Of a DNA stretch of 64,000 nt, positions 1 through 64,000 are shown piece after piece. The notes under the pieces were generated by a model. It was not told where the DNA came from and ran no database searches. It saw only the letters and a list, made by a program, of their open reading frames with translations. The first letter of the stretch is position 1. The number at the start of each line of letters is the position of its first letter. The DNA is from Prorocentrum cordatum. Taxonomy: Eukaryota; Sar; Dinophyceae; Prorocentrales; Prorocentraceae. A program made the translations under genes and the position numbers. The stretch covers positions 520,871 through 584,870 of the forward strand of contig CAUYUJ010020159.1 in NCBI GenBank assembly GCA_963575745.1. Reading direction: 5' to 3'.

Positions 1-606
1 CTGCGAAGGGAAAAACCCTTCACGGGGGGGGCGGGTCTGTAGAAGGGAGTCTTCACAGGGAGGGGGTTTGTGAAGGAGTCCCTTCACGGGGGGAGGGGGG
101 GCCCGGAATGGATTCCCTTCCGCATGGGGGGGTCTGCGAAGGGAATCCCTTCACAGGGGGGGTCTGTGAAGGGAATCCCTTCACGGGGGGGGGGTATGTG
201 AAGGAATTCCCTTCGCATGGGGGGGCCTGTGAAGGGAATCCCTTCACGGGTGGGGGGTGGGGAGGGGTCCGTGAAGGGAGTCCCTTCACAGGGGGGGTCT
301 GTGGAGGGAATCCCTTCACAGGGGAGGGGGGTCTGTGAAGAGAATCCCTTCACGGGTGGGGGTCTGTGAAGGGAGTCCCTTCACAAGGAGAGGTCTGTGA
401 CGGAAGTCCCTTCACATGGGGGGGGGGTCCGTGACGGGAGTCCTTTACGTGATGGGAGGTGTGATGGCAATCCCTTCACGATATCGGGAGTCTGTGAAGG
501 GAGTACCTTCACTATGGAGAGGGGGGTATGTGAAGAGAATCCCTTCACGGGTGTGAATGTATAGTATGTGAAGGGAGATCCTTCACGGGGGGATGTATGT
601 GAATAT
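1..606. repeat. G-rich minisatellite with a palindrome in each unit
   Basis: About 18 imperfect units of roughly 28-40 bp. Each has a G-run, a TCTGTG-type linker and the near-palindrome GTGAAGGGAATCCCTTCAC, in which GTGAAGGG is the reverse complement of CCCTTCAC. Units diverge towards the right end. No coding signal: long open frames here come only from the repeat. The same half-sites recur once near 11,035-11,095. Confidence 0.9.
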
Positions 607-1310
607 AATATCTTTCCGTGAAGCGAGGGTGGTATGTGAATGCTGCAAACAAATGCATCCTCCTCCTTCTCCCTCCTCCTCCTTCCTCCTCCCTCGTCCT
701 CCTTCCTCCTCCTCCTCCTCCTCCGCCCTCCTCCTCCTCTTCGGGCGCGTGGTGCGCGATCGACAGTGCCTCGCCTGTGGAAGGCTTTCGCTTCAACTCA
801 GCTATTTTGTGCCCGAGCAACTCCTGAGTGCAAATGACGCCCGATCAACGCCCTCTGGCGCGCTGCTAGATGCCGCCGTCGGCGCCCGCGGTGTTCGCTC
901 AGAAGCGTCAGAGGTGCACGCGCGACCGCGACCCCGCGCCCTACCACATGACGCTGGCGGGGATTGGGGTACGTCCAACACCCAGACTCATCTCATCCCA
1001 ATCCTACTCTTCCGCGCTCCTTGTTCCACCCGTACCCTCTGCTTCCCTTCTTGTGCCGCTCCTCCTCCTCCTCCTCCTCCAGGAGGAGGGAGGCCCTCTC
1101 CTCCTCCTCCTCGGTCCGCCTTCCCCTCCTCCTCTTCCAGGATTCAACCTCCGCACATTTTTTTTTGCTGGGGCTCCCTGGGCCGGGCTCCCTGGTGCGA
1201 TTCCAGAGATCGCATCAGAGGGCAAACGAAAATCAGATAGTAAAAAAAAAAAACGGCACGGCCGCGACGCATCGTCGGGGCCCTCTCGGGCCCTCTTGGG
1301 TTTCTTGCAG
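607..1310 (+). other. Pyrimidine-rich intron-like sequence with a possible small exon
   Basis: (TCC)n-rich tracts at about 660-740 and 1,055-1,140 look like the introns further on. Between them, about 857-968 is less repetitive, is open in one frame and is followed by GTACGT, a good donor, so a small 5' exon is possible. The right end, TTTCTTGCAG at 1,301-1,310, is a convincing acceptor. Nothing else is recognisable. Confidence 0.4.
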
Positions 1311-1500
1311 ACCCCCGCCGCCAGGTGGAGGAACCCAGGTCCGCTGTGGCAGTTGGGCGTCGCGACCCGCCCCGCGCGCTGCTGGCCGCGGGATGGGCTC
1401 CACCGACGGAAGCGGAGAGGGCGGCTGACGAGCGCAGCCAGTGGTGGCCGAAGAACCTGCGCTACAAGTACGGCCTGGAGCCGAGCCCTCAGCCGCCTGC
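1311..1500 (+). CDS. Exon of uncharacterised multi-exon gene (first clear exon)
   Basis: After a strong polypyrimidine-CAG acceptor the frame reads a non-repetitive peptide with ERAADERSQWWPKNLRYKYG in its middle, then runs into a Pro/Arg-rich end and a CGACGA tract at about 1,505. Mixed residue composition (W, Y, K, E) in very GC-rich DNA is what separates it from the low-complexity frames around it. I do not recognise the protein. The next exon in the same direction is at 1,832. The exact 3' boundary is unsure because the sequence grades into (GAC)n. Confidence 0.5.
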
Positions 1501-1831
1501 CCCGCCGCGACGACGACGACGACGGCGACGGACGACGGACGACGACGACGACGACGACGACGACCCTTTGGGCCCCGTCCCGCAGGCTCCAGACGGTTCG
1601 GCGCCGTTGTCCCAGACGTTTCGGCGCCGTTGTCCCTTTCGATCGGCTCCCCCTGGTCTGTCTGTCCTGCATCCTCCTCAACCTCCCCCTCTCCACCTCC
1701 TTCCGCGTCTCCTCGTCCTCCCGTCCTCTTCCTCAGGACTCGTTCTCCCTCCTTTTCCGCCTCCTCCTCCTCCTCCTCCTCCTCCTCCTCCTCGTTATCA
1801 TCCCTCCTCCTCCGCATGCCGCCTAGTGCAG
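1501..1831 (+). other. Intron-like: (GAC)n then pyrimidine-rich (TCC)n
   Basis: (GAC)n at 1,505-1,565, then C/T-rich sequence with (TCC)n at 1,755-1,800. It ends in GTGCAG directly before an exon with a clear protein signature. Confidence 0.5.
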
Positions 1832-2177
1832 CCGACCGAGGTTCTCCGATCCTCAAGAGCATTACTTGATCAAGTACGAGTGGCTCAAGGCGGACGCATC
1901 GCACGTGTTGCGCTGCGTGGTGGTTCATCATGAGGAGGATTCCGAGGGCTCGGTGACTGATGACGTGAAGTCATGCTCCTTCAAGACCGTGGTCTGCATC
2001 AAGTGTGGCGCATGGGCCATCGACAGCAACTGGTCGGGCAAAAACCGTTGGCTGGGGGAATGCGCACCGCAGAATCGCACCGTGTACTTCACCAACTGCA
2101 TCAAGCGGGCCCCCAGCTCAGAAGAGAAGGGTGATCGGGGCACGACAGATGAGGATGGGGAGACAGGGGAGACATAA
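1832..2177 (+). CDS. Exon with CxxC motif, uncharacterised protein
   Basis: The acceptor GTGCAG ends at 1,831. The frame then reads a globular peptide of about 115 residues including EHYLIKYEWLKADASHVLRC and a later CIKCGAW, with further Cys residues (SCSFKT, GECAP, TNCIKR) that could complete a zinc site. It turns acidic and Gly-rich and reaches TAA at 2,175-2,177, although a donor before the stop is equally possible. Charge pattern and non-repetitive composition support real coding. The family is unknown to me. I see only a generic resemblance to Cys-paired zinc-ribbon segments found in other dinoflagellate proteins. Confidence 0.6.
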
Positions 2178-2408
2178 GGATGTGCAGGCTGGGCGGAGCA
2201 AGCGGAGGTTGAGGAGTTGGAGTGCGATCGACCGCCCGACGACGACGACGGCAGCGGCGGCGGCGACGACAGCGCCGTCGACGGCGGTGGCGACGACGGT
2301 GGCGACGACGAGGACGACGAGGACGACGGCGACGACGAAGACGACGACGGCCCTCGGCCCGACGGCGGCGGCGGCGACGGCGACGGCGACGATGACGGGG
2401 CAGCCTAG
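2178..2408 (+). other. Asp-rich (GAC)n low-complexity tract
   Basis: GAC/GGC triplets at about 2,225-2,400 give an all Asp/Gly frame ending in TAG at 2,406. It is more likely a triplet expansion inside an intron than a protein segment. Confidence 0.5.
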
Positions 2409-2500
2409 ATCGTGAACGGTAACTTGCCGTACAAGGGCAGCGTCGGGTTCCGCAAGCCCTGGGCGAACTTGGACTCGGACTCCTGGCGCGAAAATCCCTC
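2409..2500 (+). CDS. Candidate short exon
   Basis: Directly after CCTAG at 2,404-2,408 one frame reads NLPYKGSVGFRKPWANLDSD, a mixed peptide with aromatic and charged residues that is not produced by any repeat. It then passes into a Pro-rich, intron-like C/T stretch. I treat it as a short exon of the same gene. Boundaries are inferred only from composition and an AG acceptor. Confidence 0.35.
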
Positions 2501-2655
2501 GCCCCCCCGCCCTCTTGTCTTTTGTAGAGCCCAGCCACCTGTTCCGCCCCCGCTCTTGCCAGAAAGGAGGGAGGGATAGGGGGGGGGAAGGCCGGCCTTC
2601 GGGGGTGCTCTCGAGCGGCTCCAAGGAGGGGCCCGAGTGGCTTCCATGAGGCCAC

Positions 2656-3051
2656 GTGCGGGTCCCGTATCGACCCTCCTCTGCCCCGCTTGGTTTTAGT
2701 GATTCTCTCGAGGCACCCCTGCCCGCGGCGGCGGCATTGCCTGCGCCGCCTGCGCCTGCGGCGCCCATCGCCGACGGCCCACCCCCAGCGGCCGCGGCCG
2801 CGGCTGCCGCTGACCAGCAGCCCGACCAGCCCCCAGCGGCCGCAGCAGCAGTGGCTGCCGCTGACCAGCCTGACCGTCGGCCCGACCAGCCCCCAGCGGT
2901 CTGGCCAGCGGAGTGGGTTCAGGAGCTGGCCGCCAGGCTGGCCGAGCTCAGGGCGAGGGCCGCGGCGAGGGCGGAGGCTGCCGCTGCCGCTGGCCAGGGC
3001 CAGGACGAGGACGAGTCCGACGGGTCGAGCGGGTCGATCAGCTCTGATTAG
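2656..3051 (+). CDS. Ala/Pro-rich exon or low-complexity frame
   Basis: A frame of about 130 residues with repeated blocks of AADQPDQPPAAAAA type, then the amphipathic segment WVQELAARLAELRARAAARA and a Ser/Asp-rich end (DEDESDGSSG) closing at TAG 3,049-3,051. The internal repeat (CCCCCAGCGGCCGC, with DQPD blocks) explains part of the openness, but the heptad-like segment and acidic end look protein-like. No known domain. It could be the Ala-rich end of one transcript or a chance frame in GC-rich DNA. Confidence 0.3.
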   Translation: MRVPYRPSSAPLGFSDSLEAPLPAAAALPAPPAPAAPIADGPPPAAAAAAAADQQPDQPPAAAAAVAAADQPDRRPDQPPAVWPAEWVQELAARLAELRARAAARAEAAAAAGQGQDEDESDGSSGSISSD

Positions 3052-3492
3052 TTGAGGCGCGCACACTACAGGCCGTAGCAGCGAGGCAGCAGGCAGGCAG
3101 GCAGCGAAGCAGCGACCGCGGCGCCGCGTGCGCGCGGACGCGCTTTCGTACATAGTTGATCTCCACTCACTCTCTCCGTCCCTCCCCGCTTCCTCAGGCC
3201 TCTATGTCATCTCCGCCTCCGTGCTTCATCCTTCCCTCCCTCCCTTCAGGCTCCGCTGCCATCCCTTCAGGCTGACTGCCTGCCTGCCAGAGGCCCCGCC
3301 CGCCAGCGCCTCCACGTTCGCGGGTAGCTGCGTGCGCGTTGAGCGCGCCCGACGCGTCGGCGGTAGTATGAGTTTTGTTTACATGTGTACTTTCCCTGCT
3401 GGCGCGAGCACACTATTCGTCCCGCCTCGCTTGGCTCGCGAACTGGCACAGCGAAACAAGCCCAGTGTGCCAGGGTGTGGGGAGGAGGGTGG
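3052..3492. other. No recognisable gene
   Basis: C/T-rich, intron-like sequence. A (GGCA)n-like CAGGCAGGCAGG run lies at about 3,088-3,105. No convincing frame on either strand. Confidence 0.4.
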
Positions 3493-3505
3493 TGAGAGAG
3501 AGAGA

Positions 3506-3591
<86 letters not shown>
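3493..3591. repeat. (GA)n microsatellite
   Basis: About 49 GA units with one or two interruptions. Confidence 0.98.
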
Positions 3592-3593
<2 letters not shown>

Positions 3594-3877
3594 AGGGAGG
3601 ATAGTATATGTGTGTTTGAGTTCAAGGTGAGAAGTACAAGGAGGAAGGATCTGCCACGAGCCAGGCTGCCCATCTTTAGTGTCCAAGCAGGTCGCGTAGA
3701 GGTCCTGAGGCGGCGTGGCGCTGGGGCCTACTCGGGCTGGCCACTTGCTCCACCCCAGGGCCCCTGAGCGACCCGATCGGACGCGAAAGGTGGACGCGGA
3801 CGCTCCAATTTCACCCCGATGTGCCTCGCTGCCCTCACTGCCGCTGCCACCGCTGCCCCCCTCCACCCGCGCTGCAG

Positions 3878-3985
3878 GCGGCAAGGGCCACACCGCCGCC
3901 GACAACGTCCTTGTCATGTCCGCGGAGATGACGCAGCTGCACACGGCCCTGCAGGCAGAGGCTCCTGGCGGCTGGGTCGGGGGTC
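3878..3985 (+). CDS. Candidate short exon
   Basis: Acceptor CGCTGCAG ends at 3,877. The following frame reads GKGHTAADNVLVMSAEMTQL and then a Gly-rich end before C/T-rich intron sequence. Its hydrophobic and polar pattern is unlike the flanking low-complexity DNA. It sits in order with the exons on both sides. No family recognised. Confidence 0.4.
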
Positions 3986-4067
3986 GGTCGGAACGACGAC
4001 GCCCTTGCCTTCCCTGGCCCCGCCCCATCCTTCTGACCTCTCTCCCTCTCTCTCTATATATTTCTTG

Positions 4068-4068
4068 T

Positions 4069-4108
<40 letters not shown>

Positions 4109-4180
4109 CCTCTTCCTCTCTCTCTTCTCCCTCCCCTCTCTATGTCTCTCTCTCTCTCTTCTCTCTCTATTCATCTCTTC

Positions 4181-4252
<72 letters not shown>
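4068..4252. repeat. (CT)n microsatellite, compound
   Basis: Two main CT blocks (about 4,075-4,130 and 4,180-4,252) separated by interrupted CT. It lies in an intron-like stretch. Confidence 0.95.
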
Positions 4253-4254
<2 letters not shown>

Positions 4255-4490
4255 ACCCCCCATCTCCCCTCCACCGCTCCCCTCTCCACCCCATCAATAG
4301 TCGGCGGGGGGAATGTCCTCCTGAGGACAGACTTTGGCAGGTGATGTGGTTCGCTCACGGCTGGCCGCCCATCGGTCGCGGGACTTTGGTTTCCTTGCCA
4401 AAGGGAAGCGGCTTCCTTATCCAAGGCCCCCTTCCCCCCTCCACCCTCCCCCCCCACCCTCCCCCTCCCCCCGCCTCACCCACCGTGCAG

Positions 4491-4637
4491 GGAGAGCCAG
4501 GGAGAGCAGTGACGGGCCTCCGATCCAGGCTGATAAGAAGAAGGGTTCTTCCGCATTCAGCCACGGCTTCAGCAGTTACGAGGCGCGCCACCCTGGTAAG
4601 ACAGGCGCCATCCTTCGCAAACAGGCACCGAGGGATT
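4491..4637 (+). CDS. Candidate exon
   Basis: Acceptor CACCGTGCAG ends at 4,490 after a C-rich tract. The frame reads a Lys/Ser-rich peptide with DKKKGSSAFSHGFSSYEARH and KTGAILRKQAP. A donor would have to lie before the TGA at 4,637-4,639. Composition supports coding. Function unknown. Confidence 0.4.
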
Positions 4638-4639
4638 GA

Positions 4640-5018
4640 GACGGGGCGGGGGGGGGGGGGGAGATCTGTATACGTCGTAGAGCCTGTCGGGGTGAAGCAA
4701 GCAAGGTCGAGCCACAGCTTCGAGTCGAAGCGAGCGAGGCTCGGCAGTGTCTGCTTCTTTCCCGACTGGCTGTACGACAAGCGGCCGCCACGGCTTGCTT
4801 CCCACCTTCCCATCCCATCTATGAGCGCCCTGGGCACTCATAGGGCCCCCGAGGCCCCTGGGGCGCGCTGGGGGTTTGCCGCCGATAGTTCCAGGCTCGT
4901 AAAACTCGCAGTTTTCCGAAGCGGTCCGAAACGGTCCCGAGCCCCGAACCCCTCTAAGAAGCCCCACCCTTGCCATCTGCCATCGGTGCTTGTGAGTTTG
5001 CCCCCCCCCCCGCCCCAG
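4640..5018 (+). other. Intron-like sequence
   Basis: Contains a G-run (4,648-4,660) and a C-run acceptor tract ending CCCCGCCCCAG at 5,018. No convincing frame. Confidence 0.4.
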
Positions 5019-5372
5019 TTTGACACGGACTACCTGCTGCCGTGGAACTCCCCCCAGCCGTTCTTCCGAGGAACCACGCGGGTGTTCGAGAGGCACGAGC
5101 TCAACCAGAGGAAACAGAGGGCCACGCGGCGCTACTACAAGAAACTGATCTTGAAGGGCGGCATCTGTTGGTCGGACAGGGCGGGTGATATCGTGCGCGT
5201 GCCCACCTCCCTCGACTCGTCGGAGTGGGTCCTGAAGGTGCTCGGCGGGGCTACCCTGCTGGACGCTGCCTACGAGGCCATCGCAGAAGCCCCAAAGAAC
5301 GAGCAGGTGATCGAAGTGGTGAATAACTTGGCGCAATGGGCTCCCAATGGGTCTCTGAAGCTAAGTTCAGGA
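5019..5372 (+). CDS. Exon of uncharacterised multi-exon gene
   Basis: A C-run plus CAG gives a strong acceptor at 5,018. The exon encodes about 117 residues of clearly globular sequence, for example YLLPWNSPQPFFRGTTRVFE near the start, RRYYKKLILKGGICWSD in the middle and EQVIEVVNNLAQWAPNGSLK at the end. The frame closes with TGA at 5,373-5,375. A GA-type donor just before it (TTCAG|GATGAC) would instead join it to the exon at 5,649. No Pfam-type domain recognised. One of the most convincing coding segments in this gene. Confidence 0.7.
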
Positions 5373-5648
5373 TGACGAGGTAGGGCGGGCGGGGGTGGTG
5401 GTCCTCCATCCGTGTAACTGCCGAATGCGATTTAATCGAGTGTGCGAAGCACCAAGATTAGAGCCCGAGCCCCATTGTGAAACCCCCCCTCCCCCTCCCC
5501 CTCCTCATCCCCTTCTTCGTCTTCTTCTTCATCCTCCGACTCCTCATCTCCCTCCTATTCCTCCCCACCTCCTCTTCTTATTCCTCCTCCTCATCATCAT
5601 CCTCCCCCCTCCTCCCAGAGTCACTCCCCACTGCCCCGCTCCGCCCAG
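5373..5648 (+). other. Pyrimidine-rich intron
   Basis: C/T-rich with (TCC)n and (CTT)n. It ends at CCGCCCAG (5,641-5,648). Confidence 0.6.
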
Positions 5649-6000
5649 GTGCCCCGCATCGCGGTCGTCAATCCTGCTGCCCCCCCTGACGCACTCTACT
5701 GGGTGCGGGTGCAGTGCAACAAAATGGTCTCCATCGGCAGCACCACGAGCTTCGCCGAGAAGCTGGACATCGTGCCCGTCGTCAAAGCCGACTGGCAGAA
5801 GAAGTGCGCCGCCATGGCCGAAGAGCGCAAGCGGAAGAGGGAGGAGGAGAAGGAGGAGGCTGAGGGGGATGAGGACGACGACGAGGAGGGCGAGGGCGAG
5901 GACAACGGGGGCGCCGAACTCGACGACGACGCCGACGCCGAGGGGGAACAAGAAGGCGCGGCGGCTCAAGCGGCGCCGCCGCAACCTTCCGTCCGGAGGA
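5649..6000 (+). CDS. Exon with Lys/Glu-rich acidic tail
   Basis: After the acceptor the frame reads VPRIAVVNPAAPPDALYWVR, then NKMVSIGSTTSFAEKLDIVP, a basic helix (EERKRKREEEKEE) and an Asp/Glu-rich run. The last part merges into a purine tract at about 6,000, so the exon end is unclear. The acidic stretch may be partly intron. Charged, nuclear-protein-like composition is an observation, not a functional call. Confidence 0.6.
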
Positions 6001-6171
6001 GGGATGAGGAGGAGGATGGGGAGGATGAGGGAGGAGTCCCAGGGAGGAGAAGGGATGTGGGGGAGGAGGAGGAGGGAGGAGGCGGAGGAGGAGGAGGGAG
6101 GAAGAGGATGAGGGGGAGGAGGAGGAGGAGGAGGAGGAGGAGGAGGAGGAGGAGGGGCACTGACCCCCCAG
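6001..6171 (+). other. Purine-rich intron, (GGA)n
   Basis: Almost pure G/A with (GGA)n at 6,110-6,155. It ends with GCACTGACCCCCCAG at 6,171. It is the purine mirror of the (TCC)n introns upstream. Confidence 0.6.
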
Positions 6172-6370
6172 GCACGAAGAGGGACCAAAAGGGCTTCTAT
6201 GCGGAGTGCACTAAGTTCATCATGGATAACTACGGCGACGTGTTCGCCGACAGGGAGGAGTTCAAGAAGGCGAACAAGTTCCGTATGACGTGCACGGAGG
6301 CTGGCATTTACGAGAGGCTGACCGAGTGGTGGGGCGACCACGTTGCATTCGAGGATACTTCTCTGAAGCC
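6172..6370 (+). CDS. Exon of uncharacterised multi-exon gene
   Basis: After a C-run CAG acceptor the frame reads about 66 residues, including QKGFYAECTKFIMDNYGDVF and YERLTEWWGDHVAFEDTS. These are strongly protein-like helical segments. The donor is near 6,365-6,385. The following intron ends in a duplicated acceptor (6,507-6,657). Function unknown. Confidence 0.65.
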
Positions 6371-6506
6371 GACACCTCAGCCAGCTGCTCGATTATCGGG
6401 CTTCGTGCTTCGGTCGGTCGGCCTCGGTTGCTTGGTCGGTCGACGGTCGGCCTTTCACGGACTTTCGGGCCCTTCTTCGGGGTGGGATTCGTGCGATCGA
6501 TCGCCG

Positions 6507-6657
6507 AGCGAGTCGCGATCCGCGACCCCCTTCAGTTCAGGTCGCCCCAAGTGCTCGGCGTGTTCAACACCATCGCGATCGTCAGCGAGTCGCGATCCGC
6601 GACCCCCTTCAGTTCAGGTCGCCCCAAGTGCTCGGCGTGTTCAACACCATCGCGAGT
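6507..6657 (+). repeat. 77-bp tandem duplication spanning a 3' splice site
   Basis: 6,507-6,583 and 6,584-6,657 are identical for about 72 bp. Each copy has CCCCCTTCAGTTCAG followed by exon-like GTCGCCCCAAGTGCTC. Only the second copy continues into the long exon. Two competing acceptors thus lie 77 bp apart (CAG ends at 6,540 and 6,617). Confidence 0.9.
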
Positions 6658-8130
6658 CACTTCATGAAGCCTGAGTACGGGACTGCTTTTGGCGATGCGC
6701 TGCTAGAGGCTCTCAAGTATGCAGTCCCAACGGCCTTCGAGCGGGGCGATGACGGTGCCGAGGACATGTCGCGGCACGTGGACAAGGACGTGCAGTGGTT
6801 GCTCAAGACCCCGAAGGATTGCAAAGTTCTCACGAAGCTGTTCACCCCCATGGCCACGTCCAAAGTGTTCCAGGAGGCTGGGTTGGTATCGCCATTAAAG
6901 CGGAGGCTGCGGGCCAAAACAGCCAGCGACCCTCCGCCGCCGCCCGCTAAGGGCAAGGAGGGCAAGGGCAAGAAGCCTCCAATGAAGAAGAAGAAAGCTC
7001 CCGAAGCAGGCGGCATCAAAAGGAACGCGAAGGGGGGGCGCCAGTCACTCTACCTCGACGACGTTATCAATTGCATCTTTTACTCCGTGAAGGAGGTGGA
7101 ACAGAACGACAGGGACCTCACTGAGATGGGCAGGATGCTGCGGTACGGAGTACGCCTGGGAATCAAGGACTCGGGGGGGCCGCTGGTGATGGCGTTCTTG
7201 GACGATGAGAAGAAGCTGGTTAATGAGAAGATCGCCAAATGGGGTCAGCTCCGTCCTCGCATAATTTCCTACTTGCGGGCGCGTCACGGTCTGAAGCCTG
7301 AGGCCACCGTCGAGGTCGACGACGACGGCGCTGAGGTCGGCCTTGCGGCGAAGGACACAGCGGAGGAGATCTCGCAGTTCACAGCGGCTGTCCTGGCGAT
7401 CCTCGGGGTCGACACGAAGGCGAGGAGGAAGCTCACGACAACGCTGAAGGAGTTCTTGGCTGACAACCCTTTGACGGGCGACATGGATGTGGAGGACATT
7501 TCGACGGTGCATGTCGCGCACACGCGCATGAACGCGGCCATGATCAAGACTACCAAGTACAGCTTCGACCTGAAGGGGGACGGGCAGACCGTCGCCGCGG
7601 GCCTCGCCGAGACGGTGATCAAGATTGTCGACAGCTGCGTACCATCTAACTTGTTCAGGCTTGCCAATCTGTTGATGAAGCTGGTCGTCGCCTGCCGTAA
7701 GAGTCCGACCGACGAGAAGATGAAGCAGCTTGAGGAGATGAAGAAGAAACGCCCCGATGTCCGCGAGTGGGTGCTGATCCTCGAGATGATCGACCCAGTG
7801 ATTTCGGTATTTGCTGAGACTGTGTTTGAAGACGAAGCCACGCTGACCGCGTGGAGCCATGCTCGGCACTTGTACTCGCACATCATGATGCAGAAGTTCT
7901 ACAACCAGGTGTCCTCCAAGCTGACATCCAGTACTGCCCAGAAGTACTGCGCGGATGGACTCGATTTCGTCCATAAGCTCCATCAGTCTGGCGTCGGCTG
8001 TGGCGGGTCCAAGGAGCTCCTCGAGTCTTTCTTCTCCAAGTCGGAGGACTTGGCGGCGTCGTGGGCAAACGTGTTCAAGGTTGCGACCCGCCTCGGCCCG
8101 CACATCGTGGTGGATGTGGGCGAGTCTGTG
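6618..8130 (+). CDS. Long exon of uncharacterised protein (about 500 residues)
   Basis: The largest exon of the gene. It opens after TTCAG at 6,617 with VLGVFNTIASHFMKPEYGTA. It then has a Lys-rich linker (GKEGKGKKPPMKKKKAPEAG, around residue 110), a mostly helical region (LYLDDVINCIFYSVKEVEQN; FDLKGDGQTVAAGLAETVIK; REWVLILEMIDPVISVFAET) and an end around LGPHIVVDVGESVW. The frame stays open to 8,220, but from about 8,160 it consists of GATTCG repeats, so a donor is likely near 8,110-8,150. Non-repetitive, evenly helical composition makes this confidently coding. I do not recognise the family. The basic linker could be a nuclear localisation signal (inference). Confidence 0.8.
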
Positions 8131-8505
8131 TGGAGGCGGCTGTACAGGGCTCATTTCGACTTCTCCGATTCGATTCGGTTCGATTTCGATGGCCTCCGAT
8201 TCCGATTCGATTCGACTTAGGATTTCGATGTGCGGTCCGATCTTTCATTGGAGGCATACTAGCCTGCCGATTTCCGCCGAGTCGACTTCTCCCGACTCAG
8301 CTGCCGATTTCTGCCGATCCGATTCGTCTCGATCGCCGATCCGACTTATCGATTCGATTCTGGGCTCTCCTGGTTGTACGTCGACCGATCGCCCCTCGTC
8401 GCCCCCTCCCTTTGCCTCCGCCTCCCTTCCCATTCCCGCCCCCTCCCCCCCGTCGGGGGCGGGGCTCGGGGGAAGGCACTCCCCCCCCCTCTCTCCTCCC
8501 CGCAG
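8131..8505 (+). other. Intron with (GATTCG)-type repeats
   Basis: Degenerate CGATTC/GATTTC repeats at 8,160-8,360, then a C/T-rich tract ending in CTCCCCGCAG at 8,505. Confidence 0.7.
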
Positions 8506-9198
8506 GCTGAAGCTAACGGCGGCAAGGAGCGCCTGCACGGCACTTAACAAGACAGAGCTTTGGAAGGCCGTGCAGGAGGAGGTGCCCCGTGATGACATCC
8601 CCGAGGCGGGGAGCGCCATGGCGAAACCCATGATGGCCCAGATCTTGGCCAACCACAGGGTCGAGAAGCAAAAGGCCAACCACGCCGAGAGGGTGCGGAA
8701 GTGGAATGACATGGTCCAGATTGCGCTGACCAAGGGCGTCGACGCCGTTGCCGTCCCAGACCAGGGGGGCGAAGTGCAGGTGTCGGACAAGACTGGCGCC
8801 AGCATCGACGCAGGTCTGGACTCTGCTGGCATCACCGTCATCAACGAGAGAACGTACTTCCAGCTGTTCAGGGGTCTCGAGAACAGCTCGTCGCTGCTGA
8901 CACTGATGAAGGCTGAGCGCTTGTCCGACCATCTCAGCAAATGGTCTGTGTCCAGGTGGGTTGAGATCAAAACTGATTCGGCGCCGCAGCAGGGGGCCGA
9001 GGGGGAGGCCGTCGTGGCGCCCACAGCTTCAGCGACTCTAGCGGACAAGGCGCTCGATCACCTCGTCTGTCCAGAGTCCCAGATCACCGTGCCCAAGGGC
9101 GCGATCAAGCTCCTCCTGAACCTTCGTGATGCTCAGCCTTGTGATTTGCGCGAGTTCGAGCTCTGTTTCGGCGGGCGGACGGTGCTCGAGACAGGCGC
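8506..9198 (+). CDS. Exon of uncharacterised protein (about 230 residues)
   Basis: Follows a strong acceptor. Reads continuous globular sequence: ALNKTELWKAVQEEVPRDDI, HAERVRKWNDMVQIALTKGV, SAGITVINERTYFQLFRGLE, SDHLSKWSVSRWVEIKTD and CPESQITVPKGAIKLLLNLR, up to about CFGGRTVLETG. The donor is probably GAGACAG|GCGCGC near 9,194, a GC-type donor of the kind dinoflagellates use. No domain recognised. In line with the exons before and after, so most likely one protein. Confidence 0.75.
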
Positions 9199-9374
9199 GC
9201 TTTCTCCTCCACTTCCTCCACCACCAACCCGAAGAGGAGGAGGAAGAGAAAAACGATGAGGAGGAGGACGGGGAGGAGGGAAGAGGTGAGGAGGAGGATG
9301 CGGATGAGGAGGAGGAGGGAGGATGAGGAGGAGGAGGAGGAGAAGGGATTTTATGACGATGGCACTGGCCTCAG
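9199..9374 (+). other. Purine-rich intron, (GAG)n
   Basis: C/T-rich for the first 30 bases, then almost pure (GAG)n to about 9,345. Acceptor CTGGCCTCAG at 9,374. Confidence 0.6.
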
Positions 9375-9775
9375 GCGCGCGGGTCCGCGCGGGCGGGTAC
9401 GTCAAGTCGGGCATGGTCACGATCGACGACATCAGCTTCCACGTCGTCACCATGCCGATGAGCAACTTCAGGGACATCCGCGGCGCTGCCAGTACGCCCG
9501 CGTGGTCGGTCCCGACGTGCACTGAGAAGGCGCCGCCCACCCTTGATCTCAAGCAGCGCGAGGAGACGGTGCCGATCCCCCCTGAGCTGGGCATCGGCAT
9601 CTCCGAGGCGAAGGTGCTGGCCTACAGCCTGACGGTGAATGCTGCGGCGTACGAGCAGCACATGTCGAGCGGCGACAGGTTGATGCCGCTGATCCGCCCG
9701 AAGTTCGACTGGGAGCATGTCGAAACGAAGACGGACAAGCTCAAGGACGCCGCTTTTGAGCCGCCGCGAGGATGA
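9375..9775 (+). CDS. Exon, possible 3' end of the first gene
   Basis: Reads YVKSGMVTIDDISFHVVTMP, then PIPPELGIGISEAKVLAYSL and PLIRPKFDWEHVETKTDKLK, before TGA at 9,773-9,775. The stop lies at the start of a (GAGGAT) purine run, so either the protein ends here or a GA-type donor leads on to the exon at 11,103. The beta-rich, aromatic composition is protein-like. No homologue recognised. Confidence 0.65.
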
Positions 9776-11102
9776 GGATGAGGATGAGGTGGAAAGCGGA
9801 GGGTGGAGGGTGAGACGGAGGATGAGGGGGGGGGGGGGGAGAGGAGGAGAGGGGATGGGGAGAGGAGGTTGAGGGAAGGGAATAGGGCGTAGCGAGCGGG
9901 GATGAGTAGGGGCAGAGGGGCGAGATAGGAGGCGGGATGGGCCAGAGATGCGTGGATGGGGTGGGGTGGGGTGGGGTGGGGGGTGATGGGGAGGGGGATG
10001 GGAGGAGGGATTGACGGAAGGGGGGAGGGTGGATGGGGAGCAGACGGCGGGGGCCGCAGGGGGCAGGGGGCTTGCCCCCGCTCGGGCCTTCCGCCGAAGA
10101 AACAGCGGCGCACAGGGCGTCAACCACATCCTCGGCTGAGCAGGCAGCGGCTCGGCGGAGGGCGACGGGATTTGGCCCAGCCCGCTCCCTATGATCTGAC
10201 CTCCTCCCCCTCCTCTTGCTGCTGCGGCTCCTCCTCCTCCTCCTCTTCCTCCTCCTTCTCCTTCTCCTCCTCCTCCTCCCCTCTCCCCCCCTCTCTCTCG
10301 GGGGCAGGGCGGTTGATGTGACACGCAGAACAACAAGATATGCGCGAGCGGAAGCGAGGGCGGGCCAACTCCATATCATGTCCCCATGTCGCCATTTTTT
10401 GCTTCTAGACCCGACGCCTGGGCGTCGGCGGGCGACGCTGCTGTCCGTTCGGGAGGACTGCTGCGAGAGCTCGAGAAACAATCGATGGTTTCTTTTCTTG
10501 CTCGACGTCTCTCGCCCAGCCATTCGGGATCGTTGGTTCTTCAGGCTTGCGCCACACCGCCGACCCCTTGAACTGTGTAGAACACCAGGTTTCCGAAAGA
10601 TCTTGGGGGCCTCTTGGGCCGTCTTGGACGCATCGGATGGAGGGATGGAGGGGTGGAGGGATGGAGGGGGATCGTTGATTCTTCAGGCTCACGCCACACC
10701 GCCGACCCCTTGAACCGTGTAGAACACCAGGTTTCCGAAAGATCTCGGGGGCCTCTTGGGCCGTCTTGGACGCATCGGATGGAGGGGTGGAGGGATGGAG
10801 GGATGGAGGGATGGAGTTGATTTAGTGGTGCCGTCCTTGAAACCCAGTCGGGAAGTATGTCTAACGTGACAATATCTTGCACAATCGGAGACAGTAAACA
10901 CCTTAACAACATAATTTTGGGGTACGGTGTTCTGGTAACATGATAGTTTTTGGGTGCGAGTGTTTGCCCCTCTTGTTTGCGCGACCGCTGCCGGTTTCAA
11001 GCCAAAATGGCCATGTGAAGTGATTTTGGGGCGGTCCCTTCACGGGGCATCGCCCTGTGAAGTGAAAAACGGGGTCCCTTCACAGAGCCCTGCGTGGGTC
11101 AG
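9776..11102. other. Intron or intergenic sequence
   Basis: G/A-rich to 10,060, (TCC)n at 10,205-10,290, then mixed sequence with no convincing gene. GTGAAGTG/CCCTTCAC half-sites lie at 11,030-11,095, and CCAAAATGGC at about 11,001. Ends in GGGTCAG before the next exon. Confidence 0.4.
10531..10812. repeat. 142-bp tandem duplication plus GGAT repeats
   Basis: 10,531-10,672 and 10,673-10,812 share CACACCGCCGACCCCTTGAA, the AACACCAGGTTTCCGAAAGA block and GGGCCGTCTTGGACGCATCG. Each copy ends in a degenerate GGATGGAGG run. Confidence 0.9.
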
Positions 11103-11692
11103 AGGTGTTCCCACCTGCGCTTCTCACAAGAATGGGTCGAAGAGGAATGGAAAGGCCTCCTGAAGCGCTACCGCACCTACGTCGAGGAGTACAGCGAGGA
11201 CTTCATCAAGCAGGGCCGCCTCGTGAGCTTCTTGTGCATGACATACGAGGAAGGAGGCCCGTCGGGCCACGAAGATGAGTTCACTATCAACACGTGCCAC
11301 GAGATTTGCGATCATTGTATCGACTTAGGCTACCCGTTTTGCCAGTTAGATCCCAGCGGGGGGAAGACGGTCAAGTTCATGTGGTTTCAGTTGCAGTACA
11401 GGGGGCAGTTCACGCGCCGCTGGACCACGACAACGCAGCAGGACAAGCAGGCAGACAACCAGGCCATCGACGCCAGCTCGAAGATCGGCAAGAAGAAGAA
11501 GAAGAAGGGGGACAAGATCAAGCGCCGCTCGAAGCTTGGCACGACCTCGAGGAAGGGCATCACGGGCAAGGGGAACCGCTTCAAGGATGAGGATGGAGGC
11601 CGCGACAAGAAGAGTGACGGTCAGAGGAGCAGGCGCGAGGACAAAGGAGAGGAGGCGGGCCGAGGAGACAAAAAAAGGCAAAAAGATGGGAG
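11103..11692 (+). CDS. Exon of uncharacterised, Lys-rich protein
   Basis: Begins after GGGTCAG. The first half is globular: EWVEEEWKGLLKRYRTYVEE, EDFIKQGRLVSFLCMTYEEG, INTCHEICDHCIDLGYPFCQ (a Cys/His-rich stretch that might bind metal) and VKFMWFQLQYRGQFTRRW. The second half is very basic (KIGKKKKKKGDKIKRRSK and more). The frame would stop at TAA 11,694-11,696, but that TAA lies inside GGGAG|GTAAGG, a textbook donor, so the exon ends at 11,692. Either a second gene or the continuation of the gene ending near 9,775. Likely a nuclear or RNA-associated protein by composition only. Confidence 0.7.
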
Positions 11693-11750
11693 GTAAGGGG
11701 GGGGGACGGCAAGTCATCGAGGCGTGCTGTTGAGAGCGGGCCAGTCCAGA

Positions 11751-11990
11751 CAGCGATGGGAGCTTCCAAGAAGATCGTGACATCAGCGCAGCAGGCCGTG
11801 AGCAGCGCCAAATCCATCCTGTTCAACATCACCAGCGACGCCGCCTGGAAGTGGGCGGCCACGAAGGAGGTCGAGGGGCGCTTGAAGAGCCAGATCGAGG
11901 TCCTGGAAAGCAAGCTCCAGTCGAACACGCTCGCGGGCTTCCTGCTGAGCGGCTTCTTGCCCACGGAGGCCATCGCCCTTGTGGCAAATC
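11751..11990 (+). CDS. Exon, helical segment
   Basis: Reads MGASKKIVTSAQQAVSSAKS, then KWAATKEVEGRLKSQIEVLE and SNTLAGFLLSGFLPTEAIAL, a helix-rich peptide with a possible coiled coil, then enters a TCC-rich intron. The acceptor is CAGACAG at about 11,752. Unknown function. Confidence 0.65.
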
Positions 11991-12370
11991 CAATCCTCCT
12001 TCGTGATCCTCCTCCTCCTCTTCTTACTCCGTCCCCTCCTGCTTGATCTTCGGTGTCCTCCGCGTCGTCCATCTCATTGTTCACCCGCTCGCCTCCACCT
12101 GTCTTATCTTCACCCTCCTTCGCCGTCTCCTCATTCATCGTTCTCCTTCTCCCTCTTCGCCTCCCCCCTTTGTCCCTCTCCCCTTGCTCCTCCTCCTCCT
12201 CCGCACCCATGTGGTCCTCCTCCTTATCCTCGTCCTCCTCCTCCTCTGCCACCTCCTTCCTCGTACTCCTACCCCTCATCCTCCGTGTCCGTTTTCTTAT
12301 CTCTCTTGTTACTTTGCCACGGCCCAACTCGCCCTTTCCTTTCGACTCGACCACGGCTAGCGCCCCGCAG
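11991..12370 (+). other. Pyrimidine-rich intron, (TCC)n
   Basis: C/T-rich throughout with several TCC runs. A GCCCCGCAG acceptor lies at about 12,370. Confidence 0.6.
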
Positions 12371-12515
12371 ACGTTGGCGAAGACGACGGCCCTCCTGCAC
12401 CCCATTCCCTCCCCGCCGCGATCCCAGGTGAAGTCGAAGCTCTCGGACGGCAAGATCAGCACCATGGCGGACGGCCTGAGCGAGGTCGAGGACTTGCCAG
12501 GGGCGGATGGGCAAG
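12371..12515 (+). CDS. Short exon
   Basis: Frame reads TLAKTTALLHPIPSPPRSQ, then VKSKLSDGKISTMADGLSEV and EDLPGADGQ. It may be one exon from 12,371 or start at 12,428 after CGATCCCAG. It is followed by a GA-rich intron and by the last exon in the same frame class. Confidence 0.55.
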
Positions 12516-12547
12516 CGGGAACGGGGAGGGAGAAGGTGAACGGGACT

Positions 12548-12558
12548 GGGGAAGAGAG

Positions 12559-12648
<90 letters not shown>

Positions 12649-12702
12649 GAAAAAAACAAAAGAGAGAGAGAGCGAGAGAGAGAGAGAGAGAGAGAAAGAA
12701 CA
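12548..12702. repeat. (GA)n microsatellite
   Basis: Two GA blocks interrupted at about 12,645-12,665. They lie in the intron before the last exon. Confidence 0.97.
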
Positions 12703-12892
12703 CAACAAGATAAGGCTGAGGGGAAGGACTCGGATGGTACATGTGCACGGGGAGGCAGATGCACGAAGGTTGGTTGCGGGCTGCGCGGAGGAGTGGGTCT
12801 GAGGGCCCTGGGAGGAGGCAAGTCGGACGATGCCCCCAGCGGGCGCGATGCGGTCGACCTCCCCCGCCCCGCCGCCACCTCCGCAACCGCAG

Positions 12893-13078
12893 GACCTGGT
12901 GAGCGAGCTGCACGCCAAGGTGCAAGGGACCCTCTCGGCCCACGACTCGGTCAACCAGGCCGACGCCGTGACGCCCCTGAAGGGCGGGAAGACGTCCAAG
13001 GCTAACGCGGCTGCGCCAGGGGGCTCAGGCAGCAGGGGCGAGGAGGGCCAGCCTCGCAAGAAGAGGCGCAGCACGTGA
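12893..13078 (+). CDS. 3'-terminal exon with basic tail
   Basis: Acceptor CCGCAACCGCAG ends at 12,892. Reads DLVSELHAKVQGTLSAHDSV, then a Gly/Ala linker, and ends in RGEEGQPRKKRRST with TGA at 13,076-13,078. The KKRR cluster is a candidate monopartite nuclear localisation signal. As the only exon in this block that ends with a stop outside a repeat or splice site, it is the best 3' end of the second gene. Confidence 0.65.
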   Translation, partial: DLVSELHAKVQGTLSAHDSVNQADAVTPLKGGKTSKANAAAPGGSGSRGEEGQPRKKRRST

Positions 13079-13105
13079 GCAGGCTTCTCGAGAGATCGGG
13101 CACAC

Positions 13106-13219
13106 GCATTCCGCATACGCCAAGACCTCGCCATCAGCCACATATAGCTTGTTGCACCCACGATTGTGAGCTTTTAAAATGAAACGCTGTGTGGTGCACA
13201 ACACGCGTATGCGGAACGC
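13106..13219. repeat. Inverted repeat (hairpin), 15-bp arms
   Basis: GCATTCCGCATACGC at 13,106-13,120 and GCGTATGCGGAACGC at 13,205-13,219 are reverse complements with one mismatch. They lie just past the stop of the upstream gene. Confidence 0.75.
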
Positions 13220-13397
13220 TAGCTGCCAATCTAATTTCTAGCCACGCGTCTCCAGACCCGTTGGGCAGGGTGGATGCGCGTAGGATACGGCGATGATCTG
13301 CGATCGTGGATCGACCCATTGTGGTTGTCGAGCAAACTGTTTGTTACGTTTCAAAAAAACATAAAACATATTCAAGATTATCAAAAAATTTTACGGT

Positions 13398-13552
13398 TTG
13401 AGATCGCTGAGTTTTCGCTGAGCCATCGCTGAGCCGATAGCTGAGCGATCGCTGAGTCGTACATAAACCATGATAAATATCAGGGTCAACGATCGCTGCG
13501 TCATCGCTGAGTGTGGGGGGGTATCGCTGAGCCATCGCTGAGCTAGATGAGC
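13398..13552. repeat. Short tandem repeat, ATCGCTGAG core
   Basis: The 9-10-base core GATCGCTGAG or CATCGCTGAG occurs about nine times, irregularly spaced, with GAGCGATCGCTGAG as a partial palindrome. Confidence 0.85.
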
Positions 13553-14663
13553 AGACATCAAACCCATGTGTATGTTTGAAAAAAACAAACTTCATGTACA
13601 CTCACACTTGCCCCCTCAGGTGCTTTCAAACATGCAGACATGATGTTAACGAATGTTGATCAGAGCCATGTCCCGAAGGCGTCTTTGACTAACCAAAATG
13701 ATGTCGCAAAAGAAGCTGTGGTCGCATCAAGGACGTTTGTTAACCCTCACGAAAAAAAAACACCCCACATTCACGTGTGCGGGACTAACGACAACGGGCC
13801 TACATGGGCGCAGCCGTTGCCAGAAACCCAAGGAGAGTGGAAGGAGGCAGGTGGAACGGATGGAGGGAGGACACGCGAGAGGGGCTAAACAGAAACGGGG
13901 CTCCTGTACCAGCTTGACCGTGTCGGTATCTGGAGCTCCTGGGGCGCGGCACGCGGGGTAGCCATTCCGACGCATGATCGGTGTCCTCTATCTTGCAGCT
14001 CTGCTCTCACCGCCCTTCCTCGTTAGCTAGTTCCTCAGTTCCCTCCTCCCCTCTCGTCCCCAACGCCAGTGCGAGATGCTTTTCAGGAGGGCGCAGGGGA
14101 GCGGCTCGCCGCGGCAAGGCCCAAGATGGCCCACGCCGTTGTTGAAGATGGCTCCGAGATCGGCCAACGTGCCCCCGCCCCTTCCCCCCGCGCGCAAAGA
14201 TGCCCACCTCCCTGCCCCGCATACGCCCAATGCAATTATCCGACCATGTCCCCTCCCCCCCTTCCCCCGCACGACGACAGCGATCAACCATAACTGCATG
14301 CGAGATTACCCAGCCTTCTGACATGTTGGAGGGGGGGGGGGGGGCTTGGGCGTTGGCCGCGGCGGAGGGGGGTTACATGGCGACGGTGTAAAGGGGGAGA
14401 GTCATGATGTGCGATCGGGGGCACAGCAGTGCAGTCTCGATTATCTGGCGGGTGTTTTTGGTGGCACCGATGGAAGCACCAGAAGATAGTTGGATTCCCT
14501 GTGGGGTGCGCCTCGGGGCCTCAGGGGGCCTCGCGCGCCCCTGTCGGGCGCCCCTGGGGCAACAACAGCAGCACAGACGTCTCTAGCAACGTTTTGCTCA
14601 AGCGCCCATGCGCGTGAGTGCGCATGTCAGACAAGCGCAGACGCATCCACGGCCCCCCCCCCA
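13553..14663. other. No recognisable gene
   Basis: Mixed sequence, AT-richer than average at 13,560-13,760, then G/C-rich with a G-run at 14,329-14,343. Frames on both strands look like chance. It ends with a C-run and CAG acceptor-like sequence before 14,664. Confidence 0.4.
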
Positions 14664-15554
14664 GTCACTTGATGACCAGCGGGCAGCTGGTGAAAGTTTG
14701 CTGCGCGAGCTGCTGTCGCTCTATTGCACGGGTGAATTATCTGCTGCCAAGCTGTGTGTTTTGGTGCACCTGGCTTCGAAGTCGGGATCATGCATCGACA
14801 ACTCTTGGGGTCTACCACCTGGCAGGGCTTCAGGGCATTATCAAAAGAAAGTTGATGACCAATTGGCTAGGCAAGGGATTGCTCACCAATTGAAGTCGGC
14901 CGTGGTATCATGTCCTGGGCAGAGTATTGTAAAGAAACCCAGGATTGATGTATTATTGAACTGCCGCCCGTACCATGAGCTGTTGCATAGAGAACTCACC
15001 CGCACGCCACGCAGCTTTAACGAAATACGGGCAGAGTTTGCTTCGAAGTCGTGGCCACCCTCGTACCACCAGCACCCCATCGTTCAGGGAGCGCCAGAAG
15101 GCGCATTCGTCGTCCCCCTGGGGTTGTATACCGACACCGCCAAATACGGTGGCACGGCTAGCGCTGGACGCGTCAGGGGAGTCTTGGTTATTTCAGTCGT
15201 AAACCTTGTGACTGGTCAGAGGCACCCTGGCGTGGTTCTGAGATCACAGATGTCTTGTAAATGCGGGTGCGGTGGTCATTGCACTTACAGTCGGCTTTTT
15301 ACGTTTGTTCGATGGTGCTTGGCCGCCATCGCAGAGGGCAAGTACCCAGATGTCGATTGGGACGACAATCCTTTCGACGACAGCGACCCTCGGAAAGCAC
15401 TCGGCGGATGTGACCTCGGCTTTGCTGGGGCAGTCATACAGGTTCAGCTTGATTGGGAGGCAGCTTGCAAGATGTTAGGGGTGCCCACGTGGTCTTCGAA
15501 GCGAAGCCCATGCCCACTGTGCAACGCGAACCTGAGGGGCATGTACAATTTCAG
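14664..15554 (+). pseudogene. Transposase-like gene, 5' part (dinoflagellate-expanded family)
   Basis: Starts after CCCCCCCCCAG. Reads SLLRELLSLYCTGELSAAKL, then EGAFVVPLGLYTDTAKYGGT, GVLVISVVNLVTGQRHPGVV, the Cys cluster MSCKCGCGGHCTYSRLF, and PTWSSKRSPCPLCNANLRGM. This order (LYxD, CKCGCxGxCT, PTW...CPxCxA) is that of a very large family I know from dinoflagellate genomes, and I infer a DDE-type transposase ancestry. D in LYTD could be the first catalytic acid. The frame ends in unrelated sequence after 15,554, and the rest of the protein resumes at 16,573. Called a pseudogene because of the frameshift in the second half. Confidence 0.65.
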
Positions 15555-16572
15555 GATCCGTTTTTTTATGTTTTGTTTGCCGCAGGGTCGAATCTGCGCC
15601 GAGGCCGTCCGAGGGCTGCCGTCGTCGATCGGGGAGGGGCTAGCATCTGTGCACTCTTGCCGCCGCTGCTGTTTCAATGCGCGAGGCTTGCCGACGCCCG
15701 CGGATGCTTCGGGGGCGGCGGTGTTTGAACGGCAGCGTCGTCGAGCCAGGTGGGGGTTTGTTGCGCTCCCCCCCCCTCCCACCCGCCATCCCCCGCTAGA
15801 ACCCGCGACCCCTTTTCCCTAAGCACCTCCACTGCTCCCATGTTCCAGTCCCCCCCCCTCCCCCATGCAGGCGCTCCCCTTCTTGATTCCCTCTCCGCCG
15901 TTTCACGCGACGACTTCTGCGGAACCCAGGGCGCCAGGGGTTTGCTTCGGGTGTGGCCCAGATTTTTGGATGCAAGGAACACAATGGTTTGCGACAAACC
16001 GCGCTCGGAAGTTTTCGGAGGCCACCTCAGGCCGGCCTTGGATGGCAACCAGGCCCCGCGGGAGATTCCCCTGGCCACTAAGTACTCGTCGAGGGGCATC
16101 GCCAACAACGTAGAGAGAGGCATGGACATATATAGAGAACACAGATCGGGAGCGTGGAAGGGAACGGCAAGCGAAAGAAGGAGAGAGGGAGAGTGGGAAA
16201 GAAGGAGGGACGAGGGGAGGAGCCACATAATGATGAATGCGTCGCAAGACAGAGCGGTAAAGGCCGAGAGACAGCGAGACAGAGAGATAGGGAGAGAATG
16301 AGGGGGACAATGATAGGGATGCAGTGAATGCCGTTATAGCAATCTCGAAGCGCGGGGGTTTGACAAGGTCGACTTGGGAGATCGGCCTGGGCTCTTCTAG
16401 CGAGATTCTGGCCAACGTATGCCCCGCCCCTTCCACCGCCCCTCGCCCTTTCAGAAAGACGGAACCCCGCGGCTTCTAGAAGCCTCCAAGGGTAGATTTC
16501 GGATTTAAGCTCGGCGCCGAGGGGGGTGGAGCGATGGCGGCAAGTGTCGGATGCGGATGTGTGAGACAAACA
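15555..16572 (+). other. Intron or insertion inside the transposase-like gene
   Basis: The family's sequence stops at 15,554 and resumes at 16,573. In between are C-runs, a (GAGA) stretch at 16,240-16,300, and one stretch (about 15,900-16,130) with a protein-like frame containing REIPLATKYSSRGIANNVER, perhaps a fragment of another gene. The right edge ACAAACAG fits an acceptor. Confidence 0.5.
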
Positions 16573-17579
16573 GATCTGTAGCTCCATCGGGTCACTCTCC
16601 GACCCGCCGTGGCACAATCACGATTTTGATGCCCATGCTGACGCGTGCAGAGCATGCGAGAAGTGGGTTTACATCGAATCCGATGCTGACCTCGCCCGCC
16701 TCATCCAGCATGGCCGCCCAACGTTCGACGCCAGGAAAGAAGGGGAGAGGGTTGACCTTGACAGGGCGCGTCGACGCTCTGAATGCTAGCAGATGCGTTT
16801 TGGAGAAAGGCGATCTGTTATTCCCCCAACCTGGCTTGGCTGACGTGGCCAACTACGGGGCCATTTCAACTCCAGCTTGGATCCGATTTTGGAGACCATC
16901 CCTGGAGACGTTATGCAAGAATCGCAACGAAGTGTTGATGTCCCCTCTTCTCGGCGCGACCGTCTCGTGGAGCTATGCTGTCGATTATCTTCACACGGTT
17001 TGTCTGGGGACCATGGCAAGCATCATATTAGAAGTTGTTTGGAGACTGGCCGCTACCACGCAATTCGGGTCATCCTTGTGGGAGCAGAATGAGAGGGAAC
17101 GCTTTGCTGGAAATCGGATGAACGATGAGATCGGCCAGCGGTTCGGGGGCCAACGCAGGGAGGGGAAACCAGCGCCCTTCATGGACAAATTCACAATGGG
17201 GATGTTTGGGACAAGGAAGAAACCAGCCCTAAAGGTTAAAGCCGACCAGGCGAAATGGCTGTTTAGGTGGTGCGTTCTGGATGCACTCCCGAAGTACGCA
17301 CACGTCGTTCGGGAAGGAGGTGCATTATTAGCATGTGGCACTGCCTTGCACGAGTGGGACGAAATGCTGGCGTCCATCGCTGGGGATCCGACGGCTGAGG
17401 AACGCAGGCAATTGACAGGCAAGATCCTCCAACATCTTGTTCTCCTCGGTCCTGCCCGAGCCCCGCTCAAGCCCAAGCACCATCTGCTGTGGCATCTCAA
17501 CGAGAGGAACCAACGCCCAAACCGAAATATGCATCGGACGTTCGCTCGGTCAGAACATGATCGGGGGAGGGGCCGCTAG
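16573..17579 (+). pseudogene. Transposase-like gene, 3' part, frameshifted
   Basis: The first 150 bases read DAHADACRACEKWVYIESDA in one frame. From about 16,730 the family pattern continues in another frame (KKGRGLTLTGRV..., FWRPSLETLCKNRNEVL, WSYAVDYLHTVCLGTMASII, PALKVKADQAKWLFRWCVLD, LKPKHHLLWHLNER). The switch between 16,700 and 16,740 is too short for an intron and marks a frameshift. VDYLHTVCLG and the KHHLL...E motif are plausible second and third catalytic sites of a DDE enzyme (inference). Terminates at TAG 17,577-17,579, shorter than family members as I remember them. Confidence 0.65.
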
Positions 17580-17668
17580 GGAGGGCAAGGCGCGGGCGCC
17601 GACCCCCGCTGTGCAGCAATAGCAGGCCCCTTTCCCGATCATGCTCTTCCCAAGCGACCGCTCGACGC
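17528..17668. repeat. Imperfect terminal inverted repeat, introner-like
   Basis: Left arm TGCATCGGACGTTCGCTCGG..CATGATCGGG and right arm CCCGATCATGCTCTT..AGCGACCGCTCGACGCA pair over about 36 bases with 5-7 mismatches, leaving a loop of about 60 bases. The arms overlap the end of the transposase-like frame. Confidence 0.5.
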
Positions 17669-17994
17669 ATCGACGCACACTTTCAGCGCAATCCCTGCCA
17701 CTCCTCGACCCCTTCTCACCCCGAGGCTCTTCTCGCCAGCGGCGCAATGCGCGCGGCTGTTGTCATCGGGGCTGCGGGGGTCGGGGGGAGGTGGGGGGGT
17801 GGGAGATGTCCCACGCGACTGGAAGTGGGCGAGCTATCGGTGATGCCCAGGAGAGGGCAGGGGGGAGGAGGAAAGGGGAGGCAGATGGCGATGATGATGG
17901 CGTGAAGAGCAAGGGCAATGGCGAGGATAATGATGTAGATTATGGTGGTGGTGGTGGTGATGACGATGATGGTTGCGGTGGTTGCGGTGGTGGT
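17669..17994. other. G-rich sequence with (GGT)n/(GAT)n
   Basis: A (GGTGGT)/(GATGAT) run at 17,885-17,995. No gene seen. Confidence 0.6.
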
Positions 17995-19077
17995 TTACCC
18001 AGTTGTTAAGCACGTGCTGTAGCATTCAAGCTCATTGCATCCAACTGCGATGACAGACTGCGAGCCCGTCGAACGCACGGCGGCAAACGATGCCAACAAC
18101 TTGCGGGTGGGCCTGTTGCCAAAGCCCCCGCCCGAATTGTCGCCCGAACCCGTCACTCGGAACCGCTTGCTGCCGACGTCAAAAATGAGACCTCTTACGC
18201 GGCCGAAGACGGTCGGCCCTCCTGAGCTCCCGCCAAGAATGTGCAACCCTCTGGACTGGTTGCGTGAAGCGTTCAATCCGTGGCTGTTGATCGCCGCAGT
18301 CTGGCTTCGCTCGGCCTCCTGAAATGACTCGGCGGCGCGGCGATCGGTCGCCAGCCCGCCAAGTTGCCACTGCGTCAATTGACCCAGGTCGGGTTCACCA
18401 ACTGCGTTAACCTCGGCGGCGTCGGCCGCCTCTGCTATCCACCCATCCTCGGCCGAGAACTTGGCCTGCACGGCCAACTCGGCCTCGCCGCAATCGGCCC
18501 CGCCCGCTTCCTCCTCCCCCTTCATCCCCCTTACCAGCGGCATCCTCTGTGGGATAGCAACCTCGGCCTGCTCCGCCGAAGCGTCCTCGGCCTTGGCCTT
18601 CTGAGCCAGTGCCGAGATCCGCCTCCTCGGCGCCCGTTTCGCCCTCGGCTTCCGCCGACGCCCCCGCCGCCTCGGCCTCGGCGCAGCCCTCATCGGCGGT
18701 CGGGGCCGCCGATGTGGCCGACGTCGGCCAGCCTGCAGTGGGGGGCCGATGCCAATCACCTCGAGGTCGGCCCCTTGGTAGCGGCAGGGGCGGCTGGGCG
18801 CAACGGCCGCGATGCTCGCCCTCAGCTTGATCCCGACAGAGCGGGTGCTCATCACCTCCGCGCCGCAGCTTTGCGCTGGCATTGGCTCGCGGTCGAGCGC
18901 CAAGCCGAGCGCAACATCGAAGCTGCGACGCAAACCTACCGCGCTTGCAAGGCAACCATTGACATCGCCGAGGATCGGGAGGTGGCCACACATTACCGCT
19001 GCACGCTCGTGCGCCGACCGATGCGTTGCCACTGTCCGCGGCATCGATCGGCACAGGGCCGCGCTGCGCATAAACAA
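17995..19077 (-). CDS. Uncharacterised open frame, doubtful
   Basis: A 360-codon frame on the minus strand with an ATG at 19,077 and a stop at the left end. The middle is Arg/Pro-rich and looks like GC-driven chance. Residues about 170-290 are Ala/Glu-rich (KAKAEDASAEQAEVA). The end (GRVRGLIFDVGSKRFRVTGS; SVIAVGCNELECYSTC) is more protein-like. Overlapping long frames exist on the plus strand, so openness alone is weak evidence. No family recognised. Confidence 0.25.
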   Translation of the reverse strand: MFMRSAALCRSMPRTVATHRSAHERAAVMCGHLPILGDVNGCLASAVGLRRSFDVALGLALDREPMPAQSCGAEVMSTRSVGIKLRASIAAVAPSRPCRYQGADLEVIGIGPPLQAGRRRPHRRPRPPMRAAPRPRRRGRRRKPRAKRAPRRRISALAQKAKAEDASAEQAEVAIPQRMPLVRGMKGEEEAGGADCGEAELAVQAKFSAEDGWIAEAADAAEVNAVGEPDLGQLTQWQLGGLATDRRAAESFQEAERSQTAAINSHGLNASRNQSRGLHILGGSSGGPTVFGRVRGLIFDVGSKRFRVTGSGDNSGGGFGNRPTRKLLASFAAVRSTGSQSVIAVGCNELECYSTCLTTG

Positions 19078-19436
19078 TGCGCAACCTCAAGGCCACAAGG
19101 CCATGAAGTGGACGCCCCCGCTGAACGTGGAGCGACGCGCCCGCTGAACGCGGTGAGGTGGTGGAGGGGGCTGCGCGGCGCATTCTTACTTCCAAGGGCG
19201 GTGGAATAGGAAGATGATTTGGATACCAAAAAACGGCAACTGAGATGAGTGATGCATGCGGGTGTGCACAGTGTAGCTACAATTGCATGATGGTAAGCAG
19301 TTGTAAATCTGACGCGGGTGGGTCCGGGTCAGGGCGGGGCGGGGCAAGGCAGGAGGGGCACGGAGCAGCGGCCGCGGACGCAGGCGGGTGGAGGGCGGGC
19401 GGCGGCAGATCAGTAAGAATGCCTCCCACCACATCC
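19078..19436. other. Nothing recognised
   Basis: GC-rich to 19,200, then mixed. No supported feature. Confidence 0.4.
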
Positions 19437-19682
19437 TCCTCCCCCTCCTTGTCATCCTTTTCCTCCTCCTCCTCCTCCTCCTCCACCTCCTCCTCTTCTC
19501 CGCCTCCTCCTTCTCCTTCTCCCCCCCCCCTCCTCCCTCATCCCCCGCCGTCCCTCCACCCTTCCTCCTCTCCTCTTCCTCCTCCCTCCACATCCTCACT
19601 CCTGCCTCCCCTCTCTCCCCGCCTCCCTCCCCCCCCCCCTCTCCCCCCCTCCCTCTCATCCCTCACCTCTTGCCATCCTGCA
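19437..19682. repeat. (TCC)n-rich pyrimidine tract
   Basis: Long C/T tract with TCC, CTT and C-runs. No coding signal. Confidence 0.9.
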
Positions 19683-19730
19683 AGTAGCCGCTCGCCCGTT
19701 TCCCCCGCACGTCGGCGCGTGTATAACAGG

Positions 19731-19935
19731 GGGTCGATTGGGACTGCGTGCGGACCGTCGGTCCCTTGGGGGTCGGCTGTGACCGCGCGCGGGACCGCCT
19801 GCTCCTTCGGGGGTCGGCTGGGACTGCGCGCGGGACCGTCGGCTCCCGTTGGGGGTCGGCTGGGGCTGCCCGCGGGGCAGTCGGCCCCCTTGGGGGTCGG
19901 CTGGGGTTGCGCGCGGGGCCGTCGGCTCCCAGCTA
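19731..19935. repeat. 41-bp minisatellite, about 5 copies
   Basis: Unit contains GGGGGTCGGCTGGGACTGCG and GCGGGACCGTCGGCTCCC. Five diverged copies in a row. Confidence 0.9.
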
Positions 19936-19975
19936 GCATAACGTGGGCGTGTGTACACATTGTTCAACAGCAGTG

Positions 19976-20001
19976 TGTCAGTCAGTCAGTCAGTCAGTCA
20001 C
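19976..20001. repeat. (CAGT)n microsatellite
   Basis: Six to seven copies of the tetranucleotide GTCA/CAGT. Confidence 0.95.
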
Positions 20002-20423
20002 CTACTCACCCTCCCATGCAGGGCTGTAGCACAACCGATCGCAGGGAAGTTTGACAGAAGCCCGCCGACGAGGGGGCCGAACGAGGCCTGAGAGTACAGC
20101 AACGTTCAACTGGTGGCCCCTGGGCACGGATGTAAAATTGCGCGCGTCGCGATGGCCCGCAGATGGCATCAATTTAGGCATCCACATCCTCCACCCTAGA
20201 CGTCGCCAGTTTACGGCGGCAGGCGCCCACCCGCCCACCCCGTTCCCCCCTCGCATGCGGATCCCAGGGGGGTGGGAGGTGTCATCAAATCGAACCAGGG
20301 CTCGCCCTGTCTCCGCAGGCCCGCGCTTTGCTTAGAGCCTGGGGGCACTCGGGCACCGCTGTGGCATCACCGCCCTCCATAAGTAGGTGATCTGACGTTG
20401 CGCACCTTATGCGGATGGCATGC

Positions 20424-20428
<5 letters not shown>
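20002..20428. other. No gene recognised
   Basis: Mixed sequence without a supported frame. Confidence 0.4.

Positions 20429-20497
<69 letters not shown>
20429..20497. repeat. (CT)n microsatellite
   Basis: About 34 uninterrupted CT units. Confidence 0.98.
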
Positions 20498-20499
<2 letters not shown>

Positions 20500-21305
20500 C
20501 ATCTCTCTCTCCCTCTCTCTTTCTCTCTCCATCTCTGTTCCCCTCCACCCGTGCCCTCCCCTGCCCCGACCTTCAACGCACCCCCCCTCCGTCGACGGCC
20601 TGTGCGCCGCGGCGTTCTCGGGCGCGTCCTGGCAATCGGGCCCCGTTGCCCCTCGCTACCGCCATGCCTACTGTCCCTACTTAAGGTTCCCAGTGTCAGG
20701 ATGTGCTACTTCGGGCACCCGAGGAGGTATGCAACGTGGCACGACGAGAGTTTGAATTCTGTCCTCTCCAGATTGGCACAGGCCAGTTATTCTAGGGTCA
20801 CGTGCTGGGAGAAAGGCGTGTTCGCGCGCCTCGACTTGCAATTCTATTTGGACCTTGGTTTTTCGAGCTCGCACCCCGCGTGACTCACTGCCAAGTGGTT
20901 CGCGGCGAACCGCCCCAGAGGCGGAGAGGGCTGCGAAGGGAGAGCGGGATGGTGGGGGGAGGGCGGTGCGACAGAGGTGGCGGGGGAAAAGGGGGGGGGC
21001 TGCGAGATGTGGAAGTGCAAGGACGGAGTGGCCCTGGAGGGCCACCATTGCCAGGGCCTCCAAGGACTTCAACAGCAGCCCCCCCTTCCCCTTTCCACCC
21101 GCCTCTATCCTCTCCCACCGCCCTTGCTTGAGAGATTCTGGCGGCCGCGGCCTGGGCAGTGGTCGAGGGGGAGGGGGGCCAAGGGCGTTCGACGGGGACA
21201 GATGGCCCCACCGGCCAAGGTGGACTGAACCGCCCGCACAGTGAGCAGCACGGGTGCGCACGCTGGCCCAACGGCGCGGCGCACGTAAGAGGATGTGACC
21301 AAAGA
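20498..21305. other. No supported gene
   Basis: C/T-rich then mixed. A short plus-strand frame at 20,701-20,883 (MCYFGHPRRYATWHDESLNS) is weakly protein-like, but nothing in the context confirms it. Confidence 0.35.
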
Positions 21306-22060
21306 GGGAATGTGACGTAGGAGAGAAGAGGAGATGAGGAGGCGGAGAAAAAGGAGGAGACTGAGAAAGAGAAGGCGACGGATGAGGAGAAGGATGAGGA
21401 GAGTACTCAAGAATTGAAAGACGAGGAAGAGGAGGAGGAGGAGGAGGAGGAGGAGGAGGAGGGGACGGAGGATAACAGGAGAGAGAACATGAGGATCGAA
21501 GAGAAGGATAAGGAGGAGGAGGAGGAGGAATGGGAGAAGACTGAGAACAGGGAGGGTTGGAACGCTGAGGATCTGAAGCTGGTAAGAGAGATGAGGAGGA
21601 TAAGGTGGAGGAGGGGAGGGGTGGGCGAAAGGGAAAAGGAGGGGGCAGGACGAAGAAGCATAACAACGATGACCCGCGGAAGAGTAAACGCAGAGACGGA
21701 TAACAGGAATACCACGGGGATGATGACATTGAGAAGGAGGATCAGGGGGATCAGGGTACGGAGGATTGGGCTGGATCACGTTGTAGGCCAGTGGCGCTGT
21801 CCCACTGGCGCAAGTGCCGCCTTCGGGCGAACCAGTGCCGTAGTTGGCGCGTTAGGGTCAGGGAGGGAACAAGAGGGAACGCGAGAGGGAGTAGGAGGGA
21901 AGGGGGAGGAGGATGTATGGAATTGGGAGGAGAAGGAGGACCAAGAAGAGGAGAATGAAGAGGGATAGGAGGAGGCGGAGGAGGAGGAGGAGGAGGAGGA
22001 GGAGAAGGCTCGAGGAGGAAACATATGAGGAGGAGGAGGAGGGGGGAAAGGAGAGTGATA
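21306..22060. repeat. (GAG)n-rich purine tract
   Basis: Purine-rich with GAG/GGA runs at 21,425-21,465 and 21,965-22,010. A short non-repetitive island lies at 21,770-21,860. Confidence 0.85.
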
Positions 22061-22529
22061 GGGAGGGACAACATCAGCATGCAGGGGGATGGCCAACGCA
22101 TAGGCACGAGAGGCAAAACGTCCTGCGCGGTCTCGGGCTCCCCATCCGAGCGGAACCTCCCGCGCCATGTGGCAGAACATTGCCCGCCGTGCTGCCGCCC
22201 TTGCTCGTTGCCCCCGTCGTCGTCGTGGTGGCCGTCGTCATGGTCGTCCTCGTGATCGCCGTCGTGCTGCGGCTGTTGCCAGTTGCGCCGCCGCCCCCCC
22301 CCCTGCGCGGCACTGCGTTGCTTGCGCCGCATAGCTTGCCCAACACCGCCCGACCGCTCGCGGCCGACGCGGCCTGGGCGCTCACCGCCCCCCCCCCCCC
22401 CGTTCCTCGTCCTGCCCGCCGCCGTGAGCACGAAGATGCTCGAGTCCACGATGCCTCCCGCCCGCGGGTGGCCTGGGGCATTCCGCGCACGCGGGCCTGC
22501 GCGCGCCACCGCGCGCAGCGTCGCGCAAT
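22061..22529. other. GC-rich low-complexity sequence
   Basis: (GTC)n-like run at 22,210-22,265, C-runs, and a Cys-poor frame on either strand. No supported gene. Confidence 0.4.
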
Positions 22530-22945
22530 CGCAACAGCAGCAGCAACAACAGCAGCAGCAACAACACCAACAACAACACCAAACCACCAACAACTAACAA
22601 CAACTCCAACAAAACGAGCAACGCCAACACCAACAACACAAACACGACAACGCAGACACACACACCAACATCACAAGCAATAACAACAAACACAATAACA
22701 ATAACAACAACACCGCCAACAACAACAGCAACAACAACCACGACAACAACAGCAACATCAACAACAAAAACAACAACACCAACAGCAGCAACAACAACAT
22801 TCATACCAACACGCCAACGCCACCACCATCAACAACAACGCCAACAACACCAACGACGCCATCAACAACACCGCCACCGCCATCAACAGCAACAACAACA
22901 ACAACAGCAACAGCAACAGTGACAACGACAACAACACCAGAGTTC
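22530..22945. repeat. (CAA/CAG/AAC)n triplet tract of about 415 bp
   Basis: Nearly every triplet is CAA, CAG, ACA, AAC, CAC or ACC. Plus-strand frames are poly-Gln, poly-Asn or poly-Thr. Degenerate enough to be old. Confidence 0.95.
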
Positions 22946-22964
22946 ACTGCGAAATTCGAGAACG

Positions 22965-23117
22965 AACTGCATCGAACGCGCCACGTCCTGTACAAATTGC
23001 GGGCGCACCGATGAACACGTGTGCATCCAAGCGGGATTGCGCGTTGCTTGCCGACATTGGCTACATTTATGTATGACATGTGGCCGATATGATGTTGTTG
23101 CTATGTTTGATAATTGA
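22965..23117 (+). CDS. Candidate Cys-rich C-terminal exon
   Basis: Directly after the triplet tract one frame reads CTNCGRTDEHVCIQAG, then CRHWLHLCMTCGRYD, and stops at TGA 23,115-23,117. CxxC ... C ... C ... CxxC plus His could form one or two zinc sites. The frame is in phase with the triplet tract, so a Gln/Asn/Thr-rich protein ending in a zinc-binding tail is possible. It is short and unconfirmed, and a chance occurrence is quite possible. Confidence 0.3.
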   Translation, partial: NCIERATSCTNCGRTDEHVCIQAGLRVACRHWLHLCMTCGRYDVVAMFDN

Positions 23118-23220
23118 AATGCTTGTTTCATGGAACGTACAATACTTATATAATGGGCAAGGCGTCTTGCTTGCTATGATATAGCAAGAGCCATGTGGGA
23201 ACGGATGTATAGCAACTTCG

Positions 23221-24480
23221 AGACCTCTGGGAAGAACAGAGGCCCCATGGGGTGGGGTGCCGGGGCCAGAAGGGGGGCGTCGGTAGGCGTTGGGCGAGAA
23301 ATCGCAGGGTGGGGGGGGCCCAAGAACAGAGGCTCCATGGGGTGGGGATGTCGGGGCCAGGAGGGGGGCGTCGGTAGGTTTGGGGCGAGAAGTCGTAGGG
23401 TGGGGGTGGGGCCCCAAGAACAGAAGCTCCATGGGGCGGGGATGCCGGGGCCAGGAGGCGGGCGTCGGTAGGTTTTGGGCAAGAAATCGCAAGTAAGGGG
23501 TCCCAAGAACAGAGGCTCCATGGGGCGGGGATGCCGGGGCCAGGAGGGGGGCGTCGGTAGGTTATGGGCGAGAAATCGCAGGGTGGGGCGTCCCAAGAAC
23601 AGAGGCTCCTTGGGGTGAGGGTGCCGGGGCCAGGAGGGAGGCGTCGGTAGGTTTTGGGCGAGAAATCGCATGGTGCGGAACAGAAGCTCCATGGAGCGGG
23701 GCTGCCGGAGCCAGGGGGGGGGCGTCGGTCGGTTGTGGGCGAGAAATCGTAGGGTGGGGGGTCCCAAGAACAGAGGCTCCATGGGGTGGGGATGCCGGGG
23801 CCAGGAGGGGGGCGTCGGTAGGTTTTGGGCGAGAACCGTAGGGTGGGGGGTCCCAAGAACAGAGGCTCCATGGGCTGGGGATGCCGGGGCCAGGAAGGGG
23901 GCGTCGGTAGGTTTTGTGGGAGAAATCGCAGGGTGGGGGGTCCCAAGAAAAGAGGCTCCATGGGGCGGGGATGCCGGGGCCAGGAGCGTCGGTAGGTTTT
24001 GGGCGAGAAATCGTAGGGTGGGGGGGTCCCAAGAACAGAGGCTCCATGGGGCGGGGATGCCGGGGCCAGGAGGGGGGCGTCGGTAGGTTTTGGGCGAGAA
24101 ATCGTAGAGCCCCGGGGTCCCAAGAACAGAGGCTCCATGGCGTGGGGATGCCGGGGCCAGGAGGGGGGCGTCGGTAGGTTTTGGGCGAGAAATCGTAGGG
24201 TGGGGGGTCCCAAGAACAGAGGCTCCATGGGGTGGGGATGCCGGGCTTGGGCGAGAAATCGTAGGGTGGGGGGTCCCAAGAACAGAGGCTCCATGGGGCG
24301 GGGATGCCGTGGGACGCCGGGGCGTTGTGGGAGGCGCCATGGGGTGGGGATGCCGGGGCGTGGTGGGGGCGTGGCGGGGGCGTGGTGGGCGGCGTGGTTG
24401 GGGGTATCGGTCGGTTTTGGGCGAGAAGTGGTGGGGTGGGGGAAGGGGGGGCCCAAGAACAGAGGTTCCAAGGGAGGGAG
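23221..24480. repeat. 90-bp minisatellite, about 13 copies
   Basis: Unit contains CCAAGAACAGAGGCTCCATG, GGATGCCGGGGCCAGGAGG and CGTCGGTAGGTTTTGGGCGA. GGCTCCATGG recurs at 23,331, 23,425, 23,513, 23,603, 23,685, 23,775, 23,863, 23,953, 24,040, 24,131, 24,221 and 24,287. Most spacings are 88-91 bp. The right end degenerates. The unit is open in several frames on the minus strand only because the period is a multiple of three. Confidence 0.97.
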
Positions 24481-24709
24481 CCAGGAGGGTGGTATCGGTC
24501 GGTGGCTGCTTGACAGGAGAAGCTCACGATGAATGGCTCTAGCACGCACTCTCCCTCACACGCCTCTGGGGTCGGCGGATGATGATGCTGCTTCATTGTG
24601 TTTGCATTCCTATTAATCTTCTGCTTCTGGTTCTCTTCCCTAGCGATTTTGTCCAAAGCCCCTAGCTCCCCAGCACGCTCTGCCGCGGCTGGAACCCCAC
24701 TGCGCCGCG

Positions 24710-24900
24710 ATGCAGCGTGAAGCCGCCGCCCATGAAGGCGGGGCCCACGGCCGGGGCGACGAGGGCGCGTGCTGGTTCTGGAGCCTGGGCAAGTGCACCA
24801 AGGGAAGGAAGTGCAAGTTCGCGCACATGGGCGCCGTAGTGGCCCCGCTCGGGTGCCCGCGCCCGAAGACGACCGCAAGGCTTATGATGTTCCAACCTAC
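24710..24900 (+). CDS. CCCH zinc-finger exon
   Basis: ATG at 24,710. At 24,770-24,826 the frame reads CWFWSLGKCTKGRKCKFAH, a C-x7-C-x5-C-x3-H zinc finger, the RNA-binding type common in dinoflagellate regulators and also used in the Gag of the LTR element in this window. It is followed by a basic Pro-containing stretch, and then the frame loses protein character near 24,900. It may be a host gene exon or a Gag-derived fragment. Confidence 0.6.
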
Positions 24901-25098
24901 TTTAGCCCTGATCGCCAGGAAGAATTTTCGAGCACCGAGAAAGCACCGAAACTTTGGGGTTTTCACGTGTCGGGCCACGGGAGACACTCGTTCGACACTG
25001 TTTCGACACTTTTTCGACCGTCTTCCGGGTGCTCGAAATTATTTCTGGGATGTGGCTTTTAAGTACGATGGGCGCAACATGATGCAAGGCCCCGCACC

Positions 25099-25330
25099 GT
25101 GGCGAGCTCGCGGCTGTCCTGCAGAAGGGGGCGGCAGACTGGCGACAGCCAGCCGCTCTTGCTCACCGTGGGGAGCCAGCTCGGCCACCTGCGCGACGCC
25201 GCGCCAGCGACGGCGACTCGGGAGCCTCGGGGGGACAGCGAGAGCATCGAGTGGACGCTGGTGCTGAAGAACACGTTCTTGTCCGTCGTGCCGAGGTCGG
25301 CGATTACAAAGGGTGAGCTTACGCTGGGGT
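25099..25330 (+). CDS. Probable second exon of the CCCH protein
   Basis: Reads DSQPLLLTVGSQLGHLRDAA, then ESIEWTLVLKNTFLSVVPRS. The LKNTFLSVV segment resembles a VKNTFI-like motif I recall next to CCCH fingers in dinoflagellate proteins (from memory). The end is unclear. After 25,330 the DNA is GC-rich and overlaps a chance minus-strand frame. Confidence 0.4.
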
Positions 25331-26044
25331 GTGGTTTGCGATCGGCGCCGCTGGGGCTCGGGGGGCACGACACTGTCATCGTCGGGCCTCCTCGGGGCGC
25401 GGCGGAGAGCTCTGTCGGGGTCCCCGCGCGCCGGTTGCAAACCACACTCTTTGCAAACCATACCCTTCGGAGTCGCCGACGAGGGTGAGCAGATCCAGGG
25501 CCCTCCGGCCAGTCCAGTCGGCCCCAGACCTGCGCTTCCAGGCCCACTGAGAGGAGGCGCCGGGTGCGGCGGGGGCGGCAGGGGCGCCCCGCGCACAGAG
25601 CGTGGAGCGGAGCTTCGGCGCACCCCGGGGGGGGCCGGTGGAAGCTGCAAGCGTGCAGGGGTGCGCGGGCTTGCGCTCTCGGGTGGAGGCGCAGGAGGAG
25701 AGGATGATGACAAGGAGGCGGTCGTATGGCCGCAGACCGCTTCTCTTTTTCTCTCTCTCTCTCTCTCTATATCTCTCTCTGTCTCTCTCTGTCTCTCTCT
25801 CTGCATCTTGTGCACGTGCGCTCGAATCCCGCGCAGCGCGGCAGAGCTTGGCGCTTGTGGCAGGCACGGCTCGTGCAGAACGTTCAGTTGGGAGGATGCG
25901 GGGGGGAGGGTGAGCCAGATGATCACCTGGCTTTCCCGGCGTAACGTCGTTCGGGAGCATTGTCGCGTGTGTAATTTGACGAATACCGATCAGTGGATGT
26001 GCTAACCGTGCTTGGCTGCGATGCGTTGCGGTGGGAAAACAAAA
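25331..26044. other. GC-rich sequence with (CT)n
   Basis: Interrupted (CT)n at 25,744-25,802. Long overlapping frames on both strands before it look like GC bias. No supported gene. Confidence 0.4.
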
Positions 26045-26385
26045 ACAAACAACATGATCGACCCACGAACCGGAAAGGTATATAGAAATGTACGGCATAG
26101 CAACGCTTCAAAGACACCTGATTGGGCGACGGGCAAATTCAATGCTGAATGTATTGATCTTGATGTACCGTGCCGAGGGGTGTGCCGTGCTGCACCGTGC
26201 TGAATTGCGATGTGCCATGCCGAGATTGTGCCGTATTGCTTCCCCAGAATTATCTGACAGGGGAACATGCCAGGAGGACGCGCCGCGGAACGTTCCAAGG
26301 GACGCGTCAGGCGACGTGCCAGCGGACGTGCCATGGGGAAGCACCGCGGGACGTGCCAAGGGGACGCGTTACGGAACGTGCTAAG
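26045..26385. repeat. Composite dispersed repeat, copy 1, 5' block
   Basis: Begins AACATGATCGACCCACGAAC and contains GATCTTGATGTACCGTGCCG, CTGTGC repeats, then many GACGTGCCA/GGGACGCG short repeats. The same block occurs at 52,043 and 57,399 in the same orientation. Confidence 0.9.
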
Positions 26386-26725
26386 TGCAAACAAGCGTCT
26401 CGATCGAGACTTCCTCGACACATCCTCATGCTAGACATTAGTCTGGCCGACCTGGACACGTGAAAACAAGCCTCTGGTCCGAGACATCCTCAACAAATCC
26501 TCATGCTAGACATCTGTCTGGGCAACCTGGAGGCGTGAAACCAAGCGTCTCGCTCGAGACATCATCGAGACCTGGGCACGCGAAAACAAGCATTTCACTT
26601 GAGAGATCCTCTGAATTCAGGTCCCCAGGAGAGGACAATCTCTAAGACAAAACAAGCGTTTCGCTCGAGGCATCCTCAACAAATTCTGAAATACAAGCGT
26701 TTCGCTCGAAACATCGTCACCAATA
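26386..26725. repeat. 71-bp minisatellite, copy 1
   Basis: About five units of GTGAAAACAAGCGTCTCG..GAGACATCCTCAACAAATCC..CTAGACATCTGTCTGG. Includes the perfect palindrome GTCTCGATCGAGAC at about 26,396-26,409. Confidence 0.9.
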
Positions 26726-27185
26726 ATTTCGCCGGCCCTTCGCGACCTCGTTATTCATCGCAAAATAATTTCGCCAACCCTACAGCCGTCATAACCGGGG
26801 ATAAACACACAACCAAAACCTTACCGAACTGATTTAGATCTTAAGGTCGACCTGCTCGAACGCACGATCGCGAAGAGCAATCAATGCTCAAGGTACCGAT
26901 CATGATGCACCGTGCCACGGGCTGTGCTGTGCTGTGCCGTGCTGTGCTGAAGTCAAATGTGTCATGCCGCGTTGAAATGTGCCGCGCGCTATTGCATTGT
27001 GGATCAAGCCGTCCTTGGCGTCGGAATTCCGACCGAACTGATTCGGAGCTTAAGCTCTAGCTGCCTGAATGCATAGCTCAGGCTAGTTGCAATCGAAATA
27101 CGCAGAACTCTGGACCAGCTTGAGCTCAAGATCAGATTCAGTTCCGAAGCCCTCGCCCGAAACATCCTCACAATGTGGCCCCGAG
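26726..27185. other. Diverged composite-repeat tail and second 5' block
   Basis: 26,725-26,830 has two diverged AATAATTTCGCC boxes. 26,895-27,080 repeats GATGCACCGTGCC, the CTGTGC run and GACCGAACTGATTCGGAGC in a diverged form. No gene. Confidence 0.6.
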
Positions 27186-27440
27186 AATGGAAGGACCGCG
27201 CTGTTTTTCACGCTGTTCCCGCTCTCGGGCGTTAGGAACCCCTTTGTTTTCACGATTCTCCCGCCCTGGGGCGCTGGGAACCCATGGCATTAGGAACCTA
27301 CGTGTTGTCACGCTTCTCCCGCCCTCGGGCGTTAGGCACCCACGTGTTTTCACGCTTCTCCCCCGCTGGGGCGTTAAGAACCATGTGTTATCACGCTTCT
27401 CCCGCCCTGGGCAATAGGAACCCATGTGTTTTCACGCTTC
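27186..27440. repeat. About 45-bp minisatellite, 5-6 copies
   Basis: Unit contains TTTTCACGCTTCTCCCGCCC and GGGCGTTAGGAACCCA. Confidence 0.9.
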
Positions 27441-27450
27441 TCCCCATCGG

Positions 27451-27725
27451 AGCTTTCCCGGGGCCTCCTGGAGCCTCCTGGGCCTTCCTGGGGCCTCCTG
27501 GAGCCTTCTGGGGCCTCCTGAGGCCTTCTGGGACGTCCTGGGACGTCCTGGAGCCTCCTGGGCCCTCCTGGGCTCTCCTGGGCCTCCTGGGGCCTACTGG
27601 GCCCTCCTTAAGCTTCCTGGGGCCTCCTGGGGCCTCCTGGGACCTCCTGGGGCCTCCTGGAACCTCCTGGGGCCTCCTGGGGCCTCCTGTAACCTCCTGG
27701 GGCCTCCTGGGGCCCCCTGAGACTT
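27451..27725. repeat. (CCTGGGGCCTCCTGG)-type short repeat
   Basis: About 22 copies of a 9-12-base CCTCCTGGGG unit. The open frames rich in Gly, Pro and Trp on both strands come from it. Confidence 0.9.
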
Positions 27726-27735
27726 CTGGGCCCCT

Positions 27736-28265
27736 CGAGAGGGCCAATCTATAGGAACATACGAAAAAAAACATTGACTCGTGCCCCTGGAGAAGGCCAA
27801 TCTATAGGAACATACAAACATCACGGGTTCGTGCCCGTGGAGAGAGCCAATGTATAGGAACATACGTAAAAACAAACGGATTCGTGCCCCTGGAGAGGGC
27901 CAATCTATAGAAACATACGTAATCCCGGAGAACGCAAATCTATAATAATATATGTAAAAACGCACGGAGTCGTGCCCCTGGAGATGGCCAATCTATAGGT
28001 AATGAGAGGCCCATTGATAGGAATATATGTAAAAACACGGGTTCGTGCCCCTGGATAGGGCCAATCTATGGGAACACACGTAATCCTGGAGAGGGCCAAT
28101 CTATGGGAATATATTTAAAAAAACGCACGTAATCGTGCCCCTGGAGAGGGCCAATCTATAGGCAATGAGAGGGCCCATCTATAGGAACATACGTAAAAAC
28201 ACCCAGATGCGTGCCATTGGATGGGGCCAATCTATAGGAACATACGTAATCCGTGCCCCTGACCA
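27736..28265. repeat. About 53-bp minisatellite, 8-10 copies
   Basis: Unit contains GAGAGGGCCAATCTATAGGA, ACATACGTAAAAACA and GATTCGTGCCCCTGG. Several units are shortened. Confidence 0.92.
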
Positions 28266-28299
28266 AAATGTTTCCCGCACCCTGTGATTTATCGATCGC

Positions 28300-28455
28300 G
28301 ATTTCAAAAACAAGCGTTTCGCTAGGGACATCCTCAAACATAATTCCGCCGGCCCACCTCGACCTCGATATTTATCCGGGAATAATTCCGCCGGCCCACC
28401 TCAAGTCAGGTCCGGGGGTAAACAGCTAAAAGAGAACCCTCGGCCTAAGCCCTTT
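28300..28455. repeat. Composite dispersed repeat, 3' block
   Basis: AACAAGCGTTTCGCTAGGGA, then two AATAATTCCGCCGGCCCACC boxes around CTCGATATTTATC, then GGTCCGGGGGTAAACAGCTA and GAGAACCCT. The same block lies at 53,629 and 58,746. Confidence 0.9.
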
Positions 28456-28495
28456 CCGGGAAAAAAGATGCGGGGTGGAGGGGGGGGGGGGGCGG

Positions 28496-28657
28496 GTTTC
28501 TCCGAAGGGCTTAGGCGACCCGTGCTCCTCCTCCCCCTCCTCTTCCTCCTCCTCCTCTTCCTCCTTCTCCTCCTCCTCCTCCTCCTCCTCCTCCTCCTCC
28601 TCCTCCTCCTCCCCCTCCTCCCCCTCCTCGGGTCGCCCACGGCCCCAGGGGAGAAAC
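28496..28657. mobile_element. Terminal-inverted-repeat element with (TCC)n core, copy A
   Basis: Left end GTTTCTCCGAAGGGCTTAGG.. (28,496-28,521) pairs with right end GGGTCGCCCACGGCCCC..GAAAC (28,630-28,657). The inner eight bases GGCGACCC/GGGTCGCC match exactly. The interior is almost only TCC. The same ends occur at 31,667 and 31,997 with a longer core. No coding capacity. Confidence 0.7.
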
Positions 28658-29238
28658 CGTGCAGGGGGGGGGGGGGCCGTTGCCCGCACCCGCGTTGCGA
28701 GGCCGGCGGGACTGCGCGGCGGCCTTCGCGCGCCCACGCCGATGCGCCGGAGGATGGGACGGGGAAGCGTAAGATTCGGGTACGCAGGGACTCGGGTGTG
28801 CCGACGTTTTTTGACGAGCGCGTCCTGGATTTTGACGGTCCAGTTTCGTGGGATGTGTGCAGCGGGAGCCCGCGTCAAGTTTCAGATTGGGTCTCGTCAT
28901 TTTCACGATGGCCCCGACAGGCCAACTCGAGTTCCCCGTGCCTGAGTCTTACGTCTCCCCGAATGGGTGCACCTTTGCGGCCCCCCGAAGGGGGGCAGCA
29001 TACCATGCCCGCCCTCACGTGTCCCTCTCGAGTCGGAGGTTGATAGACCTCCTACCCTGACACGTCGATTAGCGAATTGGCTGTTTTCGGTTCGCGAGAG
29101 GGCGTCGCGGCCGTCATTTTTGCGGGTCCATGTCCGTCGGTTTCGGTCCTAGGCAGTTTTAACTAAACGGGTGCACTTATGTGCCCACCCCAAAAGGGGG
29201 GCAGCATATCTCAAGCAGTGGCAAAGCGTCCCGTCTCG
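28658..29238. other. No supported gene
   Basis: Mixed GC-rich sequence. A short repeat, GGTGCACCTTTGCGGCC..GGGGGGCAGCATA, occurs at 28,968 and in diverged form at 29,169. A plus-strand frame at 28,848-29,060 is weakly protein-like. Confidence 0.35.
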
Positions 29239-29414
29239 CCTATAGGCCCACCAAAGAATGTTCTAAGAACCTTTTGTGATTTGGACGAGAAGCTCTTAGA
29301 ACTATTTTGGCCGAGTCTGTTTTGTTTTAACACATAGGTTTATGTTATGAGACCATTGTTTTTGTCCTTAGAACGCTTCTCGGTTCTAAGAACATTCCAT
29401 GGTAGGCCTATAGG
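29239..29414. mobile_element. Foldback/MITE-like element, 176 bp
   Basis: The left 33 bases (CCTATAGGCCCACCAAAGAA..) and right 33 bases (..TTCCATGGTAGGCCTATAGG) are reverse complements with about 4 mismatches. Pairing continues inward through GAGAAGC and TTAGAAC segments. Noticeably AT-richer than its surroundings. No open frame. Confidence 0.75.
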
Positions 29415-31655
29415 AATGCCTGGACGGTCGGTCCCTGCTCAAAGATCATGCCCGCTCTCACGTGTCCCTCTCGAGGCACCACTAACGTGGATGAAGGCGC
29501 GTGGGATTAGCGGCGGGTCCCGCTTCCATGCAGAATCAACAGCGCTCCGCCGCCAAATGAGGCGGCACTGGCCTCCTATGTCGGTGGTGTCTTCCCGATC
29601 CATGGATCTGGCGCCCACGCCCCAGATCCACGGATCACCAATCCATGTCCGCGTGCGCCCGACCAAAGGGCATCGATTTCGATTTTGCACCCTCACTCCT
29701 CTGGGCGACCGTGCCCGAAGGAGAGACGTGCACCTTTTTTGTCATGCCCGGTCCGCCCACCGCGGACTCAGGCTCGCGGCGAGCGAAGACAGGGACAGGG
29801 CGATGACGCCGGCGGCTGCCCGCACCGCCCGTGGCTGGAGGCCTCTGGCCGTCGACTTCTGCGAGGTCGCGGTGGGCTCTCTCTCTCTCTCTCTCAGACC
29901 GATGGCCTCATTGGCTTCGCATTTCCCTGTCAGCACCACACGTTGCCCGCCTAGGGCAGGACTGCTCGTCGGTCTCCAGCAAGCACGTCTGCACGCCTGC
30001 TGGAAGTGGGGGCCTTCGCCGCCATGACTGCAGATTGGGCAGGGCAACGTGTCGCCGAAGGCATGGCGAGAGCATCTGCATCGCTCTCCGCCTCATTCCC
30101 GCCCGCCTCCCGAGCTCACCCTTTTCATCTCTCCTCCCCCTCCTCATGACCCAGTCTTAGGTTTCATCGAGTGCCGCCTGGCGTTGCCGATCAGCGAAAA
30201 TCGGGTACACACCCGCTGCCCTCCAATCCACTTCACAGGATTGTCGTTCAGCATCTTTCGAGAAGCTTCCTCACAGTTTGCGGCTCGTGCTGCGCTGTGG
30301 TTGTCCCTCTCTCGAGCGCGCAGCGGAGCTGCCGCCGATGGCCGTCGTCAGCGAGGGATCTCCAGGCCCGTCCGGCGGCCGAAGAACTAATTGCCCCGAG
30401 AGATGCCAGCTTCACCATCTAATTCGACATGAGTGCCACCGAACTTCATGGCTCGCTTTATGTGTGCAATCCTGCGCCCGTCCTTTCCGTTCAGCCTGGA
30501 AGAAATTTGAGCAGCAAGCGGTCGAGATCCTCACGCGTTGTCGGTCTTGGCCTTCGGGCTTGGCGCGATGATGCAGCCACCATGCCGTTGGGCCAGTACA
30601 GCGCGAAGCTGTGCTCACTCGCGGGAGAGTTCGTTTCATGCATCACTTGTTGGCATTCCAGATGCTTAGAACCATTCCGCCGACCCGCAGAAGAGCCATG
30701 AAGTCCAGGGGTGAGGCCTTTGGGGCCTCTTGGGGACGCTATGGCGGTCTTGAGCCTCGCGGGGGCCCCTCGGAGCCTCTTGGGAGTCTCTCGGGCGCCT
30801 GGTCCTCGCGAAGGGCTCGGAATGTCAGGTCGAGTTGCATCTCTTGGGCCCCTCTTGGAATCATGTCGGGACTCTCTTGGGCCACCTAGGGCGCCTCTTG
30901 GGCTGTCTTCGGACCCCTTCGTCCGTCTTGGGACCCTCTCGGGGGCTTCTCGGTTCATATTGGAGCGATCTGTCTTGGACGCGGTTAAGACCTAACATGC
31001 GGACCTGCTCCAAACAGACCTTTCCCCCGAGGATCTGGACGATTATTGCTTCTTGGGGCCCTCTCGGGAGTCGTCTTGTTGCTCTCTTGGCCGCCTTTGA
31101 GGACTCCTCGGCGTGTTGGAGCCCAGCTTGAGCAAGCTAGGATGACATATCGGGCATCCTGGAGGCCACGGACTCTAGATTTGGAGGCTTCGGAGGCCCT
31201 GGGAATGCGTTTTGGAGCTCGAGCCCCCTCCCCCCCTGGAGTTCAGATCCCAGTGGAGGGGGAAACGGGGAGGGGGGCAGCCAATCATCTCACACGCCGT
31301 TGCACCCCAGGCAAGCGGGGAAGCGGGATTCGGCGTATTCAGTATCGGTGGCGCTTGTATCATTACATGCCACCGCTTGAATCAAACATCCTTGTTGTTA
31401 TATATATATATATATGTTCGATGGTTGCAGGCTGGCGGCGGACACGCCTCGCGAGCGCAAGGCCACACATCTGGCTCTCGCCGCGTTTGCACTCGATAGC
31501 ATCGGTGGGTTCGAAACCACCCGCGTTTGTTTTTGTATCGCTCGTAGTGTGTGAGCCTGCGATGGGCCTAAGGGGTCCGTCTGTTGCCTACAGCTAAGAC
31601 CGTGGCCCAGCGGCAAGCACCAGTCGCAACGGCGCTGGCGCTCGTGGGGGCGATG
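29415..31655. other. No confident gene; scattered weak frames
   Basis: Two plus-strand frames (29,347-30,027 and 30,429-30,701, the latter with ATG and MSATELHGSLYVCNPAPVLS) have some protein character but no recognised motif. 30,715-31,100 is built of degenerate GGGCCTCTTGGG repeats. A (TA)n run lies at 31,398-31,414. A (CT)n run lies at 29,879-29,894. Confidence 0.35.
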
Positions 31656-32030
31656 GGAAGTGGAGGGTTTCTCCGAAGGGCTTAGGCGACCCGTCCTCCT
31701 CCTCCTGCTCCTCCTCCTCCTCCTCCTCCTCCTCCTCCCTCCCCCTCCTCCTCCTCCTCCTCCTCCTCCTCTCCTCCCCTCCTCCTCCTCCTCCTCCCCC
31801 TCCTCCTCCTCCCCTCCACCTCCCCCTCCCCCTCGTCCTCCTCCTCCTCCTCCTCCTCCTCCCTCCTCCTCCTCCTCCTCCCTCTCCCTCTCCCTCTCCC
31901 TCTCCCTCTCCTCCTCCTCCCTCTCCTCCTCTCCCTCTCCTCCTCCTCCTCCTCTTCCTCCTCCTCCTCCTCCTCCTCCTCCTCCTCCTCCTCCTCGGGT
32001 CGCCTACGGCCCCCGGGGGAAACCGTGCAG
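31656..32030. mobile_element. Terminal-inverted-repeat element with (TCC)n core, copy B
   Basis: Same ends as the 28.5-kb copy: GTTTCTCCGAAGGGCTTAGG.. at 31,667-31,692 and GGGTCGCCTACGG..GGGGGAAAC at 31,997-32,023. The core is about 300 bp of TCC. If the ends are TGGAGGG... and ...CCGTGCAG, the flanks are TGGGAAG on both sides, a perfect 7-bp target duplication (31,654-31,660 and 32,031-32,037). The outer bases GTGGAG...GTGCAG also satisfy GT-AG splice rules. Confidence 0.65.
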
Positions 32031-32190
32031 TGGGAAGGAGGAGATACTGGTGATGATGGTATGGCGGAGGAGGCAGAGATGTGAGAGGGGAAGAGAGGGC
32101 AGGTCCGGCCCCGGCGCTCGCCGCACGAGCCCTGGAACACATACCAGGGCTGTGGGGTGGGGCAACTGACCCGCGGCGTTGACCACTTGC

Positions 32191-32440
32191 TTGGTGATCG
32201 TTTTTTATTCACTGTTTTGCCGACTGGCGCGGGCCCTCGTACCCCCTCCCTCCCCCCCCCCCCATGGAGTGGAGCTTGGCTGCTTTTGGCGCCTGTTTCA
32301 AGCAGGTGGAGTCGCCCCTCATAGGACGCACTGTCGCAAACAGTCGCACTAAGCAGAGGTCCGGAGCCAGAACCCCCCCCTCCCCCCCCCTCTTCGCTCA
32401 ATATCAAAACGCCGAATAAGAAGACGTTCACTTGCAGAGA
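32191..32440. repeat. Dispersed 245-bp repeat, copy 1
   Basis: TTGGTGATCGTTTTTTATTC, TGGCGCCTGTTTCAAGCAGG, CATAGGACGCACTGTCGCAA and the following block are shared with 53,791-54,036, including the two C-runs. By eye about 85-90 percent identity, same orientation. Confidence 0.9.
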
Positions 32441-32755
32441 AGCGCCGGTCATCCGCGGAGATTCAGCAATTTTTTCCAGAAGCGCGACGTGAGCGGGCAC
32501 TGTGCTGCTCTGGGGCGCTATTTAGACGTCGACTTGGGTCCGCTGGGCTCTGGAGAAAGGCGCTCATTCCATGCCTCATCTGATCCTTTTCCTCAGCCTC
32601 ATCCGTCTTCGGTGCTGCATTGCTCCTGTTCGACGTTGTTTGGTGGATGGTCCCATCCAGGCTCCCTGGGGTGTTTGGCCCAGCGCACTGCCACGAAGAG
32701 ATGCCTGTGAATCCACTCCGTGTCAAGGGGAAGACTGCCCGCTCGAGGCTTCCAA

Positions 32756-32897
32756 TATGACCGTCGGCAACGTGATCAGCCTGACCCCGCCGCACCCGGG
32801 GCTGCCCGGGCAGTTCGACTGGAGGCGGGCGAAGATGCCCGTGAGCGCTCAGGATGTCGCGGCCATCTCTGGCCTGGGAACGTGGTTGGAAGCATGA
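32756..32897 (+). CDS. Small exon-like frame
   Basis: ATG at 32,756, 46 codons: MTVGNVISLTPPHPGLPGQF, then RRAKMPVSAQDVAAISGLGT, ending in TGA at 32,895-32,897. Balanced composition and an uninterrupted non-repetitive frame suggest a real exon or a gene fragment. Upstream the same frame is less protein-like. Not recognised. Confidence 0.35.
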
Positions 32898-33734
32898 GTT
32901 CGCGCCAATGTCACACGAGAGGCACCTGATCTCCTAGGCCACCCACAGGCAGGGAAGGGCTCCTCTTTCGATGTCGTCCGCGTGCCCTGTAATCGTTACG
33001 CTGTGTGCTTGGCCGCGCGGCCGAGGTCCGGGCTGGCGGCCGCGAGGCCGACTGGCGCGCGGCGCTGCGCGCGCGTCTGCGTACAGGACAAATTCAAGCA
33101 TCACACCAGCGAAGAACCCCAATCAGCGAACGGTTTGAAATGGGATCGATGAAGAGATCGATACCCAGACCGCCTCGGGTAACGAAAAAACATGACGGGA
33201 GGTTTTTGGCTATTTTCGTCCTCTGGGGGCCATTACCGGCCCCCGGGGCCGTCAAAAACGACTCAGGATGAAAAACCGGTCCAGGGGAATGGGTCGAGAC
33301 TTCCAGGGGTTGAGCAAATCGTGCCGTCGGGGGTCTGGAAAGAGATCGATAAGGAGATCGACCGGGAACCCGGGAACCTGGAACCCACCGAAGTCGGACC
33401 AGAACCCAGGAACCCAGAACCGGGAATCCGGGAGCCCAGCCGGCCACGAAAGTCGGCGCGACATTTTCGCCAGATTTTTCCATTTCCTCTGGGAACCTTT
33501 CGGTGCAAGCACTGACTGGGGAACTACAGCGTTCTGGAGCGGCTGCCTGTAGGTTTCTTGGCGTATCCACGGTTTCGGGGCAGCGTCCTCTGCGTCCTCG
33601 TCGGACGGGTCCCCACCCACATGCTAGTAACAGTTCGGGTTTCGGCGGCCTCTTGCCAGGGTGTCCAGGGCTCCCGCGGTCCCCCTCGATTCTGGCAGCG
33701 CATCTTCGCAACACTCACGCCAAATAATATTCAG
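32898..33734. other. No supported gene
   Basis: Contains short AACCCGGGAACC-type repeats at 33,360-33,440. Overlapping weak frames on both strands. Ends with ATAATATTCAG, a possible acceptor. Confidence 0.35.
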
Positions 33735-33807
33735 GATTGCGTCGTGCGCCTTCGTAGAGGTCAGAGTCCGCGACAGTTTCGCTGCGTTCCTGGAGGGACT
33801 CGGCGAG
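33735..33807 (+). pseudogene. Exon-like segment split by the LTR element (left half)
   Basis: After ATATTCAG the frame reads CAFVEVRVRDSFAAFLEGLG. Removing the LTR element and one GCGAG copy continues the same frame at 51,854 with IPQWSVQARTRIITMFTATS, up to about 51,985. The joined frame is open across the junction. This suggests the retrotransposon inserted in a coding exon, perhaps of another repeat family. Protein not recognised. Confidence 0.4.
33803..33807. repeat. Target-site duplication GCGAG, left
   Basis: Five bases immediately before the TG of the 5' LTR. Identical to 51,849-51,853. Confidence 0.95.
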
Positions 33808-34004
33808 TGTGAATAGAACCCGTGTCATACCCTCATATATAATCCTTATCCTCACCTCTCCTGCGCCTGGCCGTTTGGGCTCAGGTATTGGGACAGATCG
33901 ATCAGACCTTTGATCGTGCAGGAGGGAAAGACATCCATCTATCCCTCCTTCCCTCTACCAACGGATCAGGGGTTCTGTACCCTTGTACTTCAACCCCATA
34001 CACA
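33808..34004 (+). repeat. 5' LTR
   Basis: 197 bp, TG...CA ends. Contains CATATATAAT, a possible TATA-like box, about 30 bases from the start. Differs from the 3' LTR at five positions. Confidence 0.95.
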
Positions 34005-34022
34005 GGTTATCAGCCCTTTCAA
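34005..34022 (+). promoter_or_regulatory. Primer-binding site, possible half-tRNA type
   Basis: Starts directly after the LTR: GGTTATCAGCCCTTTCAA. Its reverse complement contains AGGGCTGATAACC. The yeast initiator tRNA-Met anticodon arm reads AGGGCTCATAACC (from memory), a 12 of 13 match. Drosophila copia and Ty5 prime from such an anticodon-arm half rather than the tRNA 3' end. An isoleucine GAU anticodon arm is an alternative. Confidence 0.55.
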
Positions 34023-34069
34023 GCTCACTGTTCATCGAACCCCGCGTCGCGATCTCGCACGCGGCCTCG

Positions 34070-35022
34070 ATGGAACCCAAGCGGCGCATGCGCCGTAAGG
34101 GGTCCATCGGGGCCTCGCGTCCGAGCTCTCCGACGGCGCGACGGCTCGGTGATGAGTTGGAGAGCCTTAGTGCGGACTGTGTTGGTGTCCCAGGTACCCC
34201 CCCCCCCCCCAGCTCCGACGGACCCGAGGCGCGGCTAGCTGCTGAACTTCACCGCAGCGCCGCCCGCGGGGGGGCAGGAGAAGGAGTAGGAACAGGTAGG
34301 AAGGAGTTCCACACGCCTACCTTCGATCCTCCATCTCCTCCTCAGTCGGGAGCAATCCCAACTGCGTCAGGCGAAAGCCTCACTGGTCCTGATACTCCAG
34401 GGCGCTTTCGCGCTAACCGCCGATGGACATCAGGTGCTGGTACCCCCAGCCCTGCGACCGTTCCTGTTGCGGAGCACGTAGCCACCTTCGAGGAACTCAG
34501 TAGACCAGTGGCGGCACAGCCGCAGACGCAGTAACCCCAAGGTATCATCGGATGAGACACCACACACACACGGTCCTAGTCGCAGCTCGTCCGCGCGCAA
34601 CCGTCGTGGGGCCCCAGGCCCATACGGCGAGAGTAGGTCGAGCCCGCGTACAGCCTCTCAGAGGCCAAGCACTCCTCGCGAGAGGGGGCAGAGGGAAGCC
34701 TATGCTCCCCACCTCTCCATCTCAGACGACCAGCTGGCGGAAACGTCCGCCGCAGGTGAAATAGCTTAGCTCAGAGACCAGGTTGAAACCTTCGTGTCCA
34801 GGCAATACTCTGGACTACTGCAGAGCGTTCAGACGAACGCTGCCAACGCTGCAGCCATACGCCAAGATCTTGACGGCGCCTTAGGGATCATCGATTCCAG
34901 GATTGCCGAAGATCGACGCATCATAGGTGAACTGCAGTACCAGGTTGATCGCGAGGTGTCACACTCAGGTGAACGAACGGCGATGGTCGAGAACCTGCGC
35001 AACTACCTAGCGCCTAGCGCAG
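34070..35022 (+). pseudogene. Gag N-terminal part, broken
   Basis: The first good start is ATG 34,070, followed by a basic MEPKRRMRRKGSIGASRPSS and a Pro/Ser/Gly-rich linker, ending at TAA 34,532. After two frame changes, sequence with SISDDQLAETSAAGEIA and (after TAG about 34,767) RDQVETFVSRQYSGLLQSVQ continues the Gag coiled coil to about 34,990. There the frame shifts again into the next segment. An Arg-rich N-terminus followed by helices fits a nucleic-acid-binding capsid protein. Confidence 0.55.
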
Positions 35023-36240
35023 ATGGAGCAACAGCTCGTGCTCGTACGCGACACAGGCGTTTCAGCAGTCAGGATCCTCCACGATGAGATCCACGACCAG
35101 CTCCGCAACCGACCAACACCAGCCGAGGCCACCGACCTTGGCGACGTTCAGTCTCAGATCAATGACCACACTACGGCGACGCTTCGCAACGAAGCACACA
35201 CCAACTCGTCGAACCTGATCGACATGTTGCAGCGTACTGAGAGAGTCATCACTCAAAAGCTTGATGCGACCAACGCTGTCGTGCAGCCACTCGCTAACCG
35301 GATCTCTGAAATCGAGCAGCGTTTTCCCGGTGTACAGGACGCCCTGGCAGAGTTGCGTGTCGGACGAGCCCAGACTGGCCAGCTGGATCCTCCTCCCACG
35401 GTTTACGATTTCGCCCGCCTCACTGACAGGTTGCAGCAGGTTGAGAAGGCGGCGGACCACGCGCAGTTGGAGCTCTCCCAGGTTATTCGTGAGAGAGATA
35501 CTGAGAAGGTACGTGTTGAGGGGCACGTCGCACGTCTGGAAAGCGAGTCGGAGGCACAAGGCGCCCGTCTCCGAGCCTACGAGCAACGACTTGATCGATA
35601 CTCGCAACGTTCTCGGGATACTGATGAGTACACACGCCAAAAGGCGGCCCAGATACACGAAGACATGACGAGCTGGACGAATCAGCTGATCGACCACACC
35701 AACGACACCAGTCTCCACCTTCGACCTGCAACCGACCTGCGCAGGCCGACGGCAGCGTCCGCCGAAGCACCACAAGCTTCTGCAGGACAACAACGACGTA
35801 CGTCACCAGGAGCAGCCTCTGCGGCAGCTTCTGCACAGACACGCCACGTGTCTCCTGTGCGCACAGAACCAACTACTGACGGTGTACCGATACCCTCACA
35901 ACCATTGTCTGCGGTTTCGGTCAATAGTACTACTCCTATCAAGGAGTCAGACACCGTCCGAGTCCCTGTCTTGCCTAAGATCACGCAGCTGCTCGAGTGG
36001 CAGCAAAAGGTACGGAAGAACTTTGGCGCCGCCTCAGTGCGACCATCCAAAGCATATGCCTTCCTATGCGTGGCTGAACAGCCCGAGGGTACCTTCGAGG
36101 ACTTACAAGACAGTGGAGATTTTGAGAGCATCGATTGCAAACTCGCTACCGCTCTGAGCGACATCTTATCCTCAGACTTGCGCTACCAAATCAGGCTCAT
36201 CGAAACCAGAGAGCACAAAGCAGGACGCATGCTCAAATGA
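35023..36240 (+). pseudogene. Gag coiled-coil/capsid region
   Basis: About 405 codons, largely coiled coil (EQQLVLVRDTGVSAVRILHD; FARLTDRLQQVEKAADHAQL; RLRAYEQRLDRYSQRSRDTD), then a Ser/Ala/Thr-rich linker and a capsid-like end (LEWQQKVRKNFGAASVRPSK; CKLATALSDILSSDLRYQIR). It is cut by TGA at 36,238-36,240. The same frame continues at once with RQIYWHILQSYKVTEVDDD, so the stop is a nonsense mutation and not the end of the gene. Confidence 0.75.
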
Positions 36241-37480
36241 CGCCAGATATACTGGCACATCCTACAGTCCTACAAAGTGACAGAGGTTGATGACGACCTG
36301 CACGATTTCGAGCGCCTTAAAGAACTGAGGATGAGAGATGAAGATTTGCAACGTTTTATTCCTGACTGGGACGCTTTACGATTGGAGTGCCGAGAAGCAC
36401 CCGATCCAAAGATCTTGGAATCTCTGTTTCGTACACATAGTCGGAGACATGCCTGGATGAAACAAGACATGTATGAGTACCAGCGCATGAAGATCAGCGA
36501 CCCTAATCGTACCTATGATTGGCTCCGACAGCGCGTCCTGGACGTACTGGAGCTCAAACAATTGGAGAAGAATCAGAATAAGTTACGGTACGAACGTGAG
36601 ACACGGTCTCAAGTCAATGTTTGCGCTGCCTGGAAGAAAGGCAACTGTCGCAATGGTGAACGATGCAAGGCTTTGCATACCTATTCCAGGGATTGGAAGA
36701 ACAACAAATCTTCCAGAGCATCGACAGCTGGTGGCAACTCCCGCCGCAGCGTGTCAACCCCTGCGAACCACAAGAAGCCAGCATCGAAACCATTTGGCTT
36801 CGAGTTCGCCAAGCGCAACACATGCACCAGAGGCGACAAGTGCAACTTCCCACACGTTGCACAGTGTAAAGACTTCGCACAGAACAAGTGCCCTAAGGGC
36901 GACATATGCAAATACGCTCATCTTACACCTGGTGCGAAGACTCCCGAGCGAAGCCCGAGTCGACCACGGACCTCCAGTCAGGATAGTCGCGGCCCATCAC
37001 CATCCCGCGGATCAGGAAGCCAACGTTCTTCGCAACGCGGGGGGTTCCGCTACGCAAGCGACTCGCGCCATGGACGTGACAACCGACGCCACTACGACCG
37101 ATCTCGTTCATCCTCCAGGAGTTTTCCAGACTCTCGCAGTCAATCGGGAAGTCGATACGACAGATCTTCGAGATCTACCTCCCGAGGACGAGACAACCGT
37201 GGCGGCGGACGTGGCAGCCCACGCGGCCGTGATAGATCATACGGTAGTGACAGAGGACGTGGCAGACGTTCCCCGAGCCGTGGCTCGCCCCGTGGTTCTC
37301 CCTACGCCAGAGCACGTTCTCCAGCCAACTATCGACGTTCACGCCGTTCCGACCGCAGTTACGTCATTCGAGACAAGACCCTCATGGCCAACACTAAGGT
37401 CACTACGACATCTACCAAACCACGCCGTCGGATACGCTTCGACACACGTAATGTGGAATACTACCTACAAACCGTATCTG
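36241..37480 (+). pseudogene. Gag C-terminal part with three CCCH-type motifs and SR-rich tail
   Basis: Capsid end (DDLHDFERLKELRMRDEDLQ) followed by CAAWKKGNCRNGERCKALH (36,622-36,678; C-x7-C-x5-C-x3-H). A shorter CTRGDKCNFPH (36,823-36,855) lacks the first Cys. CKDFAQNKCPKGDICKYAH (36,865-36,921) is a full CCCH. Then about 140 residues of Ser/Arg/Gly repeats (RGGGRGSPRGRD type). CCCH fingers replace the CCHC knuckle usual in retroviral-type Gag and would bind the element's RNA. The frame leaves at about 37,440-37,480 with a +1 shift into the protease frame. Confidence 0.85.
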
Positions 37481-38083
37481 GCAGGGCCAGACATGGACAA
37501 GTGGAAGGAGATGCCGAATGAGGGTGACATTGTCATTGTACCAGACCCGATACCACAACGATGGTGGGATCAAAGTGCAGACGCTCTACGAGAATGTCAA
37601 AAAGAGGCACAGTTTTGGTACAAAGATCTGCATGACTATCGACACAACAAGGAGTCGGTGGTCACACCAACTGCGATCCGAGAATACGACGACGCTGTCA
37701 AGCAGTCATCAAAGACAGCCCAGACGAAGACAACGACGATGCAAGTCGACCCACCACGTTCGACTGCTGCATTGACGCGATCTTGGGTTCTCGACAGTGG
37801 TTCTGCGCATCATATTCAGGGTAAACACGAACTGACGCAGACCGAATCGGATCGCATATCTATTCGCGAAGAGCATATTCTGGAAACCGTCAACGGTGAT
37901 CGTACTGTCAACGAGCACTACGACATACGGCTACCCGAGGTTGGCTTACATAGTTCAGCCCTTGCCTTGCCAGACCGTCCATCCTTACTATCAGTTGGGA
38001 AATTGATTGAGGTTGATGGCTTTCGGCAGCTTTGGGACCCTGAGCTGGGCCACTTGCTTCAGGATCCGGGGGGCCAATGGTAG
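37450..38083 (+). pseudogene. Aspartic protease
   Basis: In the +1 frame the sequence runs MDKWKEMPNEGDIVIVPDPI, then the active site WVLDSGSAHHI (Asp codon 37,793-37,795), the copia-type DSGA/S-HH signature, and HSSALALPDRPSLLSVGKLI, where LLSVG is the second conserved block of copia proteases. It would process the Gag-Pol polyprotein. Ends at TAG 38,081-38,083. The same frame goes on into integrase, so the stop is a lesion. Confidence 0.85.
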
Positions 38084-39068
38084 AAGATTCCAGTCAACAA
38101 TAGAGTTCCAGAATTTCGACTCGACGACCTGACACTGATACCACCACCACGTCTATGCACTTCGTCAGCACCCCGACGTCGTCAGCGCAAGCGTTCATCC
38201 GCCCGCTGCAACGACATATGTTGGCGCTGCAAAACTACAGAGCAGTCAACAACTGCAGATGAGCAACGGCCCCACATAGGGACCTGCCCCAAGAGACCAC
38301 ATGTCGGCGAGGGAGGAGGAGCACGGACCGCTACGGTCGAAGAACCCCCCGACACAAATCACGCCGAGCCTGACGTGGACACAACCACCGACTCGCTTAT
38401 GTCTCAGACGCAGTGTTCTCCTCCAACATGCGGGGGGCTAGCAGATGCAGCTCAAGCAGATACCGACATACCGACAGAGACGCTCACACTAGTGCACCAC
38501 GACACTGATCGCGTTCTTCCAAACAGACAGAAGAAACCGATTGACCCGATGCATTACATGATCCACAGTCCAAAACACCCAGACTGTGAGATATGTTCTC
38601 GCACGATGGCACAGAATGCTCCGTGTCGACGACAGCGCAAACCACATCCACCGGCAGACCCCACCGACGAGGACACAGCCTACGAGGCTTGTATCCCGAA
38701 GAAGTTTGGGGAAGCTCTAACTGCAGACCATATCGTCTTGGCCAAAGACGATGCCGCAGACAAGCACGGCGACAAGCATGCACTTGTTGTCCTGGATAGA
38801 TACACCGGCATCTTCATGGCTTACCCAGCACTACATAAAGACGCAGCTACTACAAAGGCATCCTTCCAACAGTTCATCGCCGCGAACGATGAGGTGAAGC
38901 ACATCTACACAGACAATTCTGGAGAGCTTCAGAAGGCTTGCCGCCAACTGGGATGGAGACATGACGCTAGTACGCCGCATCGTCCGCAAGCGAATGGATT
39001 GATCGAGCGCATCGTCAAGATTGTCATTCTCGGTACGAGAGCTGTGTTGCATATGTCTGGTCTGGGAC
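38084..39068 (+). pseudogene. Integrase, zinc-binding and catalytic domains
   Basis: The zinc-binding segment HSPKHPDCEIC (38,564-38,596) precedes the DDE core: D in TADHIVL (38,726), D in YTDNSGEL (38,912) and E in ANGLIERIV (39,005). PHRPQANGLIER is the classic end of the core. D-to-D is 62 codons and D-to-E is 31. At about 39,068 a one-base frameshift moves the pattern SGLG / WWKEAMQAFCC to the next segment's frame. Would insert the cDNA and create the 5-bp target duplication. Confidence 0.88.
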
Positions 39069-41034
39069 ATGGTGGAAAGAGGCCATGCAAGCCTTTTGCT
39101 GTGGACACAGTTTTGCGCACCCATCCACGGGCGCTGCTGCCCTCAGCGAAGAGCACGTCGACAAGACAGCTCATGAAAAACGTTTTGGAGAAAGTTTTCC
39201 CGGGCACTGCATTCCATTTGGTGCTCGGATCTTCTGGAAATACTTCAACCCCGAGATTAATAACGAGACTGCGAAGTTCAAAGAAAATACTCGGGAAGGG
39301 TTATTCATGGGTTACCATTTACACTCTGGTGGACGATGGTCAGGTGATTATCTTGTCTTGGACACGGCTACATATGCCAAGAACCCCGATGGCGAACTGC
39401 GTCACGTGCACAGAGTCAAAGACATCATCATCCCTGATGGCAAGTTCACCTGCCCAGTGAAAGAAGGTACTCTGCGACACCACAACCCTGAGGCACACGA
39501 CGAGGTCAAGGCATCTACCTCTCGCCCCTTGGGCGACAAACCAATGCCCGATCCTCCACTTTCCTACCCTAATGACCCATCTATGATGACAACGGAAGAC
39601 AACACCGCTGATATCCACGCATCGGCCTCTGAAGTTGTTGCACCAGCGCCGGAGCCCGACTACTGGGAACAGCGCGGATATTGCGTCATCAGACATATAC
39701 GTACTCCACGCAAGAAATTGTTCATCCCGACGGACGACGTCATGAACATACCTGTACTTGTTGATCAATTCGACGTGACACGAGATTTCAAGACGACTTC
39801 TACTTTTGAAGGAGAAAGCGACTTTCGCGATGTTTGGGGCGGTGTCAGCGCCAACGACCACAGGGGGTTGAGCGAGCCATGGACCGGCCTGGTTCGATTC
39901 TATGAGCTTCCAAAAATAACACCAGATGGCAAAATGGTGGTCCGTGGCCGCGAGACACGTGTACAGACTACTACGCGTCCTGATCACATTCTTCCCGAGC
40001 ATTGGAAAACCTTATCTCGTGGACAACAGAAGAAAGAAATCGAGTACGCCGAAGACGTTAAACGAGCTCGTGAGATTCGTGACCGAGCTGCACTTCGAGT
40101 GTGGACAAGACAGGACAAACAGGCCAATAATTTCCGTACCACTGCAGCCGGCGGACCCGCATGGAATGCTGTGGAACGAAGGATTACGTACGACACCGAC
40201 AATGGCGCGGTCATCCGTGACGAAAACGTCAAGGGCGTGACGAACAAAGAGATACTGTATGCCAAACTACCTGGTGGGCCACGTGACATTACTACGGTAC
40301 TGTACTACCGCCAACCCCCACAACAGCACGCTGGAGACGAACGTGCTTTGGTACTTGTGGATAGTGAGGGGACCGACTTTGGGACCATGAACCCGCTTAT
40401 ACGCCAGTTCACCCAGTCGGTAGCAATGCCCACTATGCCACGTGAGACGACCTATACACCGGCACACAGAGACAAAATTCCCGATTCCTCATGGGCACGC
40501 CCGGCCCTAGTTACCAGAAGTCTGAGTAAGAGAGAAGTTGCCGCAGAACCACGTGCACAGGAAGCCCTACGAAAAGAATACGAGCGACTGGAGAAGAAAC
40601 AAACGTGGGTGTTGGAAACTGTTGCAGAAAAAGCTGATATTGAGCCACAGTCTATTCGCACTGGGACGAAAGTTCATTTCTTCAACATCTTGGAGCTATC
40701 TTCAGTCAAACACGAGGAACTTCCACCTGATCTACCTAAATTCAAGGGCCGAGTGGTGGTTCAGGGCAATACAGGCAAAGATGAAACTGGTTTGGCCGCC
40801 ACATTCGCCGACGCCGCTTCCAGTGCTTCGCATATTGAGGCTTCCAAACTTTGCGATGCTACTGCGTTATTGCCACAATATGCGGGCGAACAAAGTGATG
40901 CACCTGGAGCCTACACGCAGGCATTACTGTATGGCGACGGACGAATCGATCCAGTTGATATTTGGATTACCATACCCAAATGGCGCCAACCGACATCCTG
41001 GTCAAAATACAAGAAGCCAGTGTGCCGGTTATGA
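39069..41034 (+). pseudogene. Integrase C-terminus, connector and first half of reverse transcriptase
   Basis: Opens with TAHEKRFGESFPGHCIPFGA, EGLFMGYHLHSGGRWSGDYL and VHRVKDIIIPD, the usual integrase tail of copia-class elements. A long polar connector of about 380 codons follows. Then the RT fingers and palm: EALRKEYERLEKKQTWVLET, LPKFKGRVVVQGNTGKDETG and DAPGAYTQALLYGD, where the D before APGAY is the first RT catalytic Asp position. TGA at 41,032-41,034 interrupts VCRL*LALYGHPLAG, where relatives have VCRL-x-ALYG, so it is a single nonsense change. Confidence 0.85.
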
Positions 41035-41560
41035 TTGGCACTATATGGACACCCTCTTGCAGGTGTCTTTTGGGAACGAAAGTGTCGCACATGCTTGGAA
41101 AGCGTTGGTTTCGAGCCTATTCCAGGATGGGAATGCGTATGGAGACACAACAAACTGGGACTGATACTTTCAGTATATGTGGACGACTTCAAATTAGCCG
41201 GACCAGCTAACAATCTACAAGCCGGCTGGGATGACATCCGCAAAAGCGGTATTGACTTGGATCCACCTACTCCATGCTCGCAATATCTTGGCTGTGGACA
41301 ACAGGCATGCGATGTGCCGCAGAACATATTCGACAAAAGAATGTTTACCATACGACCTATGTTGCCCGTGCACAATGAAAAAAATTACAATACAGCCAAA
41401 CAAGTTCGTGGAGTTCGACATGACATGCTTGGTCTTACTGATCAGTGCATTGAGCGGTACCTGGAATGCGCTTCCAAGCGCGCCCAGGGACCCGGGTCAC
41501 GTCGGAAACGGTCCGACTCGCCGAGGACTTCGATCCAAATCGCCTGTCTCCTCCGGGTCG
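41035..41560 (+). pseudogene. Reverse transcriptase, second half (YVDD)
   Basis: In the same frame as the preceding segment: ALYGHPLAGVFWERKCRTCL, then LILSVYVDDFKLAGP with the catalytic YVDD at 41,176-41,187, and the thumb-like RHDMLGLTDQCIERYLECA. Between about 41,480 and 41,570 the frame shifts +1 into the Ser/Pro-rich linker before RNase H. All conserved RT blocks are present apart from the nonsense codon just upstream. Confidence 0.88.
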
Positions 41561-42169
41561 GTCGCCAGACCTACTAGCGTTCTCAACGCACGGCCGCGAT
41601 CATCCAGCCCAGCAAGATCGGTCGATACACCATCTACTACAACAGAATCCATACCAGTCACATACGATGACCAACCTGACGCCGAAACCCCTGGCATCGA
41701 GGACACCTCCTTCACCGATTCCGATTACTCCGATGAGGGCATCCTTGGCCAGGACGCGGCGAGTGTACTGATGAAGATTCTCTACCTGGCACGTGGCTGT
41801 CGTTTCGATCTTCTACATCCAGTATGTATGCTAGCCAGAGAAAGTACCACATGGAATACCACGTGTGATAAACGTCTACATCGATTGATATGCTACATCA
41901 AAACGACGCGTACACATTGTCTACACGGATGGATAGGCGATTCGTCAGACAAGTTATCCGCCATGCTCTTCACTGACGCCTCGTTCGCCGATTGCATTAC
42001 ATCCTCTAAGTCCACTACCGGCGTCTTCGCCGCGCTTGTTGGACCTAATACGTTCTTCCCGGTCAACGCTGTGTGTAAGAAACAAACGGTTGTATCGCAC
42101 TCATCTACAGAATCCGAGATCGTTGCTCTTGACTCAGCACTACGACTGGAAGGATTACCACTACTCTAA
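41561..42169 (+). pseudogene. RNase H domain, first part
   Basis: Ser/Pro/Asp linker, then ASVLMKILYLARGCRFDLLH, CDKRLHRLICYIKTTRTHC, and the RNase H core LFTDASFADCITSSKSTTGV with CKKQTVVSHSSTESEIVALD, the copia-type catalytic blocks (D in TDAS, E in STESE). TAA at 42,167-42,169 falls in LPLL*LWEAVV. Relatives continue through this point, so it is another lesion. Would degrade the RNA strand during reverse transcription. Confidence 0.85.
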
Positions 42170-43801
42170 TTATGGGAAGCCGTGGTGGGAGTTGCCAACA
42201 CATGCAAAGAGAAGAATACTTGCCTTGGCTGCCAGGGGCGCGCCGACACGGCGACGTGTCCGACGTTGGCCGCCAAAAAGAGGCGCAAGCCGTCGCCTCG
42301 CAAGGCACCCCCCACAAGGGGATCTTCTCCTAGCCGTAGGCAACTACCGCTGAAGACGGAGTTACCGACGCCTCCAAAGAGGCGTACGATATCCCATGAG
42401 GGTACCGTATTGCACGTGGATCCAGAACCTGCTCAGGAGATCAGCTCTCCCAAAGTGCGTCTTATCGTCCTCGAGGATAACCAGGCCGTGATCAAAATTG
42501 TCCAAAAGGGACGTGCACCAGCAGTTCGTCATCTTCATCGTACTCATCGTATCAACCTGGATTGGATATGTGAGACATGCCAACTTGAACATATTGAGCT
42601 CAAGTATGTAGGTACAAAACTGCAGATTGCAGATATGATGACCAAACATTTCGAGCCAAAGAAAGCAGACCTCTGGAGGGACCTCTTGGAACACTCGCTC
42701 ATCTTTCCCGTTACTCCGGTACAATGTCCTCCAAAGAAACCATGGAAACCATTGAAAGGGCCTCGGAGGCCCGACGGTTTACCTCGTGTTGCTGAACCTC
42801 CAAAACTGGATGGATGTCCGGAAGTATGCAAAATCTTACTTACAGAGAAAGAAAGATGGGGCGAGGTAGGATCAGAATGTGGAATGCAGTGCGTTGGACA
42901 AGCCAATCACGAGGGCATATGTGCATGCATGCACCACCTTGGTGCACCCGCTGCAGCTACCGGTTCGCGCACACCTCGTTCGAGAGCACGTTCCCCGCAC
43001 GGTAGACAGCCCCGCCGTCCTCCTTCACCTCCCCAGGATACAGAGAGGTCTAGGACACTCATTATGCGTTCGTGCCGCAGCAATTTTACGACTCGAGCTA
43101 CAAAGCTTACAAGCATCCTGTTCGCCGTGTGCGAGGCGCAAATAAGTGAGATCGGTTCTAATCCCGATACCCCCATCCACGAGATGGATCAGGCACAGCC
43201 GCTCCACCTCATCGGCTGGCCCATCGGCTGCGACGCCGAGTACGACCCGAACGCCAAGGACGACGACCGCGTGGGCTTCACGTACCACGCTCAAACTGGT
43301 CGCCCTCGTGATCCTGATGATGGATACATATGCATACATCAACGGCGCGCTGATCGCAGTGCAGATTTTGATCTCCGCGTACTCGACGAACCCACTATTC
43401 GAGAAGTTGCCCGCTCTGCGTCCGCTGACGTCAAGAGTTGGATCAGCGAAACTGGTGGATCAGTCGGCGGCGGCGCCAACTACGAGTACAGCACGATTAC
43501 GGCTACACCATGGCTGTCTGTCATGAGGGCCATGTGCATGATCTCCAGCCTCTTCACTCGTAATTCGTCTGTACAAGAAAGTGTTCGTGGCTTACATGAT
43601 CATTTGAATGCAGTGATCTCAGGAGCGCACCGCAAATGTCCGCCAATGGAGGACCTCACGACGGTGATATTGAAGACGGAGTGGATTATGATTCACAACG
43701 ATTGGTCCAACATTGGCAGTGCAGTACTGGGACAATATGCCGAGGACAGCGTTCAGGATACAAAATACTATTATGGGAAGTGGTATTTGTGCACCTTCTG
43801 A
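42170..43801 (+). pseudogene. RNase H end fused to accessory region, part A
   Basis: In frame after the TAA: an Arg/Pro-rich insert, then VLEDNQAVIKIVQKGRAPAV and LKYVGTKLQIADMMTKHFEP, the normal end of copia RNase H (about 42,470-42,690). The frame does not stop there. It continues with WGEVGSECGMQCVGQANHEG and ICACMHHLGAP (a Cys/His cluster), a linker, and a domain with DQAQPLHLIGWPIGCDAEYD, DDGYICIHQRRADRSADFDL and VILKTEWIMIHNDWSNIGSA. The accessory part is therefore a continuation of Pol, not a separate gene. Its function is unknown to me. Confidence 0.75.
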
Positions 43802-44165
43802 TGTATACAGCAATGGATTGACAACTCCAAGCTATGCTCCTAAACTTGATCGTGGAAAGATCAAGTTACCCACACGCCCACCGGGCTTAGCCAGGACATC
43901 AGATACTGCGGGGCACATCGGCCACGTTGTTGAAGATAATCTTGTCACCGGAATGTGGGCATTTTCCGACATTAACCAGACAAGCAAATTCCGCCGTAAG
44001 GTCAGTACATGGCTGACTGCACGCGGAGGCTTTGGAGGTATTGGATCATACTCCAAGACGGTGGCAACACCATCCGGTCACCCAGACGGCTGGCAGGCAC
44101 TACCAGAGTACGACGAAACTATGACGAGTACTTATCGTTGGCAACCATACGACGATCGAGGGCTC
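43790..44165 (+). pseudogene. Accessory region, part B
   Basis: After a frameshift near 43,790 the sequence continues as DVYSNGLTTPSYAPKLDRGK, HIGHVVEDNLVTGMWAFSDI and TSKFRRKVSTWLTARGGFGG, ending in YDETMTSTYRWQPYDDRG, where the frame shifts again at about 44,160. Balanced, folded-protein composition. No family recognised. Confidence 0.55.
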
Positions 44166-45234
44166 TGTCTTCATTGGCGAGGCCCCCGCTGAGGTTGACC
44201 CTGGTCTTACTCCTGGTCCTGATATAGACCCACTTGAGCTTGAACAAGCAAAGTACAACGCGTTTTGTGGTGGTCGGTTGGTTTCTATTCTTCTTTCAGA
44301 CAACGGGTGGTACTCACTCGTACAGGAAGATCTGGGACTTCTCTTGCATCATGCCTTTGGTCCATCAGGGCACGCATACAAATGGACCAACTTGTACACC
44401 GGATCAACATGGATTATGCAGCCCAAGAAAGGGTCCAAGGCCGCCAAGCACAAGAAGTACCCAAGTCACGGCATCGACGAGCTCAACAGTCCACGGAAGC
44501 GAGATCATCTCGCCAAAGTATCAAGCGTTGGTCTTGTACCGTTATTTATGCCGTGCCTCAATCGCGCGGAATGCATGGGTGGCGCTACCCTCGAGCACTT
44601 ACCGACCATCATCCGCGACGACATCATGATGTGGGCATTCTCCCTTGGCAATCACAAAGAATGGTTCAAACAGAACGACACGCCGATTGGCCAATATGGC
44701 ATTCAATTGCCAGAGGCTGGTGGAGACACCCGCTGTGATATGGCAGAGCTCCGTGAACAGCGTACGCAGACACAGGAGAGCCGTACCACAGCTATTCTCA
44801 GCAACCAGTTCGAGTCCACCCTCGAGCAGCGCAACATGATCAAGATGATCCGCGAGGCCAGAGGCCTGATGTTATACAGCGACAGTGCCTCTATCAAGAA
44901 GTGGCGCGAATTAAATGAGGCCATCTGGAATTATTGGGCCAGTGATTTTCCTGCACACGTGAAACGAATGCACTATTGCAGAGGCTTCAATGCCATGGTG
45001 GCATGGAGCGCAAACGACATCGCATGCGCCAACCACGGACAGAATACCGTGGACATGCGTCGACACGAGGATCGAGCACCTACTGCTGAGCGCGGGCTCC
45101 AGAAGATGGAATGTGAGGGCGGCGTCCCGACGCTCATGCCAGTACACGTACAAGTGGATGTATCACGCTTTGTCGATGTGATGCAGTACTTCCGTTGCCC
45201 TACGGTTATGGGGCCTGGCAAAGCAGCACAATGA
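44161..45234 (+). pseudogene. Accessory region, part C
   Basis: Reads GSVFIGEAPAEVDPGLTPGP, then SILLSDNGWYSLVQEDLGLL, a basic stretch GSKAAKHKKYPSHG, IIRDDIMMWAFSLGNHKEWF, NQFESTLEQRNMIKMIREAR and LNEAIWNYWASDFPAHVKRM. TGA at 45,232-45,234 is followed in the same frame by GAHPNFDWHTDDLVKAMQNR, which reads as continuing protein. I do not recognise it. The regular spacing of aromatic and charged residues argues for a folded domain rather than junk. Confidence 0.65.
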
Positions 45235-46434
45235 GGCGCGCATCCGAACTTTGATTGGCACACGGACGATTTGGTCAAGGCGATGCAAAATCGTGGTATT
45301 ACAGTTCTTCCATCAGACCACTGGGTAGAAGCGTACGATAGAATTACGCCTCAGGCATGGCATGCAAAACAGAACAATCACAACATGGCGATGGTTACGA
45401 CACAGTTCTGTGACGCAGTATGCTATCGTAATGTCTGCGCTTTGATTCAGTCACTGCCGTCTCAGCCGTATCCATTTAGACCTCCTATCATGACTCCCGT
45501 CACGGACGAGCAGGCCTACAGACAGGCCAAAGAGATCATGGAGGCTCTCGACTTTAGAGAGAGGATCACAAATGAATGGAAGAGAGATCTCAGCCTCACA
45601 ACGCTGATGACACAGACAGCAGGCGAGATGGCTCATTGTGCTTGGATGGCATCATGTGCCGATGGTACGCTGCCGGCATCACTGCCTGCTACCGCAGCTG
45701 ACCCAAGCATGCCTATTCCTGGAATCCCGACACAGCCACCAGCACTTGATCCTCGCGAGCCGAACAAGGCTATTCCTCAGAACGATCCATTTGGTCCTGC
45801 ATATGACGAGTTATTCAGTTCCCTCTTACTGCTGATCAACGACTACCCTGGGGCATGGGCATCCTGGGATTCAGTCGAGAAGCAAGAGCTCCTCCACCCC
45901 AAGATCATCAAAACAGTTGAGGATGCACATGCTGTAACTTGGGTTGTGTGTGAGCAGTTTCTACAGCAGATTACCGATTTGGACGGAGACGATGAGGCGA
46001 CCAAATCACGACTCATTGCAGAAGGCAACAGGTTGAACGCCCACCGTGTAGGCCCTGCTGCCGAGAACAAACAGACCATCGAAGCATGCAAAACATTCTT
46101 CACACAGAATGCATTGGATCGAGTGGCATTGGGACACGATCCTGATGTTCCGACTGCCGCATGGCGCGCGGCGGTTGAGGCGGGCCAGCCAGCGCCACCA
46201 GGCCCAGTGCCTGAGCCACTACAGCTTGGCCCGCAACCGATAGCCGTGCCAGCGCCATCACCGCCTGGCCCGCTCCCAAACCGCACGCCAGCAGACCAAT
46301 CGCCAGCAGATCAGCCCCCGAAAGCCGAGGCAGTCCCGATCCCCGACGACGGCATTGACCTAGATGCGATGGAGCTGGAGGCAACTCCTGCCGACGACGA
46401 CCCTTCTCCACACACGGTGAACTTATTGTCGTGA
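45235..46434 (+). pseudogene. Accessory region, part D
   Basis: In the same frame: NRGITVLPSDHWVEAYDRIT, CYRNVCALIQSLPSQPYPFR, then a long helical block (DELFSSLLLLINDYPGAWAS; IIKTVEDAHAVTWVVCEQFL) and a Pro/Ala linker (PAPPGPVPEPLQLGPQPIAV), ending DDGIDLDAMELEATPADDD. TGA at 46,432-46,434 is again followed in frame by coding-like sequence. The Pro-rich linker probably separates two domains of a polyprotein. Confidence 0.65.
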
Positions 46435-47073
46435 CAGGACAGCTGCGAACGTTCCATGTACGAAGACATCAGCCAGGTCGGGATGTTCGACAACGCATGC
46501 ACTATTCGAGAGTACAAGCTTCAAGCAGGCATCGTGGATGACCATCCGTACGTTTCTCCAGTATTGCGGGGTACATCCGCGACCAATGGAGTTGCTTGCC
46601 TGCAGAATGAGGAATGGTTCGATCAATTGCAACACGACGACTGTGTGATTGCTCATGCTCCCGATATTGTACAATCTGCTTGTTTTCCAGAATGGAAATG
46701 GATATCGTTACCACATTACGACGAGATTCGTTATGGTCCTGAATTACTTGATGAGTGGCTCGGAGATCCCAAATACATGAGCAATGACATCACGACGATG
46801 TTACGCCACGAGATCCACTACAAGAGGTTCCACATCAATCAATTCCACGATCGACGTATCAACATATGGCCGAAGACAACAGATCGTGAGTGGAAGATCC
46901 CCAGTAATTGGAAACCCTTTCAGGATATGGTCCAATGGAAATTCAGTGATCGTAAAAACCACAACGGACCATCCACCGATGCGGCCATGACGCACTTCAG
47001 AAAGGATGGTGAAAAAGATGGGTATCCCGATTGGAATGATTACTACCCGATCTTCATTATTCGCGCGTTCTAG
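46435..47073 (+). pseudogene. Accessory region, part E: N-terminal lobe of Tpt1-like domain
   Basis: Continues in frame: MYEDISQVGMFDNACTIREY, LQNEEWFDQLQHDDCVIAHA, then TTMLRHEIHYKRFHINQFHD (LRH at 46,801-46,809). Tpt1/KptA proteins start with a winged helix marked by an LRH motif, so this may be the same lobe. It ends in DWNDYYPIFIIRAF with TAG at 47,071-47,073. The next codons go on with KHIDPQKNRIEIYAKPI in frame. Homology of this part alone is uncertain. Confidence 0.55.
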
Positions 47074-48096
47074 AAACATATTGACCCGCAGAAGAATCGG
47101 ATTGAGATATACGCCAAACCAATCCCCGAAGGAGGCGACCCCAGCTGCTTCGACTGGAACAGCGTTATTGCCATTCGATGTGTTGGAGGCCACAGTTGCG
47201 TCAATCCATTTTCCAAACCATGGAACATGGGCTGGGAGAGCCTACAATGGACAGACGTGAAATACCTCCACCATGGCACGACATTCCGTGCTTGGCGCGA
47301 CATTCTCAAGACAGGGATCATTCCCGGCTATATCGATCCATCTTCTCAGAGAGACAAGTATTATAAACCATCACCGCGCACGGAGGCATTCTTCAGTTCC
47401 AGCGCATGCATAGACAATGTCCAGAAGAATCCCCACACCTCGGTACAGTCATACAAGTTCAATCACTACAAGAACGAGGTCGAGCTGGTGATCAACATGG
47501 AGATTGCCACAAAAGCTGGCTGCAGATTTTGGTTGGGCGCTCAAGGCGCTATTATGACAGAAGACGTGGTTCCCGCAGCGGCAGTCATTGCAATTCGCCG
47601 TCTCCAACCACGCCACGCGCACGGCCAGCAGATATGGCCGGAGGGCCCGCCCTGGGACTATCCGCCATTGGCCGCGAGACAACCATTGAGCAAATACGAA
47701 ATTTGTGCCGTTCTTCCTGGGCAGGAGTTCATCGATAACCCCCCTGGGATTACACCAGCTGACACGGATCACGATATGGATCAGCAGCCAAGGACACCAT
47801 CAGCATCAGCATCTTCGGCTCAGCGACCGATTGCCCCTCAGCTGGGGGCAACCCTTGCTGGCCGCATACCTGGCGCCGACGCCCTGCACGAACAAATGGC
47901 CCGCGCTATGATCGAAGAATGCGGGCGCAAAACAGAAGATAAAGAATGGTTGATCGCTATGTCATACTGCCGAGAGGCTCTTCGACCCATCACATCAAAT
48001 ATTACACAGAAAGATTGGAATCGTCGGCCTATATGTAATGATGTTCGCATGGGGGACTTCATTGTCACTAAGAATTGGGGATCTACCAAGTGTTAG
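47074..48096 (+). pseudogene. Accessory region, part F: Tpt1/KptA-like RNA 2'-phosphotransferase core
   Basis: Conserved Tpt1 blocks appear in order. IAIRCVGGHSCVN (R-C-V-G-G-H-S at 47,176-47,196) corresponds to IRAxQGHS. VKYLHHGTTFRAWRDILKTG (HHGT at 47,269-47,280) corresponds to LYHGT...W..I...G. A block near EAFFSSSACI stands where Tpt1 has RxHxHxS. EVELVINMEIATKAGCRFWL and QGAIMTEDVVPAAAV correspond to the VxLEIDxxxAxxxGxxFYxSxNGVxLTxxVPxxY end. Tpt1 removes a splice-junction 2'-phosphate from RNA using NAD+. The RxHxH Arg/His pair is not clearly preserved, so activity is doubtful. TAG at 48,094 is followed in frame by more coding-like sequence. Confidence 0.7.
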
Positions 48097-48820
48097 CATT
48101 ATGACAATCACTACCCCAAGGGCAATCACAACACCAAAGTCCTCATGAACAAGGGCCACATATACGGCCCAATCATTCATTTCGGAGTCTTTGACAAGTT
48201 CTCTGCGGCACAAATACCTATCCGCAACTACGGTTTACGATGGGTAAACATATGGTACAACGACAAAAGCATGCCTCTCAAGGGTGTTGTCTTTGCTTTA
48301 CCAGTACGTTCCGACATTGACCCGGGAGATATGAATACTGCGCTGGAAGGACCATCCTCATGCCGCGACAAACTACATCAGCATAAAACAGATGGTGATC
48401 TACCATATCTCGGAATGCCGAGCATTTATAAGCCACGTATCCCACGTACACCGACCAGACGGCCCGCTCCTCGGACACCCGATCCCGAAGAGCTGGTGGC
48501 CACGCCTGCCGAGGACACTGCTCCCGCGGACGATGGACCCCAACAAAAGGCAGGCCAATCTGCTGAACCTCTGGTTACCGTCATTGTGGATAGATCAAAC
48601 ATACCACTCACTGCCGAGGAGAAAGCGGCAAATGACAACATGAGAGCAGATCTACCAGCAGAGATCCAAGCAGACGAGCACGTCGACGCGAGCATCCTCG
48701 ACAATATTATCGACCCGCCAGAAGACTTCCTCAACCACCCCGACTACGATCCAGAGGAGGACTCAAAGTGGATCAAACAATCATATGACCACCGCATATA
48801 CCGCTGGACATCGCAGTTGT
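48097..48820 (+). pseudogene. Accessory region, part G
   Basis: In the same frame as the Tpt1-like core: KGHIYGPIIHFGVFDKFSAA, YGLRWVNIWYNDKSMPLKGV and GDLPYLGMPSIYKPRIPRTP, then an acidic Pro/Ala linker and DPPEDFLNHPDYDPEEDSKW. The first part may still belong to the Tpt1-like domain or be a second small domain. Near 48,810 the frame shifts into the next segment. Unrecognised beyond that. Confidence 0.55.
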
Positions 48821-50078
48821 TGGTGGACTCACCGATGATAAAGGTAAAATCATTGAGGTGCACACTGGCGCGGATAGATTTGTGGTGGTTAAAGCGCAGT
48901 CGTACTTACGATTTGAGATTCAATTTGGATCCAAAACATGGAACGCAGAGACATATTATTTGGATTACAGTCATACCCACAAGTGGGCACGTGACTTACC
49001 AATTTGCAGTGCAGGTAGCTTCTTCAAAAAGTTGGTACACTACCTGGACCCAGAGGTCATCGAGGAGTCGACTACAGGCGTCTTCCAATGGATTTCTAAA
49101 GTGTATCAAATCATATTGCTGGACAGTATTGCGGAGCTCCGTGATTTCACAAAAGATGCGATTCATCAGAACCATCCTGCATTCAAGACGTTGCGTGATC
49201 TATTTACACATTGCATCCAGACGTTCGGCAATCCAGGCTTCCCCGTATGGACGGAGCTGGTGGAAACACCTGCCGCGCCATGTGACCCAGGCGCGGAGCA
49301 GGACATTCCCCAGGATCCAGGCAGCGTTGCATCCGCAGCTCCAGATCAGGAAACCATTGTACGGATCATAGCCCAACAGAAGGGAATCAACCGCGAGGAG
49401 GGTGACAACGAGTCCGCCTTGCAGGAAGAGGCTAGCCGTATCCGTACAGAAAACGTATGCCATGGTGATACTGACGACGCGGACAACGACACGACCGAGC
49501 GCGTAGGACTGCCAGGGGAAAGACTGTCTAGGATCGAGATCGAGGGAATGAGCAGATCGATCGCTTCCCGCCCGGACGCCGAGATCAACCGCGATGCCAT
49601 GGATCAGATCGGCCGCAGTCTTGCTCGTAGTCGGGAAACTCGCTGGGGATCCCGTGAGCACCTCACGATTGACGGAGCCCCAGAAGATATTCAGCATGAT
49701 ATCGCGCGATGTCGGAATTGCGATCGCATCTTATCCCTAGGGATCGTTACAGATGAAGGTACCCTTTGTGACATCTGCTGGCAGTACACTGTTGCCGTAG
49801 GTGCTACGGGTAAAAGTACTGCTGTCGAGAGCGACCTGACATACCTCCAGAAGCTGACCCACTGGATTAAGACGACGCTCTCCCAGGATGACATCACGAG
49901 GTACATGAGAGACGGAGCGCAGGTCATCATGACGGGCAAGCGCTCTATTCCAGGCAATGAGAAAGACGTGCTGAGGAGAATGGCCAATTCCGCTAGGAAG
50001 AGGTATGAGAAGTGGGTCGCCTCTGGCTCCCCTCCTGCGCGCATGTGCAGATTGATGGGCGAGCGTGAGGACGACTGA
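48815..50078 (+). pseudogene. Accessory region, part H, with CxxC...CxxC finger
   Basis: Starts with VGGLTDDKGKIIEVHTGADR and RFVVVKAQSYLRFEIQFGSK, then KLVHYLDPEVIEESTTGVFQ, a charged linker, and a treble-clef or ribbon-like CRNCDRILSLGIVTDEGTLC..CW (49,710-49,778; C-x2-C, 15 residues, C-x2-C). It ends with helical LTHWIKTTLSQDDITRYMRD. TGA at 50,076-50,078 is followed in frame by continuing sequence. Zinc binding is inferred from spacing. Whether it binds nucleic acid or protein is open. Confidence 0.6.
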
Positions 50079-51047
50079 CCTCTATACCATCCATTTGCCA
50101 ATCTCATTCAGCGCTTTCTCAATGATTTGAAGTTCCACCACCAAATGACAGGCGCTCGTGTTAATAAAGGCAAGAACGCCTATACCATTGAGGACATGCG
50201 CGACGCATGTGAAATCCTCGAGACCAGCATCAGGACTGGCCAAGCTGGTCGGAAGAAGTGGTGGTTGAACGCAGGCAGACTCGACAGAAGCACGCGGCAG
50301 GCACGCGGACTTGTCACGATTGCCCTCCCCAGGGGGGATGGCGCCCGTGAGAGAGCCACGCAGCGCAAGCTTGCCGCGCTTGCTTACGTTGAACCCGCCT
50401 TGGGTTCCACTGACCAGAGGGGGTTTGATTCAGGGATGAGAACCGATCCGATCGAACCTGATACACACTCCCAGTACTCTGATGATGCCATGGAGCCACG
50501 CATGCCGCGGCGCCCGCCGCCGCCGCCGCGCCCCGCTCCTGGCGACGCTGCAGGGTCCAGCGCTTCTGGCGCGCAGGACTACATGCCCGCGGGGCCGCGC
50601 GGCACTGCAGCGCAGCGGCAGGACAGCGACGACAGCCGCAGACCTACGACACCTCCCCGCGCCAAGAGGGCGCGCATGGCGGAGGACTACGCTACATGGT
50701 GGCGCGACGAGCTGGAGGACAGCCAGTGGGGCCCCAGATACTGGAGCTACTACATCAAATGCTGGATATACATCACGGACAACAACGACGAGTTCGTCTA
50801 CGTCCGCGACATCCAGTACAATGAGTGGTTCCGCCACTGGATCCCGAGGACCCCTTGGGAGACCTTCGCAAGACGAGCTACGTGTCGCACGATGGCCACA
50901 GGATGTGGGACCGCAGGTTCTACGAGAGGGGCAACGCGTAGTAGAGTCGGCCGCCAGGCCCGCCGCTCGAAAGGCTTGAACTTCATCATATACAAGTTCG
51001 CCTTGAGCGGTGGCTATTATATTCTTTTAGGCCACTTCACTATCTAA
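50079..51047 (+). pseudogene. Accessory region, part I: C-terminal end
   Basis: In frame with part H: NLIQRFLNDLKFHHQMTGAR, AYTIEDMRDACEILETSIRT, KKWWLNAGRLDRSTRQARGL, a Pro-rich linker, the basic PRAKRARMAEDYATWWRDEL, and GPRYWSYYIKCWIYITDNND with WFRHWIPRTPWETFARRA. It ends at TAA 51,045-51,047 after a hydrophobic stretch that may already be frameshifted. The Trp/Tyr-rich block resembles no family I know. This is the last coding part before the 3' LTR. Confidence 0.55.
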
Positions 51048-51651
51048 GACAAGTGGCCACACATGCACACATATTTTGCGATAACCAAGGCAGCCTCCTA
51101 AGGAGCAACGCCAACGGGAGTCGCCAATACAGAATTTATACATATGCAACTTTTCGTGCTTATCAACGCGACTTTGCGTCTGGCCAGATATTTAGATGTG
51201 TTTCGTAACACGATCGTGTTCATCAACACGAACTCAGAATACATTTTTTTTACCGTTTACTCTTTAGACTTTGCTTACATTGCGTTGATAATGATCTGAC
51301 GGCCAGCTCTCTACAGACAGCTGGTGGCAACACCTGCCTCGCTTAGGCGAGGCAGATTCTGATGTTGCTTTAACTTGCTCAGATCCTCTTTCTCCGCCCA
51401 CCCGTGTCTCATTCTTCTCCGCCCTCGAGTGCCGAAGCGTTTTTTGGGGGCGCACCGAGGGGGCACCAAAGCGTGCTTGGCGAAGAAATAGGGACCCTGG
51501 GTGTTCCTTCTTACCTTACCTTGCAGCTGAGGCTATACTGATCTTGCGCTCAGCTGCCTGCAGACTTGAGGATTGAAGGAGTAAAAGGGTGACGGATTCT
51601 TTTCCTCTGTTCCCGAGTCCTACCCTCACGGGCGGGATTCGGGACGGGGTG
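51048..51651 (+). other. 3' untranslated region of the element with polypurine-like end
   Basis: Non-coding and AT-richer than the rest of the element. The last bases before the 3' LTR, GGCGGGATTCGGGACGGGGTG, are purine-rich and may serve as the polypurine tract that primes second-strand synthesis. Confidence 0.55.
51334..51355 (+). other. Perfect 9-bp stem hairpin in the 3' UTR
   Basis: CTGCCTCGC, loop TTAG, GCGAGGCAG. No U-run follows, so it is not a bacterial-type terminator. It may be an RNA structure in the element's transcript. Confidence 0.8.
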
Positions 51652-51848
51652 TGTGAATAGAACCCGTGTAATACCCTCATATATACTCCTTATCCTCACC
51701 TCTCCTGCGCCTGGCCGTTTGGGCTCAGGTATTGGGACAGATCGATCAGACCTTTGATCGTGCAGGGGGGAAAGACATCCATCTATCCCTCCTTCCCTCT
51801 ACCAGCGGATCAGGGGGTCTGTACCCTTGTACTTCAACCCCATACACA
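51652..51848 (+). repeat. 3' LTR
   Basis: 197 bp. Same ends and length as the 5' LTR, five substitutions by eye, no indels. Confidence 0.95.
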
Positions 51849-51853
51849 GCGAG
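51849..51853. repeat. Target-site duplication GCGAG, right
   Basis: Immediately after the CA end of the 3' LTR. Identical to 33,803-33,807. Confidence 0.95.
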
Positions 51854-51985
51854 ATCCCCCAGTGGTCTGTGCAGGCCAGGACGCGCATCATCACCATGTT
51901 CACTGCCACGTCCGACAGCGCAGGCGCCGCTGAGGTTCGCTCGCATACAGCGGCGTGCCCGAGTCCAAAACATGTTGGTTCGAGT
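51854..51985 (+). pseudogene. Exon-like segment split by the LTR element (right half)
   Basis: Continues the frame of 33,735-33,807: IPQWSVQARTRIITMFTATS, then DSAGAAEVRSHTAAC. Protein character fades after about 51,985, where composite repeat sequence begins. See the left half. Confidence 0.4.
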
Positions 51986-52042
51986 CGCGGTGGCAACGCA
52001 ATTCAGCTCTCCGACGCTCTCGATTTCCCAGCGGGGTGGAAA

Positions 52043-52868
52043 CATGATCGACCCACGAACCCGGAAAGGAATACAGAAATGTAACGCATGGCAATGTTTC
52101 CAAAGACGCCTGATTGGGTGACGGGCAAATGCAATGCTGATTGTATCGATCTTGATGTACCGTGCCGAGGGCTGTGCTGTGCTGCGCCGTGCTGAATTGC
52201 GATGTGCCATGCCGCGGTTGTGCTCTATAGCGTCGTGGACCGAGTGTTCCTTTGCATCCGAGTCCTGACCGAACTGATCTGGATCTTAAGCTCGAGCGGC
52301 CTGAACACATAGTATCTGCCGCAGAGCTAATTGACAGGGGGGCATGCCAGGAGGACGCGCCGCGAAACGTCCCAAGGGACGCGCCAGGGGACGTGCCAGG
52401 GGACGTGCCATGGGGTCGCACCGTAGGACGTGCCAAGGGGACGCGCTACGGAACGTGCCAATGGATGTGCCCCGCGACGTGCCAGGCGGACTCGCCAAGG
52501 GACGCCCCACGGAACGTGTCAAGGAACGTGCCAGGTTGCAATGCTGATTGTATCGATCTTGATGTACCGTGCCGAAGGTCTGTGCTGTGCTGCACCGTGC
52601 TGAATTGCGATGTGCCATGCCGCGGTTGTGCTCTATAGCGTCGTGGATCGAGTCCTCCTTTGCATCCGAGTCCTGACCGAACTGATCTGGATCTTAAGCT
52701 CGAGCTGCCTGAACACATAGTATCTGCCGCCGAGCTAATTGACAGGGGGACATGCCAGGAGGACGCGCCGCGGAACGTCTCAAGGGACGCGCCAGGCGAC
52801 ATGCCAGGGGACGTGCCATGGGGACGCACCGCGGGACGTGCCAAGGGGACGCGCTACGGAACGTGCTG
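52043..52868. repeat. Composite dispersed repeat, copy 2, two tandem 5' blocks of about 410 bp
   Basis: AACATGATCGACCCACGAAC at 52,042, then GCAATGCTGATTGTATCGAT at about 52,131 and again at 52,539. Each unit carries CTGTGC repeats, GTCCTGACCGAACTGATCTG, and a run of GACGTGCCA/GGGACGCG. Confidence 0.92.
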
Positions 52869-53628
52869 GGACAAGCGTTTCGCTCGAGACATCCTGTCAA
52901 AATCCTCATTCTAGACATCCGCCTGAGCGACCTGGACACGTGAAAACAAACGTTTCGCTCAACACATCCTCAACACATTCTCATGCTAGACATCCGCCTG
53001 GGCGAACTGGACACGTGAAAACAAGTAGTTCGCTCGAGACATCCTCAACACATCTTCATGTGAGACGTCCGCCTGGGTGACCTGGGCACGTGAAAACAAG
53101 CGTTTCGCTCGAGACGTTTTCAACACCTCCTCATTCTAGACATCCGCCTTGGCGACCTGTACACGTGAAAGCAAACGTCTCGCTCGAGACATCCTCAACA
53201 CATCTTCATGTTAGACATCCGCCTGGGCGACCTGGACACGTGAAAACAAGCGTATCTCTCGAGACATTCTCAACACATCCTCATGCTAGGCATCATCCGC
53301 AAACAAGCATCTCGATCGAGACATCCTCATCACCTCCTCATTCTAGACATCCGCCTGGGCGACGAGGACGCGTGAAACCAAGCGTCTCGCTCGCGACACA
53401 TCCTCAACAAATCCTGGCGCTTGACCTCTGCCTGGGCAACCTGGAGGCGTGAAACCAAGCGTCTCGCTCGAGACATCCTCAAGACCTGGGCACGTGAAAC
53501 CAAGCATTTCACTTGAGAGATCCTCTACATTCTGGTCCCCAGGAGAGGACAATCCATAACACAAAACAAGCGTTTCGCTCGAGACATCCTCACGAAATTC
53601 TGAAAAACAAGCGTTTCGCCAGGGACAT
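52869..53628. repeat. 71-bp minisatellite, copy 2, about 10 units
   Basis: ACAAGCGTTTCGCTCGAGAC, ATCCTCAACACATCCTCATG, CTAGACATCCGCCTGGGCGA and CCTGGACACGTGAAA repeated. CGTCTCGCTCGAGACATCCT variants are near-palindromes, and GCATCTCGATCGAGAC occurs at about 53,306. Confidence 0.94.
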
Positions 53629-53760
53629 CCTCAAAAATAATTCCGCTGGTCCACCTCGACCTCGATATTTATCAGGGAATAATTCCGCCGGCCCACCTCA
53701 AGTCAGGTCTGGGGGTAAACATCTAAAAGAGAACCCTGGGCTGAAGCCCCTTCCGGGAAA
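53629..53760. repeat. Composite dispersed repeat, copy 2, 3' block
   Basis: Two AATAATTCCGC boxes around CTCGATATTTATCAGGG, then GGTAAACATCTAAAAGAGAA and CCCTTCCGGGAA. Matches 28,300 and 58,746. Confidence 0.92.
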
Positions 53761-53790
53761 AGTTGAGAGCAGAAACACCCCCCCGTCTGG

Positions 53791-54036
53791 TGATCGTTTT
53801 TGTTATTCATTGTTTTGCCGACCGGCGCAGGCCCTCGCACCCCCCCTTAACCCCCCCCCATCCCTGGAGTGGATCTTGGCTGTTTTTGGCGCCTGTTTCG
53901 AGCAGGTGGAGTCTCCCTCATAGGACGCACTGTCGCAAACAGTCGCACTAAGCAGAGGTCCAGAGCCAGACCCCCCCCCTCCCCCCCTTTCCGCCCAATG
54001 TCGAAACGCCGAACAAAAGAACGCTCACCTGCATAT
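53791..54036. repeat. Dispersed 245-bp repeat, copy 2
   Basis: Pairs with 32,191-32,440: CATAGGACGCACTGTCGCAA, CAGTCGCACTAAGCAGAGGT and C-runs in the same order. Confidence 0.9.
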
Positions 54037-54048
54037 GTGCGAAGATTA

Positions 54049-54534
54049 CTGCGCTTCGCGAGTCGCGGTCTGGGACAGAGCAGCCGCCCTCCCCCAAGGC
54101 GATGGCGCTGGGGTGCGGGGGCGCGACCACGAGGTGCTGGTCAGCTGTTCCTGGGGCGCTCGGAGGAGGCTGCGAAGGTTCTCGCACGGCGCGGGCAGGA
54201 TTCTGGCACGGCGCTGGTGGTCCCGTCAGCTCCTGACGGAAGTCTGGTGGCACTGACTCCGGAAAGCCCTTGGGGGGTCCAGTCGTCTCTGGCATCTTGT
54301 AGAAAGAACAAGCAAAAGAGAAGTCGGTCCTGGGATCTCTCAGGAAGCGCTGAGAAGCCTCACCCCTTTCTGAGACCGGTTCCGGACAGCTCTTTCCCAG
54401 GTGAAGCTGCGTCCCGTGGCAGTTTTCGGACGCCAGCCCGAACTTCTGGGCGAAAAGACGTCAGAGTGACCCTTCGCCGGAGTGACCTTTGGTGCTGGCC
54501 CAAAGGGCGTTGGGAGATTGTTATCTTGGAATGA
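54049..54534 (+). CDS. Uncharacterised frame, possible gene fragment
   Basis: From about 54,130 one frame reads LFLGRSEEAAKVLARRGQDS, SAPDGSLVALTPESPWGVQS, a basic KNKQKRSRSWDLSG and RSDLWCWPKGRWEIVILE, ending in TGA at 54,532-54,534. Mixed composition suggests a protein fragment, perhaps of a retroelement because it follows the same composite repeat that precedes the LINE ORF at 58,893. No start codon or family is certain. Confidence 0.35.
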   Translation: MRFASRGLGQSSRPPPRRWRWGAGARPRGAGQLFLGRSEEAAKVLARRGQDSGTALVVPSAPDGSLVALTPESPWGVQSSLASCRKNKQKRSRSWDLSGSAEKPHPFLRPVPDSSFPGEAASRGSFRTPARTSGRKDVRVTLRRSDLWCWPKGRWEIVILE

Positions 54535-54737
54535 GCTTGACCTCGCGTCGGCACCCGCATCGCGCTATCACGCTCGCATCTGAGCGCGCCAGGTTTGGGC
54601 CCACCCCTTGCAATCGACAGCAACGCATACGCGTCGAACCCTACAGTTTGCATTGGTTACCCGAGGGGGAGCCCGTCGACCAGACGGTGCGTTTTCCGCC
54701 CCAGGACCAGTCCCGAATCCCAGCCCAAATCCCAAAA

Positions 54738-54803
54738 CGTCGTCCGGCTTGAATATCTTTGAATATCTTTGGATATCTTCGAATATCTTTGAATGTCTTT
54801 GAA
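54738..54803. repeat. 12-bp repeat GAATATCTTTGA
   Basis: Five copies of GAATATCTTTG with small changes. Confidence 0.9.
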
Positions 54804-55559
54804 TATGTTCTTTTTCGAACCAATGGGGATCTTTATTATTATAATTCACCCAAATATATTCAAACATATTCCGGGCTCTCGGATGGGGCCGGTTTTGGCC
54901 ATGGCGCCGGGCCTGGTCGGACGTCATCGCGATGCAGCCCGGCAGTGCCTGACCTCATCGCGGTGGCCCCCGGCAGCGTCTGCTTTCGCAGGCCCTTCGA
55001 AGTGCCATTCGGGGCGCTCGAATTCACGCGGCGGAATTCCGCGGTTGCCCGCTGGCGCAAAACAATTTTTTTCGAGTGGCACCCCGCCGATCGTTGATGC
55101 GGCGCGGCAACGCCGGCTTGCGCGATTGCGTTGGGCCCCTACGGGCGCCCCTGAAACCGCGCACCAAAGGTCAGTTTAGCCTAGGGTCATTCCTACGTGT
55201 AGTGTTTAGGTGGTTCATGGTTGCTGGTAAGGCTCTGGTGCGATGTTGGTTAGGTACTGGTGCAGTGCTGGCGCTGTGCTGGTGGGTTGTTTGCGGTCGG
55301 ACGCAGTTCTTGAAGGGTTAAAAGCAGCAGCGGCGTTGGTAGATCATTCTCTCAAGGGCTTCGCCCCCTGCCGCCGGCCCCCTGTCTCGGATAATGGGCT
55401 ATGCAAGAGCTGAATCATGAGGCCTCGGCGCCGCCGTGAAGCAGCATCGGCAAGAGAAGTGGAGATTCTGAAGATATTGTTGAACTCAATGTTGCTTTTT
55501 GAACCTGCCCCCGTATGATGTGCACTGAGGTTTCCCACAGAGTTTCACAAATGTAGTAA
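54804..55559. other. No confident gene
   Basis: A plus-strand frame at about 54,960-55,097 (RPFEVPFGALEFTRRNSAVA) is protein-like but short. (GGTGCTGG)-type repeats lie at 55,205-55,300. Nothing else. Confidence 0.35.
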
Positions 55560-56045
55560 ATACCATTGGTTTTTCGACCCTGACTCCGCCGATCTGCGTG
55601 AGGGGTGCCGCCGAATTTCAGACATGTGGCAAATCCCATTGGTTGTTCGACCCTGACTCCGCCGATCTGCGTGAGGGGTGCCGCCGGATTCCAGAAATGT
55701 GGCAAATCCTATAGGTTGTTCGACCCTGACTCCGCCGATCTGCGTGAGGGGTGCCGCCGGATTTCAGAAATGTGGCAAATCCCATTGGTTTTTCGATCTT
55801 GACTCCGCCGACTTGCGTGAGGGGTGCCGCCGAATTTCAAAAATGTGGCAAATCCCATTGGTTTTTCGATCCTGACTCCGCCGACTTGCGTGAGGGGTGC
55901 CGCCGAATTTCAAACATGAAATATAACCCATTGGTTTTTCGACCCTGACTCCGCCGATCTGCGTGAGGGGTGCCGCCGAATTTCAAAAACGAAATATACC
56001 CCATTGGTTGTTCGACCCTGACTCCGCCGATTTGCGTGATGGGTG
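55560..56045. repeat. 73-bp minisatellite, about 7 copies
   Basis: Unit contains CCATTGGTTTTTCGACCCTG, ACTCCGCCGATCTGCGTGAG and GGGTGCCGCCGAATTTCA. The period is 73, so each copy shifts frame. Confidence 0.96.
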
Positions 56046-57000
56046 TGAAGTTCGAGACCCCCAGAAATTCGGAGACCCCTCCCAGGAGACGCTAACCAGC
56101 CTGATTTTCGGCTCCCCCCCCTCGTGCTCTATAACAAGGAACAGTAAGCAATATAAAGCAATTTTGTAACAGTGGGAACTGGAGTTGGAACTGGCGCAGG
56201 GAACAGCAAACCCTCGTCCTACAGCCTGGTGGCCCCACAAGGGGGCCGGCGGATTAGTCGAAAACCAGGCTGAACCCTCCTTGTTCTAGCCAGCTTGATC
56301 ATGAATTTTGTTTGGGTTTAATCGGGCTTTGTGGCTTTGTTGTTCGGCCTGAGAGTTTGTAACACGGACCCCCCCATTTATTTCCCATGAGTTGACTATG
56401 AATTTGCGGGAGCGGGACTCGTAATGTGCTGGCGAGAGCTGGTGGGTGGGGCGCTGTTGGGGGGCGGGCTGGCGGGTGGTGGTAAGGCCTAGGTCTGGAG
56501 CCTGCATCGTGTTGGTAAGGTATTGGCACGGTGCCGCCTGGGTTATGATGGGGTGCTGGTGGGGCGCCAGCGGTTCCAGGTGGAGACTTGGCGAGCTGGA
56601 GCGCTGGTTTGGTCCTGGCAGGTGCTGGTGAGGTGCAAGTGGGCTGGCACAGCGCTGCAAGGGTGCTAGCCTGGTGGCCAGGGGCTCATGGGTTGGGGAG
56701 GCCAAGAGGGGCGGGGGAGGCAAGGGGATGACGGAGAAGCGACGGGCCGATGAGGGGGGGGAGGATAAGCACGACAGCGTTTTTGTTGCACTCCCGCGCG
56801 ATAGCGGGCGTTATTGGGGGGAGGAGGGCGGTTGGCAGGTAACGTCACGTTTCGCGCCCGCGCCGTCTGGGAACGTGTAGGAATTACCAAAACCAGCTCG
56901 GATGCCAGCACGACTCGTGACGCTACCTGGGGGGAGGGTGGGAGAGGGGCGGCCGGGGCGAGGAGCGGCCGCTCTCGCGGAAAGCACGCAAACGCTCTCC
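56046..57000. other. No supported gene
   Basis: Mixed sequence. (GGTGCTGGTG)-like repeats at 56,420-56,680, G-rich after 56,690. Confidence 0.4.
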
Positions 57001-57153
57001 AGGAGGAGGAGGAGGAGGAGGAGGAGGAGGAGGAGGAGGAGGAGGAGGAGGGGGAGGGGGAGGAGGAGAGGAGGAGGAGGAGGAGGAGGAGGAGGAGGAG
57101 GAGGAGAGAGGAGAAAAGGAGGAGGAGGAGGAGGAGGAGGAGGAGGAGGAGGT
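57001..57153. repeat. (GAG)n microsatellite
   Basis: Near-pure GAG/GGA for about 150 bp. Confidence 0.97.
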
Positions 57154-57175
57154 CCGTAACCTTTTTTGGCTCAAC
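57154..57175 (+). other. Degenerate dinoflagellate spliced-leader (DinoSL) relic
   Basis: CCGTAACCTTTTTTGGCTCAAC compared with the known leader CCGTAGCCATTTTGGCTCAAG: 18 of 21 leader bases match, allowing one inserted T. Leader relics of this kind mark genes that were reverse-transcribed from trans-spliced mRNA and reinserted. Confidence 0.5.
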
Positions 57176-57189
57176 TACGAAACCGTGCC

Positions 57190-57405
57190 ATGCGGCTTCT
57201 TGCTTCCCTGCAGCCGAGGGGCTGGCTCGAGGCGAGCTGCCCTCAGCAGGCTTCCGATATCAGAATCTCCACGGTGGTCCCTCGTGCGGTCGTGGATTCC
57301 TTTGCTCGAGACGGGTCGCTTTCGTCATTAGTCCCTCCGTTCAGCATCAGTGCGATGTCGGAGGCACCTTGGCGCCAAAGTGCTGGTGTGCGGGAAAAAA
57401 CATGA
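57190..57405 (+). CDS. Small frame behind the spliced-leader relic
   Basis: First ATG 15 bases after the leader relic. 71 codons: MRLLASLQPRGWLEASCPQQ, ISTVVPRAVVDSFARDGSLS, ending WRQSAGVREKT with TGA at 57,403-57,405, just where the composite repeat begins. If the leader relic is real this would be the retroposed coding sequence or its 5' remnant. Not recognised. A chance frame cannot be excluded. Confidence 0.3.
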   Translation: MRLLASLQPRGWLEASCPQQASDIRISTVVPRAVVDSFARDGSLSSLVPPFSISAMSEAPWRQSAGVREKT

Positions 57406-58320
57406 TCGACCCACGAACCCGGAAAGGAATATAGAAATGTAAGGCTTGGCAACGTTTCAAAGACACCTGATTGGGCGACGGGCAAATGCAACGCTGATTG
57501 TATCGTACCGTGCCGAGGCCTGTGCTGTGCTTCGCCGTGCCGATGCTGAACTGCGATGTGCCATGCCGCGAATGTGCTCTGTAGCGTTGTGGATCGAGTC
57601 CTCCTTTGCACCCGAGTCCTGACCGAATTGATCTGGATCTTAAGCTCGAGCTGCCTCAGCACATAGTGGCTGCCCCAGAGCTAGTGGACAGAGGAACATG
57701 CCAGGAGGACGCGCCGCGGAACGTCTCAAGGGACGCGCCAGGCGACGTGCCAAGGGACGTGCCACGGGGACGCACCGCGGGACGTGCCGAGGGGACGCGC
57801 TACGGAAAGCGCCAATGGACGTGACTCGCCACAGGACGCGCCACGGAACGTGCCAGGTTGCAATGCTGATTGTATCGATCTTGATGTACCGTGCCGAGGC
57901 CTGTGCTGTGCTGCGCCGTGCTGAACTGCGATGTGCCATGCTGCGATTGTGCTCTATGGCGTTGTGGATCGAGTCCTCCTTTGCACCCGAGTCCTGACCG
58001 AACTGATATGGATCTTAAGTTCGAGCTGCCTCAGCACATAGTAGCTGCCCCAGAGCTAATGGACAAGGGGACATGCCAGGAAGACGCGCCGCGGAACGTC
58101 CCAAGGGACGCGCCAGGCGACGTGCCAGGGGACGTGCCACGGGGACGCACCGCGGGGCGTGCCGAGGGGACGCGCTACGGAACGTGCCAATGGACGTGCA
58201 CCGCGCGACGTGCCAGGGGACTCGCCACGGGACGCTCCGCGGAACGTGCCAGGCAACATGCCAGACTGCAATGCTAGGGGTATCGATATTGATGTACCGT
58301 GCCGAGGGCTGTGCTGTGCC
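57399..58320. repeat. Composite dispersed repeat, copy 3, tandem 5' blocks
   Basis: AACATGATCGACCCACGAAC at 57,399, then unit starts near 57,488, 57,858 and 58,268 (370 and 410 bp apart). Same internal order as copy 2. Confidence 0.92.
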
Positions 58321-58745
58321 TGGGCGACCTGGACACGTGAAAACACGCGTTTCGCTCAAGACGTTCTCGGCACATCCTCATGCTAGACATCCGCCAAGGC
58401 AACCTGGACACGTGCAAACAAGCGTCTCGATCGAGACTTTCTCGACACATCCTCATGCTAGACATCCGCCTGGGCGACGAGGACGCGTGAAAACAAGCCT
58501 CTGGTTCGAGACATCCTCAACACATCCTCATGCTAGACATCTGTCTGGGCAACCTGGAGGCGTGAAACCAAGCGTCTCGCTCGAGACATCCTCGAGACCT
58601 GGGCACGTGAAAAAAAGCATTCCACTTGAGAGATCCTCTGAATTCAGGTCCCCAGGAGAGGACAAGCTATACCACAAAACAAGCGTTTCGCCCGGGACAT
58701 CCTCAACAAAATCTGAAACAAACAAGCGTCTCGCTAGGGACATCC
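58321..58745. repeat. 71-bp minisatellite, copy 3, about 6 units
   Basis: Same unit as at 52,869. Contains the perfect palindrome GTCTCGATCGAGAC near 58,423. Confidence 0.93.
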
Positions 58746-58875
58746 TCAAACATAATTCCGCCGGCCCACCTCGACCTCGATATTTATCAGGGAATAAATC
58801 CGCCGGCCCACCTCAAGTCAGGTCCGGGGGTAAACAGTTAAAAGAGAACCCTGGGCCTGCGCCCTTGCCGGGAAC
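58746..58875. repeat. Composite dispersed repeat, copy 3, 3' block
   Basis: Two AATAATTCCGCC/AATAAATCCGCC boxes and GGTAAACAGTTAAAAGAGAA, then CCCTTGCCGGGAACACATTC. The LINE ORF starts 18 bases later. Confidence 0.92.
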
Positions 58876-58892
58876 ACATTCAAGATGCACCA

Positions 58893-59837
58893 TTGCAAGC
58901 ATTGCCGAAGGCAGTGTTCGGCAGGGACAAGGGCGACGACCACAAGCACGACGGGGCCAAGGGCACCAAGGACAAAGGCCTTCTCCGTCGGCCTCCTATT
59001 GCTCTTGGCGGTGTGGCTCCTCCTGGCGCTCTGCCGTCTGTGGACAAGATTTCAGGCGAGGAGCTCCAGCAGCTCATCGACCTCGCCCGCAAGTCTGGCA
59101 AGCAGTACGAGTTGACCTACAAGTCCTCCCTGCCCAAGCCGCCCGAGCCCGCCAAGGTCCGCGCTGATCGGTACGGCCAGGAGGTCAAGAGGCTCGAGCA
59201 CCAGCTGGATGACCAGGTCGAACAGCTTGCTGCGATCCAGGCCAAGCTTGAGATGCAGCGCGCCAAGGTCGAGGAGACCAAGGGGCGCTTGGCGGAGGCG
59301 GACTCCCATTCTGTACACCAAGGCCGTCCCGAAGGTGTTGCTGGCAAGGGGGTTGCCGCCATCAACCTCGCGGAGGTGCTCGACGGGCAAGCCTCCATCT
59401 CCTTCAGCGGGGCCTCCACGATGTTCGGCTTGGCAGACTACGAGGACGTGGGCCCCGCCGACCTGAAGCAGGCCAAGAAGAGGGAGCTGCAGCTGTCCGA
59501 GGAGCTCACCAAGTTGGCCCACGAACTGTTCAGAGCGGCCCGCGACAAGGCGGAGAAACTCAAGGCCGAGCACGAGCAGGTCAAGAAACGCCTCCAGGTC
59601 AAGAAGGGGAAGAAGCAGGAGGGCGAAGACAACAGCGGGGGAGCCAGGTCCAACGGCCCGGGGGCCGACCAGCCAGCTCCGCCGTCTTCTGAGCAGACTT
59701 CTTCGGTCGCGGGTGTCATCGGCATTGGCAAAGGCAAGGGCAAGGTCATCCGCGACCCGAGGTCCAAGACCAGCGAGCTCTTCGAGGCCACGGGCAAGGC
59801 CAAGTCGGAGGCGGCGGGCGCGCCGCAGTCGATTTAG
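58893..59837 (+). CDS. Coiled-coil protein, probable LINE ORF1-like
   Basis: ATG at 58,893, 314 codons, TAG at 59,835-59,837. An early basic region, then DKISGEELQQLIDLARKSGK, a long coiled coil (GQEVKRLEHQLDDQVEQLAA; AAIQAKLEMQRAKVEETKGR), a Gly/Ser-containing middle, a second coiled coil (RELQLSEELTKLAHELFRAA; DKAEKLKAEHEQVKKRLQVK) and a polar tail with GIGKGKGKVIRDPRSK. The architecture resembles the nucleic-acid-binding first protein of dinoflagellate LINEs (from memory). A different frame at the start reads MHHCKHCRRQC, a possible zinc knuckle. It is intact, unlike the downstream parts. Confidence 0.6.
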   Translation: MQALPKAVFGRDKGDDHKHDGAKGTKDKGLLRRPPIALGGVAPPGALPSVDKISGEELQQLIDLARKSGKQYELTYKSSLPKPPEPAKVRADRYGQEVKRLEHQLDDQVEQLAAIQAKLEMQRAKVEETKGRLAEADSHSVHQGRPEGVAGKGVAAINLAEVLDGQASISFSGASTMFGLADYEDVGPADLKQAKKRELQLSEELTKLAHELFRAARDKAEKLKAEHEQVKKRLQVKKGKKQEGEDNSGGARSNGPGADQPAPPSSEQTSSVAGVIGIGKGKGKVIRDPRSKTSELFEATGKAKSEAAGAPQSI

Positions 59838-60479
59838 CCAGCAGTTCGTCGAGTGCGTCGGCGTGGCTCCAGCCGGTGGCCCTCTCTTTCATGGAGCACG
59901 TCAGTTAACAGCATCGAGGCCAGGCTCATCTGCCCGTTCCTGGATTAGGAGAGGCTGGCCACTCCTCCCCGCTATTTGCTTCACCCAGTGTCGAAGAACA
60001 ACGTCCGTGCCACGATGAACGAGGACGTCGCGCAGGGTTTCCCGGTACCGTGGGAGCGAGCACGAGTCCCCCAGCTTCCTCATCGGTGAGTGAGGGCGCC
60101 GCTGCCATCATCAGTCTCAGGCACGGCGCGTGCACCTCGTCAAGGGGCCAGGCCCAAGGGGGCCAGGCTCCCACTGATTATTCCCCACATGTTTCGTGGG
60201 GTTATGGTTTTCTTCCCTGCCGCGGCGCACCCGCGTCTCCTCGCACCTCACTTCCTCCCTCTTCTTCCTCTCCTCACCCGCGCTCAACGCATGCACGGCA
60301 AGTACATGACACATGCGTCTACATACAGCCGCACGCATGCACGCATTCGCACACAACACACACACCATACAACGCTAGTGCGCGCCTGGCGTGTTCAATG
60401 CATCACACATCCACGACGTGTGCGCCACATAGTGGGCACCCGCATGAGACGCGTCCCGATATGGCCGCTATGCACGACG
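59838..60479. other. Spacer, no gene recognised
   Basis: Mixed sequence with a CACACA-rich stretch at 60,330-60,370. No convincing coding. Confidence 0.4.
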
Positions 60480-61260
60480 GTCGTCCAGGCATAGCAGGCG
60501 TGGCACTTCCTCGACACCAGAGGGGGTGCGCTGGTCGACGCCGCAGGGGGTGCGCTGGGGGTGGAGGCCCACCGCGGTCTCTATACGCGCCAATGTCGCA
60601 GGGCCTAGCAGGAGTGGCATTTCCTCGACGCCACAGGGGGTGCGCTGGGGGTGGGGGCCCACCGCGGTCTTTATACGCGCCAATGTCGCAGGGCCTAGCA
60701 GGCGTGGCATTGCCTCGACGCCACAGGGGGTGCGCTGGGGGTTGGGGCCCACCGCGGTCTCTATACGCGCCAATGTCGCAGGGCCTAGCAGGAGTGGCAT
60801 TTCCTCGACGCCACAGCGGGTGAGCTGGGGGTGGGGGCCCACCGCGGTTTTAATACGCGCCAATGTCGCAGGGCCTAGCAGGCGTGGCACGTCCTCGACG
60901 CCAAAAGGGGTGCGCTGGGGGTGGGGGGCCCACCGCGGTCTTTATGCGCGCCAGTGTCGCAGGGCCTAGCAGGCGTGGCATTGCCTCGACGCCACAGGTG
61001 GTGCGCTGGGGGTGGGGGCCCACCGCGGTCTTTATACGCGCCAATGTTGCAGGACCTAGCAGGCGCGGCATTTCCCCGACGCCACAGGGGGTGCGCTGGG
61101 GGTGGGGGCCCAGTGCGTTGCAGGCTCCCAGGGCGTGGCAGGCGTGGGATTTCCTCGCCGCCACAGGGGGTGCGCTGGGGTTTGGGGTCCTATGCGTTGC
61201 AGGCGGGCGTGGCAGGCGTGGCATTTCCTTGACGCCACAGGGGCTGCGTTGGGGGTGGGA
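60480..61260. repeat. 90-bp minisatellite, about 9 copies
   Basis: GGGCCTAGCAGG recurs at 60,601, 60,691, 60,781, 60,871 and 60,962. Unit contains GACGCCACAGGGGGTGCGCT, GGGGGCCCACCGCGGTC and ATACGCGCCAATGTCGCAGG. The period is divisible by three, hence long open frames on both strands. Unrelated to the 23.2-kb array. Confidence 0.96.
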
Positions 61261-61574
61261 GCTCGTATCTTGTCAAGAACTGTAAACACCTTAGCTCATG
61301 CCGGCTCGGCGCGCCTGCGCTCCCACGCAGGCGCGCCCCTGTAGTCCTACTTCAGAGCACCGCCCGACCTGCGCGGCAGCCATGCCTCCCCAGATCGCTG
61401 TGGACGCGCTGCCACCTCCATGTTCGGCGACGAAGACTGCAATGGTTCAGATGGGCGGCGAGGTTAGCGTGGAGACCTCCCGCAGATGCGCCAGCGGAGT
61501 GGCGCAGTCCGCTTTGAATGCGCACCGCCGCCAGCTTCACAATGGTGGCCCGATACGCTCTACGCGAGGTACTC

Positions 61575-61733
61575 GGAGATGAACGACGGTTGGTGGCCTG
61601 GCTGGTCTGCTTGATTGGCCTGGCTGGCTGGTCTGATTACTTTGGCTGGTTATGGCTGGAACGAATGATCTGGCTGGTCTGGTCAGTCTGGCTGGTCTGG
61701 CTGATCTGGCTGGTCTGGTCAGTCTCTCGTCAG
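61575..61733. repeat. (CTGGCTGGT)-type short repeat
   Basis: TGGCTGGTCTG and close variants about 12 times. Confidence 0.9.
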
Positions 61734-62110
61734 GATGGCGAAGCGAGATGTGACGTGGTTTGTGAACACATGTGACATACAAAAGTACGTGGGGGTCCTC
61801 GGCAGTGAAATTCCGCCCCCCTTTCCGAGCGAGGCCCTGGGGTCACAGGGCCCAGCTAAGTTTTCCACGGCATTCAATCTTGATTGGAATGGGGGCAAAA
61901 GCGGGCAGGGAGATTGCATTGTGCTTCTAGTGTTCCCCCTCTTTGTCCCCCCACAGGTAAAGCGGGCAGGGGGATTGTCTTGTGCTTCATTTGCTCCATC
62001 TCATTGTTCCCCTCAGGTATTTCGTTCCTCTTCGACATCACGCTTACTTGATTTCATTTTGCCATCCGCCTCCCCCACCGCCCCCGGGACAGATTGTGCG
62101 ATATGCGCGA
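61734..62110. other. No supported gene
   Basis: GGGCAGGGAGATTGCATTGT and GGGCAGGGGGATTGTCTTGT form a diverged direct repeat (61,903 and 61,967). No convincing protein. Confidence 0.4.
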
Positions 62111-62364
62111 GTCCGCCTCAGGGCAGGCTGGGTTGGGACTCGGGCACCCATCGACCCCGACCCCTTCAGCTCGCGGCATTTCCTCGCGTCGGCGAAACAA
62201 TCTCGTGGGGAGCTTTTCCCGTGGGCGCCATCGTAGAGCCCGACGGTTCCTGCTGGGGACGCGCGTGCAACACGACGTCTTGGGGATCTCTGCAGGCATA
62301 TCTCGAGAGGGAGATTGAGGCCTCCGTGGTTTTCCTCCAGGAGGTCGGGGTGCTAGGTGACTAG
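62111..62364 (+). pseudogene. LINE endonuclease, N-terminal fragment
   Basis: Reads FPRVGETISWGAFPVGAIVE, then NTTSWGSLQAYLERE and ASVVFLQEVGV. N-x-x-SW-x-x-L followed by FLQE (62,332-62,343) is the start of the APE-type endonuclease of LINEs, where the Asn and the Glu of QE are catalytic. The frame ends at TAG 62,362-62,364 and the rest of the domain is not clearly readable. Would nick target DNA to prime reverse transcription. Confidence 0.55.
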
Positions 62365-63234
62365 GTCAAGGAATATGGATGACCCCCTGAAGAAGCCAGG
62401 AGGGAACACCGCGCTCAAGGCCTCGATGTCTTCTGAGGCACCCAGAGAAACGAGGCATCCGGGTCAAGACGCACTGGCCTGTCACCTTCACGTTGTCAGG
62501 CAAGCTGCTGGATTCCAAAGTTCACGTCCAGTGCAGGCCAAGGGCCTTGCCTCGCGAGTTTTCAGTAGGGCCTGCTCCTTGGCCGCCCGCCTGGGGCCAA
62601 CATGTTTGCCACGGTCGAGGCTGGATGCACGCATCAGCAGCCTGGCGCAGCCTTGCTTGCTTTCTGGCAGAAGATGGAAGATGAGCTATGCGTTATGCGT
62701 GGCTCGCGCCATCGACCCGCAGGAGCGTCCCAATTACTCGCGGAGGGGCCAACCTCCTCGGTTCGTTTGGGTGCCAGCTCTGCGGACGTCTGGAAGGGGC
62801 TCACCTCATTGGGCCTTCCGAGTCCAGGGGCCAGAGGCAGGTCGCCAACTGGGCTATGGAGTTGTACCGCATTTCGAAGAAGGGTGTCCCGTGGGGAGAT
62901 GAATATTGCGTTCGTTTGCTCCAGATGTTGGTCAAGGGTCCTGCTCGTCTTCAGGCGTGCAAAGGTTGGCCGGGCTGGATGCCCCCGCTCGACGCTCTTC
63001 CTGCACTCCACCAAGGAGTGGCACGACATGTTTGCCCAGGCTACCGCGCTCGCGGCCAAGTGCGAGCAGCGTTTCAAGTCCGTCAGGGGGGCCAGGCGGC
63101 GGACCCGGGTTGCAGAAGCTGTGAGTCAGGGCGGGGGCAGAGCCCGCGCGTGCACCAGACCTGCTCTCGGTCGGGTTCCAGATGCCAGTCTTGAAGAGGG
63201 ACCTCCGCCATGGCCCCAGCAGCAGGTCTAAGAG
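62365..63234 (+). pseudogene. LINE linker between endonuclease and reverse transcriptase, broken
   Basis: Several overlapping frames with protein character, for example LAFWQKMEDELCVMRGSRHR and STKEWHDMFAQATALAAKCE, then ARRRTRVAEAVSQGG, the last up to TAA 63,229-63,231. They cannot be joined without frame changes. Position and composition fit the spacer between endonuclease and RT. No catalytic motif is visible. Confidence 0.4.
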
Positions 63235-63534
63235 TTGTTCAAATTCTGGAATATGGTTTGGCCCCCCCACCCTGACGCCGATAAATTCCCCGACCCCGCC
63301 CCCTTCCTCAACCCGAAGCTTCAAGGGCAGGCTCAGGGGAGAGGAGTGGCCGCCGCAGATACTGGCCCTCGGTTGTGTCAACCTGATGACATCTCGAGCT
63401 GTTGCCCGAAAGTTCGAGCCCTTCACCGCCGCGGGGGCCGACGTGCCCCGCCCGCGCGAGTTTGGGAACTGGTGTGATGGGGCTCTGGAATGCCTGTGGC
63501 TTCTGGCGCTGGCAGGAGGTCGACCGGGCCCCTG
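63235..63534 (+). pseudogene. LINE pre-RT segment
   Basis: Reads LFKFWNMVWPPHPDADKFPD in one frame and CVNLMTSRAVARKFEPFTAA with FGNWCDGALECLWLLAL in another. The latter resembles the stretch just before RT block 1 in dinoflagellate LINEs. At least one frameshift. Ends at TGA 63,532-63,534. Confidence 0.45.
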
Positions 63535-64000
63535 AGCTCCTGCATCTCGTCGATCTTCGTGGCCCAGCCGTTGAAATCTGAAGGGGGGTCTCGGCCCATC
63601 GGAGTCATGGCTGGAGCGTCTGGAGCGTCTCGTGTTTTCGGCGAGCTTAGCAGGTGCGAGGCGGTTGCTTGGGCGACGCGCAACGCCCGGGAGTGCCAAT
63701 GCCGGGTGCAATGGCGTTCGCGTGAGCTGGCTGTCTGGGAGCAGAGCCTGTCGGTCGAGCATATGAATCTCCAAGAGGGCACTGCGGGCATCGCCTTCCT
63801 GGACCTCGCAAACCCTTAAGACATGTGTGCCACTGCCCCCTTCATCCTTTCCGCGCTGAAGTGGAATGTCCCGCCCAATCAGTTGCGGCTTCTTTGCCGT
63901 GCCCCACGAGTGCTCAGACTTGCCGGCGCTTGCTCGGCAACTACGGCGGTCGCCCAGACTACCCATGCAGGCTGCCCGTTTGCCACCGCGTTGTTCCGGA
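63535..64000 (+). pseudogene. LINE reverse transcriptase, N-terminal blocks
   Basis: Frame reads FVAQPLKSEGGSRPIGVMAG (RT block 1-2: PK...GGxRPIG), CEAVAWATRNARECQ, then IAFLDLANP, corresponding to the block with the first catalytic Asp (LxDLxKxY). TAA at 63,817-63,819 follows. The same frame continues to the window end with LSALKWNVPPNQLRLLCRAP and HAGCPFATALFR, which matches the xGxxxAT block. The window edge cuts the domain before the YxDD box. Confidence 0.65.

What the first reader, a model, noticed from the sequence alone, without database searches (positions are those of the whole stretch)
46801..48096. Tpt1/KptA-like RNA 2'-phosphotransferase domain carried by a retrotransposon
IAIRCVGGHSCVN, LHHGTTFRAWRDILKTG and NMEIATKAGCRFWL...GAIMTEDVVPAAAV occur in the order and rough spacing of Tpt1/KptA. 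Tpt1 normally removes the 2'-phosphate left by tRNA ligation and belongs to the ADP-ribosyltransferase superfamily. I know of no LTR retrotransposon described with this domain. It could process RNA primers, modify viral-like RNA ends or act on host RNA.
Basis: partly seen in the sequence, partly recalled or inferred. Interest (0 to 1): 0.9.

Follow-up and report, generated by a model that had tools for sequence, protein, structure and literature searches.

The report
RNA-repair enzyme inside a jumping gene
Two families of copy-and-paste jumping genes (LTR retrotransposons) in a dinoflagellate alga carry, inside their own large proteins, a Tpt1-type RNA-repair enzyme domain whose four key active-site residues are kept in almost every copy examined, and which likely strips blocking phosphates from the RNA that the element copies.

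Summary
The window carries an 18-kb LTR retrotransposon in Ty1/copia order (33808-51848; 197-bp LTRs, 5-bp target duplication) with a Tpt1/KptA-like domain at 46777-47601. This copy is broken: several stops, one inside the domain. The assembly (a peridinin dinoflagellate) holds hundreds of relatives. All 19 genomic family A copies in one alignment match PF01885; the best (35.2 bits, cut-off 26) spans nearly the whole profile. [quoted passage not shown] A second, dissimilar family (B) has an unmistakable Tpt1 domain (84.5 bits) in a 2941-aa Gag-side ORF with CCHC knuckle and RING finger; its LTRs are 99.2% identical. Both domains show purifying selection (pN/pS 0.26 and 0.22; other frames 1.2-1.8). 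So the domain is a maintained part of two element families, not a passenger. Function is inferred: NAD+-dependent removal of RNA 2'-phosphates in the particle, making primer or template fit for reverse transcription. Family A's primer site fits an internal tRNA-Ile stretch (10 of 11), suggesting a cleaved-tRNA primer. The searches listed found no report of Tpt1 in a retroelement. Structure prediction failed; no activity was measured.

The parts
33803..33807 (+). 5-bp target-site duplication GCGAG (left)
   Evidence: identical to 51849-51853; A1, A3 and A5 also have identical 5-bp duplications
33808..34004 (+). 5' LTR, 197 bp, TG...CA
   Evidence: repeat pair 33801-34005 / 51645-51849, 96.6% identical, trimmed by TG..CA and TSD
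34005..34016 (+). primer binding site GGTTATCAGCCC; its reverse complement reads like a tRNA anticodon arm
   Evidence: same 12 bases after the 5' LTR in W, A1, A3, A4, A5, 5 of 5; best tRNA Ile(AAT) L085, 10 of 11
36622..36930 (+). Gag-region CCCH zinc fingers (RNA-binding type); right-hand end approximate
   Evidence: first finger 36622; in copy A1 three stretches, PF00642 6.2e-12
37784..37816 (+). aspartic-protease-like motif WVLDSGSAHHI
   Evidence: position; assignment by recalled motif, no profile hit
38758..38985 (+). integrase core (approximate, mapped from copy A1)
   Evidence: PF00665 rve 3.3e-6 in A1 ORF, 27.7 bits, under the cut-off of 32.6
40560..41300 (+). reverse transcriptase (approximate), YVDD at 41176-41202; frame broken
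   Evidence: position; assignment by recalled motifs; RVT_2 was not hit in family A
42101..42652 (+). Ty1/copia-type RNase H (SSTESEIVALDSALR ... ADMMTKHF)
   Evidence: position; assignment by recalled motifs, no profile hit
46777..47070 (+). Tpt1-like domain, N-terminal (RNA) lobe: Arg 46804-46806, His 46807-46809
   Evidence: the S-K-x6-R-H spacing of the other copies equals Ser10/Lys11/Arg18/His19 of CthTpt1 (PMC6333775, passages); here the Lys is Asn
47071..47073 (+). in-frame TAG inside the domain: this copy is broken
47074..47601 (+). Tpt1-like domain, rest: Arg 47176-47178 (IRCVGGHS), HGT 47272-47280, Arg 47377-47379, FWLGAQG block
   Evidence: PF01885 2.3e-5, positions
51652..51848 (+). 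3' LTR, 197 bp
51849..51853 (+). 5-bp target-site duplication GCGAG (right)

Best explanation
It is a Tpt1/KptA-type RNA 2'-phosphotransferase domain built into the polyproteins of two separate families of LTR retrotransposons of a dinoflagellate, and it likely works inside the virus-like particle as an NAD+-dependent remover of RNA 2'-phosphates that would otherwise block reverse transcription. Shown here: the elements, the domain, its tetrad, its selection. Inferred: because it is encoded in the Gag-side ORF (family B) or in one frame downstream of RNase H (family A, one copy), it would be packaged with the genomic RNA and primer tRNA. [quoted passage not shown] In family A the likely substrate is the primer: the primer site pairs with an internal tRNA-Ile stretch, so priming would need a tRNA cut near position 40, and a cut by a metal-independent nuclease leaves a phosphate-blocked end. 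In family B, whose primer site looks like the ordinary 3'-CCA kind, the substrate would be the RNA template or re-ligated RNA.
For: Identity: PF01885 2.3e-5 for the window ORF; all 19 genomic rows of A2, best 1.6e-8 and 35.2 bits over profile 6-176; family B 1.2e-23, 84.5 bits, profile 4-177, and PDB tRNA 2'-phosphotransferase 1 (7yw3) 1.4e-12. Tetrad kept in A 22/21/22/22 and B 22/22/21/22 of 22 each. Element: LTRs, 5-bp TSDs, primer site, integrase, RNase H; one A copy has RNase H and Tpt1 in one 2849-aa open frame. Copies: a 26-base degenerate pattern of the family A core occurs 639 times (317+322) against 0 for the reversed pattern. Selection: pN/pS 0.264 (A, 22 copies) and 0.216 (B, 21 copies) in frame, 1.20-1.76 in the three other frames tried; dN/dS falls from 0.47 to 0.16 (A) and 0.44 to 0.14 (B) as dS rises (20 of 210 B pairs were saturated and left out). 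Primer: the family A site matches tRNA-Ile(AAT) in 10 of 11 bases, which 11 of 1000 shuffled sites reach.
Against: No activity was measured. Family A is divergent: the window ORF and L015 are below Pfam's cut-off; NCBIfam gave only 0.12 for the window ORF and nothing for L015; no PDB sequence hit; A-to-B profile comparison had probability 0.3% although it aligned the right blocks; a family B profile alone does not separate A from shuffles, and an A profile does not separate B or host Tpt1 from them. TRPT1's ART triad is given as H-H-V with motifs HGT, HLA and NGV (PMC7955679 passage): B keeps HGT, HF and NGV, but A has F-F-S where HLA should be and QGA for NGV, so its chemistry may differ. Both structure models failed (pLDDT 32.4 and 45.3), and the fold search found no usable match. 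Copies were chosen for open frames or profile score, which biases conservation upwards. A half-tRNA primer need not be phosphate-blocked (recalled: RNase P-like cleavage leaves 3'-OH). Family B seems to use an intact tRNA end, so one primer role cannot explain both. Two exact tRNA patterns had no match, and 40 of 62 tRNA hits were examined.
Confidence: 0.5

Rival explanations
1. RNA repair as counter-defence: the domain clears 2'-phosphates left where host ligase reseals tRNAs or element RNA that host nucleases have cut.
For: KptA in phages and in a few eukaryotic viruses (sawfly NPV, Bodo saltans mimivirus, picorna-like and nido-like polyproteins) is read as RNA repair or RNA-end processing in PMC9503650 (passages); EPlV2 and PVLADV1 carry it too (PMC11316551, passages). 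It fits both element families.
Against: No ligase, 2H phosphodiesterase or Macro partner was seen among the Pfam hits of the element ORFs scanned.
Confidence: 0.2
2. RNA capping: the domain ADP-ribosylates 5'-phosphate ends of element RNA, shielding it from 5' exonuclease and taking it out of translation and into the particle.
For: Human TRPT1 caps 5'-monophosphate RNA with ADP-ribose; the cap resists XRN1 and is not translated (PMC9458441, passages including part of the abstract). A transferase with an altered triad, as in family A, could stop at the ADP-ribosylated product (inference).
Against: Nothing in the sequence favours 5' ends; no test available here.
Confidence: 0.15
3. The domain is a non-catalytic RNA-binding module of Gag or Pol.
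For: The Tpt1 N-terminal lobe has a winged-helix fold (PMC6333775, passages); both retroelement versions have longer N-lobes (spacing from first to second tetrad Arg 124 in A and 104 in B against 50 in CthTpt1). Family A lacks the HLA and NGV motifs.
Against: The tetrad and the NAD-contacting His of HGT are kept in nearly all sampled copies of both families.
Confidence: 0.1
4. A passenger: a host gene fragment picked up once by chance, without function.
For: LTR elements do transduce host gene pieces (PMC7264820, passages); the window copy is broken.
Against: High copy number, two element families and in-frame purifying selection.
Confidence: 0.03

Closest known systems
Tpt1/KptA/TRPT1, PF01885 (RNA 2'-phosphotransferase)
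   Same: Tetrad Arg-His-Arg-Arg, SK-x6-RH block with the spacing of CthTpt1, HGT motif, block order, profile match
   Different: Encoded inside retrotransposon polyproteins; enlarged N-lobe; family A strongly divergent (HGT Thr is Ala in 3 of 22 copies, HLA and NGV motifs replaced)
Dinoflagellate DNMT retrotransposons (SymbioLINE-Dnmt, SymbioDIRS-Dnmt3; PMC5890265, abstract, one section and passages read)
   Same: Dinoflagellate retroelements with a host-type nucleic-acid-modifying enzyme in their ORFs, in several architectures, key residues kept
   Different: DNA methyltransferase in LINE and DIRS elements there; RNA 2'-phosphotransferase in LTR elements with copia order here
Orchid Gypsy elements with an AlkB m6A demethylase (PMC9289625, abstract and one section read)
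   Same: Very large LTR element with an added RNA-modifying enzyme
   Different: Separate ORF in Ty3/Gypsy; removes methyl groups, not phosphates; activity was shown there
RNA and DNA viruses with KptA domains (PMC9503650, PMC11316551, PMC3230848; passages read)
   Same: Tpt1 domain embedded in polyproteins of picorna-like and nido-like viruses; also in sawfly baculoviruses
   Different: No reverse transcription. PMC9503650 lists 2H domains, not KptA, in certain retroviruses, and the words retrotransposon, retro-element and transposon do not occur in its main text
Drosophila copia half-tRNA priming (Kikuchi 1986; seen only as a reference in PMC7773854; details recalled)
   Same: Primer site fits an internal tRNA anticodon-arm stretch
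   Different: tRNA-Ile rather than initiator Met, if the match is right; primer not mapped

Membership tests
Tpt1/KptA (PF01885) | Match to the family profile | tested here: met
   B: 84.5 bits, cut-off 26. A: all 19 genomic rows of A2 match at E<=1; 6 of 6 scored singly pass the cut-off, while L015 (23.2) and the window ORF (25.0) fall just under it
[quoted passage not shown]
   A 22, 21, 22, 22 of 22; B 22, 22, 21, 22 of 22; tetrad per PMC6333775 passages
Tpt1/KptA (PF01885) | NAD-contacting HGT motif | tested here: met
   B 22 of 22; A His and Gly 22 of 22, Thr 19 of 22
Tpt1/KptA (PF01885) | Further motifs of the ART core as in TRPT1 (HLA, NGV) | tested here: inconclusive
   motifs from PMC7955679 passage. 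B has HF and NGV, close to it; A has FFS and QGA, not met. Whether these are required was not tested
Tpt1/KptA (PF01885) | Winged-helix RNA lobe plus ART-fold NAD lobe | tested here: inconclusive
   AlphaFold models of window residues failed, pLDDT 32.4 and 45.3; Foldseek no match at E<=0.001
Tpt1/KptA (PF01885) | NAD+-dependent 2'-phosphotransferase activity | not testable with these tools
   needs a bench assay
LTR retrotransposon | Direct LTRs, target-site duplication, primer site, many dispersed copies | tested here: met
   LTR pairs in window, A1, A3, A4, A5; identical 5-bp TSDs in the 4 copies checked on both sides (window, A1, A3, A5); 119 of 2289 candidates scored, 119 matches. B copy: 251-bp LTRs 99.2% identical, no clear TSD read
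Ty1/copia (Pseudoviridae) type | Integrase upstream of reverse transcriptase | tested here: met
   A: rve hit (under its cut-off) lies upstream of YVDD. B: RVT_2 at ORF2 1552-1762; B integrase upstream is read by eye, no profile hit
Ty1/copia (Pseudoviridae) type | RVT_2 profile match | tested here: inconclusive
   B met (2.5e-8, 34.3 bits, cut-off 31.6); A gave no hit at E<=1, its frame breaks within the RT

The most novel reading that the evidence does not exclude
Two dissimilar retrotransposon families each captured an RNA end-healing enzyme, and family A uses it to activate its own primer: it primes from a tRNA-Ile cut in the anticodon arm, and the packaged Tpt1 domain clears the blocked 3' end so that reverse transcription can start. 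That would be the first retroelement known to carry its own primer-repair enzyme.
Probability: 0.2. Interest if true: 0.92.

Novelty: new variant of a known kind. Interest (0 to 1): 0.82.

Why it matters
The retroelements found in the papers read that carry enzymes acting on nucleic acid have DNA methyltransferases or an m6A demethylase. Here an RNA-repair enzyme of the tRNA-splicing pathway is kept under selection by two element families at once. That points to 2'-phosphates or blocked RNA ends as a real obstacle to reverse transcription, and makes the question of how copia-type elements get a usable half-tRNA primer open to test. It also gives Tpt1, whose reactions are unclear in taxa without a fungal-type ligase (PMC6333775, passage), a defined setting.

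Tried and rejected
Led nowhere: structure prediction of the window's domain (and 70/74) and fold search on it, too low in confidence to use; PDB sequence search with family A (none); hhalign A against B (probability 0.3%); viral-contig scans with A2 and A3 (12 and 14 pattern stretches, no relative; records near the window's own genome may be left out there); ARAGORN on the window and 19 loci (no tRNA); exact tRNA patterns (none) and an initiator-tRNA 5' pattern (175 hits, reversed control 110; the 5 stretches read gave no tRNA), so family B's primer tRNA stays unidentified.

Rejected: chance resemblance; a dead passenger; a foreign stretch in the window (one search scored 119 relatives in the same assembly, and one search counted 639 pattern sites).

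Rows dropped: of 24 family A sequences translated, L043 and L055 (N-lobe frameshifted) were left out of the counts, leaving 22, the window copy included; the profiles left out the window copy too (21). L074 (frame break at its end) was dropped from the B selection counts, leaving 21, which kept it, the B median of dS came out undefined. The 20 A copies fetched were picked for open frames from 119 listed; the 20 B copies were picked from 150 listed PF01885 matches.

Full report
What the window holds. The window lies in an assembly of 4.13 Gb in 21,875 contigs. Peridinin-chlorophyll protein (PF02429) has 63 matches there, best 3.2e-47, and none in 14 prokaryotic control genomes, so the host is a peridinin dinoflagellate.

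The element. A repeat pair at 33801-34005 and 51645-51849 (96.6% identical) trims to 197-bp LTRs with TG...CA ends and a 5-bp duplication GCGAG on both sides. Three further copies (A1, A3, A5) have LTR pairs 96.0-99.0% identical and their own identical 5-bp duplications. The element is 18,041 bp, 33808-51848. Inside, in order: CCCH zinc fingers (A1 copy, PF00642 6.2e-12), an aspartic-protease-like motif, integrase (A1 copy, rve 3.3e-6, under its cut-off), a reverse transcriptase with YVDD, a copia-type RNase H, and then a long 3' region (protease, RT and RNase H by recalled motifs). Integrase before RT is the Ty1/copia order. The window copy is broken by stops and frame changes.

The domain. 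ORF 47074-48093 matches PF01885 at 2.3e-5. Stops in the same frame lie at 46432-46434, 47071-47073 and 48094-48096, so the window copy cannot make the domain whole. In A1 (contig C16263) one open frame of 2849 aa runs from within the RT through RNase H to beyond the Tpt1-like domain, which shows that the domain belongs to the Pol-side polyprotein in that copy. Alignment A2 holds 19 genomic copies and one database protein (P0002). Nineteen of its 20 rows match PF01885; the one without a match is P0002. Six copies scored singly reach 28.7-35.2 bits, all over the cut-off of 26. In two of them (L052, L057) the match runs from profile position 6 to 176, N-lobe included. The N-lobe block reads MSKDI(A/T)TMLRHE in most copies. 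Its spacing S-K-x6-R-H equals Ser10, Lys11, Arg18, His19 of Clostridium thermocellum Tpt1 (numbers from passages of PMC6333775).

Limits of the match. A profile of host, family B and bovine Tpt1 scores 21 A copies at a median of 17.8 bits, against 11.8 for the best of 20,000 shuffles; but a family B profile alone does not separate A from shuffles, and an A profile does not pick out B or host Tpt1. TRPT1's motifs are given as HGT, HLA and NGV (PMC7955679 passage). Family B keeps HGT and NGV and has HF at the second; family A keeps HGT but has FFS and QGA. So family A is a remote Tpt1 relative whose tetrad is whole but whose ART core has changed.

Tetrad and selection. [quoted passage not shown] In 22 family A copies these are kept in 22, 21, 22 and 22. 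Nonsynonymous change is held down: pN/pS 0.264 in frame against 1.34, 1.23 and 1.20 in two shifted and one reverse frame. dN/dS is 0.47 for pairs with dS under 0.1 and 0.16 above 0.4, as expected if active lineages are constrained and dead copies drift. The copies were picked for open frames, so these are upper views of conservation. A degenerate 26-base pattern for RFWLGAQGA occurs 639 times in the genome (317+322), and 0 times reversed.

A second family. PF01885 searched against the genome scored 150 of 2877 candidates, and all 150 matched. The 22 of them that I read beyond the first seven places (L008, C1962 and 20 fetched) are all one other element, family B; the rest of the list was not read. 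The fetched copy on contig C1962 has 251-bp LTRs 99.2% identical (42090-42340, 57804-58054). It has two open frames without stops: ORF1 of 2941 aa and ORF2 of 2094 aa. ORF1 holds a CCHC knuckle (18.7 bits, cut-off 20.8), PTS_2-RNA at 1563-1798 (1.2e-23), and a RING finger at 2307-2333 (zf-RING_11, 1.5e-8); a protease-like stretch follows by eye. ORF2 has RVT_2 (2.5e-8). Twelve further matches list open frames of 2926 to 2943 aa. The tetrad is kept in 22, 22, 21 and 22 of 22 copies, pN/pS is 0.216 in 21 copies, and the best solved relative is tRNA 2'-phosphotransferase 1 (7yw3, 1.4e-12). Families A and B are distinct: the four ORFs of copy A1 and the two of C1962 share one 166-residue stretch at 28.9% identity (1.25e-9) and nothing else below E=0.2. 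The domain sits after RNase H in A and between knuckle and protease-like stretch in B. Two captures, or one capture followed by shuffling, both remain possible, and the A and B domains are too divergent for to decide.

Host enzyme. The genome also has ordinary Tpt1-like genes (L001 186 bits, L002 179 bits, and others), so the elements do not replace a missing host gene. The three family B copies compared are about 25-30% identical to the five host sequences and 27-34% to bovine TRPT1 over the aligned parts.

Elsewhere. The window ORF found two, and the A2 profile thirteen, database proteins: twelve from a EukProt set labelled Pyramimonas sp. (identity to the best-matching sampled A copy 53-92%) and one 36-37% relative from a short ENA contig. 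Whether the Pyramimonas label means transfer or culture contamination is open. The B query found only four Bos TRPT1 proteins. IMG/VR scans found no relative.

How it likely works. [quoted passage not shown] A product of the Gag-side ORF or of the frame after RNase H would be expected in the particle, beside genomic RNA and primer (established biology of these elements; not shown here). A 2'-phosphate in template or a phosphate on a primer end would be expected to block reverse transcription; removing it is the simplest reason for an element to carry this enzyme. For family A the primer site GGTTATCAGCC, directly after the 5' LTR in 5 of 5 copies, pairs with positions 30-40 of tRNA-Ile(AAT) L085 in 10 of 11 bases. 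With A34 as inosine, usual in eukaryotic tRNA-Ile (recalled), it would pair in 11 of 11. Among 1000 shuffles of the site, 11 reach 10 of 11 against the same 40 tRNAs. This resembles the half-tRNA primer of Drosophila copia (recalled; Kikuchi 1986 is cited in PMC7773854). A primer cut out of a tRNA would need a free 3'-OH. Family B's TGGTAGCGGAGC (one copy) differs by one base from the GalEa site TGGTAGCAGAGC given for the tRNA-Met 3' end (PMC5445492 passages), so its primer looks ordinary and its enzyme would serve the template or repair. Hence the primer reading is kept as the novel case, and the broader reading as the best explanation.

Literature. Searches: Tpt1 with retrotransposon or dinoflagellate (20 of 218 listed), PTS_2-RNA (3 of 3), added ORFs (15 of 18), KptA with retrotransposon (3 of 3), ADP-ribosyltransferase with retrotransposon, gag or Ty1 (12 of 731 listed, none of the 12 holding the word ADP-ribosyltransferase, so of little weight), and dinoflagellate copia with zinc fingers or RING (12 of 78). 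None listed a report of Tpt1 in a retroelement. The three papers holding both KptA and retrotransposon use the words in unrelated places (passages), and PMC7955679 names PTS_2-RNA without retrotransposons. Subscription papers and preprints are not in that library. The nearest precedents are DNMTs in dinoflagellate LINE and DIRS elements (PMC5890265), AlkB in orchid Gypsy elements (PMC9289625), and KptA in a few viruses (PMC9503650, PMC11316551, PMC3230848).

Verdict. The identity of the domain as a Tpt1-type domain of retrotransposons is close to certain (about 0.95 for B, 0.9 for A); that it is catalytic is likely for B and open for A; what it does for the element is a reasoned guess (0.3 to 0.4 for 2'-phosphate removal in the particle).

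Noticed in passing
L036/L037, contig C1962 ORF1 residues 2307-2333: A RING-type zinc finger (zf-RING_11 1.5e-8) lies between Tpt1 and the protease-like stretch of family B, suggesting a possible ubiquitin-ligase part in a Gag precursor.
   Followed up: partly
window 36622-36930; L021:9390-9998: Family A's Gag region has three CCCH zinc fingers (PF00642 6.2e-12 in the A1 copy); a CCHC pattern found nothing in the stretches of A1, A3 and A5 tried.
   Followed up: partly
window about 40000-40450; contig C1962 ORF2 residues 164-316: A stretch of unknown function is shared by the otherwise dissimilar polyproteins of families A and B (28.9% over 166 residues, 1.25e-9).
   Followed up: no
P0001, P0002, P0007-P0016: Family A fragments appear in a EukProt set labelled Pyramimonas sp., a green alga: transfer or contamination by a dinoflagellate.
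   Followed up: no
L030-L032 (contig C16597): Two family A copies in tandem, with 5204-8772 repeated at 23360-26920 in the joined reading, apparently sharing an LTR.
   Followed up: no
L005, L006, L007: A further host-type Tpt1 relative (L005 and L006 both 135 bits with 316-aa frames, L007 95.6 bits) in several places, possibly a duplicated or mobile gene.
   Followed up: no
window 23232-24313, 55540-56045, 60535-61254: Tandem arrays visible in the window's self-comparison, with offsets of about 90, 73 and 90 bases.
   Followed up: no
window 52040-53759 and 57398-58874: Two long similar stretches (86% identical over 0.8 kb, more pieces beyond) with further pieces near 26-28 kb: another interspersed repeat family.
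   Followed up: no
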